NCBI RefSeq assembly: GCF_018598185.1
Contig: NZ_JAHESC010000013.1
Location: 1-64,000, forward strand
From: Dawidia soli
GTDB lineage: Bacteria; Bacteroidota; Bacteroidia; Cytophagales; Cyclobacteriaceae
Length of the DNA stretch: 64,000 nt
Reading direction: 5' to 3'
The notes below the pieces were generated by a model. The model was not told the DNA's origin. It saw only the letters and a list, made by a program, of their open reading frames with translations, and made no database searches. Within the stretch, counting starts at the first letter, position 1. The number at the start of each line of letters is the position of its first letter. Shown piece after piece: positions 1 to 64,000 of the stretch. The position numbers and the translations under genes are program-made.

Positions 1-49
1 CCCCCCCCCCCCCCCCCCCCACCCGCCCCCGGCGCGGGGGCGGGGCGCT
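1..49. other. Contig-end poly-C/G tract, likely assembly artefact
   Basis: The window opens with 20 consecutive C, then a perfect 9-bp inverted repeat (22-30 against 36-44, five-base loop) made only of G and C. Recognisable SusC coding sequence starts abruptly at about 50 (GYTPQ). Read in the SusC frame, the tract would give a poly-proline/arginine string that fits no SusC protein. I read it as a terminal sequencing or assembly artefact, not as biology. Confidence 0.75.
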
Positions 50-2827
50 GGGTATACGCCCCAGGCCACGACCGTCAGGCCCTCCGAGCTGAAAGTACCC
101 TCCAGCAACCTGACGACAGCACTTGCCGGCCGCGTAGCCGGTGTTATCGCCTACCAACGCAGCGGCGAACCCGGCCAGGACAATGCCGACTTCTTTATCC
201 GGGGCGTTACTTCGTTTGGATATAAAAAAGACCCGCTGATCCTGATCGATGGCGTAGAGCTTACCACCCAGGACCTGGCGCGGCTGCAGCCCGACGACAT
301 CGAAAGCTTCTCCATCCTGAAAGACGCAACCGCCTCCGCGCTCTACGGCACGCGGGCCGCCAACGGTGTGATCCTGGTCAAGACCAAGGAAGGTAAAACC
401 GGTACGCCCATCATCAAGCTGCGACTGGAAAATTCCATATCCGCCCCAACACGCAACGTAGAACTGGCCGACCCCGTAACCTATATGAAGCTGCAAAACG
501 AAGCGGTGCTCACCCGCGACCCGCTGCAGCCCCTTCCCTATTCGCAAGATCAGATCGACAACACCGTACCGGGATCAGGCTCCATGATCTACCCCGCGAC
601 CGACTGGCGCCAGGAGCTCATGCGAGACTATACCATGAACCAGCGAGCCAACCTGAACGTAAGCGGCGGCGGAACAGCAGCCCGCTACTATGTCGCCGGC
701 GCATTTACGCAGGACAACGGCATTCTGAAGGTGGACAAGCGAAACAATTTCAACAGCAACATCAGGCTGCGTACCTACTCCCTGCGCTCCAACGTGAACG
801 TAAACCTATCCCGGAGCACCGAGCTGATCATCCGCCTGAGCGGTGCCTTTGACGACTACAAAGGGCCGGTATGGGGCGGCGCGGATATGTACAGGAGGGT
901 CATGCGGGCCAACCCCGTGCGGTTCCCTGCCTACTATCCGAAAGACGACGAGCATATGTATGTCAAGCACATCATGTTCGGAAATTACGATGCCGGAAAC
1001 TATACCAATCCCTACGCCGACCTGGTGAGAGGGTATAAGGAATACTCGCGCTCCAACATGATCGCCCAGTTCGAGATCAAGCAGGATCTGTCATCGCTCG
1101 TCAAAGGATTGACCTTTAATACCATGGCGAACACATCACGGTATACGTATTTCGATGTGAATCGCTTTTACAATCCCTTCTGGTATCAGTTGCAGAATTA
1201 TGACACCCGGTCGGGCGAGTACAACGTGGGTGTCATCAACCCCAACGGCGGCACGGAATACCTGGGGTACTTTGAAGGTCCTAAGACCGTCAACTCGGTG
1301 CTTTACCTGCAGTCCACGTTGAACTATACCCGCCAGCTTGGCGAGAAACACAACGTAAACGGGCTGCTGGTATTCATTATGCGCGAAGCCCAAAACGCCA
1401 ACGCCGGCGATCTGCAGGCTTCACTGCCCTTCCGAAACCTGGGCCTGTCCGGAAGAGCGACCTACTCCTATGACAACCGCTACTTCACCGAGTTCAACTT
1501 TGGGTATAATGGCACAGAGCGTTTTTATAAATCAAAACGTTACGGATTCTTCCCTTCCGCCGGCGTTGCCTGGACGGTGTCGAACGAAAAATTCTTCGAA
1601 CCGCTCAGACGCACCGTCAACAACCTGCGCTTCCGTGCCACCTACGGCCTGGTGGGCAACGATGCGATCGGCAATGAACGGGATCGCTTCCTGTACCTTT
1701 CCAATGTCAATATGAACGCGACCGACCGCTTCGCCACCTTCGGCAGGGATTTCACCTATACCCGCAACGGTATTTCTGTTTCGCGTTACTCCGATCCTAC
1801 CATCACCTGGGAAACCGCCCATAAGGCGAACTATGCGATCGAGCTCGGTCTGTTCGAAAACGTGAACTTCATTGGAGAATACTACACCGAGAAACGCAAC
1901 AATATCCTCATGACCCGCATGGGCACGCCCGCCACGATGGGGCTGGAATCGCAGCCACAGGCCAACGTGGGCAAGGCCGAAGCCAGCGGCGTAGATCTCT
2001 CGCTTGATTTCAGTCGCAATTTCCGCCGGGACTTCTGGATCCAGGGCCGCGTGAATTTTACCTACGCCACCAGTAAATACACGGCCTATGAAGAACCTGT
2101 CTACGAAAATGAACCCTGGAAATCGCATGTGGGCTACCCGTTGTCTCAGCAGTGGGGGCTCATTGCCGAACGCCTCTTCGTAGACGACTATGAAGCTTCC
2201 AACTCGCCGAAGCAGAACTTTGGTGAATACGGCGGCGGCGACATCAAGTTCCGGGATGTGAACGGCGACGGACAGATCACCAACCTCGATCAGGTACCGA
2301 TCGGATTCCCCGACAGACCGGAGATCGTATACGGCTTCGGATTCTCCGTGGGGTATAAGCGACTCGACTTCTCTACGTTCTTCCAGGGCCTGGGTCGCGA
2401 AACGTTCTGGATCGACGCCGGTGCGACTGCTCCCTTCATCGACTATGATCCGAATAACAACTATGGAGAAATAGGAAATACGCAACTACTGAAAGCGTAT
2501 GCGGACGACCATTGGTCGGAAGAGAACAGGAACCTGTACGCGCTTTGGCCGCGCCTGAGCCCTACCCTGAGCGGCAACAACACACAGCGGAGCACCTGGT
2601 TTATGCGCAACGGCGCCTTCCTGCGATTGAAACAAGTAGAGTTGGGGTATACGGTCTCCGACGAAAACCTCAGCAAATGGAGGCTGAAGAATCTGCGCAT
2701 ATACGTGAACGCCACCAACCTGTTATGCTGGTCGCAGTTCAAGCTCTGGGATATTGAAATGGCCGGCAATGGTCTCGGCTATCCCGTACAGCGCGTCGTC
2801 AACATGGGTCTGAATGTGACATTTTAA
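50..2827 (+). CDS. SusC/RagA-type TonB-dependent outer-membrane transporter, 5'-truncated
   Basis: This is a TonB-dependent outer-membrane transporter that takes up oligosaccharides captured by its SusD partner. The reading frame is open from the contig end; the first GTG inside it (368) is not the start. The sequence before 368 encodes the plug domain, with motifs such as NADFFIRGV, DPLILIDGVEL, SFSILKDATASALYG and TRAANGVILV. The remainder is the beta-barrel, ending in NMGLNVTF with the expected terminal Phe. About 925 residues are present. Full SusC proteins have about 1000 or more, so the signal peptide, the CarboxypepD-like domain and the TonB box are lost at the contig edge. A SusD gene follows after 10 bp. 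The family call is certain; the substrate is unknown. Confidence 0.95.
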   Translation, partial: GYTPQATTVRPSELKVPSSNLTTALAGRVAGVIAYQRSGEPGQDNADFFIRGVTSFGYKKDPLILIDGVELTTQDLARLQPDDIESFSILKDATASALYGTRAANGVILVKTKEGKTGTPIIKLRLENSISAPTRNVELADPVTYMKLQNEAVLTRDPLQPLPYSQDQIDNTVPGSGSMIYPATDWRQELMRDYTMNQRANLNVSGGGTAARYYVAGAFTQDNGILKVDKRNNFNSNIRLRTYSLRSNVNVNLSRSTELIIRLSGAFDDYKGPVWGGADMYRRVMRANPVRFPAYYPKDDEHMYVKHIMFGNYDAGNYTNPYADLVRGYKEYSRSNMIAQFEIKQDLSSLVKGLTFNTMANTSRYTYFDVNRFYNPFWYQLQNYDTRSGEYNVGVINPNGGTEYLGYFEGPKTVNSVLYLQSTLNYTRQLGEKHNVNGLLVFIMREAQNANAGDLQASLPFRNLGLSGRATYSYDNRYFTEFNFGYNGTERFYKSKRYGFFPSAGVAWTVSNEKFFEPLRRTVNNLRFRATYGLVGNDAIGNERDRFLYLSNVNMNATDRFATFGRDFTYTRNGISVSRYSDPTITWETAHKANYAIELGLFENVNFIGEYYTEKRNNILMTRMGTPATMGLESQPQANVGKAEASGVDLSLDFSRNFRRDFWIQGRVNFTYATSKYTAYEEPVYENEPWKSHVGYPLSQQWGLIAERLFVDDYEASNSPKQNFGEYGGGDIKFRDVNGDGQITNLDQVPIGFPDRPEIVYGFGFSVGYKRLDFSTFFQGLGRETFWIDAGATAPFIDYDPNNNYGEIGNTQLLKAYADDHWSEENRNLYALWPRLSPTLSGNNTQRSTWFMRNGAFLRLKQVELGYTVSDENLSKWRLKNLRIYVNATNLLCWSQFKLWDIEMAGNGLGYPVQRVVNMGLNVTF

Positions 2828-2837
2828 TCTACCTGGA

Positions 2838-4733
2838 ATGAGAATCCTGAAAACATTGATCATCGCTTCACTTGTAGCCGTCTCCGCTTCCTGTGGCGAC
2901 TTCCTGGACATCGTGCCGGACAACATCGCCACGATAGACAACGCCTTCGCCATGCGCGCCACGGCGGAAAAATACCTGTTCACCTGCTATTCGTATATGC
3001 CCCAGCATGCCAGCCTTTCGGCCAACCCCGGCTTTATCTCCGCAGACGAATTCTGGTTCAGGCAAAACTTTACGGACTTCGCCACGCCCGGCCGGCAGAT
3101 CGCCCTGGGAAATCAAAACGTGGTGGACCCGTTCCTGAACTACTGGCAAGGCGAACGCGAAGGCCGGGACACCTATGAGGGAATCCGGCAGTGCAACATC
3201 TTCATCGAAGGCGTCGCCAAGGTACCAGACCTGACCGAAGACGAACGGAACCGGTGGATCGCCGAAGCTAAGTTTATGAAAGCCTACTACCACTTCTGGC
3301 TGTTCAGAATGTATGGTCCCATTCCGCTGATCCGGGAAAACCTGCCGGTATCCGTACCCACCGAAGACGTGAAAGCCACGCGATCAACGGTTGACGAATG
3401 TGTGGACTATATTGTAAGCCTGCTGGACGAAGCCGCTCCGTACCTGCCGGACAGGATCATCGACGAAACCTCCGAGCTGGGTCGCATCACCCGGCCTATC
3501 GCGTTATCCATCAAAGCGTATGTGCTCGTAACCGCGGCGAGCCCCTTATACAACGGCAATGACGATTACAACCAGTTTACAAACAAAGATGGCACACGGC
3601 TGTTTCCCGATGCCGACGCTACCAAGTGGACCGCCGCCGCCGATGCGTGCTTCCAAGCGATACAGCGCTGCGAAGCCATGGGCAACAGACTGTATTACTA
3701 CAGCCAGAGCGTACAGCAATATGCCGTGTCTGACACGATCCGTACGCAAATGAATATCCGCAACGCCGTTACCGCGAAGTGGAACGCCGAGGTGATCTGG
3801 GCCAATACCACCAGCCGCGCGGAAACCATTCAGCGACAAGCGACACCCCGGGGTCTCGATCCCTCCAAAAAATCCAATACCGATGCGCGTGGCAACCTGG
3901 CCGTGCCGATCAAGATGGTGGAAATGTTCTACACCGAAAACGGCGTACCGATCACCGAAGACAAGAACTGGAGCTATGACGCCCGGTTCGACCTGAGAGC
4001 CGCCACCGTAGACGACCGGTTCTATATAAAACAAGACTACACCACGGCCCAGATGCATTTCAACCGCGAGCCGCGCTTTTACGCCTCGCTGGGATTCGAT
4101 GGCGCCGTCTGGTATGGACATGGCCGATACAACGATAAAGATCCCTGGATCATCCAGGCCAAGAAGACACAAGTGCACAATTACGCCACCCAGGATTCGT
4201 ATTCGGTCACGGGCTACTGGCCCAAAAAATTGGTCAACATTGCCAGCCTGATCAACGACAGTGGCTATACGCTGGAGGTATATCCCTGGCCCGTCATACG
4301 CCTGGCCGACCTGTACTTGTTATATGCGGAAGCATTGAACGAAGCCGGCAGAGGCGCAGAGGCGATCCCCTATCTTGACCGCATCCGCGAAAGAGCCGGA
4401 CTGCCGGGCGTGATCGAAGCGTGGACGAACCACTCCATCGACCCCAACAAACCCAATACACTGGAGGGACTCCGCAAGATCATTCAACAGGAAAGGACCA
4501 TCGAGCTGATGTTTGAAGGACAACGCTTTTGGGATCTGCGCCGATGGAAAACGGCCATCACCGAGTTGAACAAACCGATCACCGGTTGGGACATCGAGCA
4601 GGAAACCGCAGAAAACTATTATCGCGAGAAGCACCTCTACAAGCAGGTCTTCAGAACACGCGATTATCTGTGGCCCATCAAAGAGAATGAGCTGCTCACC
4701 AACCTCAACGTAGTGCAAACTTATGGCTGGTGA
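2838..4733 (+). CDS. SusD/RagB family nutrient-binding outer-membrane lipoprotein
   Basis: A 631-residue surface glycan-binding lipoprotein that caps the preceding SusC barrel. The N-terminal signal ends in the lipobox SASC, with the acylated Cys at residue 19. Typical SusD features follow: the early FLDIVPDN motif, helical repeats around YYHFWLFRMYGPIPL, and the C-terminal RagB region with LADLYLLYAEALNEAG, IPYLDRIRERAGL, IQQERTIELMFEGQRFWDLRRW and YLWPIKENEL. The length is normal. The start follows SusC by 10 bp, so the two are translated together. The two lipoproteins downstream complete the operon. The specific glycan cannot be told from sequence. Confidence 0.96.
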   Translation: MRILKTLIIASLVAVSASCGDFLDIVPDNIATIDNAFAMRATAEKYLFTCYSYMPQHASLSANPGFISADEFWFRQNFTDFATPGRQIALGNQNVVDPFLNYWQGEREGRDTYEGIRQCNIFIEGVAKVPDLTEDERNRWIAEAKFMKAYYHFWLFRMYGPIPLIRENLPVSVPTEDVKATRSTVDECVDYIVSLLDEAAPYLPDRIIDETSELGRITRPIALSIKAYVLVTAASPLYNGNDDYNQFTNKDGTRLFPDADATKWTAAADACFQAIQRCEAMGNRLYYYSQSVQQYAVSDTIRTQMNIRNAVTAKWNAEVIWANTTSRAETIQRQATPRGLDPSKKSNTDARGNLAVPIKMVEMFYTENGVPITEDKNWSYDARFDLRAATVDDRFYIKQDYTTAQMHFNREPRFYASLGFDGAVWYGHGRYNDKDPWIIQAKKTQVHNYATQDSYSVTGYWPKKLVNIASLINDSGYTLEVYPWPVIRLADLYLLYAEALNEAGRGAEAIPYLDRIRERAGLPGVIEAWTNHSIDPNKPNTLEGLRKIIQQERTIELMFEGQRFWDLRRWKTAITELNKPITGWDIEQETAENYYREKHLYKQVFRTRDYLWPIKENELLTNLNVVQTYGW

Positions 4734-4770
4734 TCCTCCGCCAGATGTGGTACCTCAAAATAAAAACGCC

Positions 4771-5961
4771 ATGAAACTTTTCAAGAACCTATTGCCATAC
4801 ACGTTGCTGCTGCTCGCAACAGCCTGCGGCGAAGAACGATTGATCTCACCCCTGAACGGCAACGACGGCACACCGGGCCCGGTAAGCGTGACGCATGTAG
4901 AAAATCTTGCCGGCGGCGCAACGATCACCTACGACCTGCCCGACAGTGAAAACCTGCTCTATGTGAAGGCCGTCTTTACTGTCCGCGATGGGCTTACGCG
5001 CGAAGTAAAATCTTCCTTCTACGTCAATAACCTGACGGTAGACGGATTTCCCAAAGCTGACGACTACGAGGTAACGTTGTACGCCGTGAGCCGGGGCGAA
5101 AAAATGTCGGCGCCGGTAACGGTAAGCGTCAGCCCGCTTACGCCCCCCGTACAGGAAGTCTTTCAAACCCTGGACATCAAGGAGACCTACGGCGGCCTGA
5201 GCCTTTCTTTTCAGAACAGCGGCGAAGCCGCCGTGTCCATTACGGTCATCACCCCCAGCGAAAACGGCGAAGTGCGGCCGGTGGAAACCTTCTACAGCAA
5301 GTCCAAAGCGGCCACCTTTTATTCGCGGGGCTTCGAGCCCGTAGCGCGTACGTTCGGCGTGTATGTCAAAGACCGGTGGGGCAATGTGTCCGACACCATT
5401 ACCCGGGAGCTGACACCCATCTACGAGGAGCTGCTGGACAAAAAGAAATTCCAGGCGCTTAAAACGCTGGGCGGCGATAACACCACGCCACACTTCACAC
5501 AATGGGGTATGGAAAAAATGTGGGACGATGCCTGGAACAACCGGGACAATATATTCCAGACCGTAATAGGCAGTGGTGTTCCCAGCAGCTTTACCATCAA
5601 CCTGGGCGTAAAAGCGCACCTGAGCCGTTTCAAATTGTATCACAGGGCCGGTGAAAATATCTACTCGGGCGCAGCGGTAAAGATCTGGGAGATCTGGGGC
5701 AGTAACGAGCCCGACAAAGACGGCGGCTGGGTGAACTGGACCAGGATCACGGACTGTACTTCGTTCAAACCCTCCGACGTCGCGTTGGGTACCTATACCA
5801 ACGAGGATGTGCAGTACGGTATTATCAATGGCGAAGACTTCAACTTTCCCGACGATCTGCCGCCCTATCAATACCTCCGGTTCAGGATCACGCAAACCTG
5901 GGGGCAAACCGATTATTTCCACATATCAGAATTAACCTTCTGGGGGCAGGTCTCCCAATAA
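4771..5961 (+). CDS. DUF4959/DUF5126/DUF5000-type surface lipoprotein of the Sus operon
   Basis: A 396-residue accessory lipoprotein, probably a surface glycan-binding component of the SusCD system. I start it at the ATG at 4771 because it gives a lipoprotein signal (MKLFKNLLPY, then LLATAC with Cys at residue 19). The longer in-frame reading from 4723 overlaps SusD and would put non-signal residues in front. The layout fits DUF4959 (about 20-125), DUF5126 (about 126-225) and DUF5000, a discoidin-like jelly roll (about 250-395; LSRFKLYHRAG, EIWGSNEPDKDGGW, YLRFRI). It lies 37 bp after SusD and 16 bp before the next lipoprotein gene. Family names are from memory of such operons; the exact ligand is unknown. 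Confidence 0.88.
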   Translation: MKLFKNLLPYTLLLLATACGEERLISPLNGNDGTPGPVSVTHVENLAGGATITYDLPDSENLLYVKAVFTVRDGLTREVKSSFYVNNLTVDGFPKADDYEVTLYAVSRGEKMSAPVTVSVSPLTPPVQEVFQTLDIKETYGGLSLSFQNSGEAAVSITVITPSENGEVRPVETFYSKSKAATFYSRGFEPVARTFGVYVKDRWGNVSDTITRELTPIYEELLDKKKFQALKTLGGDNTTPHFTQWGMEKMWDDAWNNRDNIFQTVIGSGVPSSFTINLGVKAHLSRFKLYHRAGENIYSGAAVKIWEIWGSNEPDKDGGWVNWTRITDCTSFKPSDVALGTYTNEDVQYGIINGEDFNFPDDLPPYQYLRFRITQTWGQTDYFHISELTFWGQVSQ

Positions 5962-5977
5962 TTTTAACGACAACGTC

Positions 5978-7108
5978 ATGAAGCGTCATCTACTTCTTCT
6001 TATCCTGCCGGCAATCATTGTATGGATCGCCTCGTGCGGGGAAATGGACGAGCACTACAGAGAATTCCTGGAAGGCGGCGAGAAAATATACCCCGCCAAG
6101 GCAGACTCTGCGAAGGTGCACCCCGGCAGGAACCGCCTGCAGCTAACCTGGCTGATCCTGGCCGACCCGAAAGTAAAACGGGCAAAAGTATACTGGAACA
6201 ACCGAAAGGACTCGATCGCGGTAGAGATCAAAAAGACATCGTCTGTCGATACCGTAAAAGTAATGCTGAATGATCTCGCGGAATCGTCCTATGTATTCGA
6301 GATCATCACCTACGATGACAAAGGACACGCTTCCATGGTGACCGAGGTTGTAGGAAGCGCTTATGGCGACGACTACGAGAAGTCGCTGCTGATCCGGCCG
6401 ATACTCGAAGCAACCACCTGGAATAATCGCGGCACCGCGCGTTTCGGCACAACCGGCCCGGAGGCCATCGGCACCCAATTTGAATACGAAGATGAATACG
6501 GCGTGCTTCAAACCTTGTTTGTGCCCGTGGAAGAGCTCAGGGCCAGGCTGCCAAGCTTCAAAGAAGGAAGCACGATGCGGCACAGAACGGTCTTTACACC
6601 CAGCAAACTTGCCATAGATTCGTTCTACACCAAATGGCAGTCTGTTACGCCCGCCATACGCCCTGAAAAAATACCCTACCCCAAAGGCGTCTGGAGCGTG
6701 ATCGGCTTTAGCTCCGAAGAAACCTCTAACGACAGGCTGGCCGCCAGGATCATCGACGGGAACAACAAAACCTGGTGGATCGCCCGCTACTCCACCAACG
6801 CCACGTCGTATGCACAAGGCCACTGGGTAACAATAGACATGAAATCCGAACACGACGTAGACGGCTTTGTCATATTACAAAAGGAAGGCGACCGGAAGAT
6901 CAAAGTGCTGGAGCTGCTCAGCAGCAACGATAACGAGAACTGGGAAAGCCTGGGAACTTTCAACCTCCCCAACACACAGGGTGTGGAGCTGTATTTTGAT
7001 CTGCCGGCCCGAAAGTCATTCCGGTATTTCCAGCTGAAACCCATCTCCGGTCACGATGCCAACCAACAACCCGGACTGGCCGAGATCTCCACATTCTATG
7101 TTGAATAA
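5978..7108 (+). CDS. DUF4998 lipoprotein with C-terminal discoidin (F5/8 C-like) domain
   Basis: A 376-residue lipoprotein with the signal MKRHLLLLILPAIIVWIASC (Cys 20). The N-terminal half fits DUF4998 (MDEHYREFLEGGEKIYPAK, then LTWLILADPKVKRAKVYWNN). The C-terminal part from about residue 225 is a discoidin-like domain (WWIARYSTNAT, HWVTIDMKSEHDVDGFVI, FRYFQLKPI). Two successive lipoproteins ending in jelly-roll modules suggest cooperative binding at the cell surface. It is the last gene of the operon and is followed by a terminator at 7213-7245. Confidence 0.88.
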   Translation: MKRHLLLLILPAIIVWIASCGEMDEHYREFLEGGEKIYPAKADSAKVHPGRNRLQLTWLILADPKVKRAKVYWNNRKDSIAVEIKKTSSVDTVKVMLNDLAESSYVFEIITYDDKGHASMVTEVVGSAYGDDYEKSLLIRPILEATTWNNRGTARFGTTGPEAIGTQFEYEDEYGVLQTLFVPVEELRARLPSFKEGSTMRHRTVFTPSKLAIDSFYTKWQSVTPAIRPEKIPYPKGVWSVIGFSSEETSNDRLAARIIDGNNKTWWIARYSTNATSYAQGHWVTIDMKSEHDVDGFVILQKEGDRKIKVLELLSSNDNENWESLGTFNLPNTQGVELYFDLPARKSFRYFQLKPISGHDANQQPGLAEISTFYVE

Positions 7109-7212
7109 TAAAATACAGCAACAAGAGAATAAGAATCAGAAAACTGATTTTTTCAAGACGATACGAAAAAGGTTGGGAACCTGATTTGTAGTTTGTGCCA
7201 AATGAAACATGT

Positions 7213-7245
7213 CCCACTGGGAGAAATTCCGGTGGGCGTGTTTTT
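7213..7245 (+). terminator. Rho-independent terminator of the SusCD operon
   Basis: An 8-bp stem (7213-7220 with 7229-7236, one G-U pair), an 8-base loop, then GTGTTTTT. It sits about 105 bp after the DUF4998 stop and just before the convergent gene end at 7266. Confidence 0.7.
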
Positions 7246-7265
7246 ACGGGCGTGAGCTGGTCACC

Positions 7266-8480
7266 TCATTTCTTCCCGAACAATAAACGAACCTGCGATC
7301 CCCACCCTCCAATCATCATATCCAATACAGCATCGCCGTTTACATCTCCCACGGCAATACCCCAACCACGGCCTACCGTTATACCGGGAATTACGTTCCT
7401 GGTTACATTCGTAAATACACCTTTACCATTATTCTGTAGCGCCTGCACCTGTGCGGCTTCAAAGGGCGGCGTTTTAACAGCACTCAGAACAATGTCCGCA
7501 TAACCGTCGTGATTAAAATCTATAATCGTACCCGAATAGCTGGATAATTTCTGTGCAGGGATTCTGCTGGCGGTCTCATCTTTAAGATTCCCCTTGCCGT
7601 CGTTTATCAGTAAACGCGCGGTAGGATCTTTATCCCATTCACCACCGTTATTGGTAAGATTAACAAATAGAATATCGGTATGCCCGTCCCGGTTGGCGTC
7701 AAACGCCAATACATCGCGGGTATGCAAGGGCACCAGGAGCTCAAGGCTTCCCGGGTGTTCTGTAAACCGCCCCGTGCCATCGTTAAAGAATAAACGATTC
7801 GGCGGCACTTCATTCCCTACTATCAGATCCAGCGTGCCGTCACCATTCAGATCGACCAGTTTTACCGCCTGGGTTTGGTCTTCTATTGCGGGCAGCCCCC
7901 GGGTTGTATAGTCCATAAAGTGACCAGGCTTTTCGGGATTGTTGATCCATAAAAAATCCTGTGCCTTGCCGCCCGAATTACCGATGACAATATCAGGCAA
8001 TCCGTCGCCATTCACATCTCCCACGTCCAGGCCGTTCGCCTCGCTTTTCGCCAGAAGACGATCGCTTACGTCAACAAACGTACCGTCGCCTTTGCCGGTA
8101 TAATACTGGTGTGTCTGATCATCTTCCGCCACAAAAATGATGTCGGCTATACCATCCTTGTTAAAATCGGCTATACGTACATGCTCTGAATCATGATCCT
8201 TCTCCGCAAAGGCGCCTTTCTTCCATGTAAATCTTCCCTTACCATCATTCAGGTATAAGCGGTTGGGTTCCGATTCCAACGCCAGGATGGCGTCCAGGTC
8301 ATGATCACCGTCCACATCCAGGAAAGCCACATCCAGCGCATGCTCCCTGCCGTCCATGGGCACATGCGTTGCCGTAACGTCTTTGAACCAGGCAGTCTCA
8401 CCTTGTTGTGCCTGCAATGTCCATGGCGCCGCGTATAGCAGGCAATGCCCCGCGCCTATTAATAACAGATTTCTTAACAT
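7266..8480 (-). CDS. FG-GAP/VCBS repeat secreted beta-propeller protein
   Basis: A 404-residue protein with an N-terminal signal peptide (hydrophobic stretch ending LQAQQG). It is almost entirely built of FG-GAP/VCBS repeats. Seven calcium-binding loops can be read: DVDGDHDLDA, DFNKDGIADI, DVNGDGLPDI, DLNGDGTLDL, DANRDGHTDI, DFNHDGYADI and DVNGDAVLDM. Seven units imply a closed seven-bladed propeller with little else in the protein. No catalytic domain is seen, so it is probably an extracellular or periplasmic binding protein. It is transcribed alone, convergent with the Sus operon. Confidence 0.93.
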   Translation of the reverse strand: MLRNLLLIGAGHCLLYAAPWTLQAQQGETAWFKDVTATHVPMDGREHALDVAFLDVDGDHDLDAILALESEPNRLYLNDGKGRFTWKKGAFAEKDHDSEHVRIADFNKDGIADIIFVAEDDQTHQYYTGKGDGTFVDVSDRLLAKSEANGLDVGDVNGDGLPDIVIGNSGGKAQDFLWINNPEKPGHFMDYTTRGLPAIEDQTQAVKLVDLNGDGTLDLIVGNEVPPNRLFFNDGTGRFTEHPGSLELLVPLHTRDVLAFDANRDGHTDILFVNLTNNGGEWDKDPTARLLINDGKGNLKDETASRIPAQKLSSYSGTIIDFNHDGYADIVLSAVKTPPFEAAQVQALQNNGKGVFTNVTRNVIPGITVGRGWGIAVGDVNGDAVLDMMIGGWGSQVRLLFGKK

Positions 8481-8504
8481 GTTCCAGCCTCTTTAGTAAG
8501 CAGC

Positions 8505-8512
8505 CAAATATA
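8505..8512 (-). promoter_or_regulatory. Bacteroidota -7 box (TATATTTG) of the FG-GAP gene
   Basis: The complement of 8505-8512 reads TATATTTG, a perfect TAnnTTTG match, 25 bp before the FG-GAP start codon. No exact TTG -33 element is found at the expected distance; CTG is present. Confidence 0.45.
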
Positions 8513-8573
8513 ACGCATTCAGCTTCGCTTTCAGGCTGTCACGATAGGAAGGGCAAGAAGGCTATTTGAACGG

Positions 8574-8606
8574 AGCTCGTCGGCAGACTTGAACCACCGA
8601 CGAGCT
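8574..8606 (-). terminator. Hairpin just after the GH76 gene, possible terminator
   Basis: A perfect 10-bp inverted repeat (8574-8583 with 8597-8606, loop of 13) starts 6 bp after the stop of the GH76 gene. No T-run follows on either strand, so it may be a factor-dependent terminator or an mRNA 3'-end stabiliser. Confidence 0.4.
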
Positions 8607-8612
8607 TATATA

Positions 8613-11003
8613 TTATTTCACCAAATATTTCTCCGTCCAGGTGTGCGCCGAATCGCGCAGCCTGATCAGATACAACCCCGCCGAAACGGGAGGAATGGAA
8701 ACAGACACCTTCGAATCCACGACTTTATGCTCACCGTTCATGATCATGTGTCCCTGATCATTGAGCAGCGTCAGCCGTACATGGTCCGTCGGGCTCGTCA
8801 CCGTAATGATCACTTCATTACTTTGCCCGCTCCTGCCCGGGTTGGGATAGATATGCGTGGCCGGTCCTTCACCACCACCACCTGCCACGGCTGTCGGTCG
8901 GATCAGCTTCCACATGCCGCTATTCTGGTTGAGGTTCTCCCATTGCTGCACATTCCCGCCATTGGCGGTACTGAATCCGGCTACCTCCATCAATTTCCCG
9001 CTGTGCTTCGCGATCAGCTTATAAAAACCGTCGCCGGTGGAAACCGCTATAAACTGCTGATTGAAATAACCGAAATAACTCCATTGCTGTACATTGATGC
9101 CGTTGTCCTTGCCGTTCGAATCCACATCCAACGCTTTGCCGCTGTTTACAGCCGTGATCTTATACGCCCCGTTGCCGGCATGCTCGAATAAGAATTGTTG
9201 GTTGGTCGCCGCCGTCAGGCTCCATTGATGAACATTTATGCCGTCGCCGGTTGAACCGGTGCCCCCCGCAATATCCATGTATAAATTGCTGTTGCGATTT
9301 TGCAGCAGATAAATTCCGCTCAGGGTCTGATCGCCGGTGGTGCTGACGCGCAGCGACGTCACCCGGTCGTTCCAGTCCGCCACCCAGCTGGTGTTCGCCG
9401 TATAGACGCTGGAGGCTCCGCTGAAGTTATCACCGTCATACACCGTCACCGTATAGCCCTGCGCAACCTTCAGGGAAGTAATATCATTGTCGGCAATACC
9501 CTTCGCCTGCAGCTGGGCTCTTGTATAATCACCGACCTCCAATCCCCCCGCATAGCCGCCGAAGTTGATATCCTGGTACACGCTCACGGGCCCGCCAATG
9601 TAGGCGATCTTCACCGAAGAGATCCGGTCGTTCCAATCGGCTAGCCACGTCGCATTGGCGGTAAACGTTTTGGACGCGCCCGTAAAATTATCGTTCTCAT
9701 AAACCGTCACCGAATATCCCCCCGGAACCGTCAGCGAGGTGATGTCGTTATCCGTCACGCCCCGGGCCTGAAGCTGCGCCAACGTGTAGGCCCCCACGGG
9801 CAACTGCGAATAAAATCCGCTGTAGTTGATGTCCTGGTAGACATGCACTTTCGTCATGCCCGCCAATGATTCAAACAGGTGGACACCGCTGATCTCTGTT
9901 GACAGATCGATCGTTCCGCTCGGCATGGACGACCACACCGGGCTGATCAGATAGTTCGATTTATTGACCGCATTGTTCCACACCGAATTACCGGTGTAGT
10001 TGAGTATCGTTAAATAGCGATCCCGTTGGCCGCTTGTCAGGTTGCCCTTCCGGATCAATTCAGAGAAGTACTTCGCAAAGATCCCTTTGAACAACCCGCC
10101 GTCGCCCTGGCCGACTTCGTTCAGGAAGAACACACCGCCATTATAGTTCCTGAAATTCATCATAAACTCGGCGGCTTTAATGGCATCATCCAGGTAGGAC
10201 TGCGTGCCGGTAACAATATTCAGCTCGAGGCTGGCGCCAATGAAAAGCCCGGAGTTATAAGAGAACTGCCAGTCGGGGTCAAAATTACCGGGACTATCCC
10301 ATATACCGCCGTTGGCATTGAGTAAGTTGGCCTTCATCCAGGCATGGATATCTTTTGCCATCTGTAAATTCGCCGGATCGTTCTCGAGCTTATAAAGCCT
10401 GACCGCCAGAACAATGGCCGGGCTGTTGCCGATCGCATTGTTACAAGGCGTCGTGCACCCTTTCCGCCACGACATCTTGCCGCCGCTGTATCCTGTTTTT
10501 ATTTCGGTCCAGATCTGGTGGACCGCATCCAGGTATTCCGGATCTTTTGTAGCGTTATAGGCATTGAAGCACGCCAGGCCCAGCCATTCCAGATCATCGT
10601 AATAATCGTTGTGATACGTGCCGGCACCATACAGGTTGTATTTCCGGATGCCTGCCAGAATGCTTTTCATCCGGTCGCGATAAACGGTGTTGCGTGTACG
10701 CTGATACGCGTCGGCCATGGTTTCCAGTCCGTGCGCCGTTACCCAATAGCCGTAGCCGTAGGGATCGTTGTCCGAAGCACTGTTGTGCTTGAAATAGCTT
10801 CGGTCTGCCGACATGAAGATATTGAACAAGCCGTTTTGCATGTTCTCGGCGCGTGGATCGTTTGCCTGCGCGAACACGCTACAGCTGCAGAGCACCAGGA
10901 TAAATACCGTAAGATTTTTTACTGAAATAAGTTTTTCTCTACCGCACATGCGCCGGCCGGTCTGCCGAAGCGCGCCCACAACACTCCATTCATTTTTTTT
11001 CAT
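8613..11003 (-). CDS. Secreted GH76 alpha-1,6-mannanase-like enzyme with beta/gamma-crystallin, ricin-lectin and T9SS domains
   Basis: A multidomain secreted enzyme of 796 residues. After a signal peptide ending VFAQA comes a GH76 catalytic domain (about residues 50-390) with the Asp-Asp active-site motif in YYDDLEWLGLA. Two tandem beta/gamma-crystallin domains follow (VHVYQDINYSG and VSVYQDINFGG units, each with a W-DWNDR signature). Next is a ricin-type beta-trefoil (IAGGTGSTGDGINVHQW, ALDVDSN, LMEVAGF repeats). The last domain is a T9SS type A sorting domain from HIYPNPGR to EKYLVK. GH76 members cleave alpha-1,6-mannan backbones such as those of fungal walls. The start is uncertain: ATG at 11039, 11003 (chosen) or 10949 all precede the signal peptide. 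Confidence 0.9.
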   Translation of the reverse strand: MKKNEWSVVGALRQTGRRMCGREKLISVKNLTVFILVLCSCSVFAQANDPRAENMQNGLFNIFMSADRSYFKHNSASDNDPYGYGYWVTAHGLETMADAYQRTRNTVYRDRMKSILAGIRKYNLYGAGTYHNDYYDDLEWLGLACFNAYNATKDPEYLDAVHQIWTEIKTGYSGGKMSWRKGCTTPCNNAIGNSPAIVLAVRLYKLENDPANLQMAKDIHAWMKANLLNANGGIWDSPGNFDPDWQFSYNSGLFIGASLELNIVTGTQSYLDDAIKAAEFMMNFRNYNGGVFFLNEVGQGDGGLFKGIFAKYFSELIRKGNLTSGQRDRYLTILNYTGNSVWNNAVNKSNYLISPVWSSMPSGTIDLSTEISGVHLFESLAGMTKVHVYQDINYSGFYSQLPVGAYTLAQLQARGVTDNDITSLTVPGGYSVTVYENDNFTGASKTFTANATWLADWNDRISSVKIAYIGGPVSVYQDINFGGYAGGLEVGDYTRAQLQAKGIADNDITSLKVAQGYTVTVYDGDNFSGASSVYTANTSWVADWNDRVTSLRVSTTGDQTLSGIYLLQNRNSNLYMDIAGGTGSTGDGINVHQWSLTAATNQQFLFEHAGNGAYKITAVNSGKALDVDSNGKDNGINVQQWSYFGYFNQQFIAVSTGDGFYKLIAKHSGKLMEVAGFSTANGGNVQQWENLNQNSGMWKLIRPTAVAGGGGEGPATHIYPNPGRSGQSNEVIITVTSPTDHVRLTLLNDQGHMIMNGEHKVVDSKVSVSIPPVSAGLYLIRLRDSAHTWTEKYLVK

Positions 11004-11277
11004 AGAATTAAGGTTTTGGGTAATGTTAAAAATAGCCATACAATACCGGTTTCACCGGCTCGAGTGAACGGCTAGGCAGATCCATCGACCTACCCTTCCA
11101 TAAACTGATATCAATCGCCCGTTGTGCTGAGGTGGCTACCGCACAGAAAAAGGATTGAAACATAAACACTGCAGGCGCCGTTAATACCAGAGGCCATTCG
11201 GTCTATTACAGCTCCGCTTGCTAAGCGCTTTCAAACACATAGTGTACAAAACGGATCGATTTTACTCTCCCACTCCG

Positions 11278-11320
11278 AAAAAATTAAAAAAAAACTGCAG
11301 ACCGTCTAAACGGCGAGCAG
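11278..11320 (-). terminator. Probable terminator downstream of the VOC gene
   Basis: On the minus strand CTGC-3-CCGT-ttag-ACGG-3-GCAG folds into a hairpin with a 3x3 internal loop, followed at once by nine T, AA and six more T. It lies 67 bp after the VOC stop. The rest of the gene-free stretch 11004-11386 shows no gene; a weak long-range repeat TAGCATG/CATGCTA (11336, 11383) is also present. Confidence 0.5.
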
Positions 11321-11386
11321 TTACGACCTTGGACATAGCATGAGTTCGACGGCACTCCTCCCCTCGACGTACTCCGGAGAGCCATG

Positions 11387-11812
11387 CTACCCTGCTTTCT
11401 CGGCAAATCCGAGGATGTAACCATTCAGATCCGTTACGTAAAACTCCTGCATGCCGTACCAGGTTGTTCTCAGCTCGGTCATGGGCAAATGTTTCTGTTT
11501 CATGGCCCTGTAAAATTCTTCAATGCCTTCTATTTCCACATAAAAAGATACGGATGCTCCTATCGGCAAACCACGGGAAAACACAACATCCTCTTTGAAT
11601 GTATCGGAACGCTGAAAAAAAACTTCTACACTTCCATGTTGCATCATGGCATATACATACGATGTGCCCTCTGCCAGGAATTGCTCAATGCCATCCTGCG
11701 TTTCCGGAACACACATCACCAATCTGAAACCGAAATTCTCTTCGTAGAACGCAACTGTTTCCTTTACGTCCGTCACTTCAAAGTTGGGGGTGAGCTTTGT
11801 AATTTTCATCAT
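11387..11812 (-). CDS. VOC/glyoxalase-bleomycin-resistance family protein
   Basis: A 141-residue single-module VOC protein. It shows the beta-alpha-beta-beta-beta pattern twice: LTPNFEVTDVKETVAFYEENFG in the first half and VSFYVEIEGIEEFYRAMKQ in the second, ending DLNGYILGFAE with the usual metal-ligand Glu position. The longer reading from 11839 adds residues absent from this family, so I use the ATG at 11812 (ATGATG). The AraC gene lies 34 bp upstream on the same strand, so the two are probably co-transcribed. Function within VOC (lyase, dioxygenase or drug binding) cannot be fixed. Confidence 0.85.
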   Translation of the reverse strand: MMKITKLTPNFEVTDVKETVAFYEENFGFRLVMCVPETQDGIEQFLAEGTSYVYAMMQHGSVEVFFQRSDTFKEDVVFSRGLPIGASVSFYVEIEGIEEFYRAMKQKHLPMTELRTTWYGMQEFYVTDLNGYILGFAEKAG

Positions 11813-11846
11813 AAATCGTTTAGTGATTAATAAATGCAAACTACGT

Positions 11847-12611
11847 TCAAGCTCTCGTCGCTAATTGTAAAAATCGGACGTTTTCGTTCTCAGCCAACTC
11901 GCCGGGTGTAGCTCCCGTATGCTTTTTGATCTCCTTGATGAAATGTGCCTGATCGAAGAAACTGTCGTCCGGAGCCAGGTCCCCATTTGCAATGCCTGTG
12001 TAAGCAGCGTTACAACGCACGATATTCAGAAACGTCTTCAGCGGGAAACCAAACTGGTTATTAAGGTACCGGTTGATCTGCCGGCTGCTCCAGTACACAC
12101 CGGCGGCCAGCTGTTCAACCCCCAGACCCGGGTTGCTATAGGCCAGCTCAAAAAGCCTCAGTTTTCGACTATCGATTTCACGCAGGTGCTTGAGGCAATG
12201 CTCCAGCCGGCTCACCGTGTCTTGCGCGAAGGTGTCGAAGTCGCCCCGTGTATATCCGTTTATATTCCAAAAATCCAACGGCAAGTGCTGGGTCGAATTG
12301 AGTATCGACTTCATCTCCCGTTGGAAAAGATACTCCGCTGCCAATAGCTTGAATCGGATGGCAAACAGGGTTGTCGACGCACAGACTACCACATGTACAG
12401 GCTTCGCCCATACGCCGGTAAGCTTTATCCGTTGCAATGTATCGCATTCAAATTCAGCGATCAGATCAAAATAACCATCCGGAATAATCGTATGCTCAAC
12501 CGCCTCGTCGCCGGTTTCATATTCCCAGAAACTGTGGATAAAATTCTTCAGGAATCCTTCGACTTCCAGTTCGCGATATTTCACATTGGAAATTAAGAAA
12601 AATGCTCCCAA
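11847..12611 (-). CDS. AraC family transcriptional regulator
   Basis: A 254-residue regulator. The C-terminal third is an AraC helix-turn-helix pair: first helix-turn-helix around LGVEQLAAGVYWSSRQINRY, linker FGFPLKTFLNIVRCNAA, second around FFDQAHFIKEIKKHTGATPGEL. The N-terminal domain (IPDGYFDLIAEF) resembles the DUF6597-like sensor found in many Bacteroidota AraC proteins. It lies between greB (40 bp upstream) and the VOC gene (34 bp downstream), all on the minus strand. The VOC gene is the likely regulated partner. Confidence 0.88.
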   Translation of the reverse strand: MGAFFLISNVKYRELEVEGFLKNFIHSFWEYETGDEAVEHTIIPDGYFDLIAEFECDTLQRIKLTGVWAKPVHVVVCASTTLFAIRFKLLAAEYLFQREMKSILNSTQHLPLDFWNINGYTRGDFDTFAQDTVSRLEHCLKHLREIDSRKLRLFELAYSNPGLGVEQLAAGVYWSSRQINRYLNNQFGFPLKTFLNIVRCNAAYTGIANGDLAPDDSFFDQAHFIKEIKKHTGATPGELAENENVRFLQLATRA

Positions 12612-12651
12612 CGCAGAAACTCAGCCCCGTGTTAAACGGATAATCCAGCCG

Positions 12652-13125
12652 TTATTTCTGATATTCAATTTTAACAATCCGCCAGACAAACTCACCCGCC
12701 CCGGTTTTAACCACTGCCTGGTCACCTGCTTCTTTTTTCATCAGCGCGTGTGCCATCGGCGAGTCGATCGAGATGTAATCTTTGGTCTCGAAAATTTCAT
12801 CATAACCCACTATGCGGAAGCGCTTTCGATCCCCCCGGTCATTTTCAACTTCTACCCATGCGCCAAACAGCACTTTGCCTTCCTGGGCAGGTGAATAATG
12901 CACGACTTTCAGATCATCGATACATTTGCGTAGATAGAGCAAGCGCCGGTCGATCTCGCGCAGGCGCTTTTTATTGTAGTGATAATCCGCGTTTTCAGAA
13001 CGGTCCCCCAGGCTTGCGGCCCAGGCCACCTTTTGCGTGGTGTCAGGCCGTTCAACGCGCCACAAATGATCCAGCTCCGCTTTTAACTTTTCTAAACCTT
13101 CCGGGGTAATCAAAGGTGTTTTCAT
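12652..13125 (-). CDS. greB: Transcription elongation factor GreB
   Basis: A 157-residue GreA/GreB protein that rescues backtracked RNA polymerase by stimulating transcript cleavage. The N-terminal coiled coil carries GDRSENADYHYNKKRLREIDRR, with the acidic tip (D, E) that reaches the active site. The C-terminal FKBP-like domain includes YDEIFETKDYISIDSPMA. The form ENADYHYNKKRLREIDRR favours GreB over GreA. It lies in a minus-strand run but is functionally independent of its neighbours. Confidence 0.92.
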   Translation of the reverse strand: MKTPLITPEGLEKLKAELDHLWRVERPDTTQKVAWAASLGDRSENADYHYNKKRLREIDRRLLYLRKCIDDLKVVHYSPAQEGKVLFGAWVEVENDRGDRKRFRIVGYDEIFETKDYISIDSPMAHALMKKEAGDQAVVKTGAGEFVWRIVKIEYQK

Positions 13126-13196
13126 GGCTTACTTTTCCGGCTCCAATGTACCATTTGGAATCCCAACGGCAAGGCTTAACTGACAAAGCATCATTA

Positions 13197-14237
13197 TTAT
13201 TTCCCCAAAAAAAACTTGAGCGCTTCGAGCTTCGGCCTCACACTCCTCTTCTTTTTGTTGTCCTGCAGGAATTGCATTTCCACAAAAGGCTCCTTGCCCG
13301 TCTTTTTCCACGTGCCGGCTATCGCGTTATCAACTAAAACGATCGGCTTGAATACCCCATTACCCAAAAGGGTTTTATCAACATCCGGCGGAAAAGCAAT
13401 GTCTCTCCCTTCAGAATAACCGACCATATATTCATCGTAAGCAGGGAGCAGCACCGATGTTTTCTTTTTTTGATCAGGCGTGTTCTCGAAGTACAAATAC
13501 TCCAGGCCGCCCAGCGAGGCCCGCTTGAGGCTCCCACCCAGTCCCGATATTCCGAATGTTGCATCCGACAGGTTCAGGCCACTCCACCACATAAAATCTT
13601 TTACGGTGGCGGGACTCCTGGAACCGAAATAAACCGCCGCCAGCTTCACCAGCGAGTCCTTCCGGGAGATCTTTTCCGACGGCGGCACTCTCCTGTCAAA
13701 GAGAGCATACGTAATTTTATTTTTCTTTCGTACTCCGTTGCACACGCGCATTTCAAGCTCGGCCCGGATCAGGATCTGCGTAGCCATTAGATTCTCTACG
13801 TCGATTTTCTTTTTCGCGAGTCGCTCCATCAAATCCTCTTTCGACAGATTGTCCTCGCGTTGCAATTCAACCTCGATGATCTTCCAGATCTTTTTAAAGA
13901 TCTCATCCGTAAGCCCCACCTGCCGATCGACATATTGTGTTGCCTTCCTGACATACGGCGCCGATAGCTCCATCATCCAGCGGATATCTTTGCGGCTCAC
14001 AAAGTGCCACGTGGGCCGAAGAACATGCGTGCGGATGATCTCACCGGAATTGATACACATTTCGACGTCCGGGTCGGAAGCCCTTTGCATGCGCATCCCC
14101 ACGGCCCATTTCGCCATGGCATAGTCCTGTGACTGCATGGCGCCGAAATGAGACACAACGTCGACGCAAGATTCAAACTCCGTAGCGGCTAACCGCTGAT
14201 TTAGCAACCGTAGTTGTATCAATTCTTTAACCTTCAT
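13197..14237 (-). CDS. Winged-helix DNA-binding protein, AlkZ/YcaQ-like (HTH_42)
   Basis: A 346-residue protein of the HTH_42 family, whose characterised members (AlkZ, YcaQ) are DNA glycosylases that remove alkylated bases or unhook crosslinks. The family signature is visible: LRLLNQRL near the N-terminus, then SHFGAMQSQDYAMAKWAVGMR with the Q-x-Q catalytic-type motif, RTHVLRPTWHFVSRKDIRW, and the late PAYDEYMVGYSEGR and GNGVFKPIVLVDNAIAGTW. It starts 1 bp after the end of the epoxide hydrolase gene, implying co-transcription. Whether it repairs DNA or acts on a specific genotoxin is inference. Confidence 0.85.
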   Translation of the reverse strand: MKVKELIQLRLLNQRLAATEFESCVDVVSHFGAMQSQDYAMAKWAVGMRMQRASDPDVEMCINSGEIIRTHVLRPTWHFVSRKDIRWMMELSAPYVRKATQYVDRQVGLTDEIFKKIWKIIEVELQREDNLSKEDLMERLAKKKIDVENLMATQILIRAELEMRVCNGVRKKNKITYALFDRRVPPSEKISRKDSLVKLAAVYFGSRSPATVKDFMWWSGLNLSDATFGISGLGGSLKRASLGGLEYLYFENTPDQKKKTSVLLPAYDEYMVGYSEGRDIAFPPDVDKTLLGNGVFKPIVLVDNAIAGTWKKTGKEPFVEMQFLQDNKKKRSVRPKLEALKFFLGK

Positions 14238-14238
14238 A

Positions 14239-15426
14239 CTAAGATCTGCTTGGGCCGAAAAATTCCCGTAAGTCTTTCACGAACAGTTCCGGAACCTCCA
14301 TGGCGGGAAAATGACCGCCCTTTTCATGAAAGATATAATGATCCGGCTCACCGGTGAAAGATAAAAGTTTCTGAAAGAGCGATCTGTCGGCGTTTTTGCC
14401 GAATACCGTCATGGCAGAAGGTACCTTCGGCGGTGTCCATTGACCGGAATCCTGCGCGCTACCATCACCGCCCCAGTGAAAGGCCATGCTCATGTTTTCA
14501 TAAAGCGCCTCCGCGCTCGAAGCCCCGATCTTGTTAAACCAATACAACGAGACATTCGTCAGGATCTGATCGATATCCATGGCGTCTTCCGGTAATTCCT
14601 TGTCCGCATCGGTCCATTCTTTATACTTTTCAACCATCCAGGCCAGCTGGGCCACCGGGCTGTCCGACAAGGAATAAGCGACGGTTTGTGGCCTCGTCGA
14701 TTGTATCTCCAGATACGCCGTGCCGGTCTTCTTGTATTCCTTCATCCGCTCCAGCCCTGCCTTCTCCTCGTCCGATAAAAATGAAGTATCCGATGGGAAC
14801 ATCCCCAGCCCGGCCACGGAGTAGAAATCGGTGTTCACATGTGTTCCGATCAGTTTATGGGCCGATATCGCCGACATGATACCGGTGATCCCTGCGCCCA
14901 TGTCACCGCCGTGTACAGCAAATTTTGCATATCCCAGTTGCTCCATCAGCGTGGTAAAGGCAGCCGCAATGCGAAACATATTCCACCCCTTCTCTTTCAC
15001 CGGCGTTGAAAAACCAAACCCGGGAATAGAAGGGATCACTAAATGGAACGAACCGGGGCCGTTCGCTTCGCCCGAAGGGGAATTGGTAAGCGGCTCAATT
15101 ACGTTGACGAAATCTGCAAAGGACCCCGGCCATCCGTGGATCAACATCAGCGGAGTGGCGTTCGGATCACCCGATCTCACGTGAAGGAAGTGGATATCCT
15201 GACCATCGATTTCCGTGATGAACTGGGGATACTCATTCAATAACGCTTCCTGCTTTTTCCAGTCAAATTTGTGCTGCCAATGATCCACCAGTTTTTTTAA
15301 ATAATCCGTCGGCGCTCCTTTTTTCCATCCTTCGTTAATCGTTGCGCCCGGCCAGCGCGTTTTTGACAATCGCTGGTTCAGGTCGTCGATCTCTTGCTCG
15401 GAAATTTGAATTTTGAATTGTTTCAT
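14239..15426 (-). CDS. Epoxide hydrolase (EHN plus alpha/beta hydrolase)
   Basis: A 395-residue epoxide hydrolase. The N-terminal EHN domain is recognised by ISEQEIDDLNQRLSKTRWP and the W-rich segment DHWQHKFDWKKQEALLNEYP. The alpha/beta-hydrolase core has the oxyanion motif HGWPGS, the nucleophile Asp in HGGDMGAG (about residue 180) and the catalytic His in KGGHFPAMEVPE near the C-terminus. I chose the ATG at 15426 because the family starts here; the 26 residues before it have no family match. A Crp/Fnr regulator lies 74 bp upstream and an AlkZ-like protein 1 bp downstream. Together they suggest handling of electrophilic or epoxide stress. Confidence 0.9.
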   Translation of the reverse strand: MKQFKIQISEQEIDDLNQRLSKTRWPGATINEGWKKGAPTDYLKKLVDHWQHKFDWKKQEALLNEYPQFITEIDGQDIHFLHVRSGDPNATPLMLIHGWPGSFADFVNVIEPLTNSPSGEANGPGSFHLVIPSIPGFGFSTPVKEKGWNMFRIAAAFTTLMEQLGYAKFAVHGGDMGAGITGIMSAISAHKLIGTHVNTDFYSVAGLGMFPSDTSFLSDEEKAGLERMKEYKKTGTAYLEIQSTRPQTVAYSLSDSPVAQLAWMVEKYKEWTDADKELPEDAMDIDQILTNVSLYWFNKIGASSAEALYENMSMAFHWGGDGSAQDSGQWTPPKVPSAMTVFGKNADRSLFQKLLSFTGEPDHYIFHEKGGHFPAMEVPELFVKDLREFFGPSRS

Positions 15427-15500
15427 CGCTTTTTGGTTTTTGTTTAAGACAAAGTTGGCCTGAGACCCACCCCGAAAGCGATAACAAATGTTAAGAAATG

Positions 15501-16043
15501 TCACCTTCTGTTTCTGATCCGGCTGAGCGAGACGGACGTGATCCCCAGGAACGAGGCGATATAGTGTTGGGGCACTCTTTGCAGGATATGCGGACTTTGT
15601 TCCAATAATTCCTGATACCGCTCTTCGGGACTATTCTTGATCCTCGAAAGAAACAGCTTCTGGTAACACATTAACCGCTGAAAAATCTGATCTTCCAATT
15701 CCTGTTTGATGAGCGACGAGCTTTCTATCATGGTCTCATAATCCCTTTTATGTAAGATGTGGAGAATGGACGGCTCGATCGTTTCGATCGAGAACAGACT
15801 CGGCTCACCGCCACGAAAGCTTTCCGCGGAGGAAACTCCTTCCCCTTCGAAGAAAAATTGAAACGTAATATCCTTTCCGTCCTTGTTAAACGATAGCCTG
15901 ATACATCCCTTTTCTATGTAAAACATCCTTTCCGAGATCTGCCCTTCGTTCAATAAAATTGTTCTGGCCGGCATTTCTTCACGTTTAAAAAAATGCCTGA
16001 ACTTTTCCCATTCAGCAGCGAGTTGTTCACGGTCTTTTACCAT
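15501..16043 (-). CDS. Crp/Fnr family transcriptional regulator
   Basis: A 180-residue regulator. An N-terminal cyclic-nucleotide-binding fold (ARTILLNEGQISERMFYIEKGCIRLSF is the roll region) is followed by a dimerisation helix and a C-terminal helix-turn-helix (RVPQHYIASFLGITSVSLSRIR). It lacks an Fe-S cysteine cluster, so it is not a classical Fnr; the effector is unknown. The start ATG at 16043 is preferred, since the upstream extension to 16118 has no homology pattern. It probably governs the epoxide hydrolase/AlkZ-like pair just downstream. Confidence 0.87.
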   Translation of the reverse strand: MVKDREQLAAEWEKFRHFFKREEMPARTILLNEGQISERMFYIEKGCIRLSFNKDGKDITFQFFFEGEGVSSAESFRGGEPSLFSIETIEPSILHILHKRDYETMIESSSLIKQELEDQIFQRLMCYQKLFLSRIKNSPEERYQELLEQSPHILQRVPQHYIASFLGITSVSLSRIRNRR

Positions 16044-16198
16044 AGCGGAAATTAATGAAATTCTGCTATTTCCAAGCCCGTGACCTGACGCAACACAACA
16101 CAGCGTAAGATGGTACACCTCCGTAACAGCCGGTCGCCGGCAACCTATATCCGAAAATATACAGCAGGCCGAACCGTCTTCACCGAACCCTCCCGGAC

Positions 16199-16229
16199 AA
16201 AAAAAAGACCCCTGCCAAAGCAGGAGTCT
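16199..16229 (-). terminator. Terminator of the choice-of-anchor I gene
   Basis: A 10-bp stem (16206-16215 with 16220-16229, one G-U pair) with a tetraloop, followed on the minus strand by a T-run. It is 24 bp after the stop codon. Confidence 0.8.
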
Positions 16230-16252
16230 TTCACGGCATATGCCCGTATTTT

Positions 16253-17824
16253 TTATAGCTCTTCCGGCTGGAATACGTTCACTTTGCCGTCACCCTCGCA
16301 GCTTGAAACGAGGAGACTGTGCCCGGTCGGGCTGTCTGCCGCCGGGATGAACAATACGCCCTCCGGCGCGTCGCCGGTATGCAGGGCTTGCAGCAACTGT
16401 GGCGCGGCAGGATTGGTGACATCCACCACGACCACCACGTCGGCACGCTCCAGGCCGACAAAGGCCAGTGTCTTCTCGCCGATCTTACCGACAGTGACGT
16501 TCTCGGGCTCTACACCTTTGTCGTCGCTGCGGCCATCGTCGTACTGGGCCGGTAACTTCTCTACCACGAATTTTTCCAGCTGGCTGCCGCTATCGAACAC
16601 GAGCTCGCCGGTGGTGCCGTTCCAGATCGAGAAAGAACGCGTGCCGAACGTATACAGTTTATCGTACAAGCCGTCAGCGTTCAGGTCACCCATCGTGTTG
16701 GTAATCTTTAGCCGTCCCATCACCTCGTCGTCTTGCAGGGCTTCGTCTGTGAAGACCGCCGGGTCCAGGTCGACGCTTTTAATACGGCTCTCTTCGTTGT
16801 AAAGGTCACCTTCCTCGTAGCCGTCCAGCGCATCGTCGCTGGTCGGACGAATGCGGCTGTCACCCTCGTTGGCTGTAATGAGGTACGTCGTGGCGCCAAC
16901 GGTAAAAGAGGCAATACCGTCGGGCATGTAAACACCCCACACCGGGCGCGTGGTAAACGATACCGCGCCGTCCTCATCGCTCGCGTCAAGCTCGTTGCCG
17001 GCCTTGCTGTGATCCTTGAAGCCCAGCGGAAAGATGTTCTCGATCGTTTTGCCGGTAATGTTGATCCGCGCAATTGCGTTATTCTCCTGGAGCGTCACCC
17101 ACGCGGTCTTCGAATCGGCCGAGACGGTGATATACTCGGGCTCCACGTCCCTGGCCAGGGTATTGGTTTCACGGCGCTGGCCGGGCAGGCGGAAGCCCTT
17201 CTCGCGAAGCGCGTCGGCCTGGCTCTCAAAACCGCTGAAGTCCAGGTTCGTGACACTATAGCCGTTCTTGACATCGATAATGGAGACAGAGCCCACCGGG
17301 TCGATCTCGTAGGCTTCGTCCGGTTCACCTTCGTTGGCCGAAAGAATATAGTTGCCGTCGGCACTGAACGCCACCATGTCCGGCAGGGAACCAACGGTCG
17401 GGCTGGCCTTAACGGTCATGTCGGCCGTGTTCCATACCACCACTTTGCCGGGATCGGTTTTCGGATCCGATTCGATCGCCGCTGCCAGCAGACCATTCTT
17501 TACCGCCACGCTGTTCACGCCCGCGCCATAAGCGCTAATGCTCAATGGAGTGTCTTGTTTCTTCGGCGCCGCAGGATCGGTCATATCGATGACGTCGATG
17601 GCGGAGCTCACGGCATTGACGACAAATAATTTCTTCGTGGCCGGGTCATAAGCGGATATTTCGGCGGCAGTCTCGCCACCCACCAGTGTAATTTCGCTAA
17701 CAGATTTAAATGCCGACGGGTCCTCGGAGATCTCCGGCTCGGGAGTGCTCGGGCTGTCGTCATCGCTACAAGCAGCCATAAACAACGTCGCTGCCAGGAG
17801 CGCGCACGTAAAGAGTTTTTGCAT
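16253..17824 (-). CDS. Choice-of-anchor I family lipoprotein
   Basis: A 523-residue lipoprotein (signal MQKLFTCALLAATLFMAAC, Cys 19, then an acidic DDD linker). The body is a seven-bladed-propeller-like choice-of-anchor I domain, with repeated segments such as AEISAYDPATKKLFVVN, SVAVKNGLLAAAIE, ANEGEPDEAY, ITANEGDSRIRPT and DAPEGVLFIPAADSP. Related proteins sit at the cell surface or accompany phosphatase/nucleotidase modules; no catalytic domain is attached here. It has its own terminator and stands alone. Confidence 0.9.
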   Translation of the reverse strand: MQKLFTCALLAATLFMAACSDDDSPSTPEPEISEDPSAFKSVSEITLVGGETAAEISAYDPATKKLFVVNAVSSAIDVIDMTDPAAPKKQDTPLSISAYGAGVNSVAVKNGLLAAAIESDPKTDPGKVVVWNTADMTVKASPTVGSLPDMVAFSADGNYILSANEGEPDEAYEIDPVGSVSIIDVKNGYSVTNLDFSGFESQADALREKGFRLPGQRRETNTLARDVEPEYITVSADSKTAWVTLQENNAIARINITGKTIENIFPLGFKDHSKAGNELDASDEDGAVSFTTRPVWGVYMPDGIASFTVGATTYLITANEGDSRIRPTSDDALDGYEEGDLYNEESRIKSVDLDPAVFTDEALQDDEVMGRLKITNTMGDLNADGLYDKLYTFGTRSFSIWNGTTGELVFDSGSQLEKFVVEKLPAQYDDGRSDDKGVEPENVTVGKIGEKTLAFVGLERADVVVVVDVTNPAAPQLLQALHTGDAPEGVLFIPAADSPTGHSLLVSSCEGDGKVNVFQPEEL

Positions 17825-17976
17825 AGACTAAGTGAATTAAGTAATGGATTGAATGGGCAATACCCGGATTAAATTTAGCAGGCAAGATCCGATCGAACGG
17901 GTATTTAGACGCGACCACCTCGTTAAATTATTATTAAGTGATTGTTACGACCTGGTCGGGAGCACGCATAAAACAC

Positions 17977-18005
17977 AAAGGCCGCCCCAACGTGGAGCGG
18001 CCTTT
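17977..18005 (-). terminator. Terminator of the glutaminase-family gene
   Basis: A 9-bp perfect stem AAAGGCCGC/GCGGCCTTT (17977-17985, 17997-18005) with an 11-base loop. On the minus strand TTTGTGTTTT follows. It lies 22 bp after the stop at 18028. Confidence 0.75.
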
Positions 18006-18027
18006 TATTTCATCCTGCCTGTAAAGC

Positions 18028-20493
18028 CTAGTCTTTGCGCAGTAACTTATCCGATAAGATCTTCATATAGAATCCGCCAACCACGCTCCGTGCTTTGAAG
18101 TTTTCACGGACCCCGGTGTTCGAATCATAAAAGTCATTGAGCGGAACACGTGACGGCGTCTCGAGGGCATGTACATAGAGCGGTTTGATCAGGGCGTCGA
18201 ACTGCGCCTGTGTCGGCGCAAATGTGGCCGTCCACGCAATCCAGTCATTTTTGGTATACGCTTTACGGCTGTCCAGCGGTATACCGAACTTGTTGTTCTT
18301 CGTCAGGTAATACCGGGTCTCCGTTTCGTAAACCTTCTGCGGGAACAGGTTCAGCTGCAACACTTTGTCCCAAACCAGGTTATACTTCTGGCTCCAGGTA
18401 TTCTTGTCGTCAAACGTCAGGGCGTAATGGTCGCCGGCATCTGCCATCTCCATCCATTTCGGCACCATGCTTTCGGCAATCGCCCGGTATTTTTTTGCAG
18501 TCTCCTGCTCACCCAGCGCCTCGGCCAGCTGCGCATAGCAGGCGATCCCTACAATGGCTTTAACCGACAGGTTGGCATTACGGGCAAGGTGCCCGGCGAA
18601 GTCGTCCGTGCATAACTGGGTCTTTGGGTCAAAGCCATCCTTGACAAGATAGTCCACCCACGTGGTAAGCGATTTCCAATGCTTTTTTGCGTAGCCCGCG
18701 TTGCCCTGCACCTTTGCAATGGCCGCCGTGAGGATGATCATATTGCCGGACTCTTCTACCGGCATCGGTTCACCATACGTCTGCCCATTCGCCTTGGGGT
18801 ACGTGCCCAGGTCGTGCGCGGCCCACGGGTGAGGATATTTTCCGGATTCGCTGAAATAGAAAATACCGGTGAGCATGCCCTGCATCAATTCCGGATTGTA
18901 GAGCAGGTAAAGCGGCGCCGAAGGATAGGTCACATCGACCGTATTGATAAACCCGCCGCTGTTATTCTCTTTCGACAACCACAGGATCTCATCCTGGGGA
19001 CTCCTGACCAGCGTATGCGCCGCAATGCTTTGACGATAGGCCAGGATGCACAAATGTGCGTATTGCTCGCCCCCGGAGTTCAATGCTTCTCTGGCAACAG
19101 CCTTATCAAAAGCCATGCATTTTTGCATCACCGCGCTGTATTCGTCAGACGCCCTGGTCAACTGCCCCTCTATTGTTTCTTTGCCCGAGTTGTTCCAGTA
19201 AGGCCGCAGGTTTGTATTGAAGTACTGGATGGAATAGATCTCATCGTACCCCAGCTCGACGTAGCGCTCCACCGTTGCGTTACCGACGGTTCCGAAGGGG
19301 ATCACGGTATTCAGCGACAAGGATTTGCCTTTTGACTCGGTCGATGTCACCGCGCCCTTTTTAAAAGCGCCAGACGCTTCAGCGCTTTTGCTGATAAACT
19401 GCACGGCACCGCTGGATGCAGGAGCCGCTACATAGAAGTAGCCCCAATCGATACGCATATCGTCAGCACCCTTTTGCAGCGTCGGTTGCTCAACCGTGCC
19501 GGTTTTCAGGATCGACAGTTTATCGGTCGCATATTTCTGCGCCGTAACAGGCTGCGACGGCTGGTATACCGCGATATTCGACGACGCGCCGAGAAATGCC
19601 TTGACAGCATGCTGTTTGCCATCGTTCGCTTTTACACTATACGTGATGTAGGATACCGGCCGGGACAACAGGTTCAGATCGTCCAGTAACAGCGGCGACG
19701 TGAACGTCACCTGCAGGTCAACCTTTCCGGCGGTGAAATTATAGATAGTCCGTGTCGCCGTTACCTCCACGCTCTTTTGTGCGGCCAGCTGCGTGTTGGC
19801 GGAATTGTCTTTCACCTTGTCGACCAGACCGAAATCCAGGAATCTGCCACCCGCGGTATTGACCAGGTGGATCGCGATAACATTCTGACCGGCCTTCAGG
19901 CTCTTCTTGCTGATCGGCTGATACTGGAAGTTATTCGTCCAGCCCGTTTTCTCGTATACCTTCTCACCGTTCAGGAACACTGTAACGTTGTCATCGTGGT
20001 TCAGCTTCAAAAACAATTCGTTAATGCTGGCAGGCTTGCTGACGTTGAACGACCGCCTCACCCAAATGTCATGAGACTTCCAGACCGTCTTGGCCGTTTT
20101 CTCGTCATCGCCGATCGGCGCCGAACCGGACTTCCAACCGTCGGCTTTGTATTCCGGGGCGGACCAGTTTCCTTGTGGCGCCGTTTCCGTATACGCCACG
20201 GTATACGCCGCTTCATCGGACGCATTCAACACCGTGCTATAGTTTGTCTCCTCCTTGCCAAGGAAACGATAGATCTCGCCGTCTACGCTGATGAGTCCCA
20301 ACAGCGAATGTTCCGCACCGGTCCAGTGTGTGGTGGTCGAGGCATTCAGATCGTCTGTGTTCGACCAGATACTGAAATTGGGGTTGTGTGTGACCAGCGG
20401 ATAGGCTGGCGCTTTCCGGCCCTGTGCCAGCGCGCCCATCGACAGGACGCAAGCAAACAGACACAGAACTCCTGATTTGTTTAGTTTGAGCAT
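18028..20493 (-). CDS. Secreted DUF4965/DUF5127 glutaminase-family protein
   Basis: An 821-residue protein with signal peptide (ends GALAQG). The N-terminal DUF4964-like part reads YPLVTHNPNFSIWSNTDDLN and HWTGAEHSLLGLISVDG. It is followed by an inserted GH2-like jelly roll (about 110-225; DIWVRRSFNV, NHDDNVTVFLNGEKVYE, NVIAIHLVNTAGG). The DUF5127 and DUF4965/DUF1793 helical toroid then extends to the C-terminus (WLSKENNSGGFINTVDVTYPSAPLY, SGNMIILTAAIAK, KTQLCTDDFAGHLARNANLS, NKFGIPLDSRKAYTKNDWIAW). Fungal relatives are called glutaminase A, but many Bacteroidota members sit among glycan-degrading genes and may be glycosidase-like. Activity on Gln is therefore not assured. Confidence 0.88.
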   Translation of the reverse strand: MLKLNKSGVLCLFACVLSMGALAQGRKAPAYPLVTHNPNFSIWSNTDDLNASTTTHWTGAEHSLLGLISVDGEIYRFLGKEETNYSTVLNASDEAAYTVAYTETAPQGNWSAPEYKADGWKSGSAPIGDDEKTAKTVWKSHDIWVRRSFNVSKPASINELFLKLNHDDNVTVFLNGEKVYEKTGWTNNFQYQPISKKSLKAGQNVIAIHLVNTAGGRFLDFGLVDKVKDNSANTQLAAQKSVEVTATRTIYNFTAGKVDLQVTFTSPLLLDDLNLLSRPVSYITYSVKANDGKQHAVKAFLGASSNIAVYQPSQPVTAQKYATDKLSILKTGTVEQPTLQKGADDMRIDWGYFYVAAPASSGAVQFISKSAEASGAFKKGAVTSTESKGKSLSLNTVIPFGTVGNATVERYVELGYDEIYSIQYFNTNLRPYWNNSGKETIEGQLTRASDEYSAVMQKCMAFDKAVAREALNSGGEQYAHLCILAYRQSIAAHTLVRSPQDEILWLSKENNSGGFINTVDVTYPSAPLYLLYNPELMQGMLTGIFYFSESGKYPHPWAAHDLGTYPKANGQTYGEPMPVEESGNMIILTAAIAKVQGNAGYAKKHWKSLTTWVDYLVKDGFDPKTQLCTDDFAGHLARNANLSVKAIVGIACYAQLAEALGEQETAKKYRAIAESMVPKWMEMADAGDHYALTFDDKNTWSQKYNLVWDKVLQLNLFPQKVYETETRYYLTKNNKFGIPLDSRKAYTKNDWIAWTATFAPTQAQFDALIKPLYVHALETPSRVPLNDFYDSNTGVRENFKARSVVGGFYMKILSDKLLRKD

Positions 20494-20519
20494 GTAGAAT
20501 TAACAGTTATGACGTTCTC

Positions 20520-20539
20520 GCAAAGAAGCGCATCTTTGC
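20520..20539. promoter_or_regulatory. Inverted repeat GCAAAGA-N6-TCTTTGC upstream of the glutaminase-family gene
   Basis: Perfect 7-bp arms around a 6-base spacer, 27 bp upstream of the minus-strand start at 20493. It may be an operator or a 5'-UTR hairpin. The rest of 20540-20729 shows nothing I recognise. Confidence 0.35.
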
Positions 20540-20729
20540 TAAAACGTGCAACTAAAAGAACGTTTGTGCAAGCGGTCACAATTCCGTTTCACGGGCTCGT
20601 CCACCGTCCGTCGTACACCTGGGGCGACCGCCCTAGGGTTCTTCAAATCATGGAGTGTTTGCTGTCCATCTGAATAAACGCTGTTTCTGATCCATTTACG
20701 GCCATTCAGAAAAAACTTATCATTTTACT

Positions 20730-20760
20730 TTGAGCAACCGATCAGTTGCACGTATATTTG
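20730..20760 (+). promoter_or_regulatory. Promoter of the ArsR operon (TTG-N20-TATATTTG)
   Basis: TTG at 20730-20732, a 20-bp spacer, then TATATTTG at 20753-20760. This is a full match to the Bacteroidota sigma consensus, 35 bp before the ArsR start codon. The spacer and the -7 box are both covered by the palindromic operators listed separately. Confidence 0.8.
20734..20749. promoter_or_regulatory. ArsR operator copy 1, imperfect palindrome
   Basis: The 16-bp sequence GCAACCGATCAGTTGC is palindromic except for one base pair. It fills the spacer between the -33 and -7 elements. The identical sequence recurs 26 bp downstream. Confidence 0.75.
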
Positions 20761-20775
20761 CAACCGATCAGTTGC
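20760..20775. promoter_or_regulatory. ArsR operator copy 2, identical to copy 1
   Basis: An exact second copy of GCAACCGATCAGTTGC, starting on the last base of the -7 box and covering the expected transcription start. Binding here would block initiation, as expected for autorepression by the ArsR protein encoded 20 bp downstream. Confidence 0.75.
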
Positions 20776-20795
20776 TAAACATAACGCACCACTAT

Positions 20796-21116
20796 ATGAG
20801 ACGAGACATTTTCCAGGCGATCGCAGACCCGACACGACGGGCCATCATCACCTTAATTGCATTACAGGCCATGACACCAAACGCCATTGCCGACAATTTT
20901 AATACCACGCGACAGGCGATTTCAAAGCATCTGCGCATCCTCACGGAATGCGAACTGGTAAAACAGGAACAGCAAGGAAGAGAGATCTATTACTCACTTG
21001 AAATTGAAAAAATGAAAGAGATTGACATTTGGATGAACCAGTTAAGGAAGATCTGGGAAGCCCGATTTAATCAACTTGGACACGTATTATCAACCATGAA
21101 AAAAACAAAAAAATGA
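20796..21116 (+). CDS. ArsR/SmtB-type winged-helix repressor
   Basis: A 106-residue winged-helix regulator starting [18 protein letters not shown]. This is the hallmark opening of the ArsR proteins that pair with SRPBCC (AHSA1) proteins. The recognition helix lies in [20 protein letters not shown] and the wing in [13 protein letters not shown]. There is no metal-binding Cys motif. The longer reading from 20730 (TTG) would run through the promoter and operators, so the ATG at 20796 is the real start. The stop overlaps the next start (ATGA). Confidence 0.94.
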
Positions 21117-21610
21117 ACAACACAGCACTATTCGACTTTACCCTCGACAAATCCGCAAAAACGGTATCCATCACCATGGAATTTGATGCCGAACTGGAAC
21201 TCGTATGGGATGCTTTTACAGTACCCGAGATTCTCGATCAGTGGTATGCTCCCAAGCCTTTTGTATCAAAAACAAAATTCATGGACTTCAAAGTAGGCGG
21301 CCGGAGATTCTATGCCATGGTTAGTCCCGATGGAAAAGAAAACTGGGCCATTCAGAAATACACATCCATCAGTCCCAAAACCAATTTCAAGATGTTTAAC
21401 GTCTTTGCGGATGAAAATGAAAATCCAAAACCGCCGGGCTCCGACTGGGACTTGAATTTCAGCGAACAGAACGGGGCGACCACCGTCAGTATCAGCGTCT
21501 ATAATGAATCCCTGGAACGGTTGGAGATGTTGCTCGAAGGCTTCAAACTGGGCATGAAGGCGACGTTCGAAAACCTGAGAGACCTGTTGGCCACACGATC
21601 AAAAAAATGA
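21113..21610 (+). CDS. SRPBCC (AHSA1-like) domain protein
   Basis: A 165-residue START/Bet v1-like ligand-binding protein: [47 protein letters not shown], and the C-terminal helix [23 protein letters not shown]. It overlaps the ArsR gene and the next gene by 4 bp each, so translation is coupled. This ArsR plus SRPBCC arrangement is widespread; the hydrophobic ligand is unknown. Confidence 0.92.
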
Positions 21611-21816
21611 TCTACGTCTTTAAAACTTCTGTCGAAACAAAAAGTCAGGTAGAGAAACTGAAACCGCATATTAATACTGTGCTTCCAACGGAAAAATGGA
21701 GTTTCGACCTGGAGGACTGCGACAAGATCCTGCGTATCGACAGCGACGAAAATATAGTTTTGAGGATCACGGCGTTATTGACAATTCACAAATTTCATTG
21801 CGAAGAACTGGAATAA
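21607..21816 (+). CDS. Small conserved protein of unknown function
   Basis: A 69-residue protein ([21 protein letters not shown] to HKFHCEELE) coupled by a 4-bp ATGA overlap to the SRPBCC gene and followed 17 bp later by the VOC gene. The alternating beta-alpha-beta pattern ([31 protein letters not shown]) resembles a ferredoxin-like/HMA fold without metal-binding Cys pairs. It looks genuine because of its operon position; I do not know its function. Confidence 0.75.
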
Positions 21817-21833
21817 CCATTAAAAACAACATC

Positions 21834-22265
21834 ATGGCACGTATCAATCCCTACATTCACTTTAACGGCAATGCCGAAGAGGCTTTTATATTCTACAAGT
21901 CAGTATTTGGCGGCGAATTCACCCGGCTCATGCGTTACAAAGACCTGTCGGGCCCGGAATATCCGATCGCTGAACATGATGCCGACAGGCTTATGCACGT
22001 GGCCCTGCCCATCGGCAAAAGTAATGTACTCCTGGGCAGTGACGTGATGGAAATGATGGGGCGTGTTACGGAAACCGACAACAGGAATACCATTTCCATT
22101 AGTGCCGAAAGCCGCCACGAAGCAGACCAATTATTCAGCGGCCTTTCCGCGGGTGGAAAAATTGACATGCCCCTGGCGGACGGCCCGTTCGGTGCATACT
22201 TTGGAATGTTTACCGACAAATATGGTATCCAATGGATGATGGACTTTACCCCTGACCAGCAGTGA
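21834..22265 (+). CDS. VOC family protein, PhnB-like
   Basis: A 143-residue VOC protein of the PhnB/3-demethylubiquinone-9 methyltransferase-like type: INPYIHFNGNAEEAFIFYKSVFGGEF, VMHVALPIG-type strand (LMHVALPIGKSNVLLGSDV) and FGAYFGMFTDKYGIQWMMDF at the end. The ATG at 21834 is the family start; the frame is open upstream only by overlap with the small gene. It is the last gene of the ArsR operon, before a hairpin terminator. Confidence 0.9.
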   Translation: MARINPYIHFNGNAEEAFIFYKSVFGGEFTRLMRYKDLSGPEYPIAEHDADRLMHVALPIGKSNVLLGSDVMEMMGRVTETDNRNTISISAESRHEADQLFSGLSAGGKIDMPLADGPFGAYFGMFTDKYGIQWMMDFTPDQQ

Positions 22266-22271
22266 TGGACA

Positions 22272-22300
22272 AAACGCCGGTGCCGTACACACCGGCGTTT
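22272..22300 (+). terminator. Hairpin terminator of the ArsR operon
   Basis: A perfect 11-bp stem AAACGCCGGTG/CACCGGCGTTT (22272-22282, 22290-22300) with a 7-base loop. Only a short T tract follows (TTTAT). It is 6 bp after the stop codon. Confidence 0.7.
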
Positions 22301-22407
22301 ATCCTGCAGGTGTCGCGATGACGTCTTCCACGCTCCGGGGCACCAGCTGGACGTCCAGGCGCTCCGGTCTTCCCAGCCAAGGGGAAAAACCAGGTTTAAA
22401 TCCTCGG

Positions 22408-22417
22408 CGATTAATCG
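22408..22417. promoter_or_regulatory. Palindrome CGATTAATCG upstream of the response regulator
   Basis: A perfect 10-bp palindrome 30 bp before the response-regulator start; a weak TAACTTCG -7-like element overlaps its right side. It is a possible autoregulatory site, but short enough to occur by chance. Confidence 0.25.
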
Positions 22418-22447
22418 TAACTTCGGTCCATTCGCTACCCCCTCCGA

Positions 22448-23143
22448 ATGAACACAACGCACCTGTTACACATTGACGACGAAGAACAGTACAGCCAGCT
22501 GACCAAAGAATACCTGGAGATGCAGGGCTTCCAGGTTACGTTGAAGCACGATGCCGATTCCGGCCTGGCCGCTTTTCGGTCGTCTGCCATAGACCTGTGC
22601 ATCATCGATATAAAAATGCCCAGGAAAGACGGCTTCACGCTGGTGGAAGAGATCCGGGCCATCAACGAGTTTGTGCCCGTGATCTTTCTCACCGGCCAGT
22701 CGACCAAAGAGGATAAGATCAAAGGCCTGCGCCTGGGCGCGGACGATTACCTCACAAAGCCCTTCAGCATGGAGGAGCTGTACCTGCGCATTACGGCGAT
22801 CCTGAAGCGTGTAAAAGTCCAGGAAAAGACGCGGACACCCGAGATGTTCCGCCTGGGCGGGGCATCCTTCCATGTGGACCAGCGCGAGCTGCACATGGCC
22901 GATCAGCAGGTCAAGCTCACCTCTACCGAAGCAAAATTGCTGAAGCTGCTCTGCGAGCATGAAAACAAGGTACTGGCGCGTGATGTCGCGATGCGCAACA
23001 TCTGGGGCGACGAAGAGTATTCGCGCGGGTATAGCCTGAACGTGTACGTCAGTAAGATCCGTAAACTGCTGAAAGATGAGGCCGCGGTCGAGATCCTCAA
23101 CCTGCACGGCGAGGGGTATAAGCTCATCACCAAAAACGCATGA
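22448..23143 (+). CDS. OmpR-family response regulator
   Basis: A 231-residue regulator. The receiver domain (1-120) has the acidic pair D10-D11, phospho-acceptor Asp54 (CIIDIKMP), the conserved Thr in IFLTG and Lys in LTKPFSMEEL. The C-terminal winged-helix Trans_reg_C domain (about 130-228) has LTSTEAKLLKLLCEHENKVL and YSLNVYVSKIRKLL. Its stop overlaps the start of an Hpt protein gene (ATGA), so the two are one operon. No histidine kinase lies in the operon; the likely source of phosphate is the hybrid kinase encoded convergently. Confidence 0.95.
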   Translation: MNTTHLLHIDDEEQYSQLTKEYLEMQGFQVTLKHDADSGLAAFRSSAIDLCIIDIKMPRKDGFTLVEEIRAINEFVPVIFLTGQSTKEDKIKGLRLGADDYLTKPFSMEELYLRITAILKRVKVQEKTRTPEMFRLGGASFHVDQRELHMADQQVKLTSTEAKLLKLLCEHENKVLARDVAMRNIWGDEEYSRGYSLNVYVSKIRKLLKDEAAVEILNLHGEGYKLITKNA

Positions 23144-23490
23144 GCTCAACACTCGACCTCACCTTTATCCGGCAAATGATGGGCAACGACGAAAAGGTTG
23201 TTCAACGGTTCCTGACCATTTTTAAAGACCAATGCCCCCGGCAGCTGCAGGAGCTCAAAGAGCACTATGCCGCACACCACTGGCCGGAGCTCTCCACCGT
23301 AGCGCATAGTTTAAAAACACAGTTCAAGTATTTAAGTATAGAGACGCTGGCCGCGCAGGTCTACGAAATCGAAACACGTGCCGAAGAACCCCCGGCCACA
23401 GCAGCGCAGATCGATGAGCTGGGCAGCCTGATCCGGCTGTTCGAAACGGAGCTGCACGATCTGTTGAACGACGCGCGGCTACCATCCTGA
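23140..23490 (+). CDS. Hpt domain phosphotransfer protein
   Basis: A 116-residue all-helical histidine phosphotransfer protein. The phospho-accepting residue is His56 in AHSLKTQFKYLS. Preceding helices match Hpt (FIRQMMGNDEKVVQRFLTIFKDQ). It overlaps the response regulator by 4 bp upstream, and its 3' end overlaps the convergent kinase gene by 12 bp (23479-23490). It would carry phosphate from the kinase's receiver domain to the OmpR-type regulator. Confidence 0.92.
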   Translation: MSSTLDLTFIRQMMGNDEKVVQRFLTIFKDQCPRQLQELKEHYAAHHWPELSTVAHSLKTQFKYLSIETLAAQVYEIETRAEEPPATAAQIDELGSLIRLFETELHDLLNDARLPS

Positions 23491-26400
23491 TTCTTCCACC
23501 GGTGTACCCGCACCCTGCATCAACCTGGCGATCTTCTGCTTCAGCTTCCTGGACTCGATCGGTTTTGTAATGTAATCATCCATTCCCGCCGCTTTGCACT
23601 TGTCGGCTTCGCCGGGGTTGGCGTTGCTGGTAAACGCAAGAATGGGCACGCGTTCCAATCCCTGCATTGCGCGGATATGCCGGCTGGCCGTATAGCCATC
23701 CATCACCGGCATTTTAATATCCATTAAAATGATATCCACCACATGGTGCTCCAGCTTTTCGAGCGCGACCTGCCCGTTGTCCGCCACAATAACCTGTGCG
23801 TTGGTAATGATCTTCTTGAGTATCTCTTCGGCCACCACCTGGTTGAACAACGTGTCTTCCACCAGCAATATGCGCAGGTCGCTCAGGCTCACGGTATCTT
23901 TGTCCTCTTCCTGTACAGACGCATCGCATCGCTGAAAAGGTAGCGTAAACCGGAACGTGGTTCCCTCCTGGAGCTTACTGGTCACGGTCATGGAGCCACC
24001 CTGTTCTTCCACCAGCTTTTTGGCAATGAACAACCCCAGGCCTGTGCCGGCGTGCTGGAGGTTCAGCTCGTCTTCGATGCGCGAGAAGGTCTCGAAAATA
24101 TAGTGCAGCTTATCCTCGGCGATGCCGATGCCGGAGTCGCGCACGGCAAACGACAGGACCACGTGGCTTTCGTTCGATTCCACCGGGCTCACGGTCACCG
24201 ACACATGTCCCTTCTCGGTAAATTTGATGGCGTTGCCGACGAGGTTGAGCAGGATCTGGTGCAGCCGCAGCGGATCGCCGATCAGCTGCTGCGGTATGGA
24301 AGCGTCCACCTCCATCGACAGCGCTATATTCTTTTCATCCGCCAATACCCCCACCATCGCGTGCAGCCTGTGTATCCGCTCCCGGAGCTGGAACGGCTTC
24401 TGCACAAACGAAAATTTACCGGCCTCGATCTTGGAGAAATCCAGGATGTCGTTGATGATGGCAAGCAGATTTTCAGAAGAGTATTTAATGCCCTTTGCAT
24501 ATTCCATCTGTTGCAGCGTCAGCGGCGTGTCGAAGATCAGCTCGGACATGCCGACGATGGCCGTCATGGGCGTTCTGATCTCGTGACTCATGTTGGCAAA
24601 GAACTGCTCCTTGAATTTAGACTTCTGTTCCACCAGTTGCTTCTGTCTTTCGATCTCCTCCTTTTGCACCTGTATCTCCGCCGTGCGCTCCTGCACCTTT
24701 TGCTCGAGGTTTTCATACAGAATGGAATTCTCTATCGATACCGCGATCTGGCCGGAAAGGAGCTTGAGCAGCTCCACCCGGTCTTTGGTAAATACGCCGG
24801 TCGTGAGGTTATTCTCGAGGTACAACGCGCCCACGAGCTTGCCCTGGTTCAGGGCCGGGATACAGAGCGCTGAACGAACACGATGCTTCATCACGGCGGC
24901 ATCGTGCGCGAACACCGGGTCGAGCTGCGCATCGGCCAGCACCACGTCTTCCTTCGACCGGAACACATGCTCCACGATCTGTTGGGGGATAAGGTCCGAC
25001 TCCGCCAGGGGGATTTGAAGCCTGGCGCTTTTCTGATCGTTCACACTCTGCCTGGCCTCGATATAGAGCTTGCCGCTCCAGTCGAGTATAAAATATCCGG
25101 CCTGGGCACCGGCGTTCTCAATCACGAACTTCATGAGCTTATCCAGCAACTGATCGAACACCACCTCGCTCGAAAGCGCGGTAGAGGCTTTCATGATCGT
25201 GGCAATGTCCAGCGAAGGCATGACATGGCCTGACGACGTCTGTTCGTCCGCAAGATTGTACCTTTCCCTTTGCTCTTCCAGGTGTTTCACCTTCAGCGTG
25301 CAGCCCCATTTTTTATAGGCGTCGAGGGCGCTGGTCAGGTAGATCCGCTCCATATGTTTTTGCCCTTTTTCTTTCCAGCACGCTGCCGCCAGCTCGTGCG
25401 CCAGCGCCTCGTGTTGTATATAGTTGCTGCGTTGTGCGGCCTGAATGGCCTGATCATACAGTGTCAGCGCCTGGTCTTTTTTCCCCGTCACGCGGGCATG
25501 CTCGGCTTCTGCCAGCAACGACAGATGCGCGCAATTGACAGGCACCTGGCTCGCCCACTTGTTGATCTTGCGCGTATAGGCTTTGCCCTGTCGCAGATCC
25601 CTGGCCTGGGCCGATTGACGGTAGGCCGCGAAGCGCAGCAGGGCGGCGTAGAAGTAGAACATCGCTTCCAGGATCTGCCCCCGGGAATAATGGAGGTACC
25701 GCCTGGCATGGGCGATGTGGTTCTTGCCGCCGGCGTAATCCCCGACAAAATAGCACAGCATCATCTTAAAGACATAGCAGGCAAAGAGCTTGGAAGGTTT
25801 GTTGGCGCGGAGGATCTCGGCAAAGCCGGTTCCCTCGTCGAAATACTTTCCCGTCAGCACCGTCGGGTCGTCATTCTCATTCCCCAGGTTGGCCACGAGT
25901 TGAATAAGCGCGTCGTTGCCGTACGAGGCGTCGTTCATTCGCAACGCAGGGGGCAGGATGTTACACCGCAGCATTTCTTCTTTTACCCACCACAGGCTCT
26001 TGCCCGACAGGCACAAAAGCATACAGTAGCCGTTGGACGCGTACGTGGCGTACTCCACGTCGCCCAGGTCGCTGGCATTCTTAAAACACCGTTTCAGCTC
26101 GTCCAGCGACTCGTGCACATGCTCGTGCGACGGCCGGTTGATCAGGTTATAGATCAGCAACGTGCGCGCGCCAATGCCGGCATCCGTGTTCTTTTCGAGC
26201 AACGTAAGCGCCGCTTTGCCGAACCGGTAGCAAACACCGTTGTTTGTTTCGATGCCGTTCACCATCGCTCCGTACGTAGCGTAGGCCAGCGGCGACTCGG
26301 TCGCGCTGCCGTACGTTACCGAAAGACGCATCATCTTGAGCACCAGCAGCGGATAGAGACCGGGCGCATTGTGGTAGGCCACGGCACTGATGCTTTGCAT

Positions 26401-29094
26401 GATCCGCATGGCCGCCAGCATACCCTCATCCACCATCGCAGGCAAGCGCGGCAGGTCCTCCACGGTGTGGCGGCGCAACGTCCATTTGATACCGGCATAG
26501 GCCAGCAATAAACGAGCGGTGGAATACGAAGCGGGAAACGTTACCTTCAACGACCGCAGTACCTGCAGCCCAAGAGCGATCGCTTCGCTGTTCCGGCATT
26601 GAAATACGAGCGCCTGGATCTGTATTTCCTGTATCCGGATCTTTTCGCCCTCCGTTTTTACCTGACCGAGCGCACGCCCGAGCAGCGCCTCCGATGCTTC
26701 ACGATCGTGCGCCAGGTAGGCCGCTTCTCCCCCGCCTACATGCAGGGAAAGGCAGAGCGTATAATCCGTAGCCCAGGCGGTATGGTTCAACAGCGCCAGG
26801 CCTGCATCGTAGTAGGTATACGCTGCGCGGTATGCCGTGGTCTGCTTTGCTTTCCGGCCCGCCCGCAGGTTGATGCCGGCCAGGGTACATCGCGCCGCGG
26901 CCTCGGTGATCAGCGCGCTCCCCAGGTTGAGGTGATGGACGATGTCAAAAAGCTGACGATCCACTTCGTCGTCGCGCAGCTTGTCGAGCAGGAAATATCC
27001 AATAGTCAGGTGAAGCTCCTGTTGCTCGCGGGGTGGTATCAGCGCACAGGCCGCCTGCTGCACCTGGTCGTGAAAGAATATGTACCGCGTTCTGGGCAGC
27101 AGGGTGTCGGGGCTCCTGGTCGCCGGGGCCGGCAGGATCAGGTTTTCCTGCAAGGCTTCCTTCAGGTCATCCGCCGCTTCATGGTCGGTCTTGTCCATCA
27201 GCGCGGCGAGCATCGACAGGTCGAACTGGCGGCCGATGCAGGCACCATATACAAGCGCCTGCTGTGTTACCCGCGGCAGCCGCAGGATGCGTTCCGTGAT
27301 CAGCTCCAGCGACGTGCTCGCGCGGGAGTGATGCATGATGTTTTCCATACACCACGTCCAACGTTGTGTATCCGGATTGAACGTGATGAGCGATTTCTTG
27401 CGGAGCTCCTGCAACCGCTCGGAAATAAACAGCGGGTTGCCCAGCGTACCCGTCAGCAGGTAATCGGCCAGCGGGCGGGTAAGGTGGGTATTGCTGGCGA
27501 GCGTGTCGGCCAGCAAACGGCACACTTCCTCCAGCGTAAGTGGCAAGAGCCGGAGGTGCTGAAAATTTTCCGGCGCATGCTGGGTTATTGTCTGTAACAT
27601 CACTGCCAGCGGACCGTTGGCGTGCACTTCGTTATCGCGATAGGTTCCTACCACCAGCACATGCCGCGTACAGGACGTGCAAACAAGCATCTGAAGCAGG
27701 TCGAGACTGGCCGCGTCGGCCCATTGCAGGTCGTCGAGAAGAATGACCAGCGGCCGTTGGCGCGTAGCCGTCGCTTCTATAAATTTCGCGAACGTGGCCG
27801 TTACCCGCTTTTGCGCATCTGCCGGGGCGAAGCCAGCGGCACGTTGGCGCTCGCCAAAGAGTGACGCCAGCTCGGGGATAATGTCGGTGAGGATACCGAC
27901 CTCCGGCCCCAGCTGTGAAGCCACTGCATCCCGCCACGCCTGGAACGCTGGCTGATCTTCACGCAGCGCTGTGATCAACTCGCGGAACGCCAGCACCAGG
28001 ATGCCGAACGGTGTATGCCGGTTCCGTTCATCGCACTTCCCCGACAGAACAAGCTTGTCCTTCTGACGCAGGCGTTGGTGTATTTCTTTCATCACCGCCG
28101 ACTTTCCGATGCCCGAATTTCCATACAGCAGTATAAACTCGCTGTGCTGACCGATCCGGTCGAACGCCGCCAGGGCTTTGTTTATTTCCGTTTCACGCCC
28201 GTAGAGGTGTGTGTTGATCCGGATCGCATCCGTAAGCACATGCGCATCGGGCGTGAACAGGCGAACATGCCCCTCGATCGTGTATTGCCTGTAACATTCC
28301 TGAAGATCGAGCCTCAGGCTTCTCGCATTTTTATACCGGTCGTCCGGCTTCTTTTGCAGGAGCTTCGCGATGATCTCCGAGACGACAGCCGGTAATGCGG
28401 CATTTACAGCGGCAGCGGCGGCGGGCTGCTTGGCGATATGCGCATGGACCAGCTCGTTGATATCGGTCTGCTCGAAAGGCAGTTTGCCCGTGAACATACG
28501 GTACAGCGTGATGCCCAGCGAATAAAGATCCGAGCGATGGTCTTCCGCCATTTCTGTCCGGCCCGACTGCTCCGGAGAAATATATTCAAGCGCCGTTTCG
28601 AATTTGCGCGCCAGGTTCGGGGGCTTGCCGGCGGACAATGCATGGACCGCCACACCAAGATCCCAAAGCGTTACCGACAACGTATCGGTATCGATCAGAA
28701 CATTGGCCGGCCGGATGTCGCGATGCAGTATTACATGGCTGTGGAGCTCCTCCACCAGCCGGGCCAGCTGCACACTGATCTGCAGCGCATCCGCAAGCGA
28801 CGGCCGGTGGTGGGCCAGGTAGCTTTCCAATGTAACACCGCGCACGCACGCCATTTCCAACAGCACCAGATTATCGACATTCAACTTGTCGAGGATGGGC
28901 ACCATGCAGTCGGACGTAAACCCGGGCCGGAGGGAGAGCTCGTTATCGAGCTCGCGCACAGCGTCGGAGGACGTATACGACGGCAGCTTTAAGAGCACGC
29001 TGACGCCGTCAGCCGTGCGTTCTGCCCGGAATAATGCCTTTGAGGGATCCTTGAAAAGCACTTCTAAACACTTGTAGCCTTGAATGGATGTCAC
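23479..29094 (-). CDS. Giant hybrid sensor: Ser/Thr kinase-like, AAA ATPase, GAF, histidine kinase, receiver
   Basis: An 1871-residue cytoplasmic sensor. Order: protein-kinase domain (about 10-265; catalytic HRDIRPANVLID, with DLG in WDLGVA replacing DFG, and YISPEQSG); AAA_16 predicted ATPase (P-loop YGNSGIGKS near 328, Walker B LVILLDDLQWAD near 448); a long helical TPR-like region (about 750-1240); GAF (about 1310-1455; LCIPALNQGKLVGALYLEN); coiled coil; HisKA (SHEIRTPM near 1505); HATPase (LLNLVGNAIKF near 1618; GTGLGLFIAKKL); receiver (ILLVEDTLFNQ, MDIKMPVMDG near 1790). No signal peptide or membrane segment is seen. The AAA-linked kinase/histidine-kinase architecture is a known class of large hybrid sensor; the ligand is unknown. 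Final phosphotransfer probably uses the neighbouring Hpt and regulator. Confidence 0.95.
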   Translation of the reverse strand: MTSIQGYKCLEVLFKDPSKALFRAERTADGVSVLLKLPSYTSSDAVRELDNELSLRPGFTSDCMVPILDKLNVDNLVLLEMACVRGVTLESYLAHHRPSLADALQISVQLARLVEELHSHVILHRDIRPANVLIDTDTLSVTLWDLGVAVHALSAGKPPNLARKFETALEYISPEQSGRTEMAEDHRSDLYSLGITLYRMFTGKLPFEQTDINELVHAHIAKQPAAAAAVNAALPAVVSEIIAKLLQKKPDDRYKNARSLRLDLQECYRQYTIEGHVRLFTPDAHVLTDAIRINTHLYGRETEINKALAAFDRIGQHSEFILLYGNSGIGKSAVMKEIHQRLRQKDKLVLSGKCDERNRHTPFGILVLAFRELITALREDQPAFQAWRDAVASQLGPEVGILTDIIPELASLFGERQRAAGFAPADAQKRVTATFAKFIEATATRQRPLVILLDDLQWADAASLDLLQMLVCTSCTRHVLVVGTYRDNEVHANGPLAVMLQTITQHAPENFQHLRLLPLTLEEVCRLLADTLASNTHLTRPLADYLLTGTLGNPLFISERLQELRKKSLITFNPDTQRWTWCMENIMHHSRASTSLELITERILRLPRVTQQALVYGACIGRQFDLSMLAALMDKTDHEAADDLKEALQENLILPAPATRSPDTLLPRTRYIFFHDQVQQAACALIPPREQQELHLTIGYFLLDKLRDDEVDRQLFDIVHHLNLGSALITEAAARCTLAGINLRAGRKAKQTTAYRAAYTYYDAGLALLNHTAWATDYTLCLSLHVGGGEAAYLAHDREASEALLGRALGQVKTEGEKIRIQEIQIQALVFQCRNSEAIALGLQVLRSLKVTFPASYSTARLLLAYAGIKWTLRRHTVEDLPRLPAMVDEGMLAAMRIMQSISAVAYHNAPGLYPLLVLKMMRLSVTYGSATESPLAYATYGAMVNGIETNNGVCYRFGKAALTLLEKNTDAGIGARTLLIYNLINRPSHEHVHESLDELKRCFKNASDLGDVEYATYASNGYCMLLCLSGKSLWWVKEEMLRCNILPPALRMNDASYGNDALIQLVANLGNENDDPTVLTGKYFDEGTGFAEILRANKPSKLFACYVFKMMLCYFVGDYAGGKNHIAHARRYLHYSRGQILEAMFYFYAALLRFAAYRQSAQARDLRQGKAYTRKINKWASQVPVNCAHLSLLAEAEHARVTGKKDQALTLYDQAIQAAQRSNYIQHEALAHELAAACWKEKGQKHMERIYLTSALDAYKKWGCTLKVKHLEEQRERYNLADEQTSSGHVMPSLDIATIMKASTALSSEVVFDQLLDKLMKFVIENAGAQAGYFILDWSGKLYIEARQSVNDQKSARLQIPLAESDLIPQQIVEHVFRSKEDVVLADAQLDPVFAHDAAVMKHRVRSALCIPALNQGKLVGALYLENNLTTGVFTKDRVELLKLLSGQIAVSIENSILYENLEQKVQERTAEIQVQKEEIERQKQLVEQKSKFKEQFFANMSHEIRTPMTAIVGMSELIFDTPLTLQQMEYAKGIKYSSENLLAIINDILDFSKIEAGKFSFVQKPFQLRERIHRLHAMVGVLADEKNIALSMEVDASIPQQLIGDPLRLHQILLNLVGNAIKFTEKGHVSVTVSPVESNESHVVLSFAVRDSGIGIAEDKLHYIFETFSRIEDELNLQHAGTGLGLFIAKKLVEEQGGSMTVTSKLQEGTTFRFTLPFQRCDASVQEEDKDTVSLSDLRILLVEDTLFNQVVAEEILKKIITNAQVIVADNGQVALEKLEHHVVDIILMDIKMPVMDGYTASRHIRAMQGLERVPILAFTSNANPGEADKCKAAGMDDYITKPIESRKLKQKIARLMQGAGTPVEESGW

Positions 29095-29252
29095 GATGTC
29101 TATACTAAAATAGAATACTTATTACCCCTGCCACCGGCCCAATCGGGCCGTGCGACAACCAAAGATACTCTCAGACCAAACGCGTGATTCCATTTTTATA
29201 TCTTTTTATACTTTTTAAGGGATCGTTAAAAATTCGTCTCTCCGGCGTGCTT

Positions 29253-29260
29253 TATCTTTG
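29253..29260 (+). promoter_or_regulatory. -7 box TATCTTTG of the monooxygenase operon
   Basis: A TAnnTTTG match 31 bp before the monooxygenase start, in an AT-rich stretch. No clear TTG lies at the normal upstream distance. Confidence 0.5.
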
Positions 29261-29291
29261 TAGCATAATCAGAAAAAAACCCTTCAGGTAT

Positions 29292-30545
29292 ATGAGAAAA
29301 ATTGCCATTATGGGCGCGGGCCAATCGGGTCTGCACCTCGCGATCCGGTTGTTGAAGCACGGCTACCAGGTTACCGTCATCTCCGAGCGCACGGCCGAAG
29401 AGATCTTCAACGGCCCGCCCACCGGCGGCACCTACCTTTTCAACGACAGCATCACACTGGAGAAAGAGCTCGGCATCGACATGTGGCGCGACACCGCCTA
29501 TCATTCCACCGGCTTCAATATGAACTTCGGCACGCCCGACGGGCAATTTGCCTTTGGCATCCAGTCCAAACTGGACCGGCCGGGTGTATCGATCGATCAG
29601 CGTCTGAAGTTCTATCAATGGATCAAATATTTCGAGAAGCAGGGCGGGAAGTTTATCGTGAGTCCCACCACGCCGTCCGACCTGCTGGCCTGCACGGAGG
29701 CATTCGACCTGGTCATCGTTTCCACCGGCAAAGGCCCGCTGGCGAAGCTGTTTGAGCGGGATGCCGAAAAGTCGACCTGGGACAAACCCGCGCGCAAGCT
29801 CGTACAACTGCACATCAATGATTTTGCCGACCGTGAAAAGACCCGGTTCAATTCGATCACGCTGTGCAAGGTGATGGGCGCGGCCGAGATCATTACGAGC
29901 GCGTTTTATCATAAAGACGATATACAATGTGCGTGGGTGCTGCTGGAGATCGTTCCCGGAGGGCCCATGGATGTATTCGACGACGTGCAGGGCGGACCGG
30001 CGTTGCTGCAGCGCACCAAAGAAGTGATCAAGCAGTTTATGCCGTGGCAATACCAGTCGTTTGACAACGCGGCCCTCATCAGCAACGATGCTTACCTCAA
30101 GGGAGCATTCGTGCCCACGGTACGGAAGCCGGTTGTCCAGCTCAACTCCACCGCGCGGGTGTTAGGCCTGGGCGACACCGTGATCTTAAACGACCCCATC
30201 GTCGGACAGGGCGGGAACAATGCATCGAAAATGGCAAACACCTATGGCAATGCCATCCTCGAGCACGGCCACCGGCCTTTCGATGCCGATTGGATGAACG
30301 ATACCTTCGACAAATTCTGGCAGTATTCGAAGTATGTCAATAAGTTTTGCGATATCATTCTGTCACCCCCCGAACCGCATATCGTCGATCTCCTCGGTGC
30401 AGCGGTGCAGAACAAGGCAATAGCATCAGACATCGTCAACGGTTTTAACCACCCGCCGTCGCTCTTCCCGTGGCTGGCCGATGCAGACGCCGCCCAACGG
30501 TACCTCGAAACAAAACAACAGCGTGTAGCCGAACCCATCCTCTGA
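29292..30545 (+). CDS. StyA-type (styrene/indole) FAD-dependent monooxygenase
   Basis: A 417-residue single-component flavoprotein of the styrene/indole monooxygenase family: Rossmann FAD motif IMGAGQSGLHLAIRLL, then RTAEEIFNGPPTGGTYLF, FGTPDGQFAFGIQSKLDRPGVS split around the substrate pocket, and GLGDTVILNDPIVGQGGNNASKMA as the second FAD site. These enzymes use FADH2 from a separate reductase (StyB); none is encoded next to it, so a reductase must come from elsewhere in the genome. The ATG at 29292 gives the canonical N-terminus. A methyltransferase gene lies 100 bp downstream, and the pair may tailor a small aromatic metabolite. Confidence 0.88.
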   Translation: MRKIAIMGAGQSGLHLAIRLLKHGYQVTVISERTAEEIFNGPPTGGTYLFNDSITLEKELGIDMWRDTAYHSTGFNMNFGTPDGQFAFGIQSKLDRPGVSIDQRLKFYQWIKYFEKQGGKFIVSPTTPSDLLACTEAFDLVIVSTGKGPLAKLFERDAEKSTWDKPARKLVQLHINDFADREKTRFNSITLCKVMGAAEIITSAFYHKDDIQCAWVLLEIVPGGPMDVFDDVQGGPALLQRTKEVIKQFMPWQYQSFDNAALISNDAYLKGAFVPTVRKPVVQLNSTARVLGLGDTVILNDPIVGQGGNNASKMANTYGNAILEHGHRPFDADWMNDTFDKFWQYSKYVNKFCDIILSPPEPHIVDLLGAAVQNKAIASDIVNGFNHPPSLFPWLADADAAQRYLETKQQRVAEPIL

Positions 30546-30563
30546 TATTTTACCCAGTTGAAC

Positions 30564-30607
30564 GGCATGTGCGACGATGTGTATCGTTGCATCGGCACCG
30601 CCATGCC
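30564..30607 (+). promoter_or_regulatory. Intercistronic hairpin between monooxygenase and methyltransferase
   Basis: An inner 9-bp stem (30570-30578 with 30583-30591, one G-U-type mismatch, loop GTGT), capped outside by GGCATG/CATGCC (30564-30569, 30602-30607) with a 10-base bulge. No T-run follows. It may set a differential mRNA level or protect processed ends. Confidence 0.4.
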
Positions 30608-30645
30608 TTAGAAAATAAAATTCAATAATAAACCCCCTCAATAAA

Positions 30646-31626
30646 ATGGAATTACAAGTAAATCCTTTCATTTCGCGCGAGAGCGCAAACGACTCGTTGG
30701 GCGTATACATCACCGAGAGCTTCCCGACCGTTGGATCAGCATCGGAGATCAAGGCGCAACTGCAAGCGCTTGTCGAAAAAGGAGGCCCCGATCTAAAAGA
30801 TTATACCAAACTCGATCAGACCATGGCGACGCTATATGCGCACTGGCAGTACGGACGCCTCTCGCAGCGGGAAATAGAAGATCTGAAAAGCGTGTTCCAT
30901 GACAGCTTCCTGAACGCTACGATACACGGCCACGCATACCTCAAACCTTTCGGCTATGCCGGTGATTTTTTATTGATCGATAAGATCTATACGCATCATC
31001 ACGCCAGACTGGCCGAATACAAAAAATGGGATCGGTATTTCCATTACTGCGAAGCGACCGAAGCTGTCCGCAACAGGAAAGAATACTTCAAAAAGCTCAT
31101 GCTGAAAAAATTGAGCGCGGCCACCACACCGCTACAGCTTCTGGATGTGGCCAGCGGTCCGGCACGGGATGTACAGGAGCTTTACGGGACGATCGACCCG
31201 AAAACATTGTCGACCACGTGTGTCGATGTAGACGCCCGCGCCATTGATTATGCCACCGACCTTTGCAAAGCACACACCGGGCAGATCCGGTTTGTCCACA
31301 AGAACATTCTTCGATTCTCTACACCGGAGAAGTTCGACGTGATCTGGTCCGCCGGACTATTCGACTATTTCGAAGACAGGATCTTTGTTACGTCCATCAA
31401 AAAGTTCCTGACCTGGCTCAAGCCTGGCGGCGAGATAATCGTCGGCAATTTCTCCGAAGACAACAGCACCCGCGGGTACATGGAAATGTTCGGCGAATGG
31501 AACCTGATCCATCGCAGCAAAGAAGAGCTGACACGCCTCGCGCTTTTAGCCGGCGCCCGGGAAGAAAACATTCACGTAGAGCAGGAACCGCTCGGCATCA
31601 ACCTGTTCCTGCGCATCACCGCCTGA
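30646..31626 (+). CDS. Class I SAM-dependent methyltransferase
   Basis: A 326-residue methyltransferase. The C-terminal half has the SAM-binding motif LLDVASGPARDVQELYG, acidic motif II TTCVDVDARAIDYA and post-motif FDVIWSAGLFDYF. The N-terminal half carries HAYLKPFGYAGDF, a signature I associate with methyltransferases annotated for extracellular-factor (hydroxypalmitate methyl ester, PhcB-like) synthesis; that link is from memory and weak. It follows the StyA-type gene on the same strand with a hairpin in between, and has its own terminator. Confidence 0.87.
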   Translation: MELQVNPFISRESANDSLGVYITESFPTVGSASEIKAQLQALVEKGGPDLKDYTKLDQTMATLYAHWQYGRLSQREIEDLKSVFHDSFLNATIHGHAYLKPFGYAGDFLLIDKIYTHHHARLAEYKKWDRYFHYCEATEAVRNRKEYFKKLMLKKLSAATTPLQLLDVASGPARDVQELYGTIDPKTLSTTCVDVDARAIDYATDLCKAHTGQIRFVHKNILRFSTPEKFDVIWSAGLFDYFEDRIFVTSIKKFLTWLKPGGEIIVGNFSEDNSTRGYMEMFGEWNLIHRSKEELTRLALLAGAREENIHVEQEPLGINLFLRITA

Positions 31627-31664
31627 TAACAGACGATCCTTTTTTCTGGAGGCTTTAATCCCCT

Positions 31665-31701
31665 GGGCCTTGACGCACATACCGTCAGGGCCCTGTCTTT
31701 T
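31665..31701 (+). terminator. Terminator of the monooxygenase/methyltransferase operon
   Basis: An 11-bp stem (31665-31675 with 31683-31693, one G-U pair), 7-base loop, then TGTCTTTTT. It lies 38 bp after the methyltransferase stop. Confidence 0.75.
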
Positions 31702-31742
31702 ACCGCATATTATACCCTATCGCACCACCGCTACACATTCGT

Positions 31743-33014
<1,272 letters not shown>

Positions 33015-33105
33015 TCACTACGGCAGGGGTCTATCCGCTACCGCCAGGGCCAGTAGGCTCGCCGTCGTTCTTCTCATCGGGCATGAGCTGGCGACGCCGG
33101 TTTCA

Positions 33106-34353
33106 TCAGCCCGGCGGACCGGACAGTATCCATCGAGGTTGGAAACCTGGAGAGGATTTGCTCATCCGTGGAAAGAAACTCGCGACGGAAGTATTTTCAG
33201 CAAAAAAGAACTTTCCTGAGTCCGTCGAGCGTTGTCCGCTATCGCGAGTTTCGGGAGGGGTTAATGCAATTTGTTCTGGTTCCGCTGTGCGCGTCGCGCA
33301 GATGTCGTCCAGCTCTTCCCGCGCGGATACCGGAATGGTATAAGTATAGACGCGGACTTCTTTTTTCTCTGTCGCCGGCTCTTTCATGGTATATACGTAC
33401 TGCATATCCGGAGCAGCCATAGCCCTTGGTTCATCCTGGGGGTCTCTGGCAGGCACGTCTTCTCTCACGATCCCGGTTTCGCCATTGCGCTCGCCACTGT
33501 CCTCGATCATTTCGCCGCCGCTTTCTTCTGACTCGCCATCTTTTCCCTGCAGCCCCATGATCTTCGCAGCGCCAAATCGCCGTACTTCTCCGATCGTTCC
33601 ATTCTGGCGCACCGCGCCATACTCGATTCCGATCGACAGCATCAGCGTCCACGCATCGTCGCCCGGAGGGAGTGCCTCCATGGCGAGCTCGAGTGTCGAA
33701 CCGGGCATCCCTTCCAGGGATGGGCTCCAATCCGTAGATGTACTGATCGAATGATAGGCGGAGCTATACCACCAGGGCGGTAAGTACTCCTTCGAGGGAA
33801 CATCGAATGTTAGGTCGGGCACGATGCCGAGCGTGATCGTCAGACGAAACATCGCATGGTTGTTCCGAGGAAAATAATTAATATCGCGGAGCAGCTCGGG
33901 AAGGTCCACGCGCACAGAACGATCATGACGATCCAGGGTATAGTATACCGGGGCGCGCACGATGGAATCAAAGGCGGGCGCTTTTTGTGTCGTCGAGAAA
34001 CCTTCGAGCAGACGCGTATGTTCCGAAAGTGCGATACGACGGCGGCCCCATTCGCTGGTGCCGTCACGCAGTTGTACCTGGCGCATCACACTGTTGATAT
34101 CGCTGCCAAAATTATAGTCCGACAGCCGACGGACTTGATTCATGGCCTTGCGTACATAGCTGCCGTGACGCGAGCAGCCACCGAACTCTGACATCGTCCG
34201 GCGCGTATTTTCAAAGCTTTTGCTTGTTTTTATTTTTTCCGCGCTTGGACCGCCTTTTCGTCGAACAACGATCTTGTCGACGCCGCGCATGCGATACGCG
34301 CTGAGCATGTCCAGCTTGCCGGTAAAGGCGAATGGTCCTTCCAGAAAAGGCAT
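33106..34353 (-). CDS. Conserved protein of unknown function
   Basis: A 415-residue protein I cannot assign. It has no signal peptide or membrane segment. The N-terminal part (MPFLEGPFAFTGKL, then AYRMRGVDKIVVRRKGGPSAEKIK) and the region DSIVRAPVYYTLDRHDRSVRVDLPEL look conserved and beta-rich. From about residue 265 the sequence becomes acidic and low-complexity (GESEESGGEMIEDSG). The last 60 residues are Ser/Pro-rich, ending in FQPRWILSGPPG, and may be read-through after a frameshift. The upstream region 34354-34761 is AT-rich and palindromic, fitting a regulated promoter. Confidence 0.65.
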   Translation of the reverse strand: MPFLEGPFAFTGKLDMLSAYRMRGVDKIVVRRKGGPSAEKIKTSKSFENTRRTMSEFGGCSRHGSYVRKAMNQVRRLSDYNFGSDINSVMRQVQLRDGTSEWGRRRIALSEHTRLLEGFSTTQKAPAFDSIVRAPVYYTLDRHDRSVRVDLPELLRDINYFPRNNHAMFRLTITLGIVPDLTFDVPSKEYLPPWWYSSAYHSISTSTDWSPSLEGMPGSTLELAMEALPPGDDAWTLMLSIGIEYGAVRQNGTIGEVRRFGAAKIMGLQGKDGESEESGGEMIEDSGERNGETGIVREDVPARDPQDEPRAMAAPDMQYVYTMKEPATEKKEVRVYTYTIPVSAREELDDICATRTAEPEQIALTPPETRDSGQRSTDSGKFFFAENTSVASFFPRMSKSSPGFQPRWILSGPPG

Positions 34354-34493
34354 AGTTCATGGGTTTTAGGGTAACGAGGGTTTTTCAGACAACATCAAAT
34401 GTTCTAACGGTGTCCAGACCGAATCTACGAAAAGCCAGCCATGTTACTATATTCTGAATAAATATATTTTTTAAAAGAGAAGTTTAAGAAGAA

Positions 34494-34525
34494 GATATCC
34501 AATAGTTATATAACTATTGAATATC
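34494..34525. promoter_or_regulatory. 32-bp near-perfect AT-rich palindrome
   Basis: The core 34500-34519 is a perfect 20-bp palindrome (CAATAGTTATATAACTATTG). After one mismatched pair it extends by GATAT/ATATC to 32 bp. It lies 140 bp upstream of the minus-strand gene starting at 34353. The gene-free stretch 34354-34761 holds this palindrome, the 14-bp direct repeat and the CCGGAA motif, and no gene. Confidence 0.5.
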
Positions 34526-34571
34526 TATTCATAATCCCTTTGTTAAATATCCTATATCTATTGAATATCTA
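34514..34571. repeat. 14-bp direct repeat CTATTGAATATCTA, two copies
   Basis: Identical copies at 34514-34527 and 34558-34571, 44 bp apart (about four helical turns, the same DNA face). The first overlaps the right arm of the 32-bp palindrome. They may be binding sites for one regulator. Confidence 0.5.
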
Positions 34572-34591
34572 ATCAATTGAATGACTGCATA

Positions 34592-34605
34592 CCGGAATTT
34601 TCCGG
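34592..34605. promoter_or_regulatory. Inverted repeat CCGGAA-TT-TTCCGG
   Basis: Perfect 6-bp arms around TT. The inner 12 bases recur, reverse-complemented, at 35361-35372 before the GH43 gene. The shared site suggests one regulator for both loci. Confidence 0.45.
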
Positions 34606-34761
34606 ATAGTTTGAGGTGATCAGTCATGCATTCTGAAGATTCTTCGTGTGGGCGCACGAACCATGCAGGGCCTCCGGGCTCTGATGTGAATCCTACTGGG
34701 CGAACATCGCCAAATTCGCTTTTTTTAACGCTAACCCGTGCGCTTTGTCATCCCGTTTCAA

Positions 34762-35196
34762 CTATTTTACTAACCTTTCAATCGCGTCGGTCAGCGCGCA
34801 ATTACGATCCGTGAAGGTTATGGATTTCGACGAACCTGTTAACTCATATTGGGTAGTGGTGGTGCAGGATCCCAGCGTGTCCGAAAATTGGATTCCGGCC
34901 AGGCATATTTCGCGTAAGAGGGCTTCCTTTTCGCCTGTCCAGAAAAAAGTATCCACCTTTTCTTTTATCCGGTCCGCTTCACCAAATACCGGGAAAGTAT
35001 AGATCGCGATGTTCTTGTCTTGTATGACGATGGTTTCCGTTCCTCCGCCAAAGCAACCTTCATACGCAAATTCAAATGTATAGTTATGCCCCGCGAGAAT
35101 ATCGTCAATATCCTGCGTCGTTGATCCGGACGCGCAGGAAGCCGTAACAAACCCAAAGAAAACGAGCAGTCTTTTTAGCAGCATCATTAAAATCAT
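34762..35196 (-). CDS. Small lipoprotein of unknown function
   Basis: A 144-residue lipoprotein starting MILMMLLKRLLVFFGFVTASC (lipobox TASC, Cys 21). The ATG at 35196 follows a purine-rich GATAAAG; the frame is open farther upstream, but that extension would bury the signal peptide. The mature part (TFEFAYEGCFGGGTETIVI, QYELTGSSKSITFTDRNCAL) is beta-rich with three further Cys, possibly two in a disulfide. I recognise no family. Its stop faces the AT-rich region. Confidence 0.75.
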   Translation of the reverse strand: MILMMLLKRLLVFFGFVTASCASGSTTQDIDDILAGHNYTFEFAYEGCFGGGTETIVIQDKNIAIYTFPVFGEADRIKEKVDTFFWTGEKEALLREICLAGIQFSDTLGSCTTTTQYELTGSSKSITFTDRNCALTDAIERLVK

Positions 35197-35360
35197 CTTT
35201 ATCCATACAAAAATATATCCTATCCGAAAGACTCCATAAAAATGTCTTTTTTCCCGCATGAATGAGCTCTTTGGAAAAAAAAACACATTAATCAAGAGTA
35301 AAAACAACTCCTTCCGTGCACTTGTGATAAGAGCCCACGGATTTATCCACAGGCCCGGAT

Positions 35361-35372
35361 CGGAAAATTCCG
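35361..35372. promoter_or_regulatory. Inverted repeat CGGAA-AA-TTCCG before the GH43 gene
   Basis: Perfect 5-bp arms. It is the reverse complement of 34593-34604 and lies 38 bp before the GH43 start codon, a position suited to operator function. Confidence 0.45.
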
Positions 35373-35409
35373 GTACAAAATACTGCTTCCTAAAACCAAA
35401 TGACCACCG

Positions 35410-37959
35410 ATGAAAGCCAGAAATATCTTTATGTTGCTTGCATTACTCCTTGTTTGGGCGCAAGTACAATCTCAACCTCAATTTACAGGCAACCCGCTCA
35501 TCAACGGGGCTGACCCCGAAATCCATTATTTCAACGGCCTCTACTATATCTACACGACGTCCGTGGACACGAAAAAGTTTCATGCCTATTCGTCCCTCGA
35601 TCTGACAAACTGGAAGGATGAGGGGGTGATCTTCGACATCGGTCCACAATGTACCTGGGCTGAGAACAATGGCTGGGCGCCGGGTGTCGCGTTTAGGAAC
35701 AACCAGTATTATTTCTACTATACCGCGGAAGTAAAAATAGGTGTCGCGGTGGGGAATACGCCGATCGGGCCCTTTACCGACCTGGGGTCTCCCCTCATCG
35801 GAACCGACCCCTACACGAACGACATCATCGATGCCATGGTGTTCGTGGACGATGACGGACAGGCCTATATCTACTACGGGGGATCGTCCGGGGCGCAGAT
35901 GGTGGTTCGAAGACTGAATCCCGACATGATCTCACTGGCTACGGGGCCGACGAACATCACGCCGCAGGGCTATACGGAAGCTCCGTTCCTGGTGAAACGA
36001 AACGGCATCTACTATATGATGTACTCCAACGGTGCCTGGTATAACGACACCTACAATGTTCGCTATTCTACGGCGTCCTCTCCTACCGGCCCATGGACCT
36101 ATCGCGGCGTTATTTTACAATCCAACAGCGAAGACAAAGGACCTGGCCATCATTCGGTTCTGAAGATCGGGAACTGCGACGAATATTATATCATCTACCA
36201 TCGTTATGAAAACGGCCTCGGTGGCGAGCGGAAGGTTTGTATCGACCGGATGTATTTTAACGACGCGGGGTTGATCGATAATGTCAACATGACAAACTAT
36301 GGTGTGGTGCCGAGAATACCCGATAATTCCTGCCCGCCGTTATCCATCGTCTCGGGCGGGATCTATAAACTGACGCACAAGGGCACCAACCAGTGTCTGG
36401 ATGTGGTCAACAACAGCAGTCAGCCCGGTGCGAATGTGCAGCAGTATACGGACAGTAACAATGATGCACAGCGGTGGGTGATAACGTTAGAGTCCGATGG
36501 ATTTTATAAGCTGAAACACAAGGGCACCAATCAATGCCTGGACGTGGTCAACAACAGCAATCAATCCAATGCGAACGTGCAGCAGTATACCGATCTGGGG
36601 AACGATGCCCAGCGCTGGAAACTGGAGGCTATGTCGGACGGATATTTCAAGATCACACACAAAGGTACCAACCAATGTCTGGACGTGGTCAACAACAGCA
36701 ATCAGCCCAATGCCAATGTGCAGCAGCACCTGGATAACAACAGCGATGCGCAGCGCTGGAGGCTGGACCTGATCGAGGTTCCGATCGTGTCGGGTGGTTT
36801 ATACCGGTTCACGCACAAGGGCACTAATCAGTGCCTGGATGTGGCGGGCAACAGCGGCGCCGCCGGTGCCAATGTACATCAATGGACAGACAACACGAAC
36901 GATGCCCAGCGCTGGTATGTTACGCTGGAGTCGGACGGTCATTATAAGTTGCGTCATAAAGGTACGCCGATGGTATTGGATGTCGACGGCAACAGCAGCA
37001 CCGCCGGTGCCAATGTACAGCAGTACAACGACCTGGGCGGTGACGCGCAACGGTGGAAGATCGACCTGATCGGCAGCTATGTTAAGCTGACGCACAAGGG
37101 CACCACGCAGTGCCTGGATGTATCGAATAACAGCGCAGAGCCCGGCACCAACGTAGGCCAGTGGCACGACGGTCCGAACAACGACGCCCAACGCTGGAAA
37201 ATGGACCTCATGCCCGATGTCGCCCCGGTGAATGGCAATGGGACCGGCCTGACGGGCAATTATTTCAATGGGATGAATTTCGAAACGCCGGTGCTCACGC
37301 GTACCGATGCCGTGGTCAATTTTGACTGGGCGTCCGGGTCGCCTGCCACGGGGGTCAATGCCGACCAGTTCTCTGCCCGGTGGACGGGGCAGGTTCAACC
37401 GCGCTATTCCGGGGAGTATACTTTCTACATCACAAACGATGACGGCGGAAGGCTTTGGGTAAACAATCAGCTTATTATCAATAAATGGAAGGATGATGGC
37501 GGCTCTACCGTATATGGAACCATCTTGCTCAACGCCGGACAAAAGTATGATATCCGGATGGAGTATTATGAGAATGCGTACGGAGCGAAAGCCAAGCTGG
37601 AATGGTCAGGCGTACTGCAGGTGAGAGAGGTTGTACCGGCGTCGCAGCTTTATCCCGGTGCTCCTTTGGCGCGGGTGGCAGGGACGGAAATTCTCTCTTC
37701 GGAGGAAGGTCATGTGGTGATGTATCCCGTTCCGGGGAAGAGTGGGGAGCCGAACGATGTTACCATCCGGGTGAATCCTACCGCGCAGAAGGTTTCGCTG
37801 TCTTTCCTGGATGGTCAGGGCAAGCGCATGATGAGTGATGAATATCGTGTTACTGATTCAAAGATCTCGGTAACATTGCCGGCGGTGTCGCCTGGATTGT
37901 ATTTGATACGGGTGAATGATTCCAGCCGTACGTGGACGGAGCGGTACCTGATAAAATAA
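35410..37959 (+). CDS. Secreted GH43 glycosidase with two ricin-type lectin domains, PA14 and T9SS sorting domain
   Basis: An 849-residue secreted enzyme. Signal peptide MKARNIFMLLALLLVWAQVQS. The GH43 five-bladed catalytic domain (about 23-310) shows the general base Asp in NGADPEIHYF, the pKa-setting Asp in DIIDAMVFVDDDG and the acid Glu in QGYTEAPFLVKR. Then come six 46-47-residue repeats (HKGTNQCLDV and DAQRW motifs), forming two ricin-type beta-trefoils; a PA14 domain (about 615-755; LTGNYFNGMNF, FYITNDDGGRLWVNN); and a T9SS type A sorting domain from VMYPVPGK to WTERYLIK. GH43 enzymes act on arabinan or xylan side chains. The tail closely resembles that of the GH76 enzyme at 8613. Confidence 0.93.
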   Translation: MKARNIFMLLALLLVWAQVQSQPQFTGNPLINGADPEIHYFNGLYYIYTTSVDTKKFHAYSSLDLTNWKDEGVIFDIGPQCTWAENNGWAPGVAFRNNQYYFYYTAEVKIGVAVGNTPIGPFTDLGSPLIGTDPYTNDIIDAMVFVDDDGQAYIYYGGSSGAQMVVRRLNPDMISLATGPTNITPQGYTEAPFLVKRNGIYYMMYSNGAWYNDTYNVRYSTASSPTGPWTYRGVILQSNSEDKGPGHHSVLKIGNCDEYYIIYHRYENGLGGERKVCIDRMYFNDAGLIDNVNMTNYGVVPRIPDNSCPPLSIVSGGIYKLTHKGTNQCLDVVNNSSQPGANVQQYTDSNNDAQRWVITLESDGFYKLKHKGTNQCLDVVNNSNQSNANVQQYTDLGNDAQRWKLEAMSDGYFKITHKGTNQCLDVVNNSNQPNANVQQHLDNNSDAQRWRLDLIEVPIVSGGLYRFTHKGTNQCLDVAGNSGAAGANVHQWTDNTNDAQRWYVTLESDGHYKLRHKGTPMVLDVDGNSSTAGANVQQYNDLGGDAQRWKIDLIGSYVKLTHKGTTQCLDVSNNSAEPGTNVGQWHDGPNNDAQRWKMDLMPDVAPVNGNGTGLTGNYFNGMNFETPVLTRTDAVVNFDWASGSPATGVNADQFSARWTGQVQPRYSGEYTFYITNDDGGRLWVNNQLIINKWKDDGGSTVYGTILLNAGQKYDIRMEYYENAYGAKAKLEWSGVLQVREVVPASQLYPGAPLARVAGTEILSSEEGHVVMYPVPGKSGEPNDVTIRVNPTAQKVSLSFLDGQGKRMMSDEYRVTDSKISVTLPAVSPGLYLIRVNDSSRTWTERYLIK
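36358..37203 (+). repeat. In-frame tandem repeats encoding six ricin-lectin units
   Basis: Six units inside the GH43 gene start near 36367, 36508, 36649, 36805, 36946 and 37084, so spacing is 141, 141, 156, 141 and 138 bp. The first three are the most alike at DNA level, implying recent duplication. The 15-bp longer step between units 3 and 4 is a five-residue linker and marks the border of the two trefoils. Confidence 0.85.
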
Positions 37960-37971
37960 GCGGGGCGGAAA

Positions 37972-38033
37972 GGCGGTCGGAGACCGCCACCATACGTGGC
38001 ACCGGTGACGCACCCACTCCGCCAGCTGGCGGA
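37972..38033. repeat. Palindrome-dense intergenic stretch
   Basis: Between two convergent genes lie GGCGGTC-gga-GACCGCC (37972-37988) and the perfect 16-bp palindrome TCCGCCAGCTGGCGGA (38018-38033). They may act as a weak bidirectional terminator: TTTCC follows the first hairpin on the minus strand. A REP-like dispersed repeat is the alternative. Confidence 0.5.
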
Positions 38034-38083
38034 TCGGTGCTTAACACCGGCGCCAGATGCGGGCGGACACAGTACGTGGCAGC

Positions 38084-38995
38084 TCATAGGGTCAGGTGTA
38101 GCCTGATCTTGAATAACCTGCTTTCGCCTTTGTCATTGTCGGAAACGAGGTGTATCAGCAGGCCATCTGGCGCTACCGACTCGACACAGATGCCCTCCAC
38201 TTTTTCGTTTTTAAAACAAGTATTAACGTCGCTGAGATTTATTAGTTGATCAAGCTGGACCGGGCATTCTTCCCGTAGCATGGCGGTTGCTCCTGACAGC
38301 AGGCCGATAAAACTATCGCCAATGGCGCCGTCATCAAAGCTGTTGGATGTGTTTTCGGTCGATAATGTCAGGAGCAGCAGGTCCAGCTCGTGCACGTAAC
38401 ATAGTTCGGAGACGCCTACGAACTGGCCGGCAGTTTTGGTGGGGAACGATATGGGGCGCGCGGAAATAAATACCTGTTCCTGATCTTCCCAAAAATTGGG
38501 ACGTGTTCTGATCAGGTGATTTTCGGGATGCTCGTGATTACCCCGGTTCGCCAGCAAGAGATGATCTTCGACAACGGTTACGCCTTCCAGGTTTGTTTCT
38601 TCGATCCCTAAAGACTCCAATCGTTTCACAAATGTTTTTGTCTTGTAGATCGTGTGCTCTACTGACGGTGTGTCGGATGCAGACAACGGAATGAGCAATA
38701 TGCGTCTTCTGTTCTTGCGCGAGGCTGAACCAATGACCAATACATGGGGAACCCCTTCGCTGGTGATGATGGTTGAGCCCTCCAGATCGATCTTGTCGGC
38801 CTTCGGAATACGTTTTTCGGTGTGGTCGAAGAGATGAACGGAACCCATCTTCTGATAAGCATGGTCCAACACGAGCAGATTTGTCGAGTCGTCTCCGACA
38901 ACAAAAAATCTTCCCGTATGATAGTTAATGGAAGACCCTGAAGGAAAATCTGACAAAAGCACGGTTTTCAAAAATTCGATACTAATCTCCTGCAT
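38084..38995 (-). CDS. Predicted beta-propeller protein, DUF6929/SdiA-regulated-like
   Basis: A 303-residue protein without signal peptide. Repeating beta-strand blocks (SSINYHTGRFFVVGDDSTNLLVLD, VEGICVESVAPDGLLIHLVSDND) and the segment ETNLEGVTVVEDHLLLANRGN recall esterase-like phytase/SdiA-regulated propellers and the DUF6929 proteins of Bacteroidota. I start at the ATG at 38995; a GTG at 39019 is possible. It follows the ebo cluster on the same strand but is separated by a hairpin, so membership in that operon is doubtful. Confidence 0.7.
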   Translation of the reverse strand: MQEISIEFLKTVLLSDFPSGSSINYHTGRFFVVGDDSTNLLVLDHAYQKMGSVHLFDHTEKRIPKADKIDLEGSTIITSEGVPHVLVIGSASRKNRRRILLIPLSASDTPSVEHTIYKTKTFVKRLESLGIEETNLEGVTVVEDHLLLANRGNHEHPENHLIRTRPNFWEDQEQVFISARPISFPTKTAGQFVGVSELCYVHELDLLLLTLSTENTSNSFDDGAIGDSFIGLLSGATAMLREECPVQLDQLINLSDVNTCFKNEKVEGICVESVAPDGLLIHLVSDNDKGESRLFKIRLHLTL

Positions 38996-39027
38996 ACGCT
39001 CATTAAGATTTAATACCACGAGTTCAG

Positions 39028-39054
39028 GTCGCAGGGCCCAGGACGGCCCGCGAC
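39028..39054 (-). terminator. Hairpin downstream of eboF
   Basis: GTCGC-GGGCC pairs with GGCCC-GCGAC (39028-39054, one bulged base, 6-base loop), 33 bp after the eboF stop. There is no T-run, so it may be a weak or factor-dependent terminator. Confidence 0.35.
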
Positions 39055-39087
39055 GGAATGGATCTATCGCTATAACAAATAAAGACG

Positions 39088-40440
39088 CTATATGCCCAGA
39101 TAATCGCCGATGACGTCGTATACTTCTACGGGCATCAGTTCCTTTTTAGCCAGGGCTTTGTCGGTGATCAGCACCGGGTGCGCCGAGACGGGTGTATTTA
39201 CCCGGCCGTGCGAGCCTTTGATGAGCGTGGCATCCAGGGGAATTACATCCATGACGTAGCGCAGTGCCGCTTTTTTACGCAGCAACTTGTAGGCTGCGCG
39301 CAGCTTGGAGGACATGAACATTTCTACGGGGTCGTAGCCAGGTTTCTTAAAGATTTCGACCGACCGCGCGAAATCCGGTGCTTTGCTGTCGTCCATCCAA
39401 TAATAGTAGCAAAACCAGCTGCGGGCATCGGCCATGAGCACCAGGTCGCCGGAGCGTTCGTGATCGATGTGGTAAGCCTTTTGTTCCTGCTTGTCCAGCA
39501 CGAGCTCTACACCGGGGATCTTTTCCACCACGCTTTTAACTTTGCCGACCAACGCGGAGTCCTTTATATAAATATGCGCGATCTGGTGGTCGGCTACGGC
39601 AAAGGCTTTAGAGGCCCCTGCATCGAGCAGCTCCAGGCCACGCTCTACGCGGATACCCAGCCAGTTATTTTCGCGCAGTACGCGGTTGATGTACACAGGT
39701 TGATCGACGTTGGTAATGCCATACTCGGACAGCAGCATGATGCGTGCCCCTGCTTTGGTATAATGCGTCACGAGCTGTTCCACTACCCGGTCTATTTCCC
39801 CGAGCTCTTTGGCGATGCGGTGGAAATCCTGTCCAAACTTCTGCAAGCAGTAGTCGAGGTGTGGCAGGTAGACCAGTGTGAGCGTGGGATTATACTTTTT
39901 GTCGGTGATCACCGAGGCGTCGGCGATCCATTGCGTGGACTTGATGTTGGCACCGGGTCCCCAGAATTGGAACAGCGGGAAGGTGCCGAGCTCTTTTTGC
40001 AGCTCATCGCGCAGCGCGGCTGGTTCCGAATAGCAGTCGGGCATCTTGCGGCCGTCGGCCAGGTAGTTGGGCCGTGGTGTGACGGAGTAATCGGCGGTGG
40101 AGTACATATTATACCACCAGAACATTTTGGAAGTGGTGAACGTGGGATCGAGACGCCTGGCCTTGTCCCAGATCTTCTCGGCCTGCACCAGCTTGTTAGA
40201 CTGCTTCCAGAACTTGATTTCCGAGTCGGTGTGATCGTACCAGCCATTGCCTACGATGCCGTGCTCGCTGGGCCATTTGCCAGTCACGTAGGTAGACTGC
40301 ACCGCCGTAGTCACCGCGGGCAGCATCGGCGCGATGGTCTGTACGAAGTTGGCTTGTGTATATTTTTTGAGGAACGGGGTGTGGTCGCCGATCAGGCCGG
40401 TGGACAGCCCCACGATATCGATCACTACGGTTTTCTGCAT
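39088..40440 (-). CDS. eboF: EboF, alkaline phosphatase-superfamily nucleotide pyrophosphatase-like protein
   Basis: A 450-residue protein of the type I phosphodiesterase/nucleotide pyrophosphatase family. It begins QKTVVIDIVGLSTGLIG, followed by the nucleophile region LPAVTTAVQSTYVTGKWPSEHGIVGNGW (Thr/Ser after PAVT), and metal ligands in YLPHLDYCLQKFG, LLSEYGITNVD and SAHPVLI. The usual DGL metal motif near the N-terminus is altered to DIVGL, so activity may be modified. It is the last gene of the ebo cluster, 4 bp after eboE. The role in metabolite traffic is known only genetically in other organisms. Confidence 0.9.
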   Translation of the reverse strand: MQKTVVIDIVGLSTGLIGDHTPFLKKYTQANFVQTIAPMLPAVTTAVQSTYVTGKWPSEHGIVGNGWYDHTDSEIKFWKQSNKLVQAEKIWDKARRLDPTFTTSKMFWWYNMYSTADYSVTPRPNYLADGRKMPDCYSEPAALRDELQKELGTFPLFQFWGPGANIKSTQWIADASVITDKKYNPTLTLVYLPHLDYCLQKFGQDFHRIAKELGEIDRVVEQLVTHYTKAGARIMLLSEYGITNVDQPVYINRVLRENNWLGIRVERGLELLDAGASKAFAVADHQIAHIYIKDSALVGKVKSVVEKIPGVELVLDKQEQKAYHIDHERSGDLVLMADARSWFCYYYWMDDSKAPDFARSVEIFKKPGYDPVEMFMSSKLRAAYKLLRKKAALRYVMDVIPLDATLIKGSHGRVNTPVSAHPVLITDKALAKKELMPVEVYDVIGDYLGI

Positions 40441-40444
40441 GTCT

Positions 40445-41656
40445 TTACGCTTTATTGATAAAACTGATCACCCACTCCATTTCGCGCAGGATGGATTCGG
40501 ACAAGGGCGCTTTGAGTGCCTCGGGTAATACTTCCCAGGTATAGGTTTCTACTTCCAGGTGGCCTGTAAAGGGTGTAGCCCCCTGGATCGTCAGCACCTG
40601 CCGGATATCTTCTTGTGTGGAACGCAGCAGCCCGTAATCCTGGATGAACAGGGGTACGTGAAAGTGCGAGCGCCAGGCGCGTGTACCGGCGTTGCCGGCA
40701 TCGGCCAGCGCTTCGGGCAAGTCGGGATAACGCCTGAGCGTGCCGTCGTCCTGGCGGGCCACCACCTGGTGTAAATATGTCGATTCGTTAAACTGGCGGA
40801 AGGCCTGTATGACGGCGGCTCGTTTGTCTTTATCGGCTGGCATGTCGGCTTTCAGCGCCGCGCTGATCTGGATCTTGCCTGTTTTGATCTTCTTTTCGCG
40901 CAGTTGCCGCACGACGGTGGCGTGATCTTCATATCCTACGGCAAAGTGACACACGTCGTAGCAGAGCTGCAGGTGGTCGCGGATGGCTGTTTCTGCCGCG
41001 GCGGCGTCCATGCCGGCGTGCGCCTGCAGATACGTCTTGCCCATCGGCAGCAGGTATTGATCGTACCAGTCAAAGAACTCCGGGCCGCTTTCCAGCAGTC
41101 CATCGGGTTCTGGCTCGATGTCCAGGTGCAGCAGCTTGCCGGTGTCGCGGCGGATACCGACCAGGTGACGAACAACGTCCAGGATCTGTCCCGTGGTCTT
41201 TTTAAAGACTTCGGGATATTGCGTGGCAGGATGCCAGTATTTGTAGGACAGCGGCGAAGTAGAGATACCACCTTCCATGCCAGCAGGGACGAGCTCTTTC
41301 AGGATATCAAACAGCCGTATCGTGTAGGCCAGGCGTTCGGGCGTGGTCCAATCGGGCGCATGTACCTGGTCTTTTACGTGGGTGTGGTGAAAGCCTCCGT
41401 AGGGAAAACCGTTCATGGTAAACACGTAGCAGTCTTCCTGGCGCAGCCAATCCTGGAACGCACGCAAGGCGTCGGGCTGCTGCAACGTAAGGCTGGCCTG
41501 ATGTGACAAGCGCAGCCCGATGCCGAAGGGGGCGTCGGCGCGGATGCGTTTTTTGATGCCGGGTATATTCTGCCGGAGCGCTGCGAAGTGATCTTCCCAG
41601 CTTTCGCCGGCATGTATATTGGTACAGTAGGTCAGATGTCCCGCCGATGTCTGCAT
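40445..41656 (-). CDS. eboE: EboE, metabolite traffic protein (TIM-barrel, xylose isomerase-like)
   Basis: A 403-residue TIM-barrel protein of the EboE family. It opens HLTYCTNIHAGESWEDHFAAL, the family hallmark. Later come FTMNGFPYGGFHHTHVKDQV, LHLDIEPEPDGLLE, YDVCHFAVGYED and KTGKIQISAAL, which match metal- and phosphate-binding loops of sugar-phosphate isomerases. It starts 5 bp after eboD and ends 4 bp before eboF. Enzymatic activity is unproven. Confidence 0.92.
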   Translation of the reverse strand: MQTSAGHLTYCTNIHAGESWEDHFAALRQNIPGIKKRIRADAPFGIGLRLSHQASLTLQQPDALRAFQDWLRQEDCYVFTMNGFPYGGFHHTHVKDQVHAPDWTTPERLAYTIRLFDILKELVPAGMEGGISTSPLSYKYWHPATQYPEVFKKTTGQILDVVRHLVGIRRDTGKLLHLDIEPEPDGLLESGPEFFDWYDQYLLPMGKTYLQAHAGMDAAAAETAIRDHLQLCYDVCHFAVGYEDHATVVRQLREKKIKTGKIQISAALKADMPADKDKRAAVIQAFRQFNESTYLHQVVARQDDGTLRRYPDLPEALADAGNAGTRAWRSHFHVPLFIQDYGLLRSTQEDIRQVLTIQGATPFTGHLEVETYTWEVLPEALKAPLSESILREMEWVISFINKA

Positions 41657-41661
41657 GATCG

Positions 41662-42810
41662 TTACTTTTTATTCTTCAGCCATTCGCTGGCTTGTTGTAT
41701 CAGCGCGCCATCCATTTCGTGTACTTCTTCGCCTTGGCCGATGCCCTTGAGGAGTGTGATGGTGAGCTTGCCGCCGAGGTGCTCGCGGAATTCTTCGAGG
41801 CCTTTGAGCAGCGGGCTGTTGTCGCCGGTCACTTCCAGCAGCGGGTGCGTGATGGGCAGCCCCAGCGTTTCAATCACCTGCAGGATCTGATCCATTGCCT
41901 CGCGCGTGAGTCGTCCGCTCAGGTGTGAGTATACTGTGTCGAGGGCGATGCCGATGGCCACCGCCTCGCCGTGGCGGATGTTGAACTTCGCGAGCTGCTC
42001 AAGCTTGTGTGCACTCCAGTGGCCAAAGTCGAGCGGGCGTGACGAGCCCTGCTCAAACGGGTCGCTGCTGCGGATGTGCTGCATGTGCAGGTCGGCGCAA
42101 TGCTTTACCAGGTATTGCATGGCGGGCATATCGCGTTGGGCGAGCTTCGCGGCATTGTCTACCAGCCAGTGAAAGAACGTGGCATCCTTGATGAGCGCCA
42201 CCTTGATGGCTTCGGAGATGCCGGAACGCCAGTCCACGTCGCTGAGCGTCGTCAGAAAATGATAGTCGTTAAACACGGCGACGGGTGGAGCAAACGTGCC
42301 GAGGAAATTTTTCTTCGTATAAAAGTTGATACCGTTCTTCACGCCCACCCCGGAGTCGTTTTGCGACAGCACCGTAGTGGGTATACGGATGTGGCGTATG
42401 CCGCGGTGCGATACCGCGGCGGCGTAACCGGCCAGGTCGAGGATAGAGCCTCCGCCGATGGCGACGAGGTATGAATGCCGGTCGATCTTATAATCGTTTA
42501 CGGCATCGACGATCTTGTAAAACAATTTCTCGTCGTTCTTGGCTGCTTCACCACCGGGGATGATGACTACGTCCTCCACCAGGTGCACGTTGGCAACGGT
42601 CTTGAAATAGGCTTTGATGTCTTCGATCAGGCGCGGGTGATGCGCGAGTACCTGGTCGTCGAGCACAACGAGTACCTTGGGTGGGATCTCGGATCGTTTT
42701 TCGACGGTTAGAAAGTCCCGGAAGCCGGGATTTTCGGTGCTGAAAAGATGTGTGGTAAAAAATACTTTGTAATCGAACCGGACACTGAACGACTGCTGCA
42801 AAAACTCCAT
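41662..42810 (-). CDS. eboD: EboD, 3-dehydroquinate synthase-like sugar phosphate cyclase
   Basis: A 382-residue homologue of AroB and the epi-valiolone synthases. NAD-binding AIGGGSILDLAGYAA, the DSGVGVKNGINF loop (catalytic Lys retained) and the three zinc ligands in SGISEAIKVALI, DFGHWSAHKLE and RHGEAVAIGI are all present, so it should be an active cyclase. The ATG at 42810 is preferred; the longer frame to 42912 runs into the intergenic region. The 141-bp gap after eboC is the only long gap in the cluster. It is probably not the housekeeping AroB. Confidence 0.92.
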   Translation of the reverse strand: MEFLQQSFSVRFDYKVFFTTHLFSTENPGFRDFLTVEKRSEIPPKVLVVLDDQVLAHHPRLIEDIKAYFKTVANVHLVEDVVIIPGGEAAKNDEKLFYKIVDAVNDYKIDRHSYLVAIGGGSILDLAGYAAAVSHRGIRHIRIPTTVLSQNDSGVGVKNGINFYTKKNFLGTFAPPVAVFNDYHFLTTLSDVDWRSGISEAIKVALIKDATFFHWLVDNAAKLAQRDMPAMQYLVKHCADLHMQHIRSSDPFEQGSSRPLDFGHWSAHKLEQLAKFNIRHGEAVAIGIALDTVYSHLSGRLTREAMDQILQVIETLGLPITHPLLEVTGDNSPLLKGLEEFREHLGGKLTITLLKGIGQGEEVHEMDGALIQQASEWLKNKK

Positions 42811-42951
42811 AGATAGGTCCCCCTCCCTTAATGAGGCGCTAAAAATAGGAAAAATCAGCGTCCCCCGATTTACCGTCCACGGCAAAATCCAGCGACCCAC
42901 GGCCAACGGCACAGAAAGGGCGTATTTGCCGTCAAAAAGAGGCCTTTGGGC

Positions 42952-43848
42952 TTATGTAACGGCAAACAGCCTGGCCAGTACAATCGACACCGGCAGCAGC
43001 AAAGCAATGCCTATGGCCAGGAAAATGGCTCCCATCGCGGCGGCCCAACTGGCATTCATGATGATCAATGCCAGCACGCCGGCTTTGACGGCCTTGCCGA
43101 TGTTGGGGCCGATGGGCTCGTGAAAGGCACGAACCAACGGCGGAAAGATCAATGCGATGAACAGCGCAAGGAATGCGAGGGCGTAATAGGCCTGGTGGGT
43201 GATCGACAAGGTGGCGATGGCTACGATGACAACCGCGTATAAACCGGCTGCAGCAAGAATGGTGTTGCTTTTGCCGCCGTGTACTTCGCCACGGCTGATC
43301 ATGGTGATGGCGGCAATATACAGTATTGGAAAAAGGGGAACGATGGTCAGGAAGCCCACGTGTGTGATCGTTTCCGGTAGCAGGGTCATGCCCAGCAAGA
43401 GGTTGAGGCCCCGGCAGAGGCCCATGTTCAACGGCCCCAGAACGTTGTGGTGTTTGCCCCACTTGTCATACACCAGCGCCGCCGTTGCAATGGCAACGGC
43501 AATGGCTCCCGAAAGAGGCGAAAACATAAAGGCCGCTCCGATGCCGCCGATCAGCAGGATGCTGCCGAGCAACGCGCCTTCCTTCACGGAGATCAACCCG
43601 CTGGGGATGGGCCGCTCGGGACGTTCTACCCGGTCGAGCGCGGCGTCAAACACATCGTTGAACACTACGCCGCCGCCATACAGCCCGATGGTGGAAAGGA
43701 TCAGCCAGCCCAGCGACAGCGATGAAGACGGGTGCTGGTCACCCATTCCGGCATATCCCACGAGGGCCGCACCGGCCAGGATATCCGACACGGCGGTAAC
43801 GATATTGGCCGGGCGCATGAGGCGCAAATAGCCCGTAGGTTTTTTCAT
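42952..43848 (-). CDS. eboC: EboC, UbiA-like prenyltransferase
   Basis: A 298-residue integral membrane protein of the UbiA superfamily, with about eight or nine hydrophobic helices. The first Asp-rich motif is NDVFDAALDRVERPERPIPSG (NDxxD type). The second conserved region, DKWGKHHNVLGPLNMGLCRGLN, is less typical, which is usual for EboC. In other ebo clusters it is thought to modify or move a lipophilic precursor at the membrane. The start follows the eboB stop by 1 bp. Confidence 0.93.
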   Translation of the reverse strand: MKKPTGYLRLMRPANIVTAVSDILAGAALVGYAGMGDQHPSSSLSLGWLILSTIGLYGGGVVFNDVFDAALDRVERPERPIPSGLISVKEGALLGSILLIGGIGAAFMFSPLSGAIAVAIATAALVYDKWGKHHNVLGPLNMGLCRGLNLLLGMTLLPETITHVGFLTIVPLFPILYIAAITMISRGEVHGGKSNTILAAAGLYAVVIVAIATLSITHQAYYALAFLALFIALIFPPLVRAFHEPIGPNIGKAVKAGVLALIIMNASWAAAMGAIFLAIGIALLLPVSIVLARLFAVT

Positions 43849-43849
43849 G

Positions 43850-44836
43850 TCAGCGGATGATGAGCGAATCTTTGTCTACCCGGGGCTGCTGGCCGCCGCG
43901 CAGTACGGTGTTGCCTTCGAACTTCTGGCTTTGATCGATCTGTTGCGCGCCGGCAAAATCAGCTTCGTTCAGCTGACCGCTCTGACCAAAGGCTGCGATG
44001 GCATTTTTATAGGTAACAAGTTGAATGGCCTCGTCGGAGATGCCGTGTTGTTTCATCAGCGCGGCGGTCTTGGGCACGGCCAGCGGATCGCTGATGCCCC
44101 AGTCGGCGGCGGAGTTGATCATGATGCGCTCGGGGCCATATTTCTTTACAACCTCTACCATGCGTTCGTTGCCCATCTTGGTAAAGGGGTAAATGGTGAA
44201 CGCTGCCCAGAAGCCGCGCTCCAGCACCTCTTGTACCGTCTCTTCGTTGTTGTGATCGATGATGACTATGCCGGGGGCGAGCCCGCAATCCAGGGCGATG
44301 TCCATGCTGCGTTGGGTGCCGCGTTTTTTATCGCGGTGCGGTGTATGTACTTGTACCGGCAACGACGCTTCTTTTGCTAGCAACAGTTGCGCGCGGTAGA
44401 ATTTTTCTTCGGCGGCGGTCTGATCGTCAAAGCCGATCTCGCCTATGCCCACCACGCCTTCTTTGTAAATAAACAGCGGCAGGATCTCCATGACCTGCTC
44501 GGCGAGCGGTTCGTTGTTGGCTTCGCGTGAATTGAGGCCGATGGTGCAATAATGTTTGATCCCGAACTGTGACGAGCGGAAGCGCTCCCAGCCGATGAGG
44601 CTGCTATAATAATCTTTAAACGTCGCCACCCCGGTGCGCGGCTGCCCCAGCCAGAAGGCGGGCTCGATCAGCCCCACCACGCCGGCGTCGGCCATGGCCT
44701 GGTAGTCGTCGGTTGTGCGCGAGGTCATGTGCACGTGCGGGTCGAAGAATTTCATGCCTTTGATGCTCTCGAGGTACAGGGGCATGTCGACGCGAGGCTC
44801 CAGATTTCTTTCGGATAGTTCGTGACTGCTGCACAT
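43850..44836 (-). CDS. eboB: EboB, TatD-like metal-dependent hydrolase
   Basis: A 328-residue amidohydrolase-fold protein. It carries the metal-binding FFDPHVHMTSRTTDDY, GIGEIGFDDQT, LPVQVHTPHRD and IIDHNNEETV, with the late Asp in NSAADWGISDP. The core starts at about residue 28 (MKFFDPHVH), so ATG codons at 44836 or 44785 could each be the real start. TatD homologues are nucleases or lactonase-like hydrolases; in ebo clusters the substrate is not known. It is 1 bp from eboC. Confidence 0.92.
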   Translation of the reverse strand: MCSSHELSERNLEPRVDMPLYLESIKGMKFFDPHVHMTSRTTDDYQAMADAGVVGLIEPAFWLGQPRTGVATFKDYYSSLIGWERFRSSQFGIKHYCTIGLNSREANNEPLAEQVMEILPLFIYKEGVVGIGEIGFDDQTAAEEKFYRAQLLLAKEASLPVQVHTPHRDKKRGTQRSMDIALDCGLAPGIVIIDHNNEETVQEVLERGFWAAFTIYPFTKMGNERMVEVVKKYGPERIMINSAADWGISDPLAVPKTAALMKQHGISDEAIQLVTYKNAIAAFGQSGQLNEADFAGAQQIDQSQKFEGNTVLRGGQQPRVDKDSLIIR

Positions 44837-44890
44837 AAGGATGTGGTTTAAAGATTCAAAGTTCAGGATTCAGGATCGAATATTCAAGGT

Positions 44891-45787
44891 TCATTGCGCG
44901 AGTTTGTCCCACGTCGCGCCGCTGTCGAGGATGGCTTTGAGATCGACAGCTTTGTCTACGAGCTCACGGGCAGGCTTATAGTTACTCTGTGCACAGGCAA
45001 GGGCTGCGGCTTCGCGCTCGGCATTGACTTCGGAATACGCAATGCGTTGTATGTCGGGGAAGATCCGCTCGTCGATGAAATTGCCGATGCAACGCCACAG
45101 CATGGGTGGCACCGGGCGGTGTGCGGCCCAGCGTTCATGCGCAAAGTCCGACAGCGTATGGGCCAGTGTTTGATTGGCGCGGGCGTCGAGACCGACGATG
45201 CGGTGGATGGGCTTTTCGGTAAAGATGGCTTTCAATACCAGTTGGTTCCACGCCGGCTCGTCGAGGTTTTCGGAGGCATAGGGATTGTCGCACATGATCG
45301 ACTCCAGCACGTCGCCGATGTTGTTGCGAATGCCTTCGGCGCAACGCGCACGCCACGCGGCGGGATAGGCCAGCAGCGGCAAGGCCGAATATAGTGCTAC
45401 CAGCTCGTTCATCTCGGCGGTGGGGAAGAGATTTTCGATGGTGGCGATATACTGCTCTTTGTCGGTGGTATCGAGGTGCAGCATCAGCCACACGCGGCTA
45501 AGCCGGTCGATGGTCCAGTGACGGATCGTTAATCCGGGCCGGATCACTTGCAGCGCGGACTGTTCAGCTTCAGAAAGGGTCAGGGGTTTCTTGCCCGTCT
45601 TGCGTGGCATGGCTGAAAAGCCTATCACAAATTGTTGGATGTTCCCGGCTTTTGAAACCAGCGATGCGCGTTCCTCTAACCAGGTCCAGGCGTCCGCGGG
45701 CAACTGATTGCGTAAATGCGTGGCCAGTGCGGCCCGGAGCTTTTCTACATCGTAGGTAATTGTGGCGTGTTCTATCTTCTCTTCCAT
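44891..45787 (-). CDS. eboA: EboA domain protein
   Basis: A 298-residue soluble helical protein with the EboA pattern: AWTWLEERAS, FVIGFSAMPRKTGKKPL, LSRVWLMLHL, LPLLAYPAAWRARCAEGIRNN, CDNPYASENLDEPAWNQLVLKAIF and IVGLDARANQTLAHTLSDFAHERWAAHR. It has no known enzymatic fold. It is the first gene of the cluster. I use the ATG at 45787 rather than 45796, because the -7 box at 45801-45808 puts transcription start near 45796. Confidence 0.9.
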   Translation of the reverse strand: MEEKIEHATITYDVEKLRAALATHLRNQLPADAWTWLEERASLVSKAGNIQQFVIGFSAMPRKTGKKPLTLSEAEQSALQVIRPGLTIRHWTIDRLSRVWLMLHLDTTDKEQYIATIENLFPTAEMNELVALYSALPLLAYPAAWRARCAEGIRNNIGDVLESIMCDNPYASENLDEPAWNQLVLKAIFTEKPIHRIVGLDARANQTLAHTLSDFAHERWAAHRPVPPMLWRCIGNFIDERIFPDIQRIAYSEVNAEREAAALACAQSNYKPARELVDKAVDLKAILDSGATWDKLAQ

Positions 45788-45800
45788 GGCAGGCATTGCA

Positions 45801-45828
45801 CAAAGCTAAGAAAACACGTTCAAAACAA
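45801..45828 (-). promoter_or_regulatory. Promoter of the ebo cluster (TTG-N17-TAGCTTTG)
   Basis: On the minus strand TTG (45826-45828), 17 bp, then TAGCTTTG (45801-45808). The match to TAnnTTTG is exact; the spacer is at the short end of the accepted range. It predicts an almost leaderless eboA mRNA. Confidence 0.55.
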
Positions 45829-45923
45829 ATACTGATAAATATCAACGTTCCCAACCCCGCGCAACTCATTGCCCATCAATGCCTGGAGAATATTTAAACA
45901 GAAGACAGTGTATCCCCGGGGCG

Positions 45924-47291
45924 TCATTTCCCCGTTACTGATTCCGGATCACTATTAACAAACCATTCAATGTACGCATCAAGTTTAAACGACAGATAAT
46001 ACGGAAGATTAAGTAAAAAATACTCTTTGCTATTTTGTGTTTGTATTTTATCAATGCGAAGTTGTCCCGGGTAACATCTCACAGCGAAACGATGATCGAC
46101 ATGGTCCATAAAAAGGTGAAGCGAACGTAGTGCGCCTGTCGGAGTCGATTTCACTTCCACCGGAATCAACATATCTTCATACGCTACAACGTAGTCGACC
46201 TCCGCCGTGCTGGCTGCCTTGTCACGCACCCAAAAGCTCAGTCCACGAAGCACTTCGAACCGTGAGGCCAGGATTTCCTGCCCCACAATATGCTCGGCGA
46301 TCATGCCCTTGTACACCACCTCCAGGTCGGTAGCCCCCAGCACAGATTTTTGCAGACCGGCAAAATGGTTGAGCATACCCGTGTCCAGGACCTGAAGGCG
46401 AGGCGATTTTTTTAGGTCAGGGCGTATCGGCAATTCGGTGTGGACCGTCGGATATACCAAATGAATGAGCATCGCTTTCTCGAGCGTTCGCAAAGCCTCT
46501 CCCACTTCCCGGCGGCCATACAGCGAATTTCCAAAGCCCTGGAATTTGATCCGCGAACCTGCCTCGATATAGACGGCTGTAATACAGTGGCGAATGATCT
46601 GGGTGAGGGTCGCATTTCGGGCATACTTCTCAACGTCGTTGATATAGGACACGATGAGCGATTCGTAAATTCTCGTCAACGCCCCAAGATCTCTGTTCTC
46701 TGCATAATGACGTACAATCTGAGGCATGCCACCGATCAACGCATACGTGTGAAACAGCTGTAACAACTTATCATGCGCGAAGTCATTCAGCGGCACGATA
46801 TCAAACTGGCTCGCGGCGGCTGACTCGCCCATCGCCCCGAGGAACTCATTGAACGACGCCGGGCGAACAACCAGGTACTCAACACGACCTACCGGTATAT
46901 TAACCGATTCATCCAGGACGGTTTCGAGGAGCGATCCGGCACCGATAACGTATAAATCGGGGAACTCCTCGTAGAAATACCGGAGCAATCCGATGGCCCT
47001 GGGCTCCTCCTGGATCTCATCTATAAAAATCAGTGTGTCCTTAATACTCCGATCCTTATCCTTCAAAAAGAAGAGCGCTTCGATGAGCTTTTCGATGTTG
47101 TCAAAATCACGAAATGGCTTAGCATCTTCCGGCTTCTCGAGATTCAAGTAAATAAATTGGTCGAATGATTCGGCAAAAAGCCTGACCGCCGTAGTCTTCC
47201 CAACCTGACGGGCACCCCGCAAGAGTAAAGGTTTCCGATCGGGGTTGCCTTTCCAATTTTTAAGCTGATGCTGAATATTTCGAGAAAACAT
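45924..47291 (-). CDS. AAA ATPase with DUF4143 domain
   Basis: A 455-residue ATPase of the AAA_14/DUF4143 type common in Bacteroidota. Walker A is GARQVGKTTAV (about 26-36), Walker B is TLIFIDEIQEEP, and GAGSLLETVLDE follows as sensor region. The DUF4143 winged-helix part includes LQVLDTGMLNHFAGLQ. A PD-(D/E)xK-like end shows STAEVDYVVAYEDMLIPVEVKS, so a nuclease-type core may be present. The function of this large family is unknown. Three 33-bp tandem repeats lie just upstream of its start. Confidence 0.9.
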   Translation of the reverse strand: MFSRNIQHQLKNWKGNPDRKPLLLRGARQVGKTTAVRLFAESFDQFIYLNLEKPEDAKPFRDFDNIEKLIEALFFLKDKDRSIKDTLIFIDEIQEEPRAIGLLRYFYEEFPDLYVIGAGSLLETVLDESVNIPVGRVEYLVVRPASFNEFLGAMGESAAASQFDIVPLNDFAHDKLLQLFHTYALIGGMPQIVRHYAENRDLGALTRIYESLIVSYINDVEKYARNATLTQIIRHCITAVYIEAGSRIKFQGFGNSLYGRREVGEALRTLEKAMLIHLVYPTVHTELPIRPDLKKSPRLQVLDTGMLNHFAGLQKSVLGATDLEVVYKGMIAEHIVGQEILASRFEVLRGLSFWVRDKAASTAEVDYVVAYEDMLIPVEVKSTPTGALRSLHLFMDHVDHRFAVRCYPGQLRIDKIQTQNSKEYFLLNLPYYLSFKLDAYIEWFVNSDPESVTGK

Positions 47292-47351
47292 GGTTTGGAA
47301 AACCGGCCTGATTTATATGAATCCTGTTCGGATCCAGGCCCAAATATATTA

Positions 47352-47450
47352 TTTTTTGTTCGATTTTAGGTGCAATTTTAGCCGTTTTTTGTTTGATTTT
47401 AGGCCCAAGTTTAGTAATTTTTTGTTCGATTTTAGGCCAAAGTTCAGAGA
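47352..47450. repeat. Three 33-bp tandem repeats upstream of the DUF4143 ATPase gene
   Basis: Units start at 47352, 47385 and 47418, each opening TTTTTTGTT(C/T)GATTTTAGG. The period is a multiple of three, and a 96-codon plus-strand frame across it gives three 11-residue repeats (FLFDFRPKFSN type). Even so, position and composition favour a non-coding repeat ahead of the ATPase. The region 47292-47535 holds no other feature. Confidence 0.8.
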
Positions 47451-47535
47451 ATATTGTACGAAAATAAGGGTAATTACCGTGAAATGCTTTAAAGACCCCC
47501 TCTTTGGCTCAATTCGGCCTGTCGAAAAAGTGTCG

Positions 47536-48810
47536 TTACCTGCCTTCTGTTACCTGGCGAATGACCCGGAGCCAGTTTAAGCCCAGGATCTTTTTGATCC
47601 GCTGGTCGCTGTACCCCAGCTTTTGCAGGGCGATGGTAATCTGCGGATAGTCGCTGATGTCTTTCATCTCCCGGGGTAGTTCCGGCCCGCCGTCCAGGTC
47701 GGAACCCAGCGCGATGTGGTCCTCTCCCACCAGGTTCACGCCATAGTCGATCACCTTTGCCAGCTGGTCTACGTGCATCCAGTATTCGTCGGGGATGGTT
47801 CCTCTGAAATTCAGAGGAACTTCTTTCAACAGTTCCTGATCGATGTCTTCAATGGTCTTGTCGGTAGCCTGCGACATGAAGATCCGCGGGGTGGCCGGCT
47901 GCGGTACAGGTTGTACTTTGATGGGATTGTTCGGTTTTTGCCACTCCCAGTATTTGGGATTGTTAAACAGGCTGCCGAAGTGAATACCGATCACACCACC
48001 CTTTGCGGCAATCGCTTTTGCCGCTTCGTCTGTAATGCAACGGGGATGATCCACGATCTTGTAAAAGCCGCCGTGACTATAGATCACGGGGTGACGGCTG
48101 GCGGCGACCGACTGAAGAATGGCATCGTTGGATGCGTGCGCTACGTTGATGACCATGCCCAGGTCGTTCATTTCTTTGATCACCGCTTTGCCGTGCTCGT
48201 TGATGCCACCCCAGGTATAGACGTCGTTGCAGGCATCGATAAACGCGTTCGTGGTATTGTGGGCTGTTAATTGCAGGGAGCGCAGGCCGAGTCGGTACAG
48301 GGCCCGCAGCAGATTCAGGTCGCCGTGAAGATCATAGCCGCCCTCCAGGTCCAGGAATACAGCGATCTTTCCTTTTTTGTTGATCCGTTGGATGTCCGTG
48401 GCGTTGAGCGCCAGCTCTACGGCATTGTTGTTTTTCCGGATCTGATCCAGCGCCAGCTCGACCACGCGGAATGTATTCTTGATCTCGAACCTGCCGGGAT
48501 AATAGTGCTCGGGCGTATATACCGAAAAGAACATCGCATCTATACCACCTTCTTTGGCCCGGGGCAGATCGATGTTGCCGTCGGGATAACGCTTGCCGAT
48601 GTCGGTTTTCATCAGCAGCTCGCGGGTCATGACGTGGATGTGGCCATCCATGACAAACGCTTCGCGATGCAGCGCCGGCATGGGTTTATCCTGCGGATCC
48701 AACGGAAGACTTTTTCCGGCGACCGGGGCCGCCACCAGCGATTGTACGGGAAAAACACTGCCGGCTACCGGCAGCAGGGTTAAGCTTTTAATAACGTCTC
48801 TGCGTTTCAT
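47536..48810 (-). CDS. Membrane dipeptidase, peptidase family M19, exported
   Basis: A 424-residue zinc dipeptidase. A twin-arginine-like signal (MKRRDVIKSLTLLPVAGSVF) suggests export. Active-site elements: FVMDGHIHVMT (the usual HxD is HxH here), FLDLEGGYDLHG with the bridging Glu, LTAHNTTNAF, INVAHAS, YSHGGFYKI and GSDLDGG. The order and length match M19. It lies 37 bp after a second Tat-exported protein gene, forming an operon. Substrate is likely D,L- or L,D-dipeptides, but family members differ. Confidence 0.9.
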   Translation of the reverse strand: MKRRDVIKSLTLLPVAGSVFPVQSLVAAPVAGKSLPLDPQDKPMPALHREAFVMDGHIHVMTRELLMKTDIGKRYPDGNIDLPRAKEGGIDAMFFSVYTPEHYYPGRFEIKNTFRVVELALDQIRKNNNAVELALNATDIQRINKKGKIAVFLDLEGGYDLHGDLNLLRALYRLGLRSLQLTAHNTTNAFIDACNDVYTWGGINEHGKAVIKEMNDLGMVINVAHASNDAILQSVAASRHPVIYSHGGFYKIVDHPRCITDEAAKAIAAKGGVIGIHFGSLFNNPKYWEWQKPNNPIKVQPVPQPATPRIFMSQATDKTIEDIDQELLKEVPLNFRGTIPDEYWMHVDQLAKVIDYGVNLVGEDHIALGSDLDGGPELPREMKDISDYPQITIALQKLGYSDQRIKKILGLNWLRVIRQVTEGR

Positions 48811-48847
48811 GCTTTTATCGTTTCTATTTCTGTGATGACGCGGGGGT

Positions 48848-50161
48848 CTACTCTGTAAAGCCCCGGATATAGGGCGTATCCGGCGGCCGCTCGCCCTGGC
48901 TGTGTTGCGCGCCGCGTGTGGATCGGTACTTCATATTCATGAACGGTGTCTCTATGCGGCGACCGACGGCGGAATAGCGACCGTTCTCCCAGTTGGATTC
49001 CATGTTGTAGGCCACAATGCCGGTGGACAGCAACAGTCGCTCAGCGTTGAACGGTTCCTGCCGGGTCACCATCATTTCGGTGATCCAGTGCGGTTGGGAA
49101 TTGGAGGCGTGGTATTGCGAGAATGGCCCGGCCCAGCCCAGCATCGAAACGATTGCCGGGTCTTTGCGTCCTTCGATCTCGCCGGCATAGGTCCACCCTA
49201 CATCGCGGCCGAAATACACGGCTGCCTTTGTGCCGTCATTATACTCCACGATGCACACGTTGGGTGTCGCTATTTCCTGAAAGTGCCCGGGCTTGAGGTT
49301 AAAGCTCGTCCGTACGGCGTCCAGCAACCGCGCCGCCCAGGGGTTGCGTTCGGTCCACGTCCACGTTTCCGGTCCGCGGATACACTGCACTGCTTTGACG
49401 CCTGTCTCACCGTCCTTGCGGCGTTCTACAAATGCCTGTAATACATCCACGCAGTGGAACAGGGCTCCCTCATCCGCCGTGTCTCCCACCACGACCGATG
49501 CCTTTAGCGGTGTATCGATCTCCAGTTCGATGTCGGGCTTACGGAAATAGGTAGGAATGGACGAGCCACCGGTCAGTGGAAAACCCAGCGCGCGGGATTT
49601 GTCGAACATCCACTTTGCTTCGTCCCAACTGATGGAGAGGTGCTTGTCGTTGAATACCGGCACCGATCGCTTGCTCTGCTCAAAGACCCGGATCACCTGC
49701 TGGTAGATCCACCAGCGCGGCAACATCCACTGTCCTTTGAGATTGGTGGGATATTCGCCGTGTTCCGCGACAATGACAACACCGTCTACGGCAAGCTCTT
49801 TCCCGCCGAGCGTTACGGCTTCGCCCACCGTCTGGAAGATCGGAATGTTCTTCGATCTGCATACTTTCTGTCCCAGTCCGCTTTCGGGGAGTTGGTGAAT
49901 ATACACCGACGCGACGTCTACGCGGGAGGGCGTGTGCGCTCCCTGCCACCAGTAGCCGTCGAGCAGCTTGGTGATGATCCAGTCTGCATGCGATCGGGTC
50001 GCGCCCCAATAGGTAACGAGACAGGCGATGCGCGGTCTTTTTTGCGCGAGTTGTGGAGCAGCATCGGCCGCGATACCCGTCAACGATGCCAAACCGGCCA
50101 TGCCGGCTATTCCCAGCATTTGACGCCGGGTCAGGAGCGGATCTAATGAATCTGCCGCCAT
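48848..50161 (-). CDS. Tat-exported protein of unknown function
   Basis: A 437-residue protein with a twin-arginine signal: LLTRRQMLGIAGMAGLASL, then an Ala-rich region ending ADAAPQ. The ATG at 50161 is chosen since it gives a normal Tat leader. The mature part starts KRPRIACLVTYWGATRSHADWI, like an oxidoreductase/GFO-IDH fold strand, and contains VVIVAEHGEYP and SRALGFPLTGGSSIPTY. I know no exact family. Co-transcribed with the M19 dipeptidase. Confidence 0.8.
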   Translation of the reverse strand: MAADSLDPLLTRRQMLGIAGMAGLASLTGIAADAAPQLAQKRPRIACLVTYWGATRSHADWIITKLLDGYWWQGAHTPSRVDVASVYIHQLPESGLGQKVCRSKNIPIFQTVGEAVTLGGKELAVDGVVIVAEHGEYPTNLKGQWMLPRWWIYQQVIRVFEQSKRSVPVFNDKHLSISWDEAKWMFDKSRALGFPLTGGSSIPTYFRKPDIELEIDTPLKASVVVGDTADEGALFHCVDVLQAFVERRKDGETGVKAVQCIRGPETWTWTERNPWAARLLDAVRTSFNLKPGHFQEIATPNVCIVEYNDGTKAAVYFGRDVGWTYAGEIEGRKDPAIVSMLGWAGPFSQYHASNSQPHWITEMMVTRQEPFNAERLLLSTGIVAYNMESNWENGRYSAVGRRIETPFMNMKYRSTRGAQHSQGERPPDTPYIRGFTE

Positions 50162-50274
50162 GACTGCATTTTCGGTTTGTTCATTGCTATCTGTTTGAGG
50201 AAAATTAACGAAATCTTTCCAATAACGGCAGGAACAGCCTCGCTGGGTCGAGGCGTACACTATATTTTATCAAT

Positions 50275-50290
50275 TTTGACTTATGTCAAA
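50275..50290. promoter_or_regulatory. Fnr/Crp-like box TTTGAC-TTAT-GTCAAA
   Basis: Perfect 6-bp arms with a 4-base spacer, the layout of Fnr-type sites (TTGA-N6-TCAA). It stands 21 bp upstream of a TAnnTTTG -7 box, in the -33 zone, so an activator could replace the missing TTG. A Crp/Fnr regulator gene lies immediately downstream of the channel gene, on the opposite strand. Confidence 0.6.
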
Positions 50291-50311
50291 TTTAAGACTT
50301 CCAACGCGGAA

Positions 50312-50319
50312 TAACTTTG
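50312..50319 (+). promoter_or_regulatory. -7 box TAACTTTG of the ClC gene
   Basis: An exact TAnnTTTG match 41 bp before the ClC start codon. No TTG is present at the -33 distance. Confidence 0.5.
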
Positions 50320-50360
50320 TCAATTCATTCACCCCAGTACGAGCTTAATCAATCTTTTCA

Positions 50361-52205
50361 TTGGCTACAGAAACTACCAAAGCCCATATCGATGCATTTG
50401 AATATCGAAAAAAGGTAAGACGCACCCTATACATTTCAGGATTGGCGCTGGTCAATGCGATCATTGTCGGGTTTATTGCAAAAGGGCTGGTGTTGCTGAT
50501 CGCGCTTTTTACGCAACTTTCCTTCTTCGGTCGTTTTTCCTTTCACGAGGTTTCGCCATCCGAAAATTCGCTGGGGTATTGGATCGTTCTGATCCCGTCA
50601 CTCGGTGGATTAATTGTTGGCATCATGGCGCGATTCGGATCTCCCGCTATTCGCGGACACGGCATTCCGGAAGCGTTGGAAAAAATAGCGAAGGGAGAAA
50701 GCAAAATCCATCCACTGATCACTATTCTAAAGCCGCTTTCCGCCGCTGTCTCCATCGGCACGGGCGGGCCCTTCGGCGCAGAGGGGCCTATTATTTCGAC
50801 CGGCGGTGCGCTGGGTTCATTCTGTGGACAAACGCTTCATATCACTGCGCAAGAGCGAAAGGTCTTACTCGCGGCCGGCGCAACGGCGGGGATGACCGCC
50901 ATTTTCGGAACTCCGTTCGCGGCCATCCTCCTGGCGATCGAACTACTCCTGTTTGAATTTTCCTCGCGGAGCTTTATTCCGGTGATGATTGCGTGCGTCA
51001 CGGGAGCATGCATGCATTTTCTGCTCTTTGAGGTTACACCTACATTCCCCATGCCCGAGATCGGGCAGGCGTCAACGGGGGCCATTGTGGCCTACTCTAT
51101 CATCGGTTTGATCATCGGCTTTGCTTCCGTTATTGTTACAAAAGCGATCTACATCGTTGAAGATCTGTTCGAACGCCTGCCCATACACTGGATGTGGTGG
51201 CCGGCCCTCGGCGGAATTGCCGTTGGCGCCATCGGGATATTTGCGCCCGATACGCTCGGTGTGGGGTATCAAAACATAACACATTCATTGTCCGGTCAGC
51301 TTTCCATCAGCTTACTCGTTTCTCTTTGCTTTTGGAAATTTATTTCGTGGGCGATCGCCCTGGGCAGCGGAACATCGGGCGGTACGCTGGCACCGTTACT
51401 GACCATTGGAAGTTCCCTGGGATGCCTGTTGGGCATGCTGGGCCAATACTACTTCCCCGAGGTCAATATCATGCTTCCCCTGGCCGCGCTGGTGGGTATG
51501 GCCGCCCTTTTTGCCGGTGCCGCCCGGGCATTGTTAACGTCCATCGTATTTGCCATGGAAACGACCATGCAGGAGAGCACCTTGCTTCCCCTCATCGCCG
51601 GCTGTGTTGCCTCGTACCTGGTTTCTTTCATTTTCATGAAGACAACCATTATGACCGAGAAGATCCATCGCAGGGGGATCAGGCTACCGGATAGCTATTA
51701 TCCCGATCTCCTGGAAACGCAATCCATCCGCGATATCATGGTCCTTGAAAACAAGACTCCCCTGGTTTCGGGGGCGTTAACGATCGGAAATGTTAAGGCG
51801 TTGTTTCAGGAGAATAGAGCGGCGTATGCCCACAACGTATTTATCGTGGTGGACGATATAACCCAGGAAAAGATCGGTGTCATTTCAAAAGAGGCGCTAT
51901 TTAGGCCGACGTCCGACGACGCAAATCCGGTTCAGTCGTTGATCCGGCACAAGCTTCCTTCTTTGTATAGCGACAATTCCCTGCAACTGGCGGTCGAGTT
52001 TATCCTAAAAACCGGCCAGGATACGTTATCGATCGAAGACCGGGCGTCACGCAAGTTCCTGGGTGTTGTATCGAGCCGGGATATACTGCATGTTTTTGAG
52101 CAACGGCTTAAAGAAGAGAATAACAAAGAGAAGCACATTTATATGAGTGCAAAGGCGCGATCGGTATTACGCAATGGCGTCAATCTACTCCGGAAAAAGA
52201 GCTGA
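50361..52205 (+). CDS. ClC-type chloride channel/antiporter with CBS pair
   Basis: A 614-residue ClC protein. Conserved loops: GHGIPEAL (GSGIP motif), GTGGPFGAEGPII with the gating Glu (GREGP motif) and GSGTSGGTLAPLL (GxFxP motif). About ten to twelve membrane helices end near residue 430. Two CBS domains follow (about 445-600; IRDIMVLENKTPLV, FLGVVSSRDILHVFEQRL) and could bind adenine nucleotides. Both the gating and the proton Glu positions are hard to judge, so channel versus exchanger stays open. The start codon is TTG. The gene ends 13 bp from the convergent Crp/Fnr gene. Confidence 0.94.
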   Translation: MATETTKAHIDAFEYRKKVRRTLYISGLALVNAIIVGFIAKGLVLLIALFTQLSFFGRFSFHEVSPSENSLGYWIVLIPSLGGLIVGIMARFGSPAIRGHGIPEALEKIAKGESKIHPLITILKPLSAAVSIGTGGPFGAEGPIISTGGALGSFCGQTLHITAQERKVLLAAGATAGMTAIFGTPFAAILLAIELLLFEFSSRSFIPVMIACVTGACMHFLLFEVTPTFPMPEIGQASTGAIVAYSIIGLIIGFASVIVTKAIYIVEDLFERLPIHWMWWPALGGIAVGAIGIFAPDTLGVGYQNITHSLSGQLSISLLVSLCFWKFISWAIALGSGTSGGTLAPLLTIGSSLGCLLGMLGQYYFPEVNIMLPLAALVGMAALFAGAARALLTSIVFAMETTMQESTLLPLIAGCVASYLVSFIFMKTTIMTEKIHRRGIRLPDSYYPDLLETQSIRDIMVLENKTPLVSGALTIGNVKALFQENRAAYAHNVFIVVDDITQEKIGVISKEALFRPTSDDANPVQSLIRHKLPSLYSDNSLQLAVEFILKTGQDTLSIEDRASRKFLGVVSSRDILHVFEQRLKEENNKEKHIYMSAKARSVLRNGVNLLRKKS

Positions 52206-52218
52206 CGCCGGCATGCGG

Positions 52219-52914
52219 CTAAAACAGCCCGCTCAAGGATTTCCGGATCCTATCTTCCTGAGGCTGGCCTTGTATAACAATGGTCCGGCCTCTTACGGAG
52301 ATATACTTTTCATCTTTAAGGATTTTCAGCAGCCTGGCCAGGGTCTCGTTTGACGTTCCGATCAACGCAGCCAGATCAGCACGCGACAATGTGACTTCCA
52401 CGGGCCACTTTTTCTTTCCCCGGTATTTCTCAATCAATATCAACAGATTCAAAAACAATCTTTCTTTCACGGTTCGATGCTTCAAATTCGAAATGGTATT
52501 TACCCAAACGGTAAATTCATTGCTTAGAAATTTGAGCAGCATATTGGAAAGCAGGGAGGATTTGCCGAGTGCCTGCAAAAATTGTTTTTTGGGAATGAAC
52601 GATATCTTACAATCTTCAATGGCCGTGGCGGTCACAGGATATCTGTCTCCACATAAGAGCGGGCGATACCCAATGATCTCACCCTGTACATGGATATTCA
52701 TGATCTGTTGTGTTCCCTCGAAAGTTTCCTGGTAGATCTTGATCTTCCCTTTGTTCAGGATAAAAACGCCCTTCGGGTACACACCTTCGCGATAAATGTT
52801 CTGCCCTTTGGAATAGTGCTTTTGCACTACCGACTGTTTCAAAAAATCGATCTCATTTCCGCTGAGCAGCTCCCCTATTGAATTGTTAATGAAATAGAAT
52901 CTGGATAAATCCAT
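52219..52914 (-). CDS. Crp/Fnr family transcriptional regulator
   Basis: A 231-residue regulator with a cyclic-nucleotide-binding roll (VVQKHYSKGQNIYREGVYPKGVFILNKG, GEIIGYRPLLCGDRYPVTATAIEDC), a long dimerisation helix and a C-terminal winged helix (LSRADLAALIGTSNETLARLLKIL). It lacks an Fe-S Cys cluster. The ATG at 52914 gives the usual length; the frame to 53055 adds unmatched residues. Convergent with the ClC gene, whose promoter has a matching TTTGAC-N4-GTCAAA box, so it may regulate that channel. Confidence 0.9.
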   Translation of the reverse strand: MDLSRFYFINNSIGELLSGNEIDFLKQSVVQKHYSKGQNIYREGVYPKGVFILNKGKIKIYQETFEGTQQIMNIHVQGEIIGYRPLLCGDRYPVTATAIEDCKISFIPKKQFLQALGKSSLLSNMLLKFLSNEFTVWVNTISNLKHRTVKERLFLNLLILIEKYRGKKKWPVEVTLSRADLAALIGTSNETLARLLKILKDEKYISVRGRTIVIQGQPQEDRIRKSLSGLF

Positions 52915-53113
52915 TGCGGCACAAATATCCTCCAAGCTATTTTTGCCGCGGTAGAAAAGCAAACATTCTCCGTTAAATACAAACGTTTCGCCGGGTCGTT
53001 TGGAATCCAGGTTGGTTTCCTTCCGTGTTGCCAGGGAAATACCCGTCGGCAGCATTCCACCGCCGGAACACGCCGATTGATGGTAATGAAAAATGTCTTA
53101 TTTTCGCGCCGCA

Positions 53114-53557
53114 ATGAAACGTATAATCGAATACAGGCGGCTTTTGGGCGTTGATAAATCGGCCGATTTGAAGGAATTGAAGACTGTTTACCGCAATTTC
53201 ATGAAAGACTGGCATCCGGATAAATTCCAGTCCGACGAAGAGAAAGCCGCGGCCGAAGAAAAAAGCAAGACATTCATTGAGGCATATCATTTTTTAGTGA
53301 GCGTGGCCCCCGAAACGCAAGCGCAGAACCTGGAGGAGTATACAGCGGTTATCACCTCTTCAAAGATGGTGGATTTTCAATACAAGGGCCAGACACTTCA
53401 AGTCTCTTTCGCGGATGGCAGCGCCTTCGAATACTTCGGTGTGCCCCGCAGTATCTATCTGAAATTCCTGAACGCTGATTCCCCCGATCGTTTCGCCAGA
53501 AGACACGTCTACCACGCCTTCACGTATCGCAAAGTAGCCAAGGCAGTAGCGGCATAA
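53114..53557 (+). CDS. J-domain protein with C-terminal KTSC domain
   Basis: A 147-residue protein. Residues 1-70 form a J-domain with the DnaK-activating HPD tripeptide at 34-36 (KDWHPDKF). Residues about 85-145 form a KTSC domain (SSKMVDFQYKGQTLQVSFADGS, FEYFGVPRSIYLKFLNADSP). This fusion couples an Hsp70 co-chaperone module to a small domain often linked to nucleic-acid processing. The ATG at 53114 is preferred over 53093. The HAD gene follows after 6 bp. Confidence 0.88.
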   Translation: MKRIIEYRRLLGVDKSADLKELKTVYRNFMKDWHPDKFQSDEEKAAAEEKSKTFIEAYHFLVSVAPETQAQNLEEYTAVITSSKMVDFQYKGQTLQVSFADGSAFEYFGVPRSIYLKFLNADSPDRFARRHVYHAFTYRKVAKAVAA

Positions 53558-53563
53558 GCACGT

Positions 53564-54355
53564 ATGGACTATTCATCCGTAAGACTGGTCGCCTCCGATA
53601 TGGATGGCACCCTGCTCAACACCAAACACGAACTCAGCCCCGATTTCTTTACGATCTTCGATCGCATGCGGTCCCGGGGCATTTTATTCTCCGCGGCCAG
53701 CGGACGGCAGTATCACAACCTGTATAATTGCTTTCCGGGCATCCAGGACGACATCATCTTTATTGCCGAGAACGGCAGCTATGTGATGCATCGGGGAAAA
53801 GAGCTTCACGTCCAGCCGATGGATGCGGACCTTACCCGGGATCTCCTACGGCGCACAAAAGAGCTTCCGAACGTACTGACGATCCTCTGCGGCAAGAACA
53901 GCGCCTATATAGACAACAACGACCCGGCCTTTGTCGCACGGTTATCCATGTATTACGACAAATACGCGGTCGTCGACAACCTCCTAAACGTCGAGGGCGA
54001 TGAATTCCTGAAGATCGCTATTTGCGACCTCTCCGGCACCGAGCAGAACACGTACCCACACTTCGCGCAATACAGGGATGCGTTGCAGGTAAAAGTGTCG
54101 GGCAACGTATGGCTGGATCTTTCGCACAAGCTGGCGCACAAAGGCAAGGCGCTGGATGTCGTTCAGAAAAAATTCGGAATCGCGCCCGAGCACACCATGG
54201 TCTTTGGCGACTACCTCAACGACCTCGAAATGATGCGCGAGGCCCGCTTTAGTTTTGCCATGGAAAATGCCCATCCGGAAGTAAAGAGCGCCGCTAAATT
54301 CACGACCCGTAGCAACGACGACCGCGGGGTACTGCATATACTGGAACAGCTCTAG
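53564..54355 (+). CDS. Cof-type HAD-IIB phosphatase
   Basis: A 263-residue HAD phosphatase: catalytic ASDMDGTLLNTKHELS (nucleophile Asp in DMDGT), motif II FSAASGRQ, cap IIB region, Lys in LAHKGKALD, and motif IV VFGDYLNDLEMM. Such enzymes dephosphorylate sugar phosphates or flavin/pyridoxal phosphates; the substrate cannot be told from sequence. It starts 6 bp after the J-domain gene. Confidence 0.93.
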   Translation: MDYSSVRLVASDMDGTLLNTKHELSPDFFTIFDRMRSRGILFSAASGRQYHNLYNCFPGIQDDIIFIAENGSYVMHRGKELHVQPMDADLTRDLLRRTKELPNVLTILCGKNSAYIDNNDPAFVARLSMYYDKYAVVDNLLNVEGDEFLKIAICDLSGTEQNTYPHFAQYRDALQVKVSGNVWLDLSHKLAHKGKALDVVQKKFGIAPEHTMVFGDYLNDLEMMREARFSFAMENAHPEVKSAAKFTTRSNDDRGVLHILEQL

Positions 54356-54492
54356 GGCATACTTCATCTGCCCGCCAGCGGATGATCTCCGCCCGATTCC
54401 GAACAAGCCGGACGTGCTAAACACTGTCTACGCCTGAAAAACTGTATAGATCTACGGTATGGTTCTTGACTGTCCTCTCAAAACCAATTACC

Positions 54493-55230
54493 ATGAAATC
54501 CCTTGCCCCGTCCATCCTTACCGTAGCGGCGTTGATCTTCGCCTGCACGAACCTATTGGCGCAGAACAAAAAGATCCTGGTCGACGTCGGCCATGGCCAG
54601 CGATTCTACAGCGACCCTGCCGACAAGATCTCTACGGAGCTTGTCCCTACCGACCGGCTGAACTACATGACCGGAGAGCTCACCAGGAACGGCTCCGCCC
54701 ACGACGCATCGATCGGTTATCTGAAAAAAAACATTTCTACGGATGCGCTCGCCGAAGGCGATCTGCTTTTCATCCACGCCCCTTCCGTGAAGTATACCGC
54801 TGACGAATGCAAGGCGATCGAACGATTTATCAAGAAAGGTGGCTCGTTGTTTATCGTGATGGACGAGGACTATTGGGGCACGCTGGCACAGGTCAACGTA
54901 AACGACATCGTTACCCCCTTTGGTATCACGTTTAAAACCGACAACCCCGACAAAGCGTCTGGCGGGCATTCCCAACCCGGAGTGGTCACGAAGACGAAGT
55001 ATTCCATCCCGGCGCACGGTGCGCGTCTTGTAGAAGGTGGTAAACCTTTCGCCTATAACAACGCGACCGAGGAGAATCCGTTCGGAGTATACGCAGAAAC
55101 AACCGGGGGCGGCAAGATCATTGCCATGGGCGAAGGCATGGTATCGTTGTACATGACCAGCTGGGAGGGCGTGAACGACTACCAGTGCGCCGAGTTTATG
55201 GGAGACGTGATCGGGTGGTTGTTGAAGTAA
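54493..55230 (+). CDS. Secreted GATase-like (DUF4350-type) protein
   Basis: A 245-residue protein with a signal peptide (MKSLAPSILTVAALIFACTNLLAQ; start ATG 54493). The mature part resembles the type 1 glutamine amidotransferase-like domain of GldG/DUF4350 proteins: ILVDVGHGQRFYSDPAD, GDLLFIHAPS, IKKGGSLFIVMDEDYWG, GGKIIAMGEGMVSLY and the late ECAEF-like helix. No catalytic Cys is visible, so it is likely binding or structural. The stop lies 9 bp from the convergent gene. Confidence 0.8.
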   Translation: MKSLAPSILTVAALIFACTNLLAQNKKILVDVGHGQRFYSDPADKISTELVPTDRLNYMTGELTRNGSAHDASIGYLKKNISTDALAEGDLLFIHAPSVKYTADECKAIERFIKKGGSLFIVMDEDYWGTLAQVNVNDIVTPFGITFKTDNPDKASGGHSQPGVVTKTKYSIPAHGARLVEGGKPFAYNNATEENPFGVYAETTGGGKIIAMGEGMVSLYMTSWEGVNDYQCAEFMGDVIGWLLK

Positions 55231-55239
55231 CACCGGTCA

Positions 55240-56031
55240 TTAGAGGCTTCTTCCAAACCTCGCCCAATCAAAACCGCTGTCCGCGCGATTATGCTTCAGC
55301 GCGGGAATCTGCGTGGTCACGATTATGGTCGTGCCGGGGATCTCGGCCCTGTGGTGCTGCGGGATCTCCTGTTTTGTTCCTTTCACCATGGCGAATTCGG
55401 CCTGCCCGAAAAACTCCTGGATGGATCGTTTCAACTGGTTAATATTATTCATGCCGTAGAAGAGGACCACCGGGGGCTTGTGTTCCTGAATTTTGGCCAG
55501 GATGGTTTGTATGCGGTGCGGATATACCTGCTCCTCGTATAACTTCCGTGTTTTGAGCATGCTCTTCTGCGGGAGGTCCAGCCAGCTATAGTACCAGGCG
55601 TGGTTGTGCGGGCTGGGGAGTGGATACAATGCGATCAACGCTTCGGAGGTACGGGTGAAATCGTTCTTTTGATAGTCGAGAAGGTCCGGCAGCGCTCTGC
55701 CCTGGCCGCCGTGCGCAAAAGCAATCAGGTTCTTCCAGATGCCGTGCAAAATGGCATGGTCGCCAAACCTGTAGTCGTAGAGCGTAGCGAACATGCTGGC
55801 GCGTGGCCCATCCGTTCGGAATGCTACATGCCGGTACAGGTCGCGGAGGTCGCAAAGCGCGGGAGGTTCGACTGCCCTCAGGTTATGGAAATAATCGAAC
55901 TTCTCGGCCACTTCTTCCGGCAGATCGCCTCCACCTTCTTCATACCCGATAAACCATACGGGCGAGTTCCAGGATCCGAATCCGTAAAAGTTATCGAGCC
56001 AGTATTGAAGTGTATGTTCCTTTATCAACAT
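55240..56031 (-). CDS. Protein of unknown function, possible uracil-DNA-glycosylase-like fold
   Basis: A 263-residue cytosolic protein. The N-terminal VWFIGYEEGGGDLPEE and the C-terminal VVLFYGMNNINQL and TTIIVTTQIPALKH strand-loop segments recall the uracil-DNA glycosylase-like superfamily, but no diagnostic catalytic motif is certain. The gene lies 21 bp after the DUF3686 ATPase gene on the same strand, so it may be the last gene of that operon. Confidence 0.7.
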   Translation of the reverse strand: MLIKEHTLQYWLDNFYGFGSWNSPVWFIGYEEGGGDLPEEVAEKFDYFHNLRAVEPPALCDLRDLYRHVAFRTDGPRASMFATLYDYRFGDHAILHGIWKNLIAFAHGGQGRALPDLLDYQKNDFTRTSEALIALYPLPSPHNHAWYYSWLDLPQKSMLKTRKLYEEQVYPHRIQTILAKIQEHKPPVVLFYGMNNINQLKRSIQEFFGQAEFAMVKGTKQEIPQHHRAEIPGTTIIVTTQIPALKHNRADSGFDWARFGRSL

Positions 56032-56052
56032 GCGGCCAAATCGTCCTGACTG

Positions 56053-59000
56053 TTATGGTTTTCTCTGAATTGCTTTTGCAATCGCCTCGAGGTGTTCATT
56101 AAACGAGCTCAACTGGACGAGCATCTGACCCGACGTGTCGTTTTCGCTCAGCATTCCAAACTTATTATTCTTTATGAAGATTTCCTTGATCTGCGTCCAG
56201 CGTTTTCTCTCCTGGTCGTTCTGAAAACCTGCAATCTCTTTTAGTCGAAGCAGATTGGCTTCTGCATCCGATGTCAGGGTTTGAGACTCCCCTTCGTAAT
56301 GGGCAAGAATCAAGGTATTCACTTCCTCGAGATTCATCAGCGGAACCACTTTGCCCGCCATCTTATTCATATTCCGGTATGACCCCTGCAACTTAAAGGC
56401 TGGTTCGGTGCGGTAGGCATCTTTCATGGCGGCACTCGCAATGTACTGCTGATTCACGAGCATCACCACATCCCGGATCCGTACGATGCTCCGGAGGACT
56501 GCCACGGCATCATCTATTTCCTGCCGGCTATAATTCCCCTCCAATTCAGGCAACATGTCGCTGCCCGTCTCGACATGACCGATGAGCTTGTACAGGTCGT
56601 CGAAGCTCCGGCTACTGATGCGCTGCAGGTATCGGCTCTCGGCGACACAGTTTTCGATCAAACTGAGTTTGAACAGCTGATCGGAGCTTCCGATCACATC
56701 GCCGAGGTTATAGACATCTGCGCGGTTTGCCAACATGTCCGGGATCTTAAACTGCTCACCACTCTCGGTATACGGGTTGCCGGCCATCACCACGCAAAAG
56801 CGTTTGCCCCGCAGATCATAGGTTTTGCTTTCGCCTTCAAAAATACCATCCATTTTCCGCTGACCGTCGGCCAGCGAAATGAACTTCTGCAGAAACTCGG
56901 GACTACAATGCTGAATGTCGTCGACATATAACATCACGTTGTCGGCCATTTCAAACGAAAGGTTTACCTTCTGCAGCTCCGCCCGCGCGCCCGATGTGGT
57001 CGCTTCCTGGGGGTCAATGGACGTGATCCTGTGTCCGATGGTAGGGCCATTAATTTTCACAAAGTGAAGGCCCATTGCTTTCGCCAGGTACTCCATCAAC
57101 GTTGTCTTTCCATAGCCCGGCGGCGAGACCAGCAATAACATGCCCATGCGTGCCGTGCGCTTGTCATCACCGGCAGCGCCGATCTGTTTGGCAAGATTGG
57201 CGCCGATCAGGGGAAAGTATACTTCGTTGATCAGACGGTTACGAACAAACGAGCTCAATACTTTCGGCTCCAATTCACTGATCTTTAACTGCTGACGATA
57301 GTCCCGCGCCAGCTGCTCCTTGAGCTGGTTGAACGAGATGAATGCCGGGACGACCGCATCAAAATAGTCTCGCATCTTCTTTACGAAGTGATGAAAGCTC
57401 AGGGAATATATCCCATCACCGTGAATCACCGCATGCGTGCCCTTTAGTCCGGTCAGGTCCATGCTATCCGCCGCCGCCCGCTCTCTGTAAGCATGATTCT
57501 TAAAAAGAAGCAGGCAACCCGCCTCATCGACGTATTGCGCATCGACGGCAACAGACTGTGTTTGAAGAAATGCCTGCAACCAGCTTTGGATTATATGAAA
57601 TCGCTCTGCTGTGTCGAAATCCGTGCTATTCACTTCCTGCAAAAACGAAGCAGTCTTCTTGTGCGCGTGTAAATACTCGTCGAACGCCTTCTTGAGATGC
57701 AGTGCTTGTTGACTACAGGTGAAATACCTGCCGGTCGAAAGCTCTGCATATAAATACTGTGCTACCTCGTTTGCTTCTACGGATCCATACGCAATCTTTG
57801 ACTGCACGAACCGAGATGACAGTTCCTTTTCCACGAATCCGGCGCGTTTGCTCTCAGGAAAACTCTCCTGTATGGCATAGGCTGCGGCAATCAACTGCTG
57901 AAGCTTATTGCCGGAACCTTCGTCCAATCCAAACCAGAACAGCTGCGCGGCGACACGTACGGCAGGCGAAAATCGAAGGATCCCCAATTCCGCCTGAAGC
58001 TTCCGGAGGCCTTGGTAAATAAGGGCTGCATCGGTATTATGCACGCCCTTGAGATAGGCTGCTGCATAATCACGCTCTGTCCGGTCATTCAGGAAAGCCT
58101 CGTAGTTCCACGATGCAGGCTGCTGAAGACTTTCGAGGTAGGTCTGATACGCGAGGTATTCAGAACGATAGATCGCCATGTTCTCTGATATCAATTCCTG
58201 CTCCCAGATGGCCCGGTGCTGATAGAGGGATTCCGCGGTAACCTGTTTATAAAAGCTGGTGCCCAGGAGATGAAAATACAACTTCTCATTTTTGCGAATG
58301 ATCGTCAGATCCAGCACCTGTTTATTGACCACGAACTTGTAATTGCCGAGTGCGATGATATTCTGACCATCAGCAAAAAGATCGGTTTTGTCTTTGAGAT
58401 TTCGCAACGCCGTCTCCTGCGCCACCTTCACCAGGTTTTCCAGGTTTTCCGCTTTCGCTACGTCACCAAGATCTCGCAGCTCATCCACGAGGCTACGCAC
58501 CTTATCGACCATCAGGTCGGTCGAAAAGAACGCATAGATACTTTCCTTATCGTTAAAGGACTGCGCCTTATTTTCGATGTTCTTCAGAACCCGTAAACCA
58601 ACCTGCTCCAACGCCGTCGTACGTTTATTCAACTGTGCGACCAGCATTTCCTTTTTGCCGTTGAACGCCTTGACGACCTCATCACGCTTATCGGCTATCT
58701 TAAGCACAAACTCATCAAAGTCAGCGAACTTACTTTCGAGGTCCTCCACCTGAATACTCACCTTCGTAAAATACTCTTCGCATTTCTCGGGGGACGTCGA
58801 AAGATCGAGGAAGTTTACGATACTCTGATCGAGCAACGTAAGTTGTGCATAAAACTGGCCTGTCGACTCCTGCGTTCTCAACGCGGTTGTCATGCGCACC
58901 AGCTCTGCCTTCACCTCGTTCAGGGATGCGAAAATCAGGGAGATCTTTTCGACGATGCGGGTGGTTTGCGTCGTGTCTTCGATCTTCAGGCTGTTCAGGA

Positions 59001-60894
59001 TATCGATAAGCATCTCCAGGCTGGTGGAAATCTCCTTTATCGCGAGCTGCACGGGCTGTGCATCGATCACTTTTGTCACGGCGCCGACTGCCTTTTTGAG
59101 CGTGGAAACTTTGGCCTCATAGGGCGCGAGCGCTTCTTCCTTCAGCAAAAAAGCGACGGTATCCTGCGAAAGCGAGCTGTTATACTGCGCAAGCGTCTCT
59201 TTGAGTGCCGCGACCGCGGCGTTATCAATGTAACGCACATTTTGCAAATCGATGACGGTCCCCTGTGTGCTTCGGATGCCGGCGAGCAGACTTACCAACT
59301 GATCCAGCGACGTGATCGTTGCGCCCTTGATATCCACCACCAGCTGGTCCACCCGCTTCTGCGTCGCCACGAGATTGTCCTTGGCGTGCTGGCGTTGGGC
59401 CTGCACCTTGGCGAACTCGTCGATGGCTGTGTTGGCGATATTCCGGATCTGAATCAGCGGCGTTGCAAGGTCGAACGTGCTTTGGTCTTTTAACCAGAAA
59501 TACGAATCGACAATATCGTTCGCGCGCTTATGGATGTCTTCGTAAAGATCTTCATAGGTATCTTCTTTTTGCAAAAGCTGGATGACCTCCTGACTTTCGC
59601 TCATGGCACTCACTATATCCTTGTTCCCGATCTTATACAAGACATTGCTGCTCATCGTCGTATTTTCCTGGAGCGTCGCGGTATACGGCGTTTGCCAGAT
59701 CTGTACCTGGTGATGTCGCACGGCTTCATTCTCGGATCGGAAATAAACCAACATTCCATCGTGGAACACTGTAAACCCGCTGCAGATGATCGGCGTCTCC
59801 ACTTGCTGCGCGATCATATTGTATGACATCAGCACATAGGTATTGGCCTGCTTTTGATAGAATACATATAAGAAATCCTCACCGTTGGGGGACGCGACGC
59901 TCGTATCGAACTCCAAATCGGAAACCGGCAGCTCAAATATCTTATGCTCCCCGTTTTGAAGGTAATAGCCATTCGGAAAAATTATCCCCTGGTTGTCGGG
60001 CAGCAAAACAGCGGCATCGAGCAAACTATTGATGGAAATAACCTGCCGCGTGCGCACATTAAAAACATAGGCGCGAAAGCTCTCGCCATAGGGTCTTATC
60101 TTGATGGGAATGATATTCCCAAGATCCGCATAGTGATATTCCGCATCATCCAGTTGCTGATCTTTGTTTAAAACGGGCTCCGAATAGATCCCTTGCCCTG
60201 AATCCGTATTGTTCTCAATTTTAAAGGTGATATCGCCATGGATGGCTTCGATAAATACCTTGTCTAAGATCGATATGTGCGGATATAACCCCAGCCGACG
60301 ATTATTGAGATCGGTCTTGATCCAATCGAATTCATGCTGTGGTGCTTTTTTTACCTCGTGAATGCTCCGGTCATCGAGGTATACGAGCTTGTCGTCCTTG
60401 ATCAGCCATTTAAAGGCTTTCCGGTCGTCCGGGCTCTTACTGGTTTGGAAAACCATGTAAAGGTGATTCTCTGTCTTGACAAATTTGGCAAAGATCGAGT
60501 CCCTATAGTATTTATATAAATTGCTGAAGTCTGTCGCAAAACTCTCGTCCTCAATCAGCGTCGGCGGCACCGGATCGAAATGGTCGCTGGTAAATTTATA
60601 GATGCTGAATACATCGCTGAGCTTGATGTTTTCGCGCAAACCAAAGTGAACATTATAACCGAAGAGGGTGAGATTATCAAAGGCCATAATACCACGCGCC
60701 ACACCGCTGTTGACGGTAGTGATGCGTTGATTGGCGATCAGCTGAAATCCCGTGGAATTGAAGATCTCCTTACGGGCGGCATTCAGCTTTGCCAGCCTTT
60801 CTACCAAATTCAACCTCTGTTCTTCCAGTCGCTTCCGGAGGATTTCAAATGTTCCGGAATCCAATGTATTATTTGTATTCTCTGTGCCTGCCAT
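56053..60894 (-). CDS. DUF3686 'DNA repair ATPase', very large AAA+ protein
   Basis: A 1613-residue protein. The N-terminal half matches the DUF3686/DNA-repair ATPase type (ERLAKLNAARKEIFNSTGFQL, propeller-like DDRSIHEVKK and EVKKAPQHEFDWIKTD). A long coiled-coil stretch follows (about 440-900). The C-terminal AAA+ module has Walker A VSPPGYGKTTLMEYLA (about 1259), Walker B VMLYVDDIQH (about 1321) and FCVVMAGNPYTESGEQF (sensor 1). The ATG at 60894 gives MAGTENTNN; 60936 is possible. The repair name is historical; the operon (PspA, YqiJ-like, flotillin) points to membrane-stress work. Confidence 0.9.
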   Translation of the reverse strand: MAGTENTNNTLDSGTFEILRKRLEEQRLNLVERLAKLNAARKEIFNSTGFQLIANQRITTVNSGVARGIMAFDNLTLFGYNVHFGLRENIKLSDVFSIYKFTSDHFDPVPPTLIEDESFATDFSNLYKYYRDSIFAKFVKTENHLYMVFQTSKSPDDRKAFKWLIKDDKLVYLDDRSIHEVKKAPQHEFDWIKTDLNNRRLGLYPHISILDKVFIEAIHGDITFKIENNTDSGQGIYSEPVLNKDQQLDDAEYHYADLGNIIPIKIRPYGESFRAYVFNVRTRQVISINSLLDAAVLLPDNQGIIFPNGYYLQNGEHKIFELPVSDLEFDTSVASPNGEDFLYVFYQKQANTYVLMSYNMIAQQVETPIICSGFTVFHDGMLVYFRSENEAVRHHQVQIWQTPYTATLQENTTMSSNVLYKIGNKDIVSAMSESQEVIQLLQKEDTYEDLYEDIHKRANDIVDSYFWLKDQSTFDLATPLIQIRNIANTAIDEFAKVQAQRQHAKDNLVATQKRVDQLVVDIKGATITSLDQLVSLLAGIRSTQGTVIDLQNVRYIDNAAVAALKETLAQYNSSLSQDTVAFLLKEEALAPYEAKVSTLKKAVGAVTKVIDAQPVQLAIKEISTSLEMLIDILNSLKIEDTTQTTRIVEKISLIFASLNEVKAELVRMTTALRTQESTGQFYAQLTLLDQSIVNFLDLSTSPEKCEEYFTKVSIQVEDLESKFADFDEFVLKIADKRDEVVKAFNGKKEMLVAQLNKRTTALEQVGLRVLKNIENKAQSFNDKESIYAFFSTDLMVDKVRSLVDELRDLGDVAKAENLENLVKVAQETALRNLKDKTDLFADGQNIIALGNYKFVVNKQVLDLTIIRKNEKLYFHLLGTSFYKQVTAESLYQHRAIWEQELISENMAIYRSEYLAYQTYLESLQQPASWNYEAFLNDRTERDYAAAYLKGVHNTDAALIYQGLRKLQAELGILRFSPAVRVAAQLFWFGLDEGSGNKLQQLIAAAYAIQESFPESKRAGFVEKELSSRFVQSKIAYGSVEANEVAQYLYAELSTGRYFTCSQQALHLKKAFDEYLHAHKKTASFLQEVNSTDFDTAERFHIIQSWLQAFLQTQSVAVDAQYVDEAGCLLLFKNHAYRERAAADSMDLTGLKGTHAVIHGDGIYSLSFHHFVKKMRDYFDAVVPAFISFNQLKEQLARDYRQQLKISELEPKVLSSFVRNRLINEVYFPLIGANLAKQIGAAGDDKRTARMGMLLLVSPPGYGKTTLMEYLAKAMGLHFVKINGPTIGHRITSIDPQEATTSGARAELQKVNLSFEMADNVMLYVDDIQHCSPEFLQKFISLADGQRKMDGIFEGESKTYDLRGKRFCVVMAGNPYTESGEQFKIPDMLANRADVYNLGDVIGSSDQLFKLSLIENCVAESRYLQRISSRSFDDLYKLIGHVETGSDMLPELEGNYSRQEIDDAVAVLRSIVRIRDVVMLVNQQYIASAAMKDAYRTEPAFKLQGSYRNMNKMAGKVVPLMNLEEVNTLILAHYEGESQTLTSDAEANLLRLKEIAGFQNDQERKRWTQIKEIFIKNNKFGMLSENDTSGQMLVQLSSFNEHLEAIAKAIQRKP

Positions 60895-61032
60895 TACGAA
60901 AAAATATAAACACCGATAAACGCCATGCCTGTGCAAATTAATGCCCGATCCGAACGGGGAGCTTCATCGATGGTTTGCTCCATGCTTCAATGGATTCCGA
61001 CGCAGGGAGCTAACCATCGATGTTAGATATAC

Positions 61033-63060
61033 TTACAACTTCCTGTTAGACAACCCCAGGCTGCTGGCCAGGTTGGCAAGGTTCAGCAGCGACGGACGAT
61101 CTTCTTCCGAGCTATTCTGCTGCATTTTCAGGATGAGGCTGGAAATGGTCAGGTTTTTAATATCGTTCGTGGTGATATTGTATTTCTCGGCGAACTGACG
61201 GATACGGGGTAACAGGTCTCCACCATTTTCGCCGTCACCCAAGAGTGCTGTTTTGAGCTGTGTGGCGTTTTCGCTTTCATTGATCAGACGATCGAAACCT
61301 TTTGCATTCGAGACCTGGTTGACAATATTCTGGAAGAACATCGTTTCACCACCCACGATATCGATTCGCGCAGATTTCAACGCCTCGCCCAAGATGACGG
61401 CTTGTGAATCGGCAATGTGTTTCTGAATATCGATCTGCGCGAGCGCGATGTCTTTTTCCTTGGTGAGTAACAGCTTAAACTCTTCGTGATCTTTTCCAAC
61501 GGCGTCCAGGTTTTTCATCGCTTCTGCCTTCTCCTGAATACCGGCAGCCTCTGCCAGCGCCTTCTCTTTCGTAACTTCCGCCTGGCTCAAACCTTCTTTG
61601 CGTTTTGCTTCCGCCACTTTCTCGATAACCGTCGCATCGACAATACCCTGTCTCTCGGATGCCTCCGCTTTGGCCATCATAACCTCCGCTTCCGAGAGGC
61701 CACGCGTTGCTTCTTCCCGTGCTTGCGCTTCTGCAAGTATCTTCCGTGCCTCCGCCTGTTTCACCGCGGCTTCTTTCTTCGCTTCGGCATCGATCACCAA
61801 TTGTTTCGCTTTTTCTTCTGCGGCTTTCTTTTCAGCCTCGGCAGCCTTCACCGTATAGATGAGCTTCTCTTCGGCCTGCTGGCTGGCCTGTGTGATCCCC
61901 ACCGTCTTATTACGCTCCACCTGACGGAAAGCTTCCAGGTCTTTTACGCCTTGTTGCTCTTCCACTACGCCTTTCTCCAGACGCACGCGATCACGAATAA
62001 CATCCTGGATGTTCTTACGCTCTACCTCTACGGTTTTCTCTTTTTCAATTTGTGCCAGTGTTACGATCTTCTCGCGCTCGGTGGCCTCGAGAGCACGATC
62101 CTTTTCCACGCGTTCCGTTTCAACGGCATCTGTCCGTTGTTTGTTCTTCTCTGCGATGATGATCTGGCGCAACTTGTTTTCTTCCTGCACGGCCAGGGAC
62201 TCTTCCGTTTTGATCCGCACTGTTTCGGATTTTAGTCTTTCTTCTTCGCGTACTTTAATAATCTCCGCTTGCTCGCGTGCACGCACGTTGTCGATCTCCC
62301 TACGCTGCTTTTCTTCCTTCTCGGCCATCTGACGTTCCAGTTCCAGGATGGACTCGCGCGCCTCAACGTCCTGCTTCTTGATCACACGCTCTTCTTCCCG
62401 TTTGATGAGATTGGATTTTATATTCTGCGCGGCTGTAAGCTCCGTGATCTTCTTGATGCCCTCGGAGTCCAGGATGTTTTGCGGGCTGAGGAATTTTATC
62501 TCGGTCTGCTCAAGAAAGTCAATCGCACAGTCGTCCAGAATGTAACCGTTCAGATCGGTTCCGATAATATTCAGGATCTCCGTCCTAAATTCGCGGCGGG
62601 CTTCATACAGCTCGATAAAGTCGAACTTCTTGCCTACTGTCTTCAGGGCCTCCGAGAATTTTGCCTCGAAAAGGTTGCGGAGTGTTTCGGTATCGCTGGC
62701 GCGTTCGGTACCGATGATTTGCGCCACATTCAACACGTCGTCTACGTTCTTATTTACGCGAACGAAGAACGCTACTTTGATATCCGCGCGGATGTTGTCC
62801 TTACAAATCAGGCCATCCTGCTCGAGGCGGTCTATCTGCAATTTTTTCACCGAGATATCCATGATCTCCATTTGGTGAAGGATGGGAACTACATACATTC
62901 CCTTGTTGAAGGCGACTTTGCCACCACCAACCCCGGTACGCACAATTGCCTTGCCCTGCGGGATTTTTTTGTAAAAAGTCGCAAACGCAAAGAGAATAAT
63001 AAAGATAATGAATGCGATTCCGCCAATAAGCAATAAGCTAATACCGCCAAGTAGGTCCAT
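61033..63060 (-). CDS. Flotillin family protein (YqiK-like)
   Basis: A 675-residue flotillin. One N-terminal membrane segment (5-30, IIFIILFAFATFY) precedes an SPFH/band-7 domain (about 32-200; KAIVRTGVGGGKVAFNKGMYVVPI). A very long Glu/Lys/Ala-rich coiled coil (about 205-560) leads to the C-terminal oligomerisation part (IDIVGGETMFFQNIVNQVS). It organises membrane microdomains. It lies 58 bp after the YqiJ-like gene and 138 bp before the ATPase gene. Confidence 0.94.
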   Translation of the reverse strand: MDLLGGISLLLIGGIAFIIFIILFAFATFYKKIPQGKAIVRTGVGGGKVAFNKGMYVVPILHQMEIMDISVKKLQIDRLEQDGLICKDNIRADIKVAFFVRVNKNVDDVLNVAQIIGTERASDTETLRNLFEAKFSEALKTVGKKFDFIELYEARREFRTEILNIIGTDLNGYILDDCAIDFLEQTEIKFLSPQNILDSEGIKKITELTAAQNIKSNLIKREEERVIKKQDVEARESILELERQMAEKEEKQRREIDNVRAREQAEIIKVREEERLKSETVRIKTEESLAVQEENKLRQIIIAEKNKQRTDAVETERVEKDRALEATEREKIVTLAQIEKEKTVEVERKNIQDVIRDRVRLEKGVVEEQQGVKDLEAFRQVERNKTVGITQASQQAEEKLIYTVKAAEAEKKAAEEKAKQLVIDAEAKKEAAVKQAEARKILAEAQAREEATRGLSEAEVMMAKAEASERQGIVDATVIEKVAEAKRKEGLSQAEVTKEKALAEAAGIQEKAEAMKNLDAVGKDHEEFKLLLTKEKDIALAQIDIQKHIADSQAVILGEALKSARIDIVGGETMFFQNIVNQVSNAKGFDRLINESENATQLKTALLGDGENGGDLLPRIRQFAEKYNITTNDIKNLTISSLILKMQQNSSEEDRPSLLNLANLASSLGLSNRKL

Positions 63061-63118
63061 AGTCAGAAAAGTTTTAAGGTTAGATGTTATTATGTGTGTA
63101 AATCAATTGCGAAACGCT

Positions 63119-63787
63119 TCAGGTAATGCTGGAGAGCGTGATTTCCGGTACAACCAGGTAAAATTTCTTATCGGTTGATTCGCCGGCAATCATTACCTCC
63201 GAATCGTATGCGATCGATTCGCCTGTTTTGCTTTTTACGTTGACACGGATGATATCACTCTGTATTTTCACCTCCGCGGCGCCGATGGTATCGCCTGAAA
63301 TGGTACTTTTCATTCGGGCAATCCTCCCTAACAATTCCTGCGGTTCTTCTCCATTATAGCCCATGGAATGATAAACTTTGACCAACGGTTTGGTTGCATA
63401 CCGGGTAATCAGATACGCGATAAAAAAAACCGGCAGAAGAATGGCAACAGATCTCCAGCCCCAGCTTGCCAAGCCTAAAAATATCGATGACGTCAAGGTA
63501 ATAACCCAGGCCAGTAATTTAAATACAGAATATACGACCATGAACGGGACCTTCCCGATGTTTACGAATTCCAGCGTCTTCTGGAAAAAAGATGCGTCTG
63601 CCGCGTCTGCGTCAACGTCGGTATCGAGGTCTGTTCCGTGCCCGGCAAAATCGCTGTCCGCGCCAGAATCCCCGAACAAGTCTCCTGCGAAAAATGTGAT
63701 GATCCAATAAATAGCTGTCACGCCTGTAAGAATGGTCATGATCGCGTTGCTCAGCGGGTGAAACAGGAGATCTTTTATACTTGACAT
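63119..63787 (-). CDS. YqiJ-like membrane protein with OB-fold (NfeD-type)
   Basis: A 222-residue membrane protein. Hydrophobic segments lie at about 15-36 and 80-130, separated by an Asp-rich loop (FAGHGTDLDTDVDADAAD). The C-terminal OB-like beta barrel (about 145-222) has LLGRIARMKSTISGDTIGAAEVKI. NfeD/YqiJ proteins pair with flotillins, and the next gene is a flotillin. It lies 17 bp after pspA. Confidence 0.88.
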   Translation of the reverse strand: MSSIKDLLFHPLSNAIMTILTGVTAIYWIITFFAGDLFGDSGADSDFAGHGTDLDTDVDADAADASFFQKTLEFVNIGKVPFMVVYSVFKLLAWVITLTSSIFLGLASWGWRSVAILLPVFFIAYLITRYATKPLVKVYHSMGYNGEEPQELLGRIARMKSTISGDTIGAAEVKIQSDIIRVNVKSKTGESIAYDSEVMIAGESTDKKFYLVVPEITLSSIT

Positions 63788-63804
63788 CGGGATGTTGAGT
63801 ATTT

Positions 63805-64000
63805 TTATGAAATGCCTAATTTTTCTTTGATTGCCTGAAGATCTTTTTCAATAGAGGATGAATCATTCTTCAACAAACTGTCCAGCTCATCTTTTTTGCT
63901 ATGTCGTTCGCGGGACATTTCACCATAGGCTTTGGCAAGGGCTTCCTGATCTTCTACTTTTGATTTCATGCGTTCGAGCATGGCGATTATTCCGTTGCTA
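63805..64000 (-). CDS. PspA/IM30 family protein, C-terminal part (runs off the window)
   Basis: Sixty-five codons of a minus-strand gene whose start lies beyond the window. The translation ends AMLERMKSKVEDQEALAKAY, then GEMSRERHSKKDELDSLL and the terminus IEKDLQAIKEKLGIS. The MLERMKxKVExxEAxAxAY pattern is the last long helix of PspA/IM30, which coats stressed membranes. It is the upstream gene of the YqiJ-like/flotillin/ATPase operon. Confidence 0.8.
   Translation of the reverse strand, partial: SNGIIAMLERMKSKVEDQEALAKAYGEMSRERHSKKDELDSLLKNDSSSIEKDLQAIKEKLGIS

Follow-up and report, generated by a model that had tools for sequence, protein, structure and literature searches.

The product of the ebo operon has been an open question since the operon was described in 2016 (PMC5133447; this paper, PMC6282210, PMC9235831, and PMC9655573 are cited here from excerpts). 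The set of ebo genes found in Dawidia soli raises the question again: what do these proteins make, and does the product serve the transport of something else? The 64-kb stretch of DNA analysed here (the window) carries six ebo genes on the minus strand at 39088-45796 (ORF list), in the order eboA to eboF (Table 1). They are separated by 54, 1, 141, 5, and 4 bp, and all six reading frames were intact. The mechanical ORF of eboD extends to a GTG at 42912; the MEFLQQ start was used for its length of 382 aa. A first-pass annotation of this DNA had reported the six families in canonical order on one strand, with gaps of 1-54 bp and one of 141 bp between eboC and eboD, and all of this was reproduced. 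It had also placed a promoter just before eboA, where we found a match to TTTG-N17-TANNTTTG, which we take to be the Bacteroidota promoter consensus. The window held three such matches, and shuffled sequences gave a mean of 0.9, with three or more in 6 of 100 shuffles. The evidence is therefore the position ahead of eboA, not the number of matches.

Table 1. Features of the ebo locus in the Dawidia soli window, with model scores and cut-offs.
Feature	Positions	Strand	Description
eboA	44891-45796	-	301 aa; all-helical protein; EboA_domain NF035938 176 bits (cut-off 50)
eboB	43850-44836	-	328 aa; TatD-like metal-dependent hydrolase; PF01026 58.8 bits (cut-off 27)
eboC	42952-43848	-	298 aa; UbiA-like intramembrane prenyltransferase; equivalog NF035940 390 bits (cut-off 250)
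eboD	41662-42810	-	382 aa from MEFLQQ start; sugar phosphate cyclase relative; NF004852 570 bits (cut-off 333)
eboE	40445-41656	-	403 aa; xylose-isomerase-like TIM barrel; equivalog NF035939 503 bits (cut-off 250)
eboF	39088-40440	-	450 aa; type I phosphodiesterase/nucleotide pyrophosphatase; PF01663 194 bits (cut-off 23)
Promoter-like match TTTG-N17-TANNTTTG	45801-45829	-	Bacteroidota-type, ahead of eboA
DUF6929 gene	38084-39019	-	PF22000; 68 bp past eboF

The HMM check suggested with the first-pass annotation gave curated models for EboC, EboD, and EboE. EboA was assigned by its domain model only (242 bits for the subfamily model NF035937, which requires 320), and EboB and EboF by general families, as the model searches returned no EboB- or EboF-specific match. 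EboC also matched the UbiA family (PF01040, 71 bits) and carries the Asp-rich motif. With an EboA family member, the EboC and EboE equivalogs, an EboD-type cyclase, and the EboB and EboF families in ABCDEF order with short gaps, the locus is a true and complete ebo operon.

The complete operon had been presented as noteworthy. The locus is real, but it is the ordinary, expected Bacteroidota form: the order ABCDEF was present in 41 of the 55 Bacteroidota ebo loci examined, and it was in print for Bacteroidetes in 2016 (PMC5133447). The ABCDEF-type operons described there from Bacteroidetes, Cyanobacteria, Leptospira, and the plastids of eustigmatophytes have the same six families in the same order on one strand, and no essential difference from Dawidia soli was seen. 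EboE was present in 34 of 98 sampled genomes of the host's family.

Residue conservation was high in the putative enzymes. EboB residues H34, H36, E133, H164, H195, and D245 showed at least 96% identity among the aligned residues of 54 rows, and in the NDxxDxxxD motif of EboC, N64, D65, D68, and D72 were at least 96% identical (53 rows). The E, H, and H of DHQS are presumably Zn-binding residues; the matching EboD positions, together with one Lys, did not vary in any of the 57 EboD rows aligned, in which the window sequence is entered twice and locus L159 contributes two rows. The zinc residues are thus kept, as the first-pass annotation had said, and the NF004852 score bears out its view of EboD as a sugar-phosphate-cyclase relative. 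An Asp replaces the DHQS Asn, which we take to be an active-site residue with a functional role, in 56 of the 57 rows; a separate AroB-like protein of the window's own genome (gene at G000:C56) keeps the Asn, and EboD is not the only AroB-like gene of the cell. EboD stayed below the cut-off of the AroB model TIGR01357 (235 vs 305 bits), which, with Asp in place of Asn, sets it apart from AroB. The NCBI name of NF004852 is 3-dehydroquinate synthase, an annotation judged unfounded for EboD-type proteins in PMC5133447, where EboD was placed in a clade of its own. EboD resembles known sugar phosphate cyclases across the domain. By alignment, valiolone synthase ValA (4p53) shares the Asp at the DHQS Asn position and lacks the second His of GHxxxH, which EboD retains. 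EboD is presumed, on this sequence comparison, to be a cyclitol synthase. The AlphaFold2 model of EboA (pLDDT 86) was all-helical; its 277 matches in the PDB were weak, and none reached E<=0.001. The EboE model (pLDDT 90) had Foldseek matches that included the inosose isomerase IolI (1i60, E 2.8e-6) and sugar isomerases.

Searches by tblastn with three usable EboD queries found no EboD in any of the 87 Actinomycetota ebo loci sampled, and nothing exceeded the EboD cut-off in 20 genomes carrying such loci. Seventy loci were testable, as they include the eboC homologue together with 2.5 kb or more of upstream sequence; the other 17 were cut short or lacked an eboC homologue. At 57 of these 70, spanning more than 20 genera, a myo-inositol-1-phosphate synthase (MIPS) gene lay upstream of the eboC homologue on the same strand, its Pfam identity being verified at one locus (L065). 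The distance between aligned ends ranged from −21 to 761 bp (median 33 bp; 100 bp or less in 42 of 57), and a PF01261-type, isomerase-like TIM barrel protein accompanied MIPS at all 57 loci. This SCO3242-type operon (Streptomyces, Micromonospora, and others) shares the EboA domain, EboB, a UbiA-type transferase, EboE, and EboF with Dawidia soli, but has MIPS and PF01261 where EboD is missing, and its gene order differs. The 13 testable loci without upstream MIPS, all from Streptomyces, count against our preferred reading; 12 of them keep the PF01261-type protein, and in 12 of the 13 genomes a PF07994 gene lies elsewhere. No common stand-in for MIPS was found among the ORFs, several of them stop-to-stop guesses, scanned at nine of these loci: L111, L119, and L136 showed CrtO-like FAD oxidoreductases far below cut-off, and L116 an iron-alcohol-dehydrogenase-like and a YceI-like ORF.

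A single Bacteroidota genome lacking EboD, G178, also had such a pair. It carries ebo ABCEF without D, its sole hit being AroB-level (165 bits vs the cut-off of 333), and has MIPS and PF01261 genes 16 bp apart, away from its ebo genes. Its PF01261 protein showed 44% identity over 275 aa with the Streptomyces ebo one. Its MIPS was at most 39% identical to actinomycete MIPS and 41% identical to that of the window's genome, and transfer of an actinomycete MIPS into G178 was unsupported by a MIPS tree of 39 rows. Among ten ebo-positive Bacteroidota tested, MIPS was found in two, namely G178 and the genome of the window, which carries EboD and MIPS together. We count this against our reading, as we do the facts that G178 is one genome, that its pair lies apart from its ebo genes, and that its MIPS shares so little identity with the others. 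MIPS yields a C6 phosphate and the proposed EboD product is C7, so the rings need not match.

The actinomycete MIPS might instead be a mere neighbour, a housekeeping Ino1 for mycothiol or phosphatidylinositol, and hence uninformative on EboD. Actinomycetes require inositol-phosphate synthase (PF07994) anyway. Linked and unlinked Streptomyces copies were mixed in the MIPS tree (30 of 60 linked and nine unlinked), and the linked copy may therefore also do the housekeeping work. Of 19 genomes with linked MIPS, 13 yielded a single PF07994 gene (in G513 in two pieces), and in two of the remaining six the second match was below cut-off. The same-strand, mostly close linkage across so many genera argues against a chance neighbour, as do the lack of EboD in the 20 genomes, the pair in EboD-less G178, and the few ebo-positive Bacteroidota with MIPS; we therefore regard this explanation as rather unlikely.

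The reading that we favour, with about an even chance of being right, is that the operon encodes synthesis of an isoprenoid-cyclitol lipid, which would act as carrier or cofactor for a metabolite across the inner membrane. An isoprenoid-cyclitol product was proposed in PMC5133447. The observations made here are gene content, families, conservation, the MIPS and isomerase-like pair where EboD is missing, and a linkage to TMEM220, a small membrane protein. The ordered set of six families, the ValA-like Asp of EboD, the resemblance of the EboE model to IolI and sugar isomerases, and the MIPS and PF01261 genes of Actinomycetota and G178 all point to such chemistry. From the literature, we also count in its favour the export phenotype of Nostoc ebo mutants (PMC6282210) and the in vitro farnesyl transfer by EboC homologues (PMC9235831). 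We propose the cyclitol substrate and product, step order, and carrier role in Dawidia soli as follows. EboD would convert a sugar phosphate into a polyhydroxylated carbocycle. Tailoring or dephosphorylation of the intermediates may fall to EboE, a TIM barrel of the sugar/inosose-isomerase type, together with the two hydrolases, EboB and EboF. EboC would add a prenyl chain in the inner membrane, with EboA as a possible helical scaffold. The finished lipid would then move or anchor a hydrophobic metabolite across the inner membrane, and in Bacteroidota TMEM220 would often join in its role. No ebo metabolite was identified in this analysis or in the excerpts of the cited literature, which counts against the proposal.

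EboC could also prenylate a quinoline- or indole-type metabolite directly, the operon then providing tailoring and export for an aromatic secondary-metabolite pathway. In vitro, UbiA-297 (the EboC of Maribacter), with homologues from Zobellia and Algoriphagus, transfers farnesyl to 8-hydroxyquinoline-2-carboxylic acid (PMC9235831). In Pseudomonas, ebo forms part of the EDB cluster (PMC6282210), which has been tied to indole products (review PMC9655573). The aromatic acceptors count against an isoprenoid-cyclitol. However, the assay excerpt names aromatic acceptors only, of which six of 14 were converted, quinolines but no phenol or catechol (PMC9235831). The recurrent neighbours identified at the 55 Bacteroidota loci included no aromatic-pathway gene, and the enzyme found in place of EboD produces a cyclitol rather than an aromatic precursor. 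We consider direct prenylation of an aromatic cargo unlikely. A translocation complex without a product of its own would explain why each Nostoc ebo deletion studied (eboD not included) retained the scytonemin monomer in the cytoplasm in the same way (PMC6282210). Nostoc punctiforme shares the EboA, B, C, E, and F families and the proposed export role with Dawidia soli; its eboD lies apart and its cargo is the scytonemin monomer, whereas in Dawidia soli eboD is inside the operon. Five of the six proteins are nevertheless enzyme-like, with conserved acidic, basic, and histidine residues, and in Actinomycetota EboD gives way to an unrelated enzyme with similar chemistry, which is easier to reconcile with a pathway than with a structural complex. 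We regard a pure complex as quite improbable. The patchy occurrence of ebo could suggest a decayed, horizontally acquired remnant, as the sole same-genus genome sampled (G462) lacks EboE. The intact frames, the conserved residues, and protein identities of 63-88% with the nearest sampled relative make decay extremely unlikely. An empty ebo site was not found in two 20-kb stretches at or beside the DUF6929 gene of G462 and one around its TMEM220 gene; these stretches matched no further window ORF among the ORFs tried.

The first-pass annotation had expected ebo to move or build a lipophilic metabolite. A lipophilic product or export fits PMC6282210 and PMC5133447; a single cargo is less supported than an isoprenoid-cyclitol of the operon's own, because the cyclitol maker is the part exchanged between phyla and no widely recurring cargo-type gene was found beside the 55 Bacteroidota loci. 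Its remark that no obvious cargo genes lie within 10 kb held: a Pfam scan of the four flanking and 20 other window ORFs recognised no cargo pathway near ebo, the surrounding families being peptidase, chloride channel, glycosidase, kinase, and the like. The nearest loose candidates are monooxygenase-like, methyltransferase, and esterase genes at 29184-32993, about 6-10 kb away. Five of 55 Bacteroidota loci (5 of 60 clustered regions; L162, L163, L167, L169, and L195) had adenylation-domain ORFs close to ebo, called by eye rather than by family search; the Dawidia soli locus had none. Two other clusters of neighbours recurred, a mixed one that includes the DUF7133 protein of L067 (10 of 60 regions) and one of apparent TonB-dependent outer-membrane proteins (8 of 60), both at scattered places and on both strands. 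The DUF6929 gene was considered as a seventh ebo gene; it occurred in 4 of 34 EboE-positive and 7 of 64 EboE-negative family genomes and in none of the 54 other Bacteroidota ebo regions, and was judged a bystander.

The ABCDEF locus itself is known; the replacement of EboD by MIPS in Actinomycetota and the TMEM220 association are new here. Since the enzyme that recurrently replaces EboD is biochemically well understood, the chemistry is narrowed down to cyclitols, and the two kinds of strain can be compared by lipidomics. If the isoprenoid-cyclitol reading is right, bacteria, cyanobacteria, and some plastids would share a dedicated small-molecule export lipid. A bolder version, to which we give only tentative credence, is that inositol-like C6 or C7 cyclitol-isoprenoids form a new class of carrier lipid, with EboD and MIPS plus isomerase as interchangeable, unrelated entries to one head group and TMEM220 as the Bacteroidota membrane partner. 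In the phylum sample, 8 of 35 EboE-positive genomes lack TMEM220, and searches of ebo loci from Actinomycetota and proteobacteria did not find it; both results count against our reading. At 15 of 55 Bacteroidota loci it adjoins ebo, and the suggested genome-wide search for co-occurring genes showed it in 27 of 35 genomes with ebo vs 27 of 357 without, counts uncorrected for relatedness. TMEM220 may thus be a candidate membrane partner of ebo in Bacteroidota. The family also occurs in animals.

The first-pass annotation had described a complete ebo cluster at 39088–45828, and both its coordinates and its description were correct: ORF calling and family models gave six intact ORFs on one strand, one for each ebo family and arranged in the canonical order. 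The intergenic gaps from eboA to eboF were 54, 1, 141, 5, and 4 bp, which agrees with the proposed spacing of 1–54 bp except for a 141 bp gap between eboC and eboD. The HMM check of the six proteins gave a mixed result. EboC, EboD, and EboE passed curated cut-offs and EboA passed its domain model, but EboA failed the stricter subfamily model, and EboB and EboF matched general families only. The promoter placed just before eboA was recovered as a Bacteroidota-type promoter-like match, found with the promoter consensus of this phylum and ending 4 bp 5′ of the first eboA ATG; because 64 kb contained three such matches against 0.9 expected, the evidence lies in its position and not in the number of matches.

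Coordinates of the ebo operon and of features observed in the window and at other ebo loci
Feature	Locus	Coordinates	Strand
Six ebo ORFs	window	39088–45796	−
1871-aa protein: protein kinase, AAA ATPase, GAF, histidine kinase, and response regulator domains	window	23479–29094	
EboE in a family-sample genome	G401:C2	56736	
Two overlapping EboE matches in different frames (real split or sequencing error)	L208 (G179:C1)	3566071–3567236	
DUF6929 gene, nearest ebo relative sampled	L214	10355–11254	
TMEM220 gene, same relative	G406:C10	783330–783641	
ScyD/ScyE family gene, Streptomyces plasmid	L065	5725–6927	
ScyD/ScyE family gene, Streptomyces plasmid	L072	5140–6339	
ScyD/ScyE family gene, Streptomyces plasmid	L076	5203–6402	
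Two Gfo/Idh/MocA oxidoreductase genes, Ketogulonicigenium	L067	3285–5331	
eboC given in the annotation as two overlapping parts, with the rest of the ebo set complete, Ketogulonicigenium vulgare WSH-001	L067	7684–8531	
Ferritin-like and preceding hypothetical gene, Mycetohabitans plasmid	L068	6573–7631	
Ferritin-like and preceding hypothetical gene, Aureibacter plasmid	L069	8960–10228	

EboE occurred in 35 of the 392 genomes sampled from the phylum and in 34 of the 98 sampled from the family; the one further genome from the window's genus in these samples does not have it. Beyond the window, the two samples contain 66 EboE-positive genomes; ebo regions were fetched from 54 of them and gave, with the window, 55 Bacteroidota loci with the orders ABCDEF (41), cbaDEF (7), DEF (3), ABDEF (2), EFABC (1), and ABCEF (1). 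As ABCDEF is also the ancestral Bacteroidetes form according to PMC5133447, the window locus is an ordinary member of the known ebo set.

The genes flanking the window operon (DUF6929, AAA_14/DUF4143, an M19 peptidase, and a 470-aa protein) had no tblastn match in the 54 other ebo regions of about 20 kb or less, and DUF6929 was not commoner with EboE in the family sample (4/34 EboE-positive vs 7/64 EboE-negative genomes). Pfam scans of 24 non-ebo ORFs of the window showed no recognisable biosynthetic cluster. In five Bacteroidota loci (L162, L163, L167, L169, and L195), ORFs with adenylation (NRPS-like) domains, recognised by eye, were located about 8 kb or less from ebo.

ORF clustering over 60 regions (54 Bacteroidota, the window, and five proteobacterial plasmids) gave only one non-ebo cluster clearly in register with the ebo genes, the small membrane protein TMEM220 (PF15071; 80 bits for L163). 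Two further recurrent clusters (10 and 8 regions) showed scattered positions on both strands. TMEM220 stood beside ebo in 15 of 55 Bacteroidota loci from four families, always on the eboE strand: directly after eboF in ten, before eboA in four, and before eboE in one. The genome-wide search for co-occurring genes that had been suggested was positive for TMEM220: it was present in 27/35 EboE-positive vs 27/357 EboE-negative genomes of the phylum sample (Fisher p = 6.6e-20) and in 33/34 vs 26/64 of the family sample (p = 1.2e-8), both p values taking no account of relatedness. The TMEM220 family is also common without ebo. One family (f24) carried it in 3 of 9 EboE-positive genomes, compared with 24 of 26 outside that family (phylum sample). 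Of the 33 family-sample genomes with both, 12 had it at a distance of no more than 50 kb from EboE, and the window genome's copy was on another contig (G000:C48). Searches of the Actinomycetota and proteobacterial ebo loci gave no TMEM220. DUF6929, the gene after eboF in the window, instead adjoins a TMEM220 gene in the closest ebo relative of the samples, apart from ebo.

In five Streptomyces plasmid ebo operons, the annotations showed an inositol-3-phosphate synthase, an SCO3242-type prenyltransferase, and a sugar-phosphate-isomerase-like protein, and 3-dehydroquinate synthase was absent from them; an EboD-type gene was present in the alphaproteobacterial, Mycetohabitans, and Aureibacter operons inspected. 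EboD was detected by tblastn in none of 87 Actinomycetota ebo loci, namely seven plasmid loci and the best 80 of at least 587 genome loci found with an EboE alignment headed by a Nonomuraea sequence. All 80 carry Actinomycetota names, so that the scan covers this phylum only, and within it the less distant EboE. Among 20 Actinomycetota genomes searched whole, none had EboD over the cut-off and all had a PF07994 gene. Seventeen loci with too short upstream sequence or no prenyltransferase match were set aside. In 57 of the 70 testable loci, a gene for myo-inositol-1-phosphate synthase (MIPS) precedes that of the prenyltransferase on the same strand, within 100 bp in 42, and all 57 had a PF01261-type protein. 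The 13 loci lacking upstream MIPS were all from Streptomyces, and 12 had the PF01261-type protein. Pfam identity of the linked MIPS (PF07994 and PF01658) was checked on one locus, L065. Fusion of actinobacterial EboA to a xylose-isomerase-like part was already noted in PMC5133447. ScyD/ScyE-type genes occurred in 4 of the 87 loci (tblastn); on three Streptomyces plasmids such a gene lies just 5′ of the MIPS-type operon, with a multicopper oxidase downstream. The proposed target of ScyE in Nostoc is the scytonemin monomer after its export (PMC6282210).

The Bacteroidota genome G178 has eboA, B, C, E, and F and lacks eboD; its best whole-genome match to the EboD model was only AroB-level (165 bits, cut-off 333). 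Its MIPS gene has 16 bp behind it the gene for a PF01261 TIM barrel, and this barrel shares 44% identity over 275 aa with that of a Streptomyces ebo operon. These sequences support the view that EboD and the MIPS–PF01261 pair may be interchangeable, in a single genome whose pair lies on a different contig from ebo. As further cautions, the window's genome carries EboD and MIPS together (the only other PF07994 gene in ten ebo-positive Bacteroidota genomes checked), and the MIPS tree joins its copy with that of G178 on long branches, apart from the actinomycetes.

In alignments to solved structures, EboD showed LDFGHWSAH, DHQ synthases LNLGHTFGH, and ValA VDFGHSFSP. EboD thus has Asp where DHQ synthases have Asn, and shares it with ValA, whereas its GHWSAH differs from the GHSFSP of ValA. 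The Asp occurred in 56 of 57 EboD rows (window counted twice, L159 as two rows), and Asn stands at this position in the AroB-like protein of the window's genome. This would fit a substrate other than DAHP, either a C6 or a C7 sugar. The EboE model (pLDDT 90) matched xylose-isomerase-like proteins including the isomerase Art22, SCO6571, IolI, and AsbF (E 9.7e-7 to 2.5e-5, identity 10–12%), and its predicted fold would suit an isomerase or a dehydratase of sugars or cyclitols, the reaction not being fixed by the fold. The EboA model was all-helical (pLDDT 86), with no structure match at E ≤ 0.001. The Gfo/Idh/MocA family includes inositol dehydrogenases, and its two genes ahead of EboD in Ketogulonicigenium are in line with cyclitol chemistry.

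Compared with simple export and with the tailoring of an aromatic compound, an isoprenoid-cyclitol lipid is the favoured reading, a preference that we judge about equally likely to prove right or wrong, and the comparison offers direct tests. The lipid proposal itself dates from 2016 (PMC5133447). In the one literature collection covered, no paper with ebo terms also named TMEM220, inositol phosphate synthase, or inositol-1-phosphate synthase, and the accessible parts of PMC5133447 and PMC9235831 do not mention inositol. Two points are provisionally new, since the search covered that collection only: MIPS where Actinomycetota ebo loci lack EboD, and the TMEM220 linkage. Directly 5′ of ebo, the Mycetohabitans and Aureibacter plasmids both carry a gene for a ferritin-like protein, with a hypothetical gene ahead of it.
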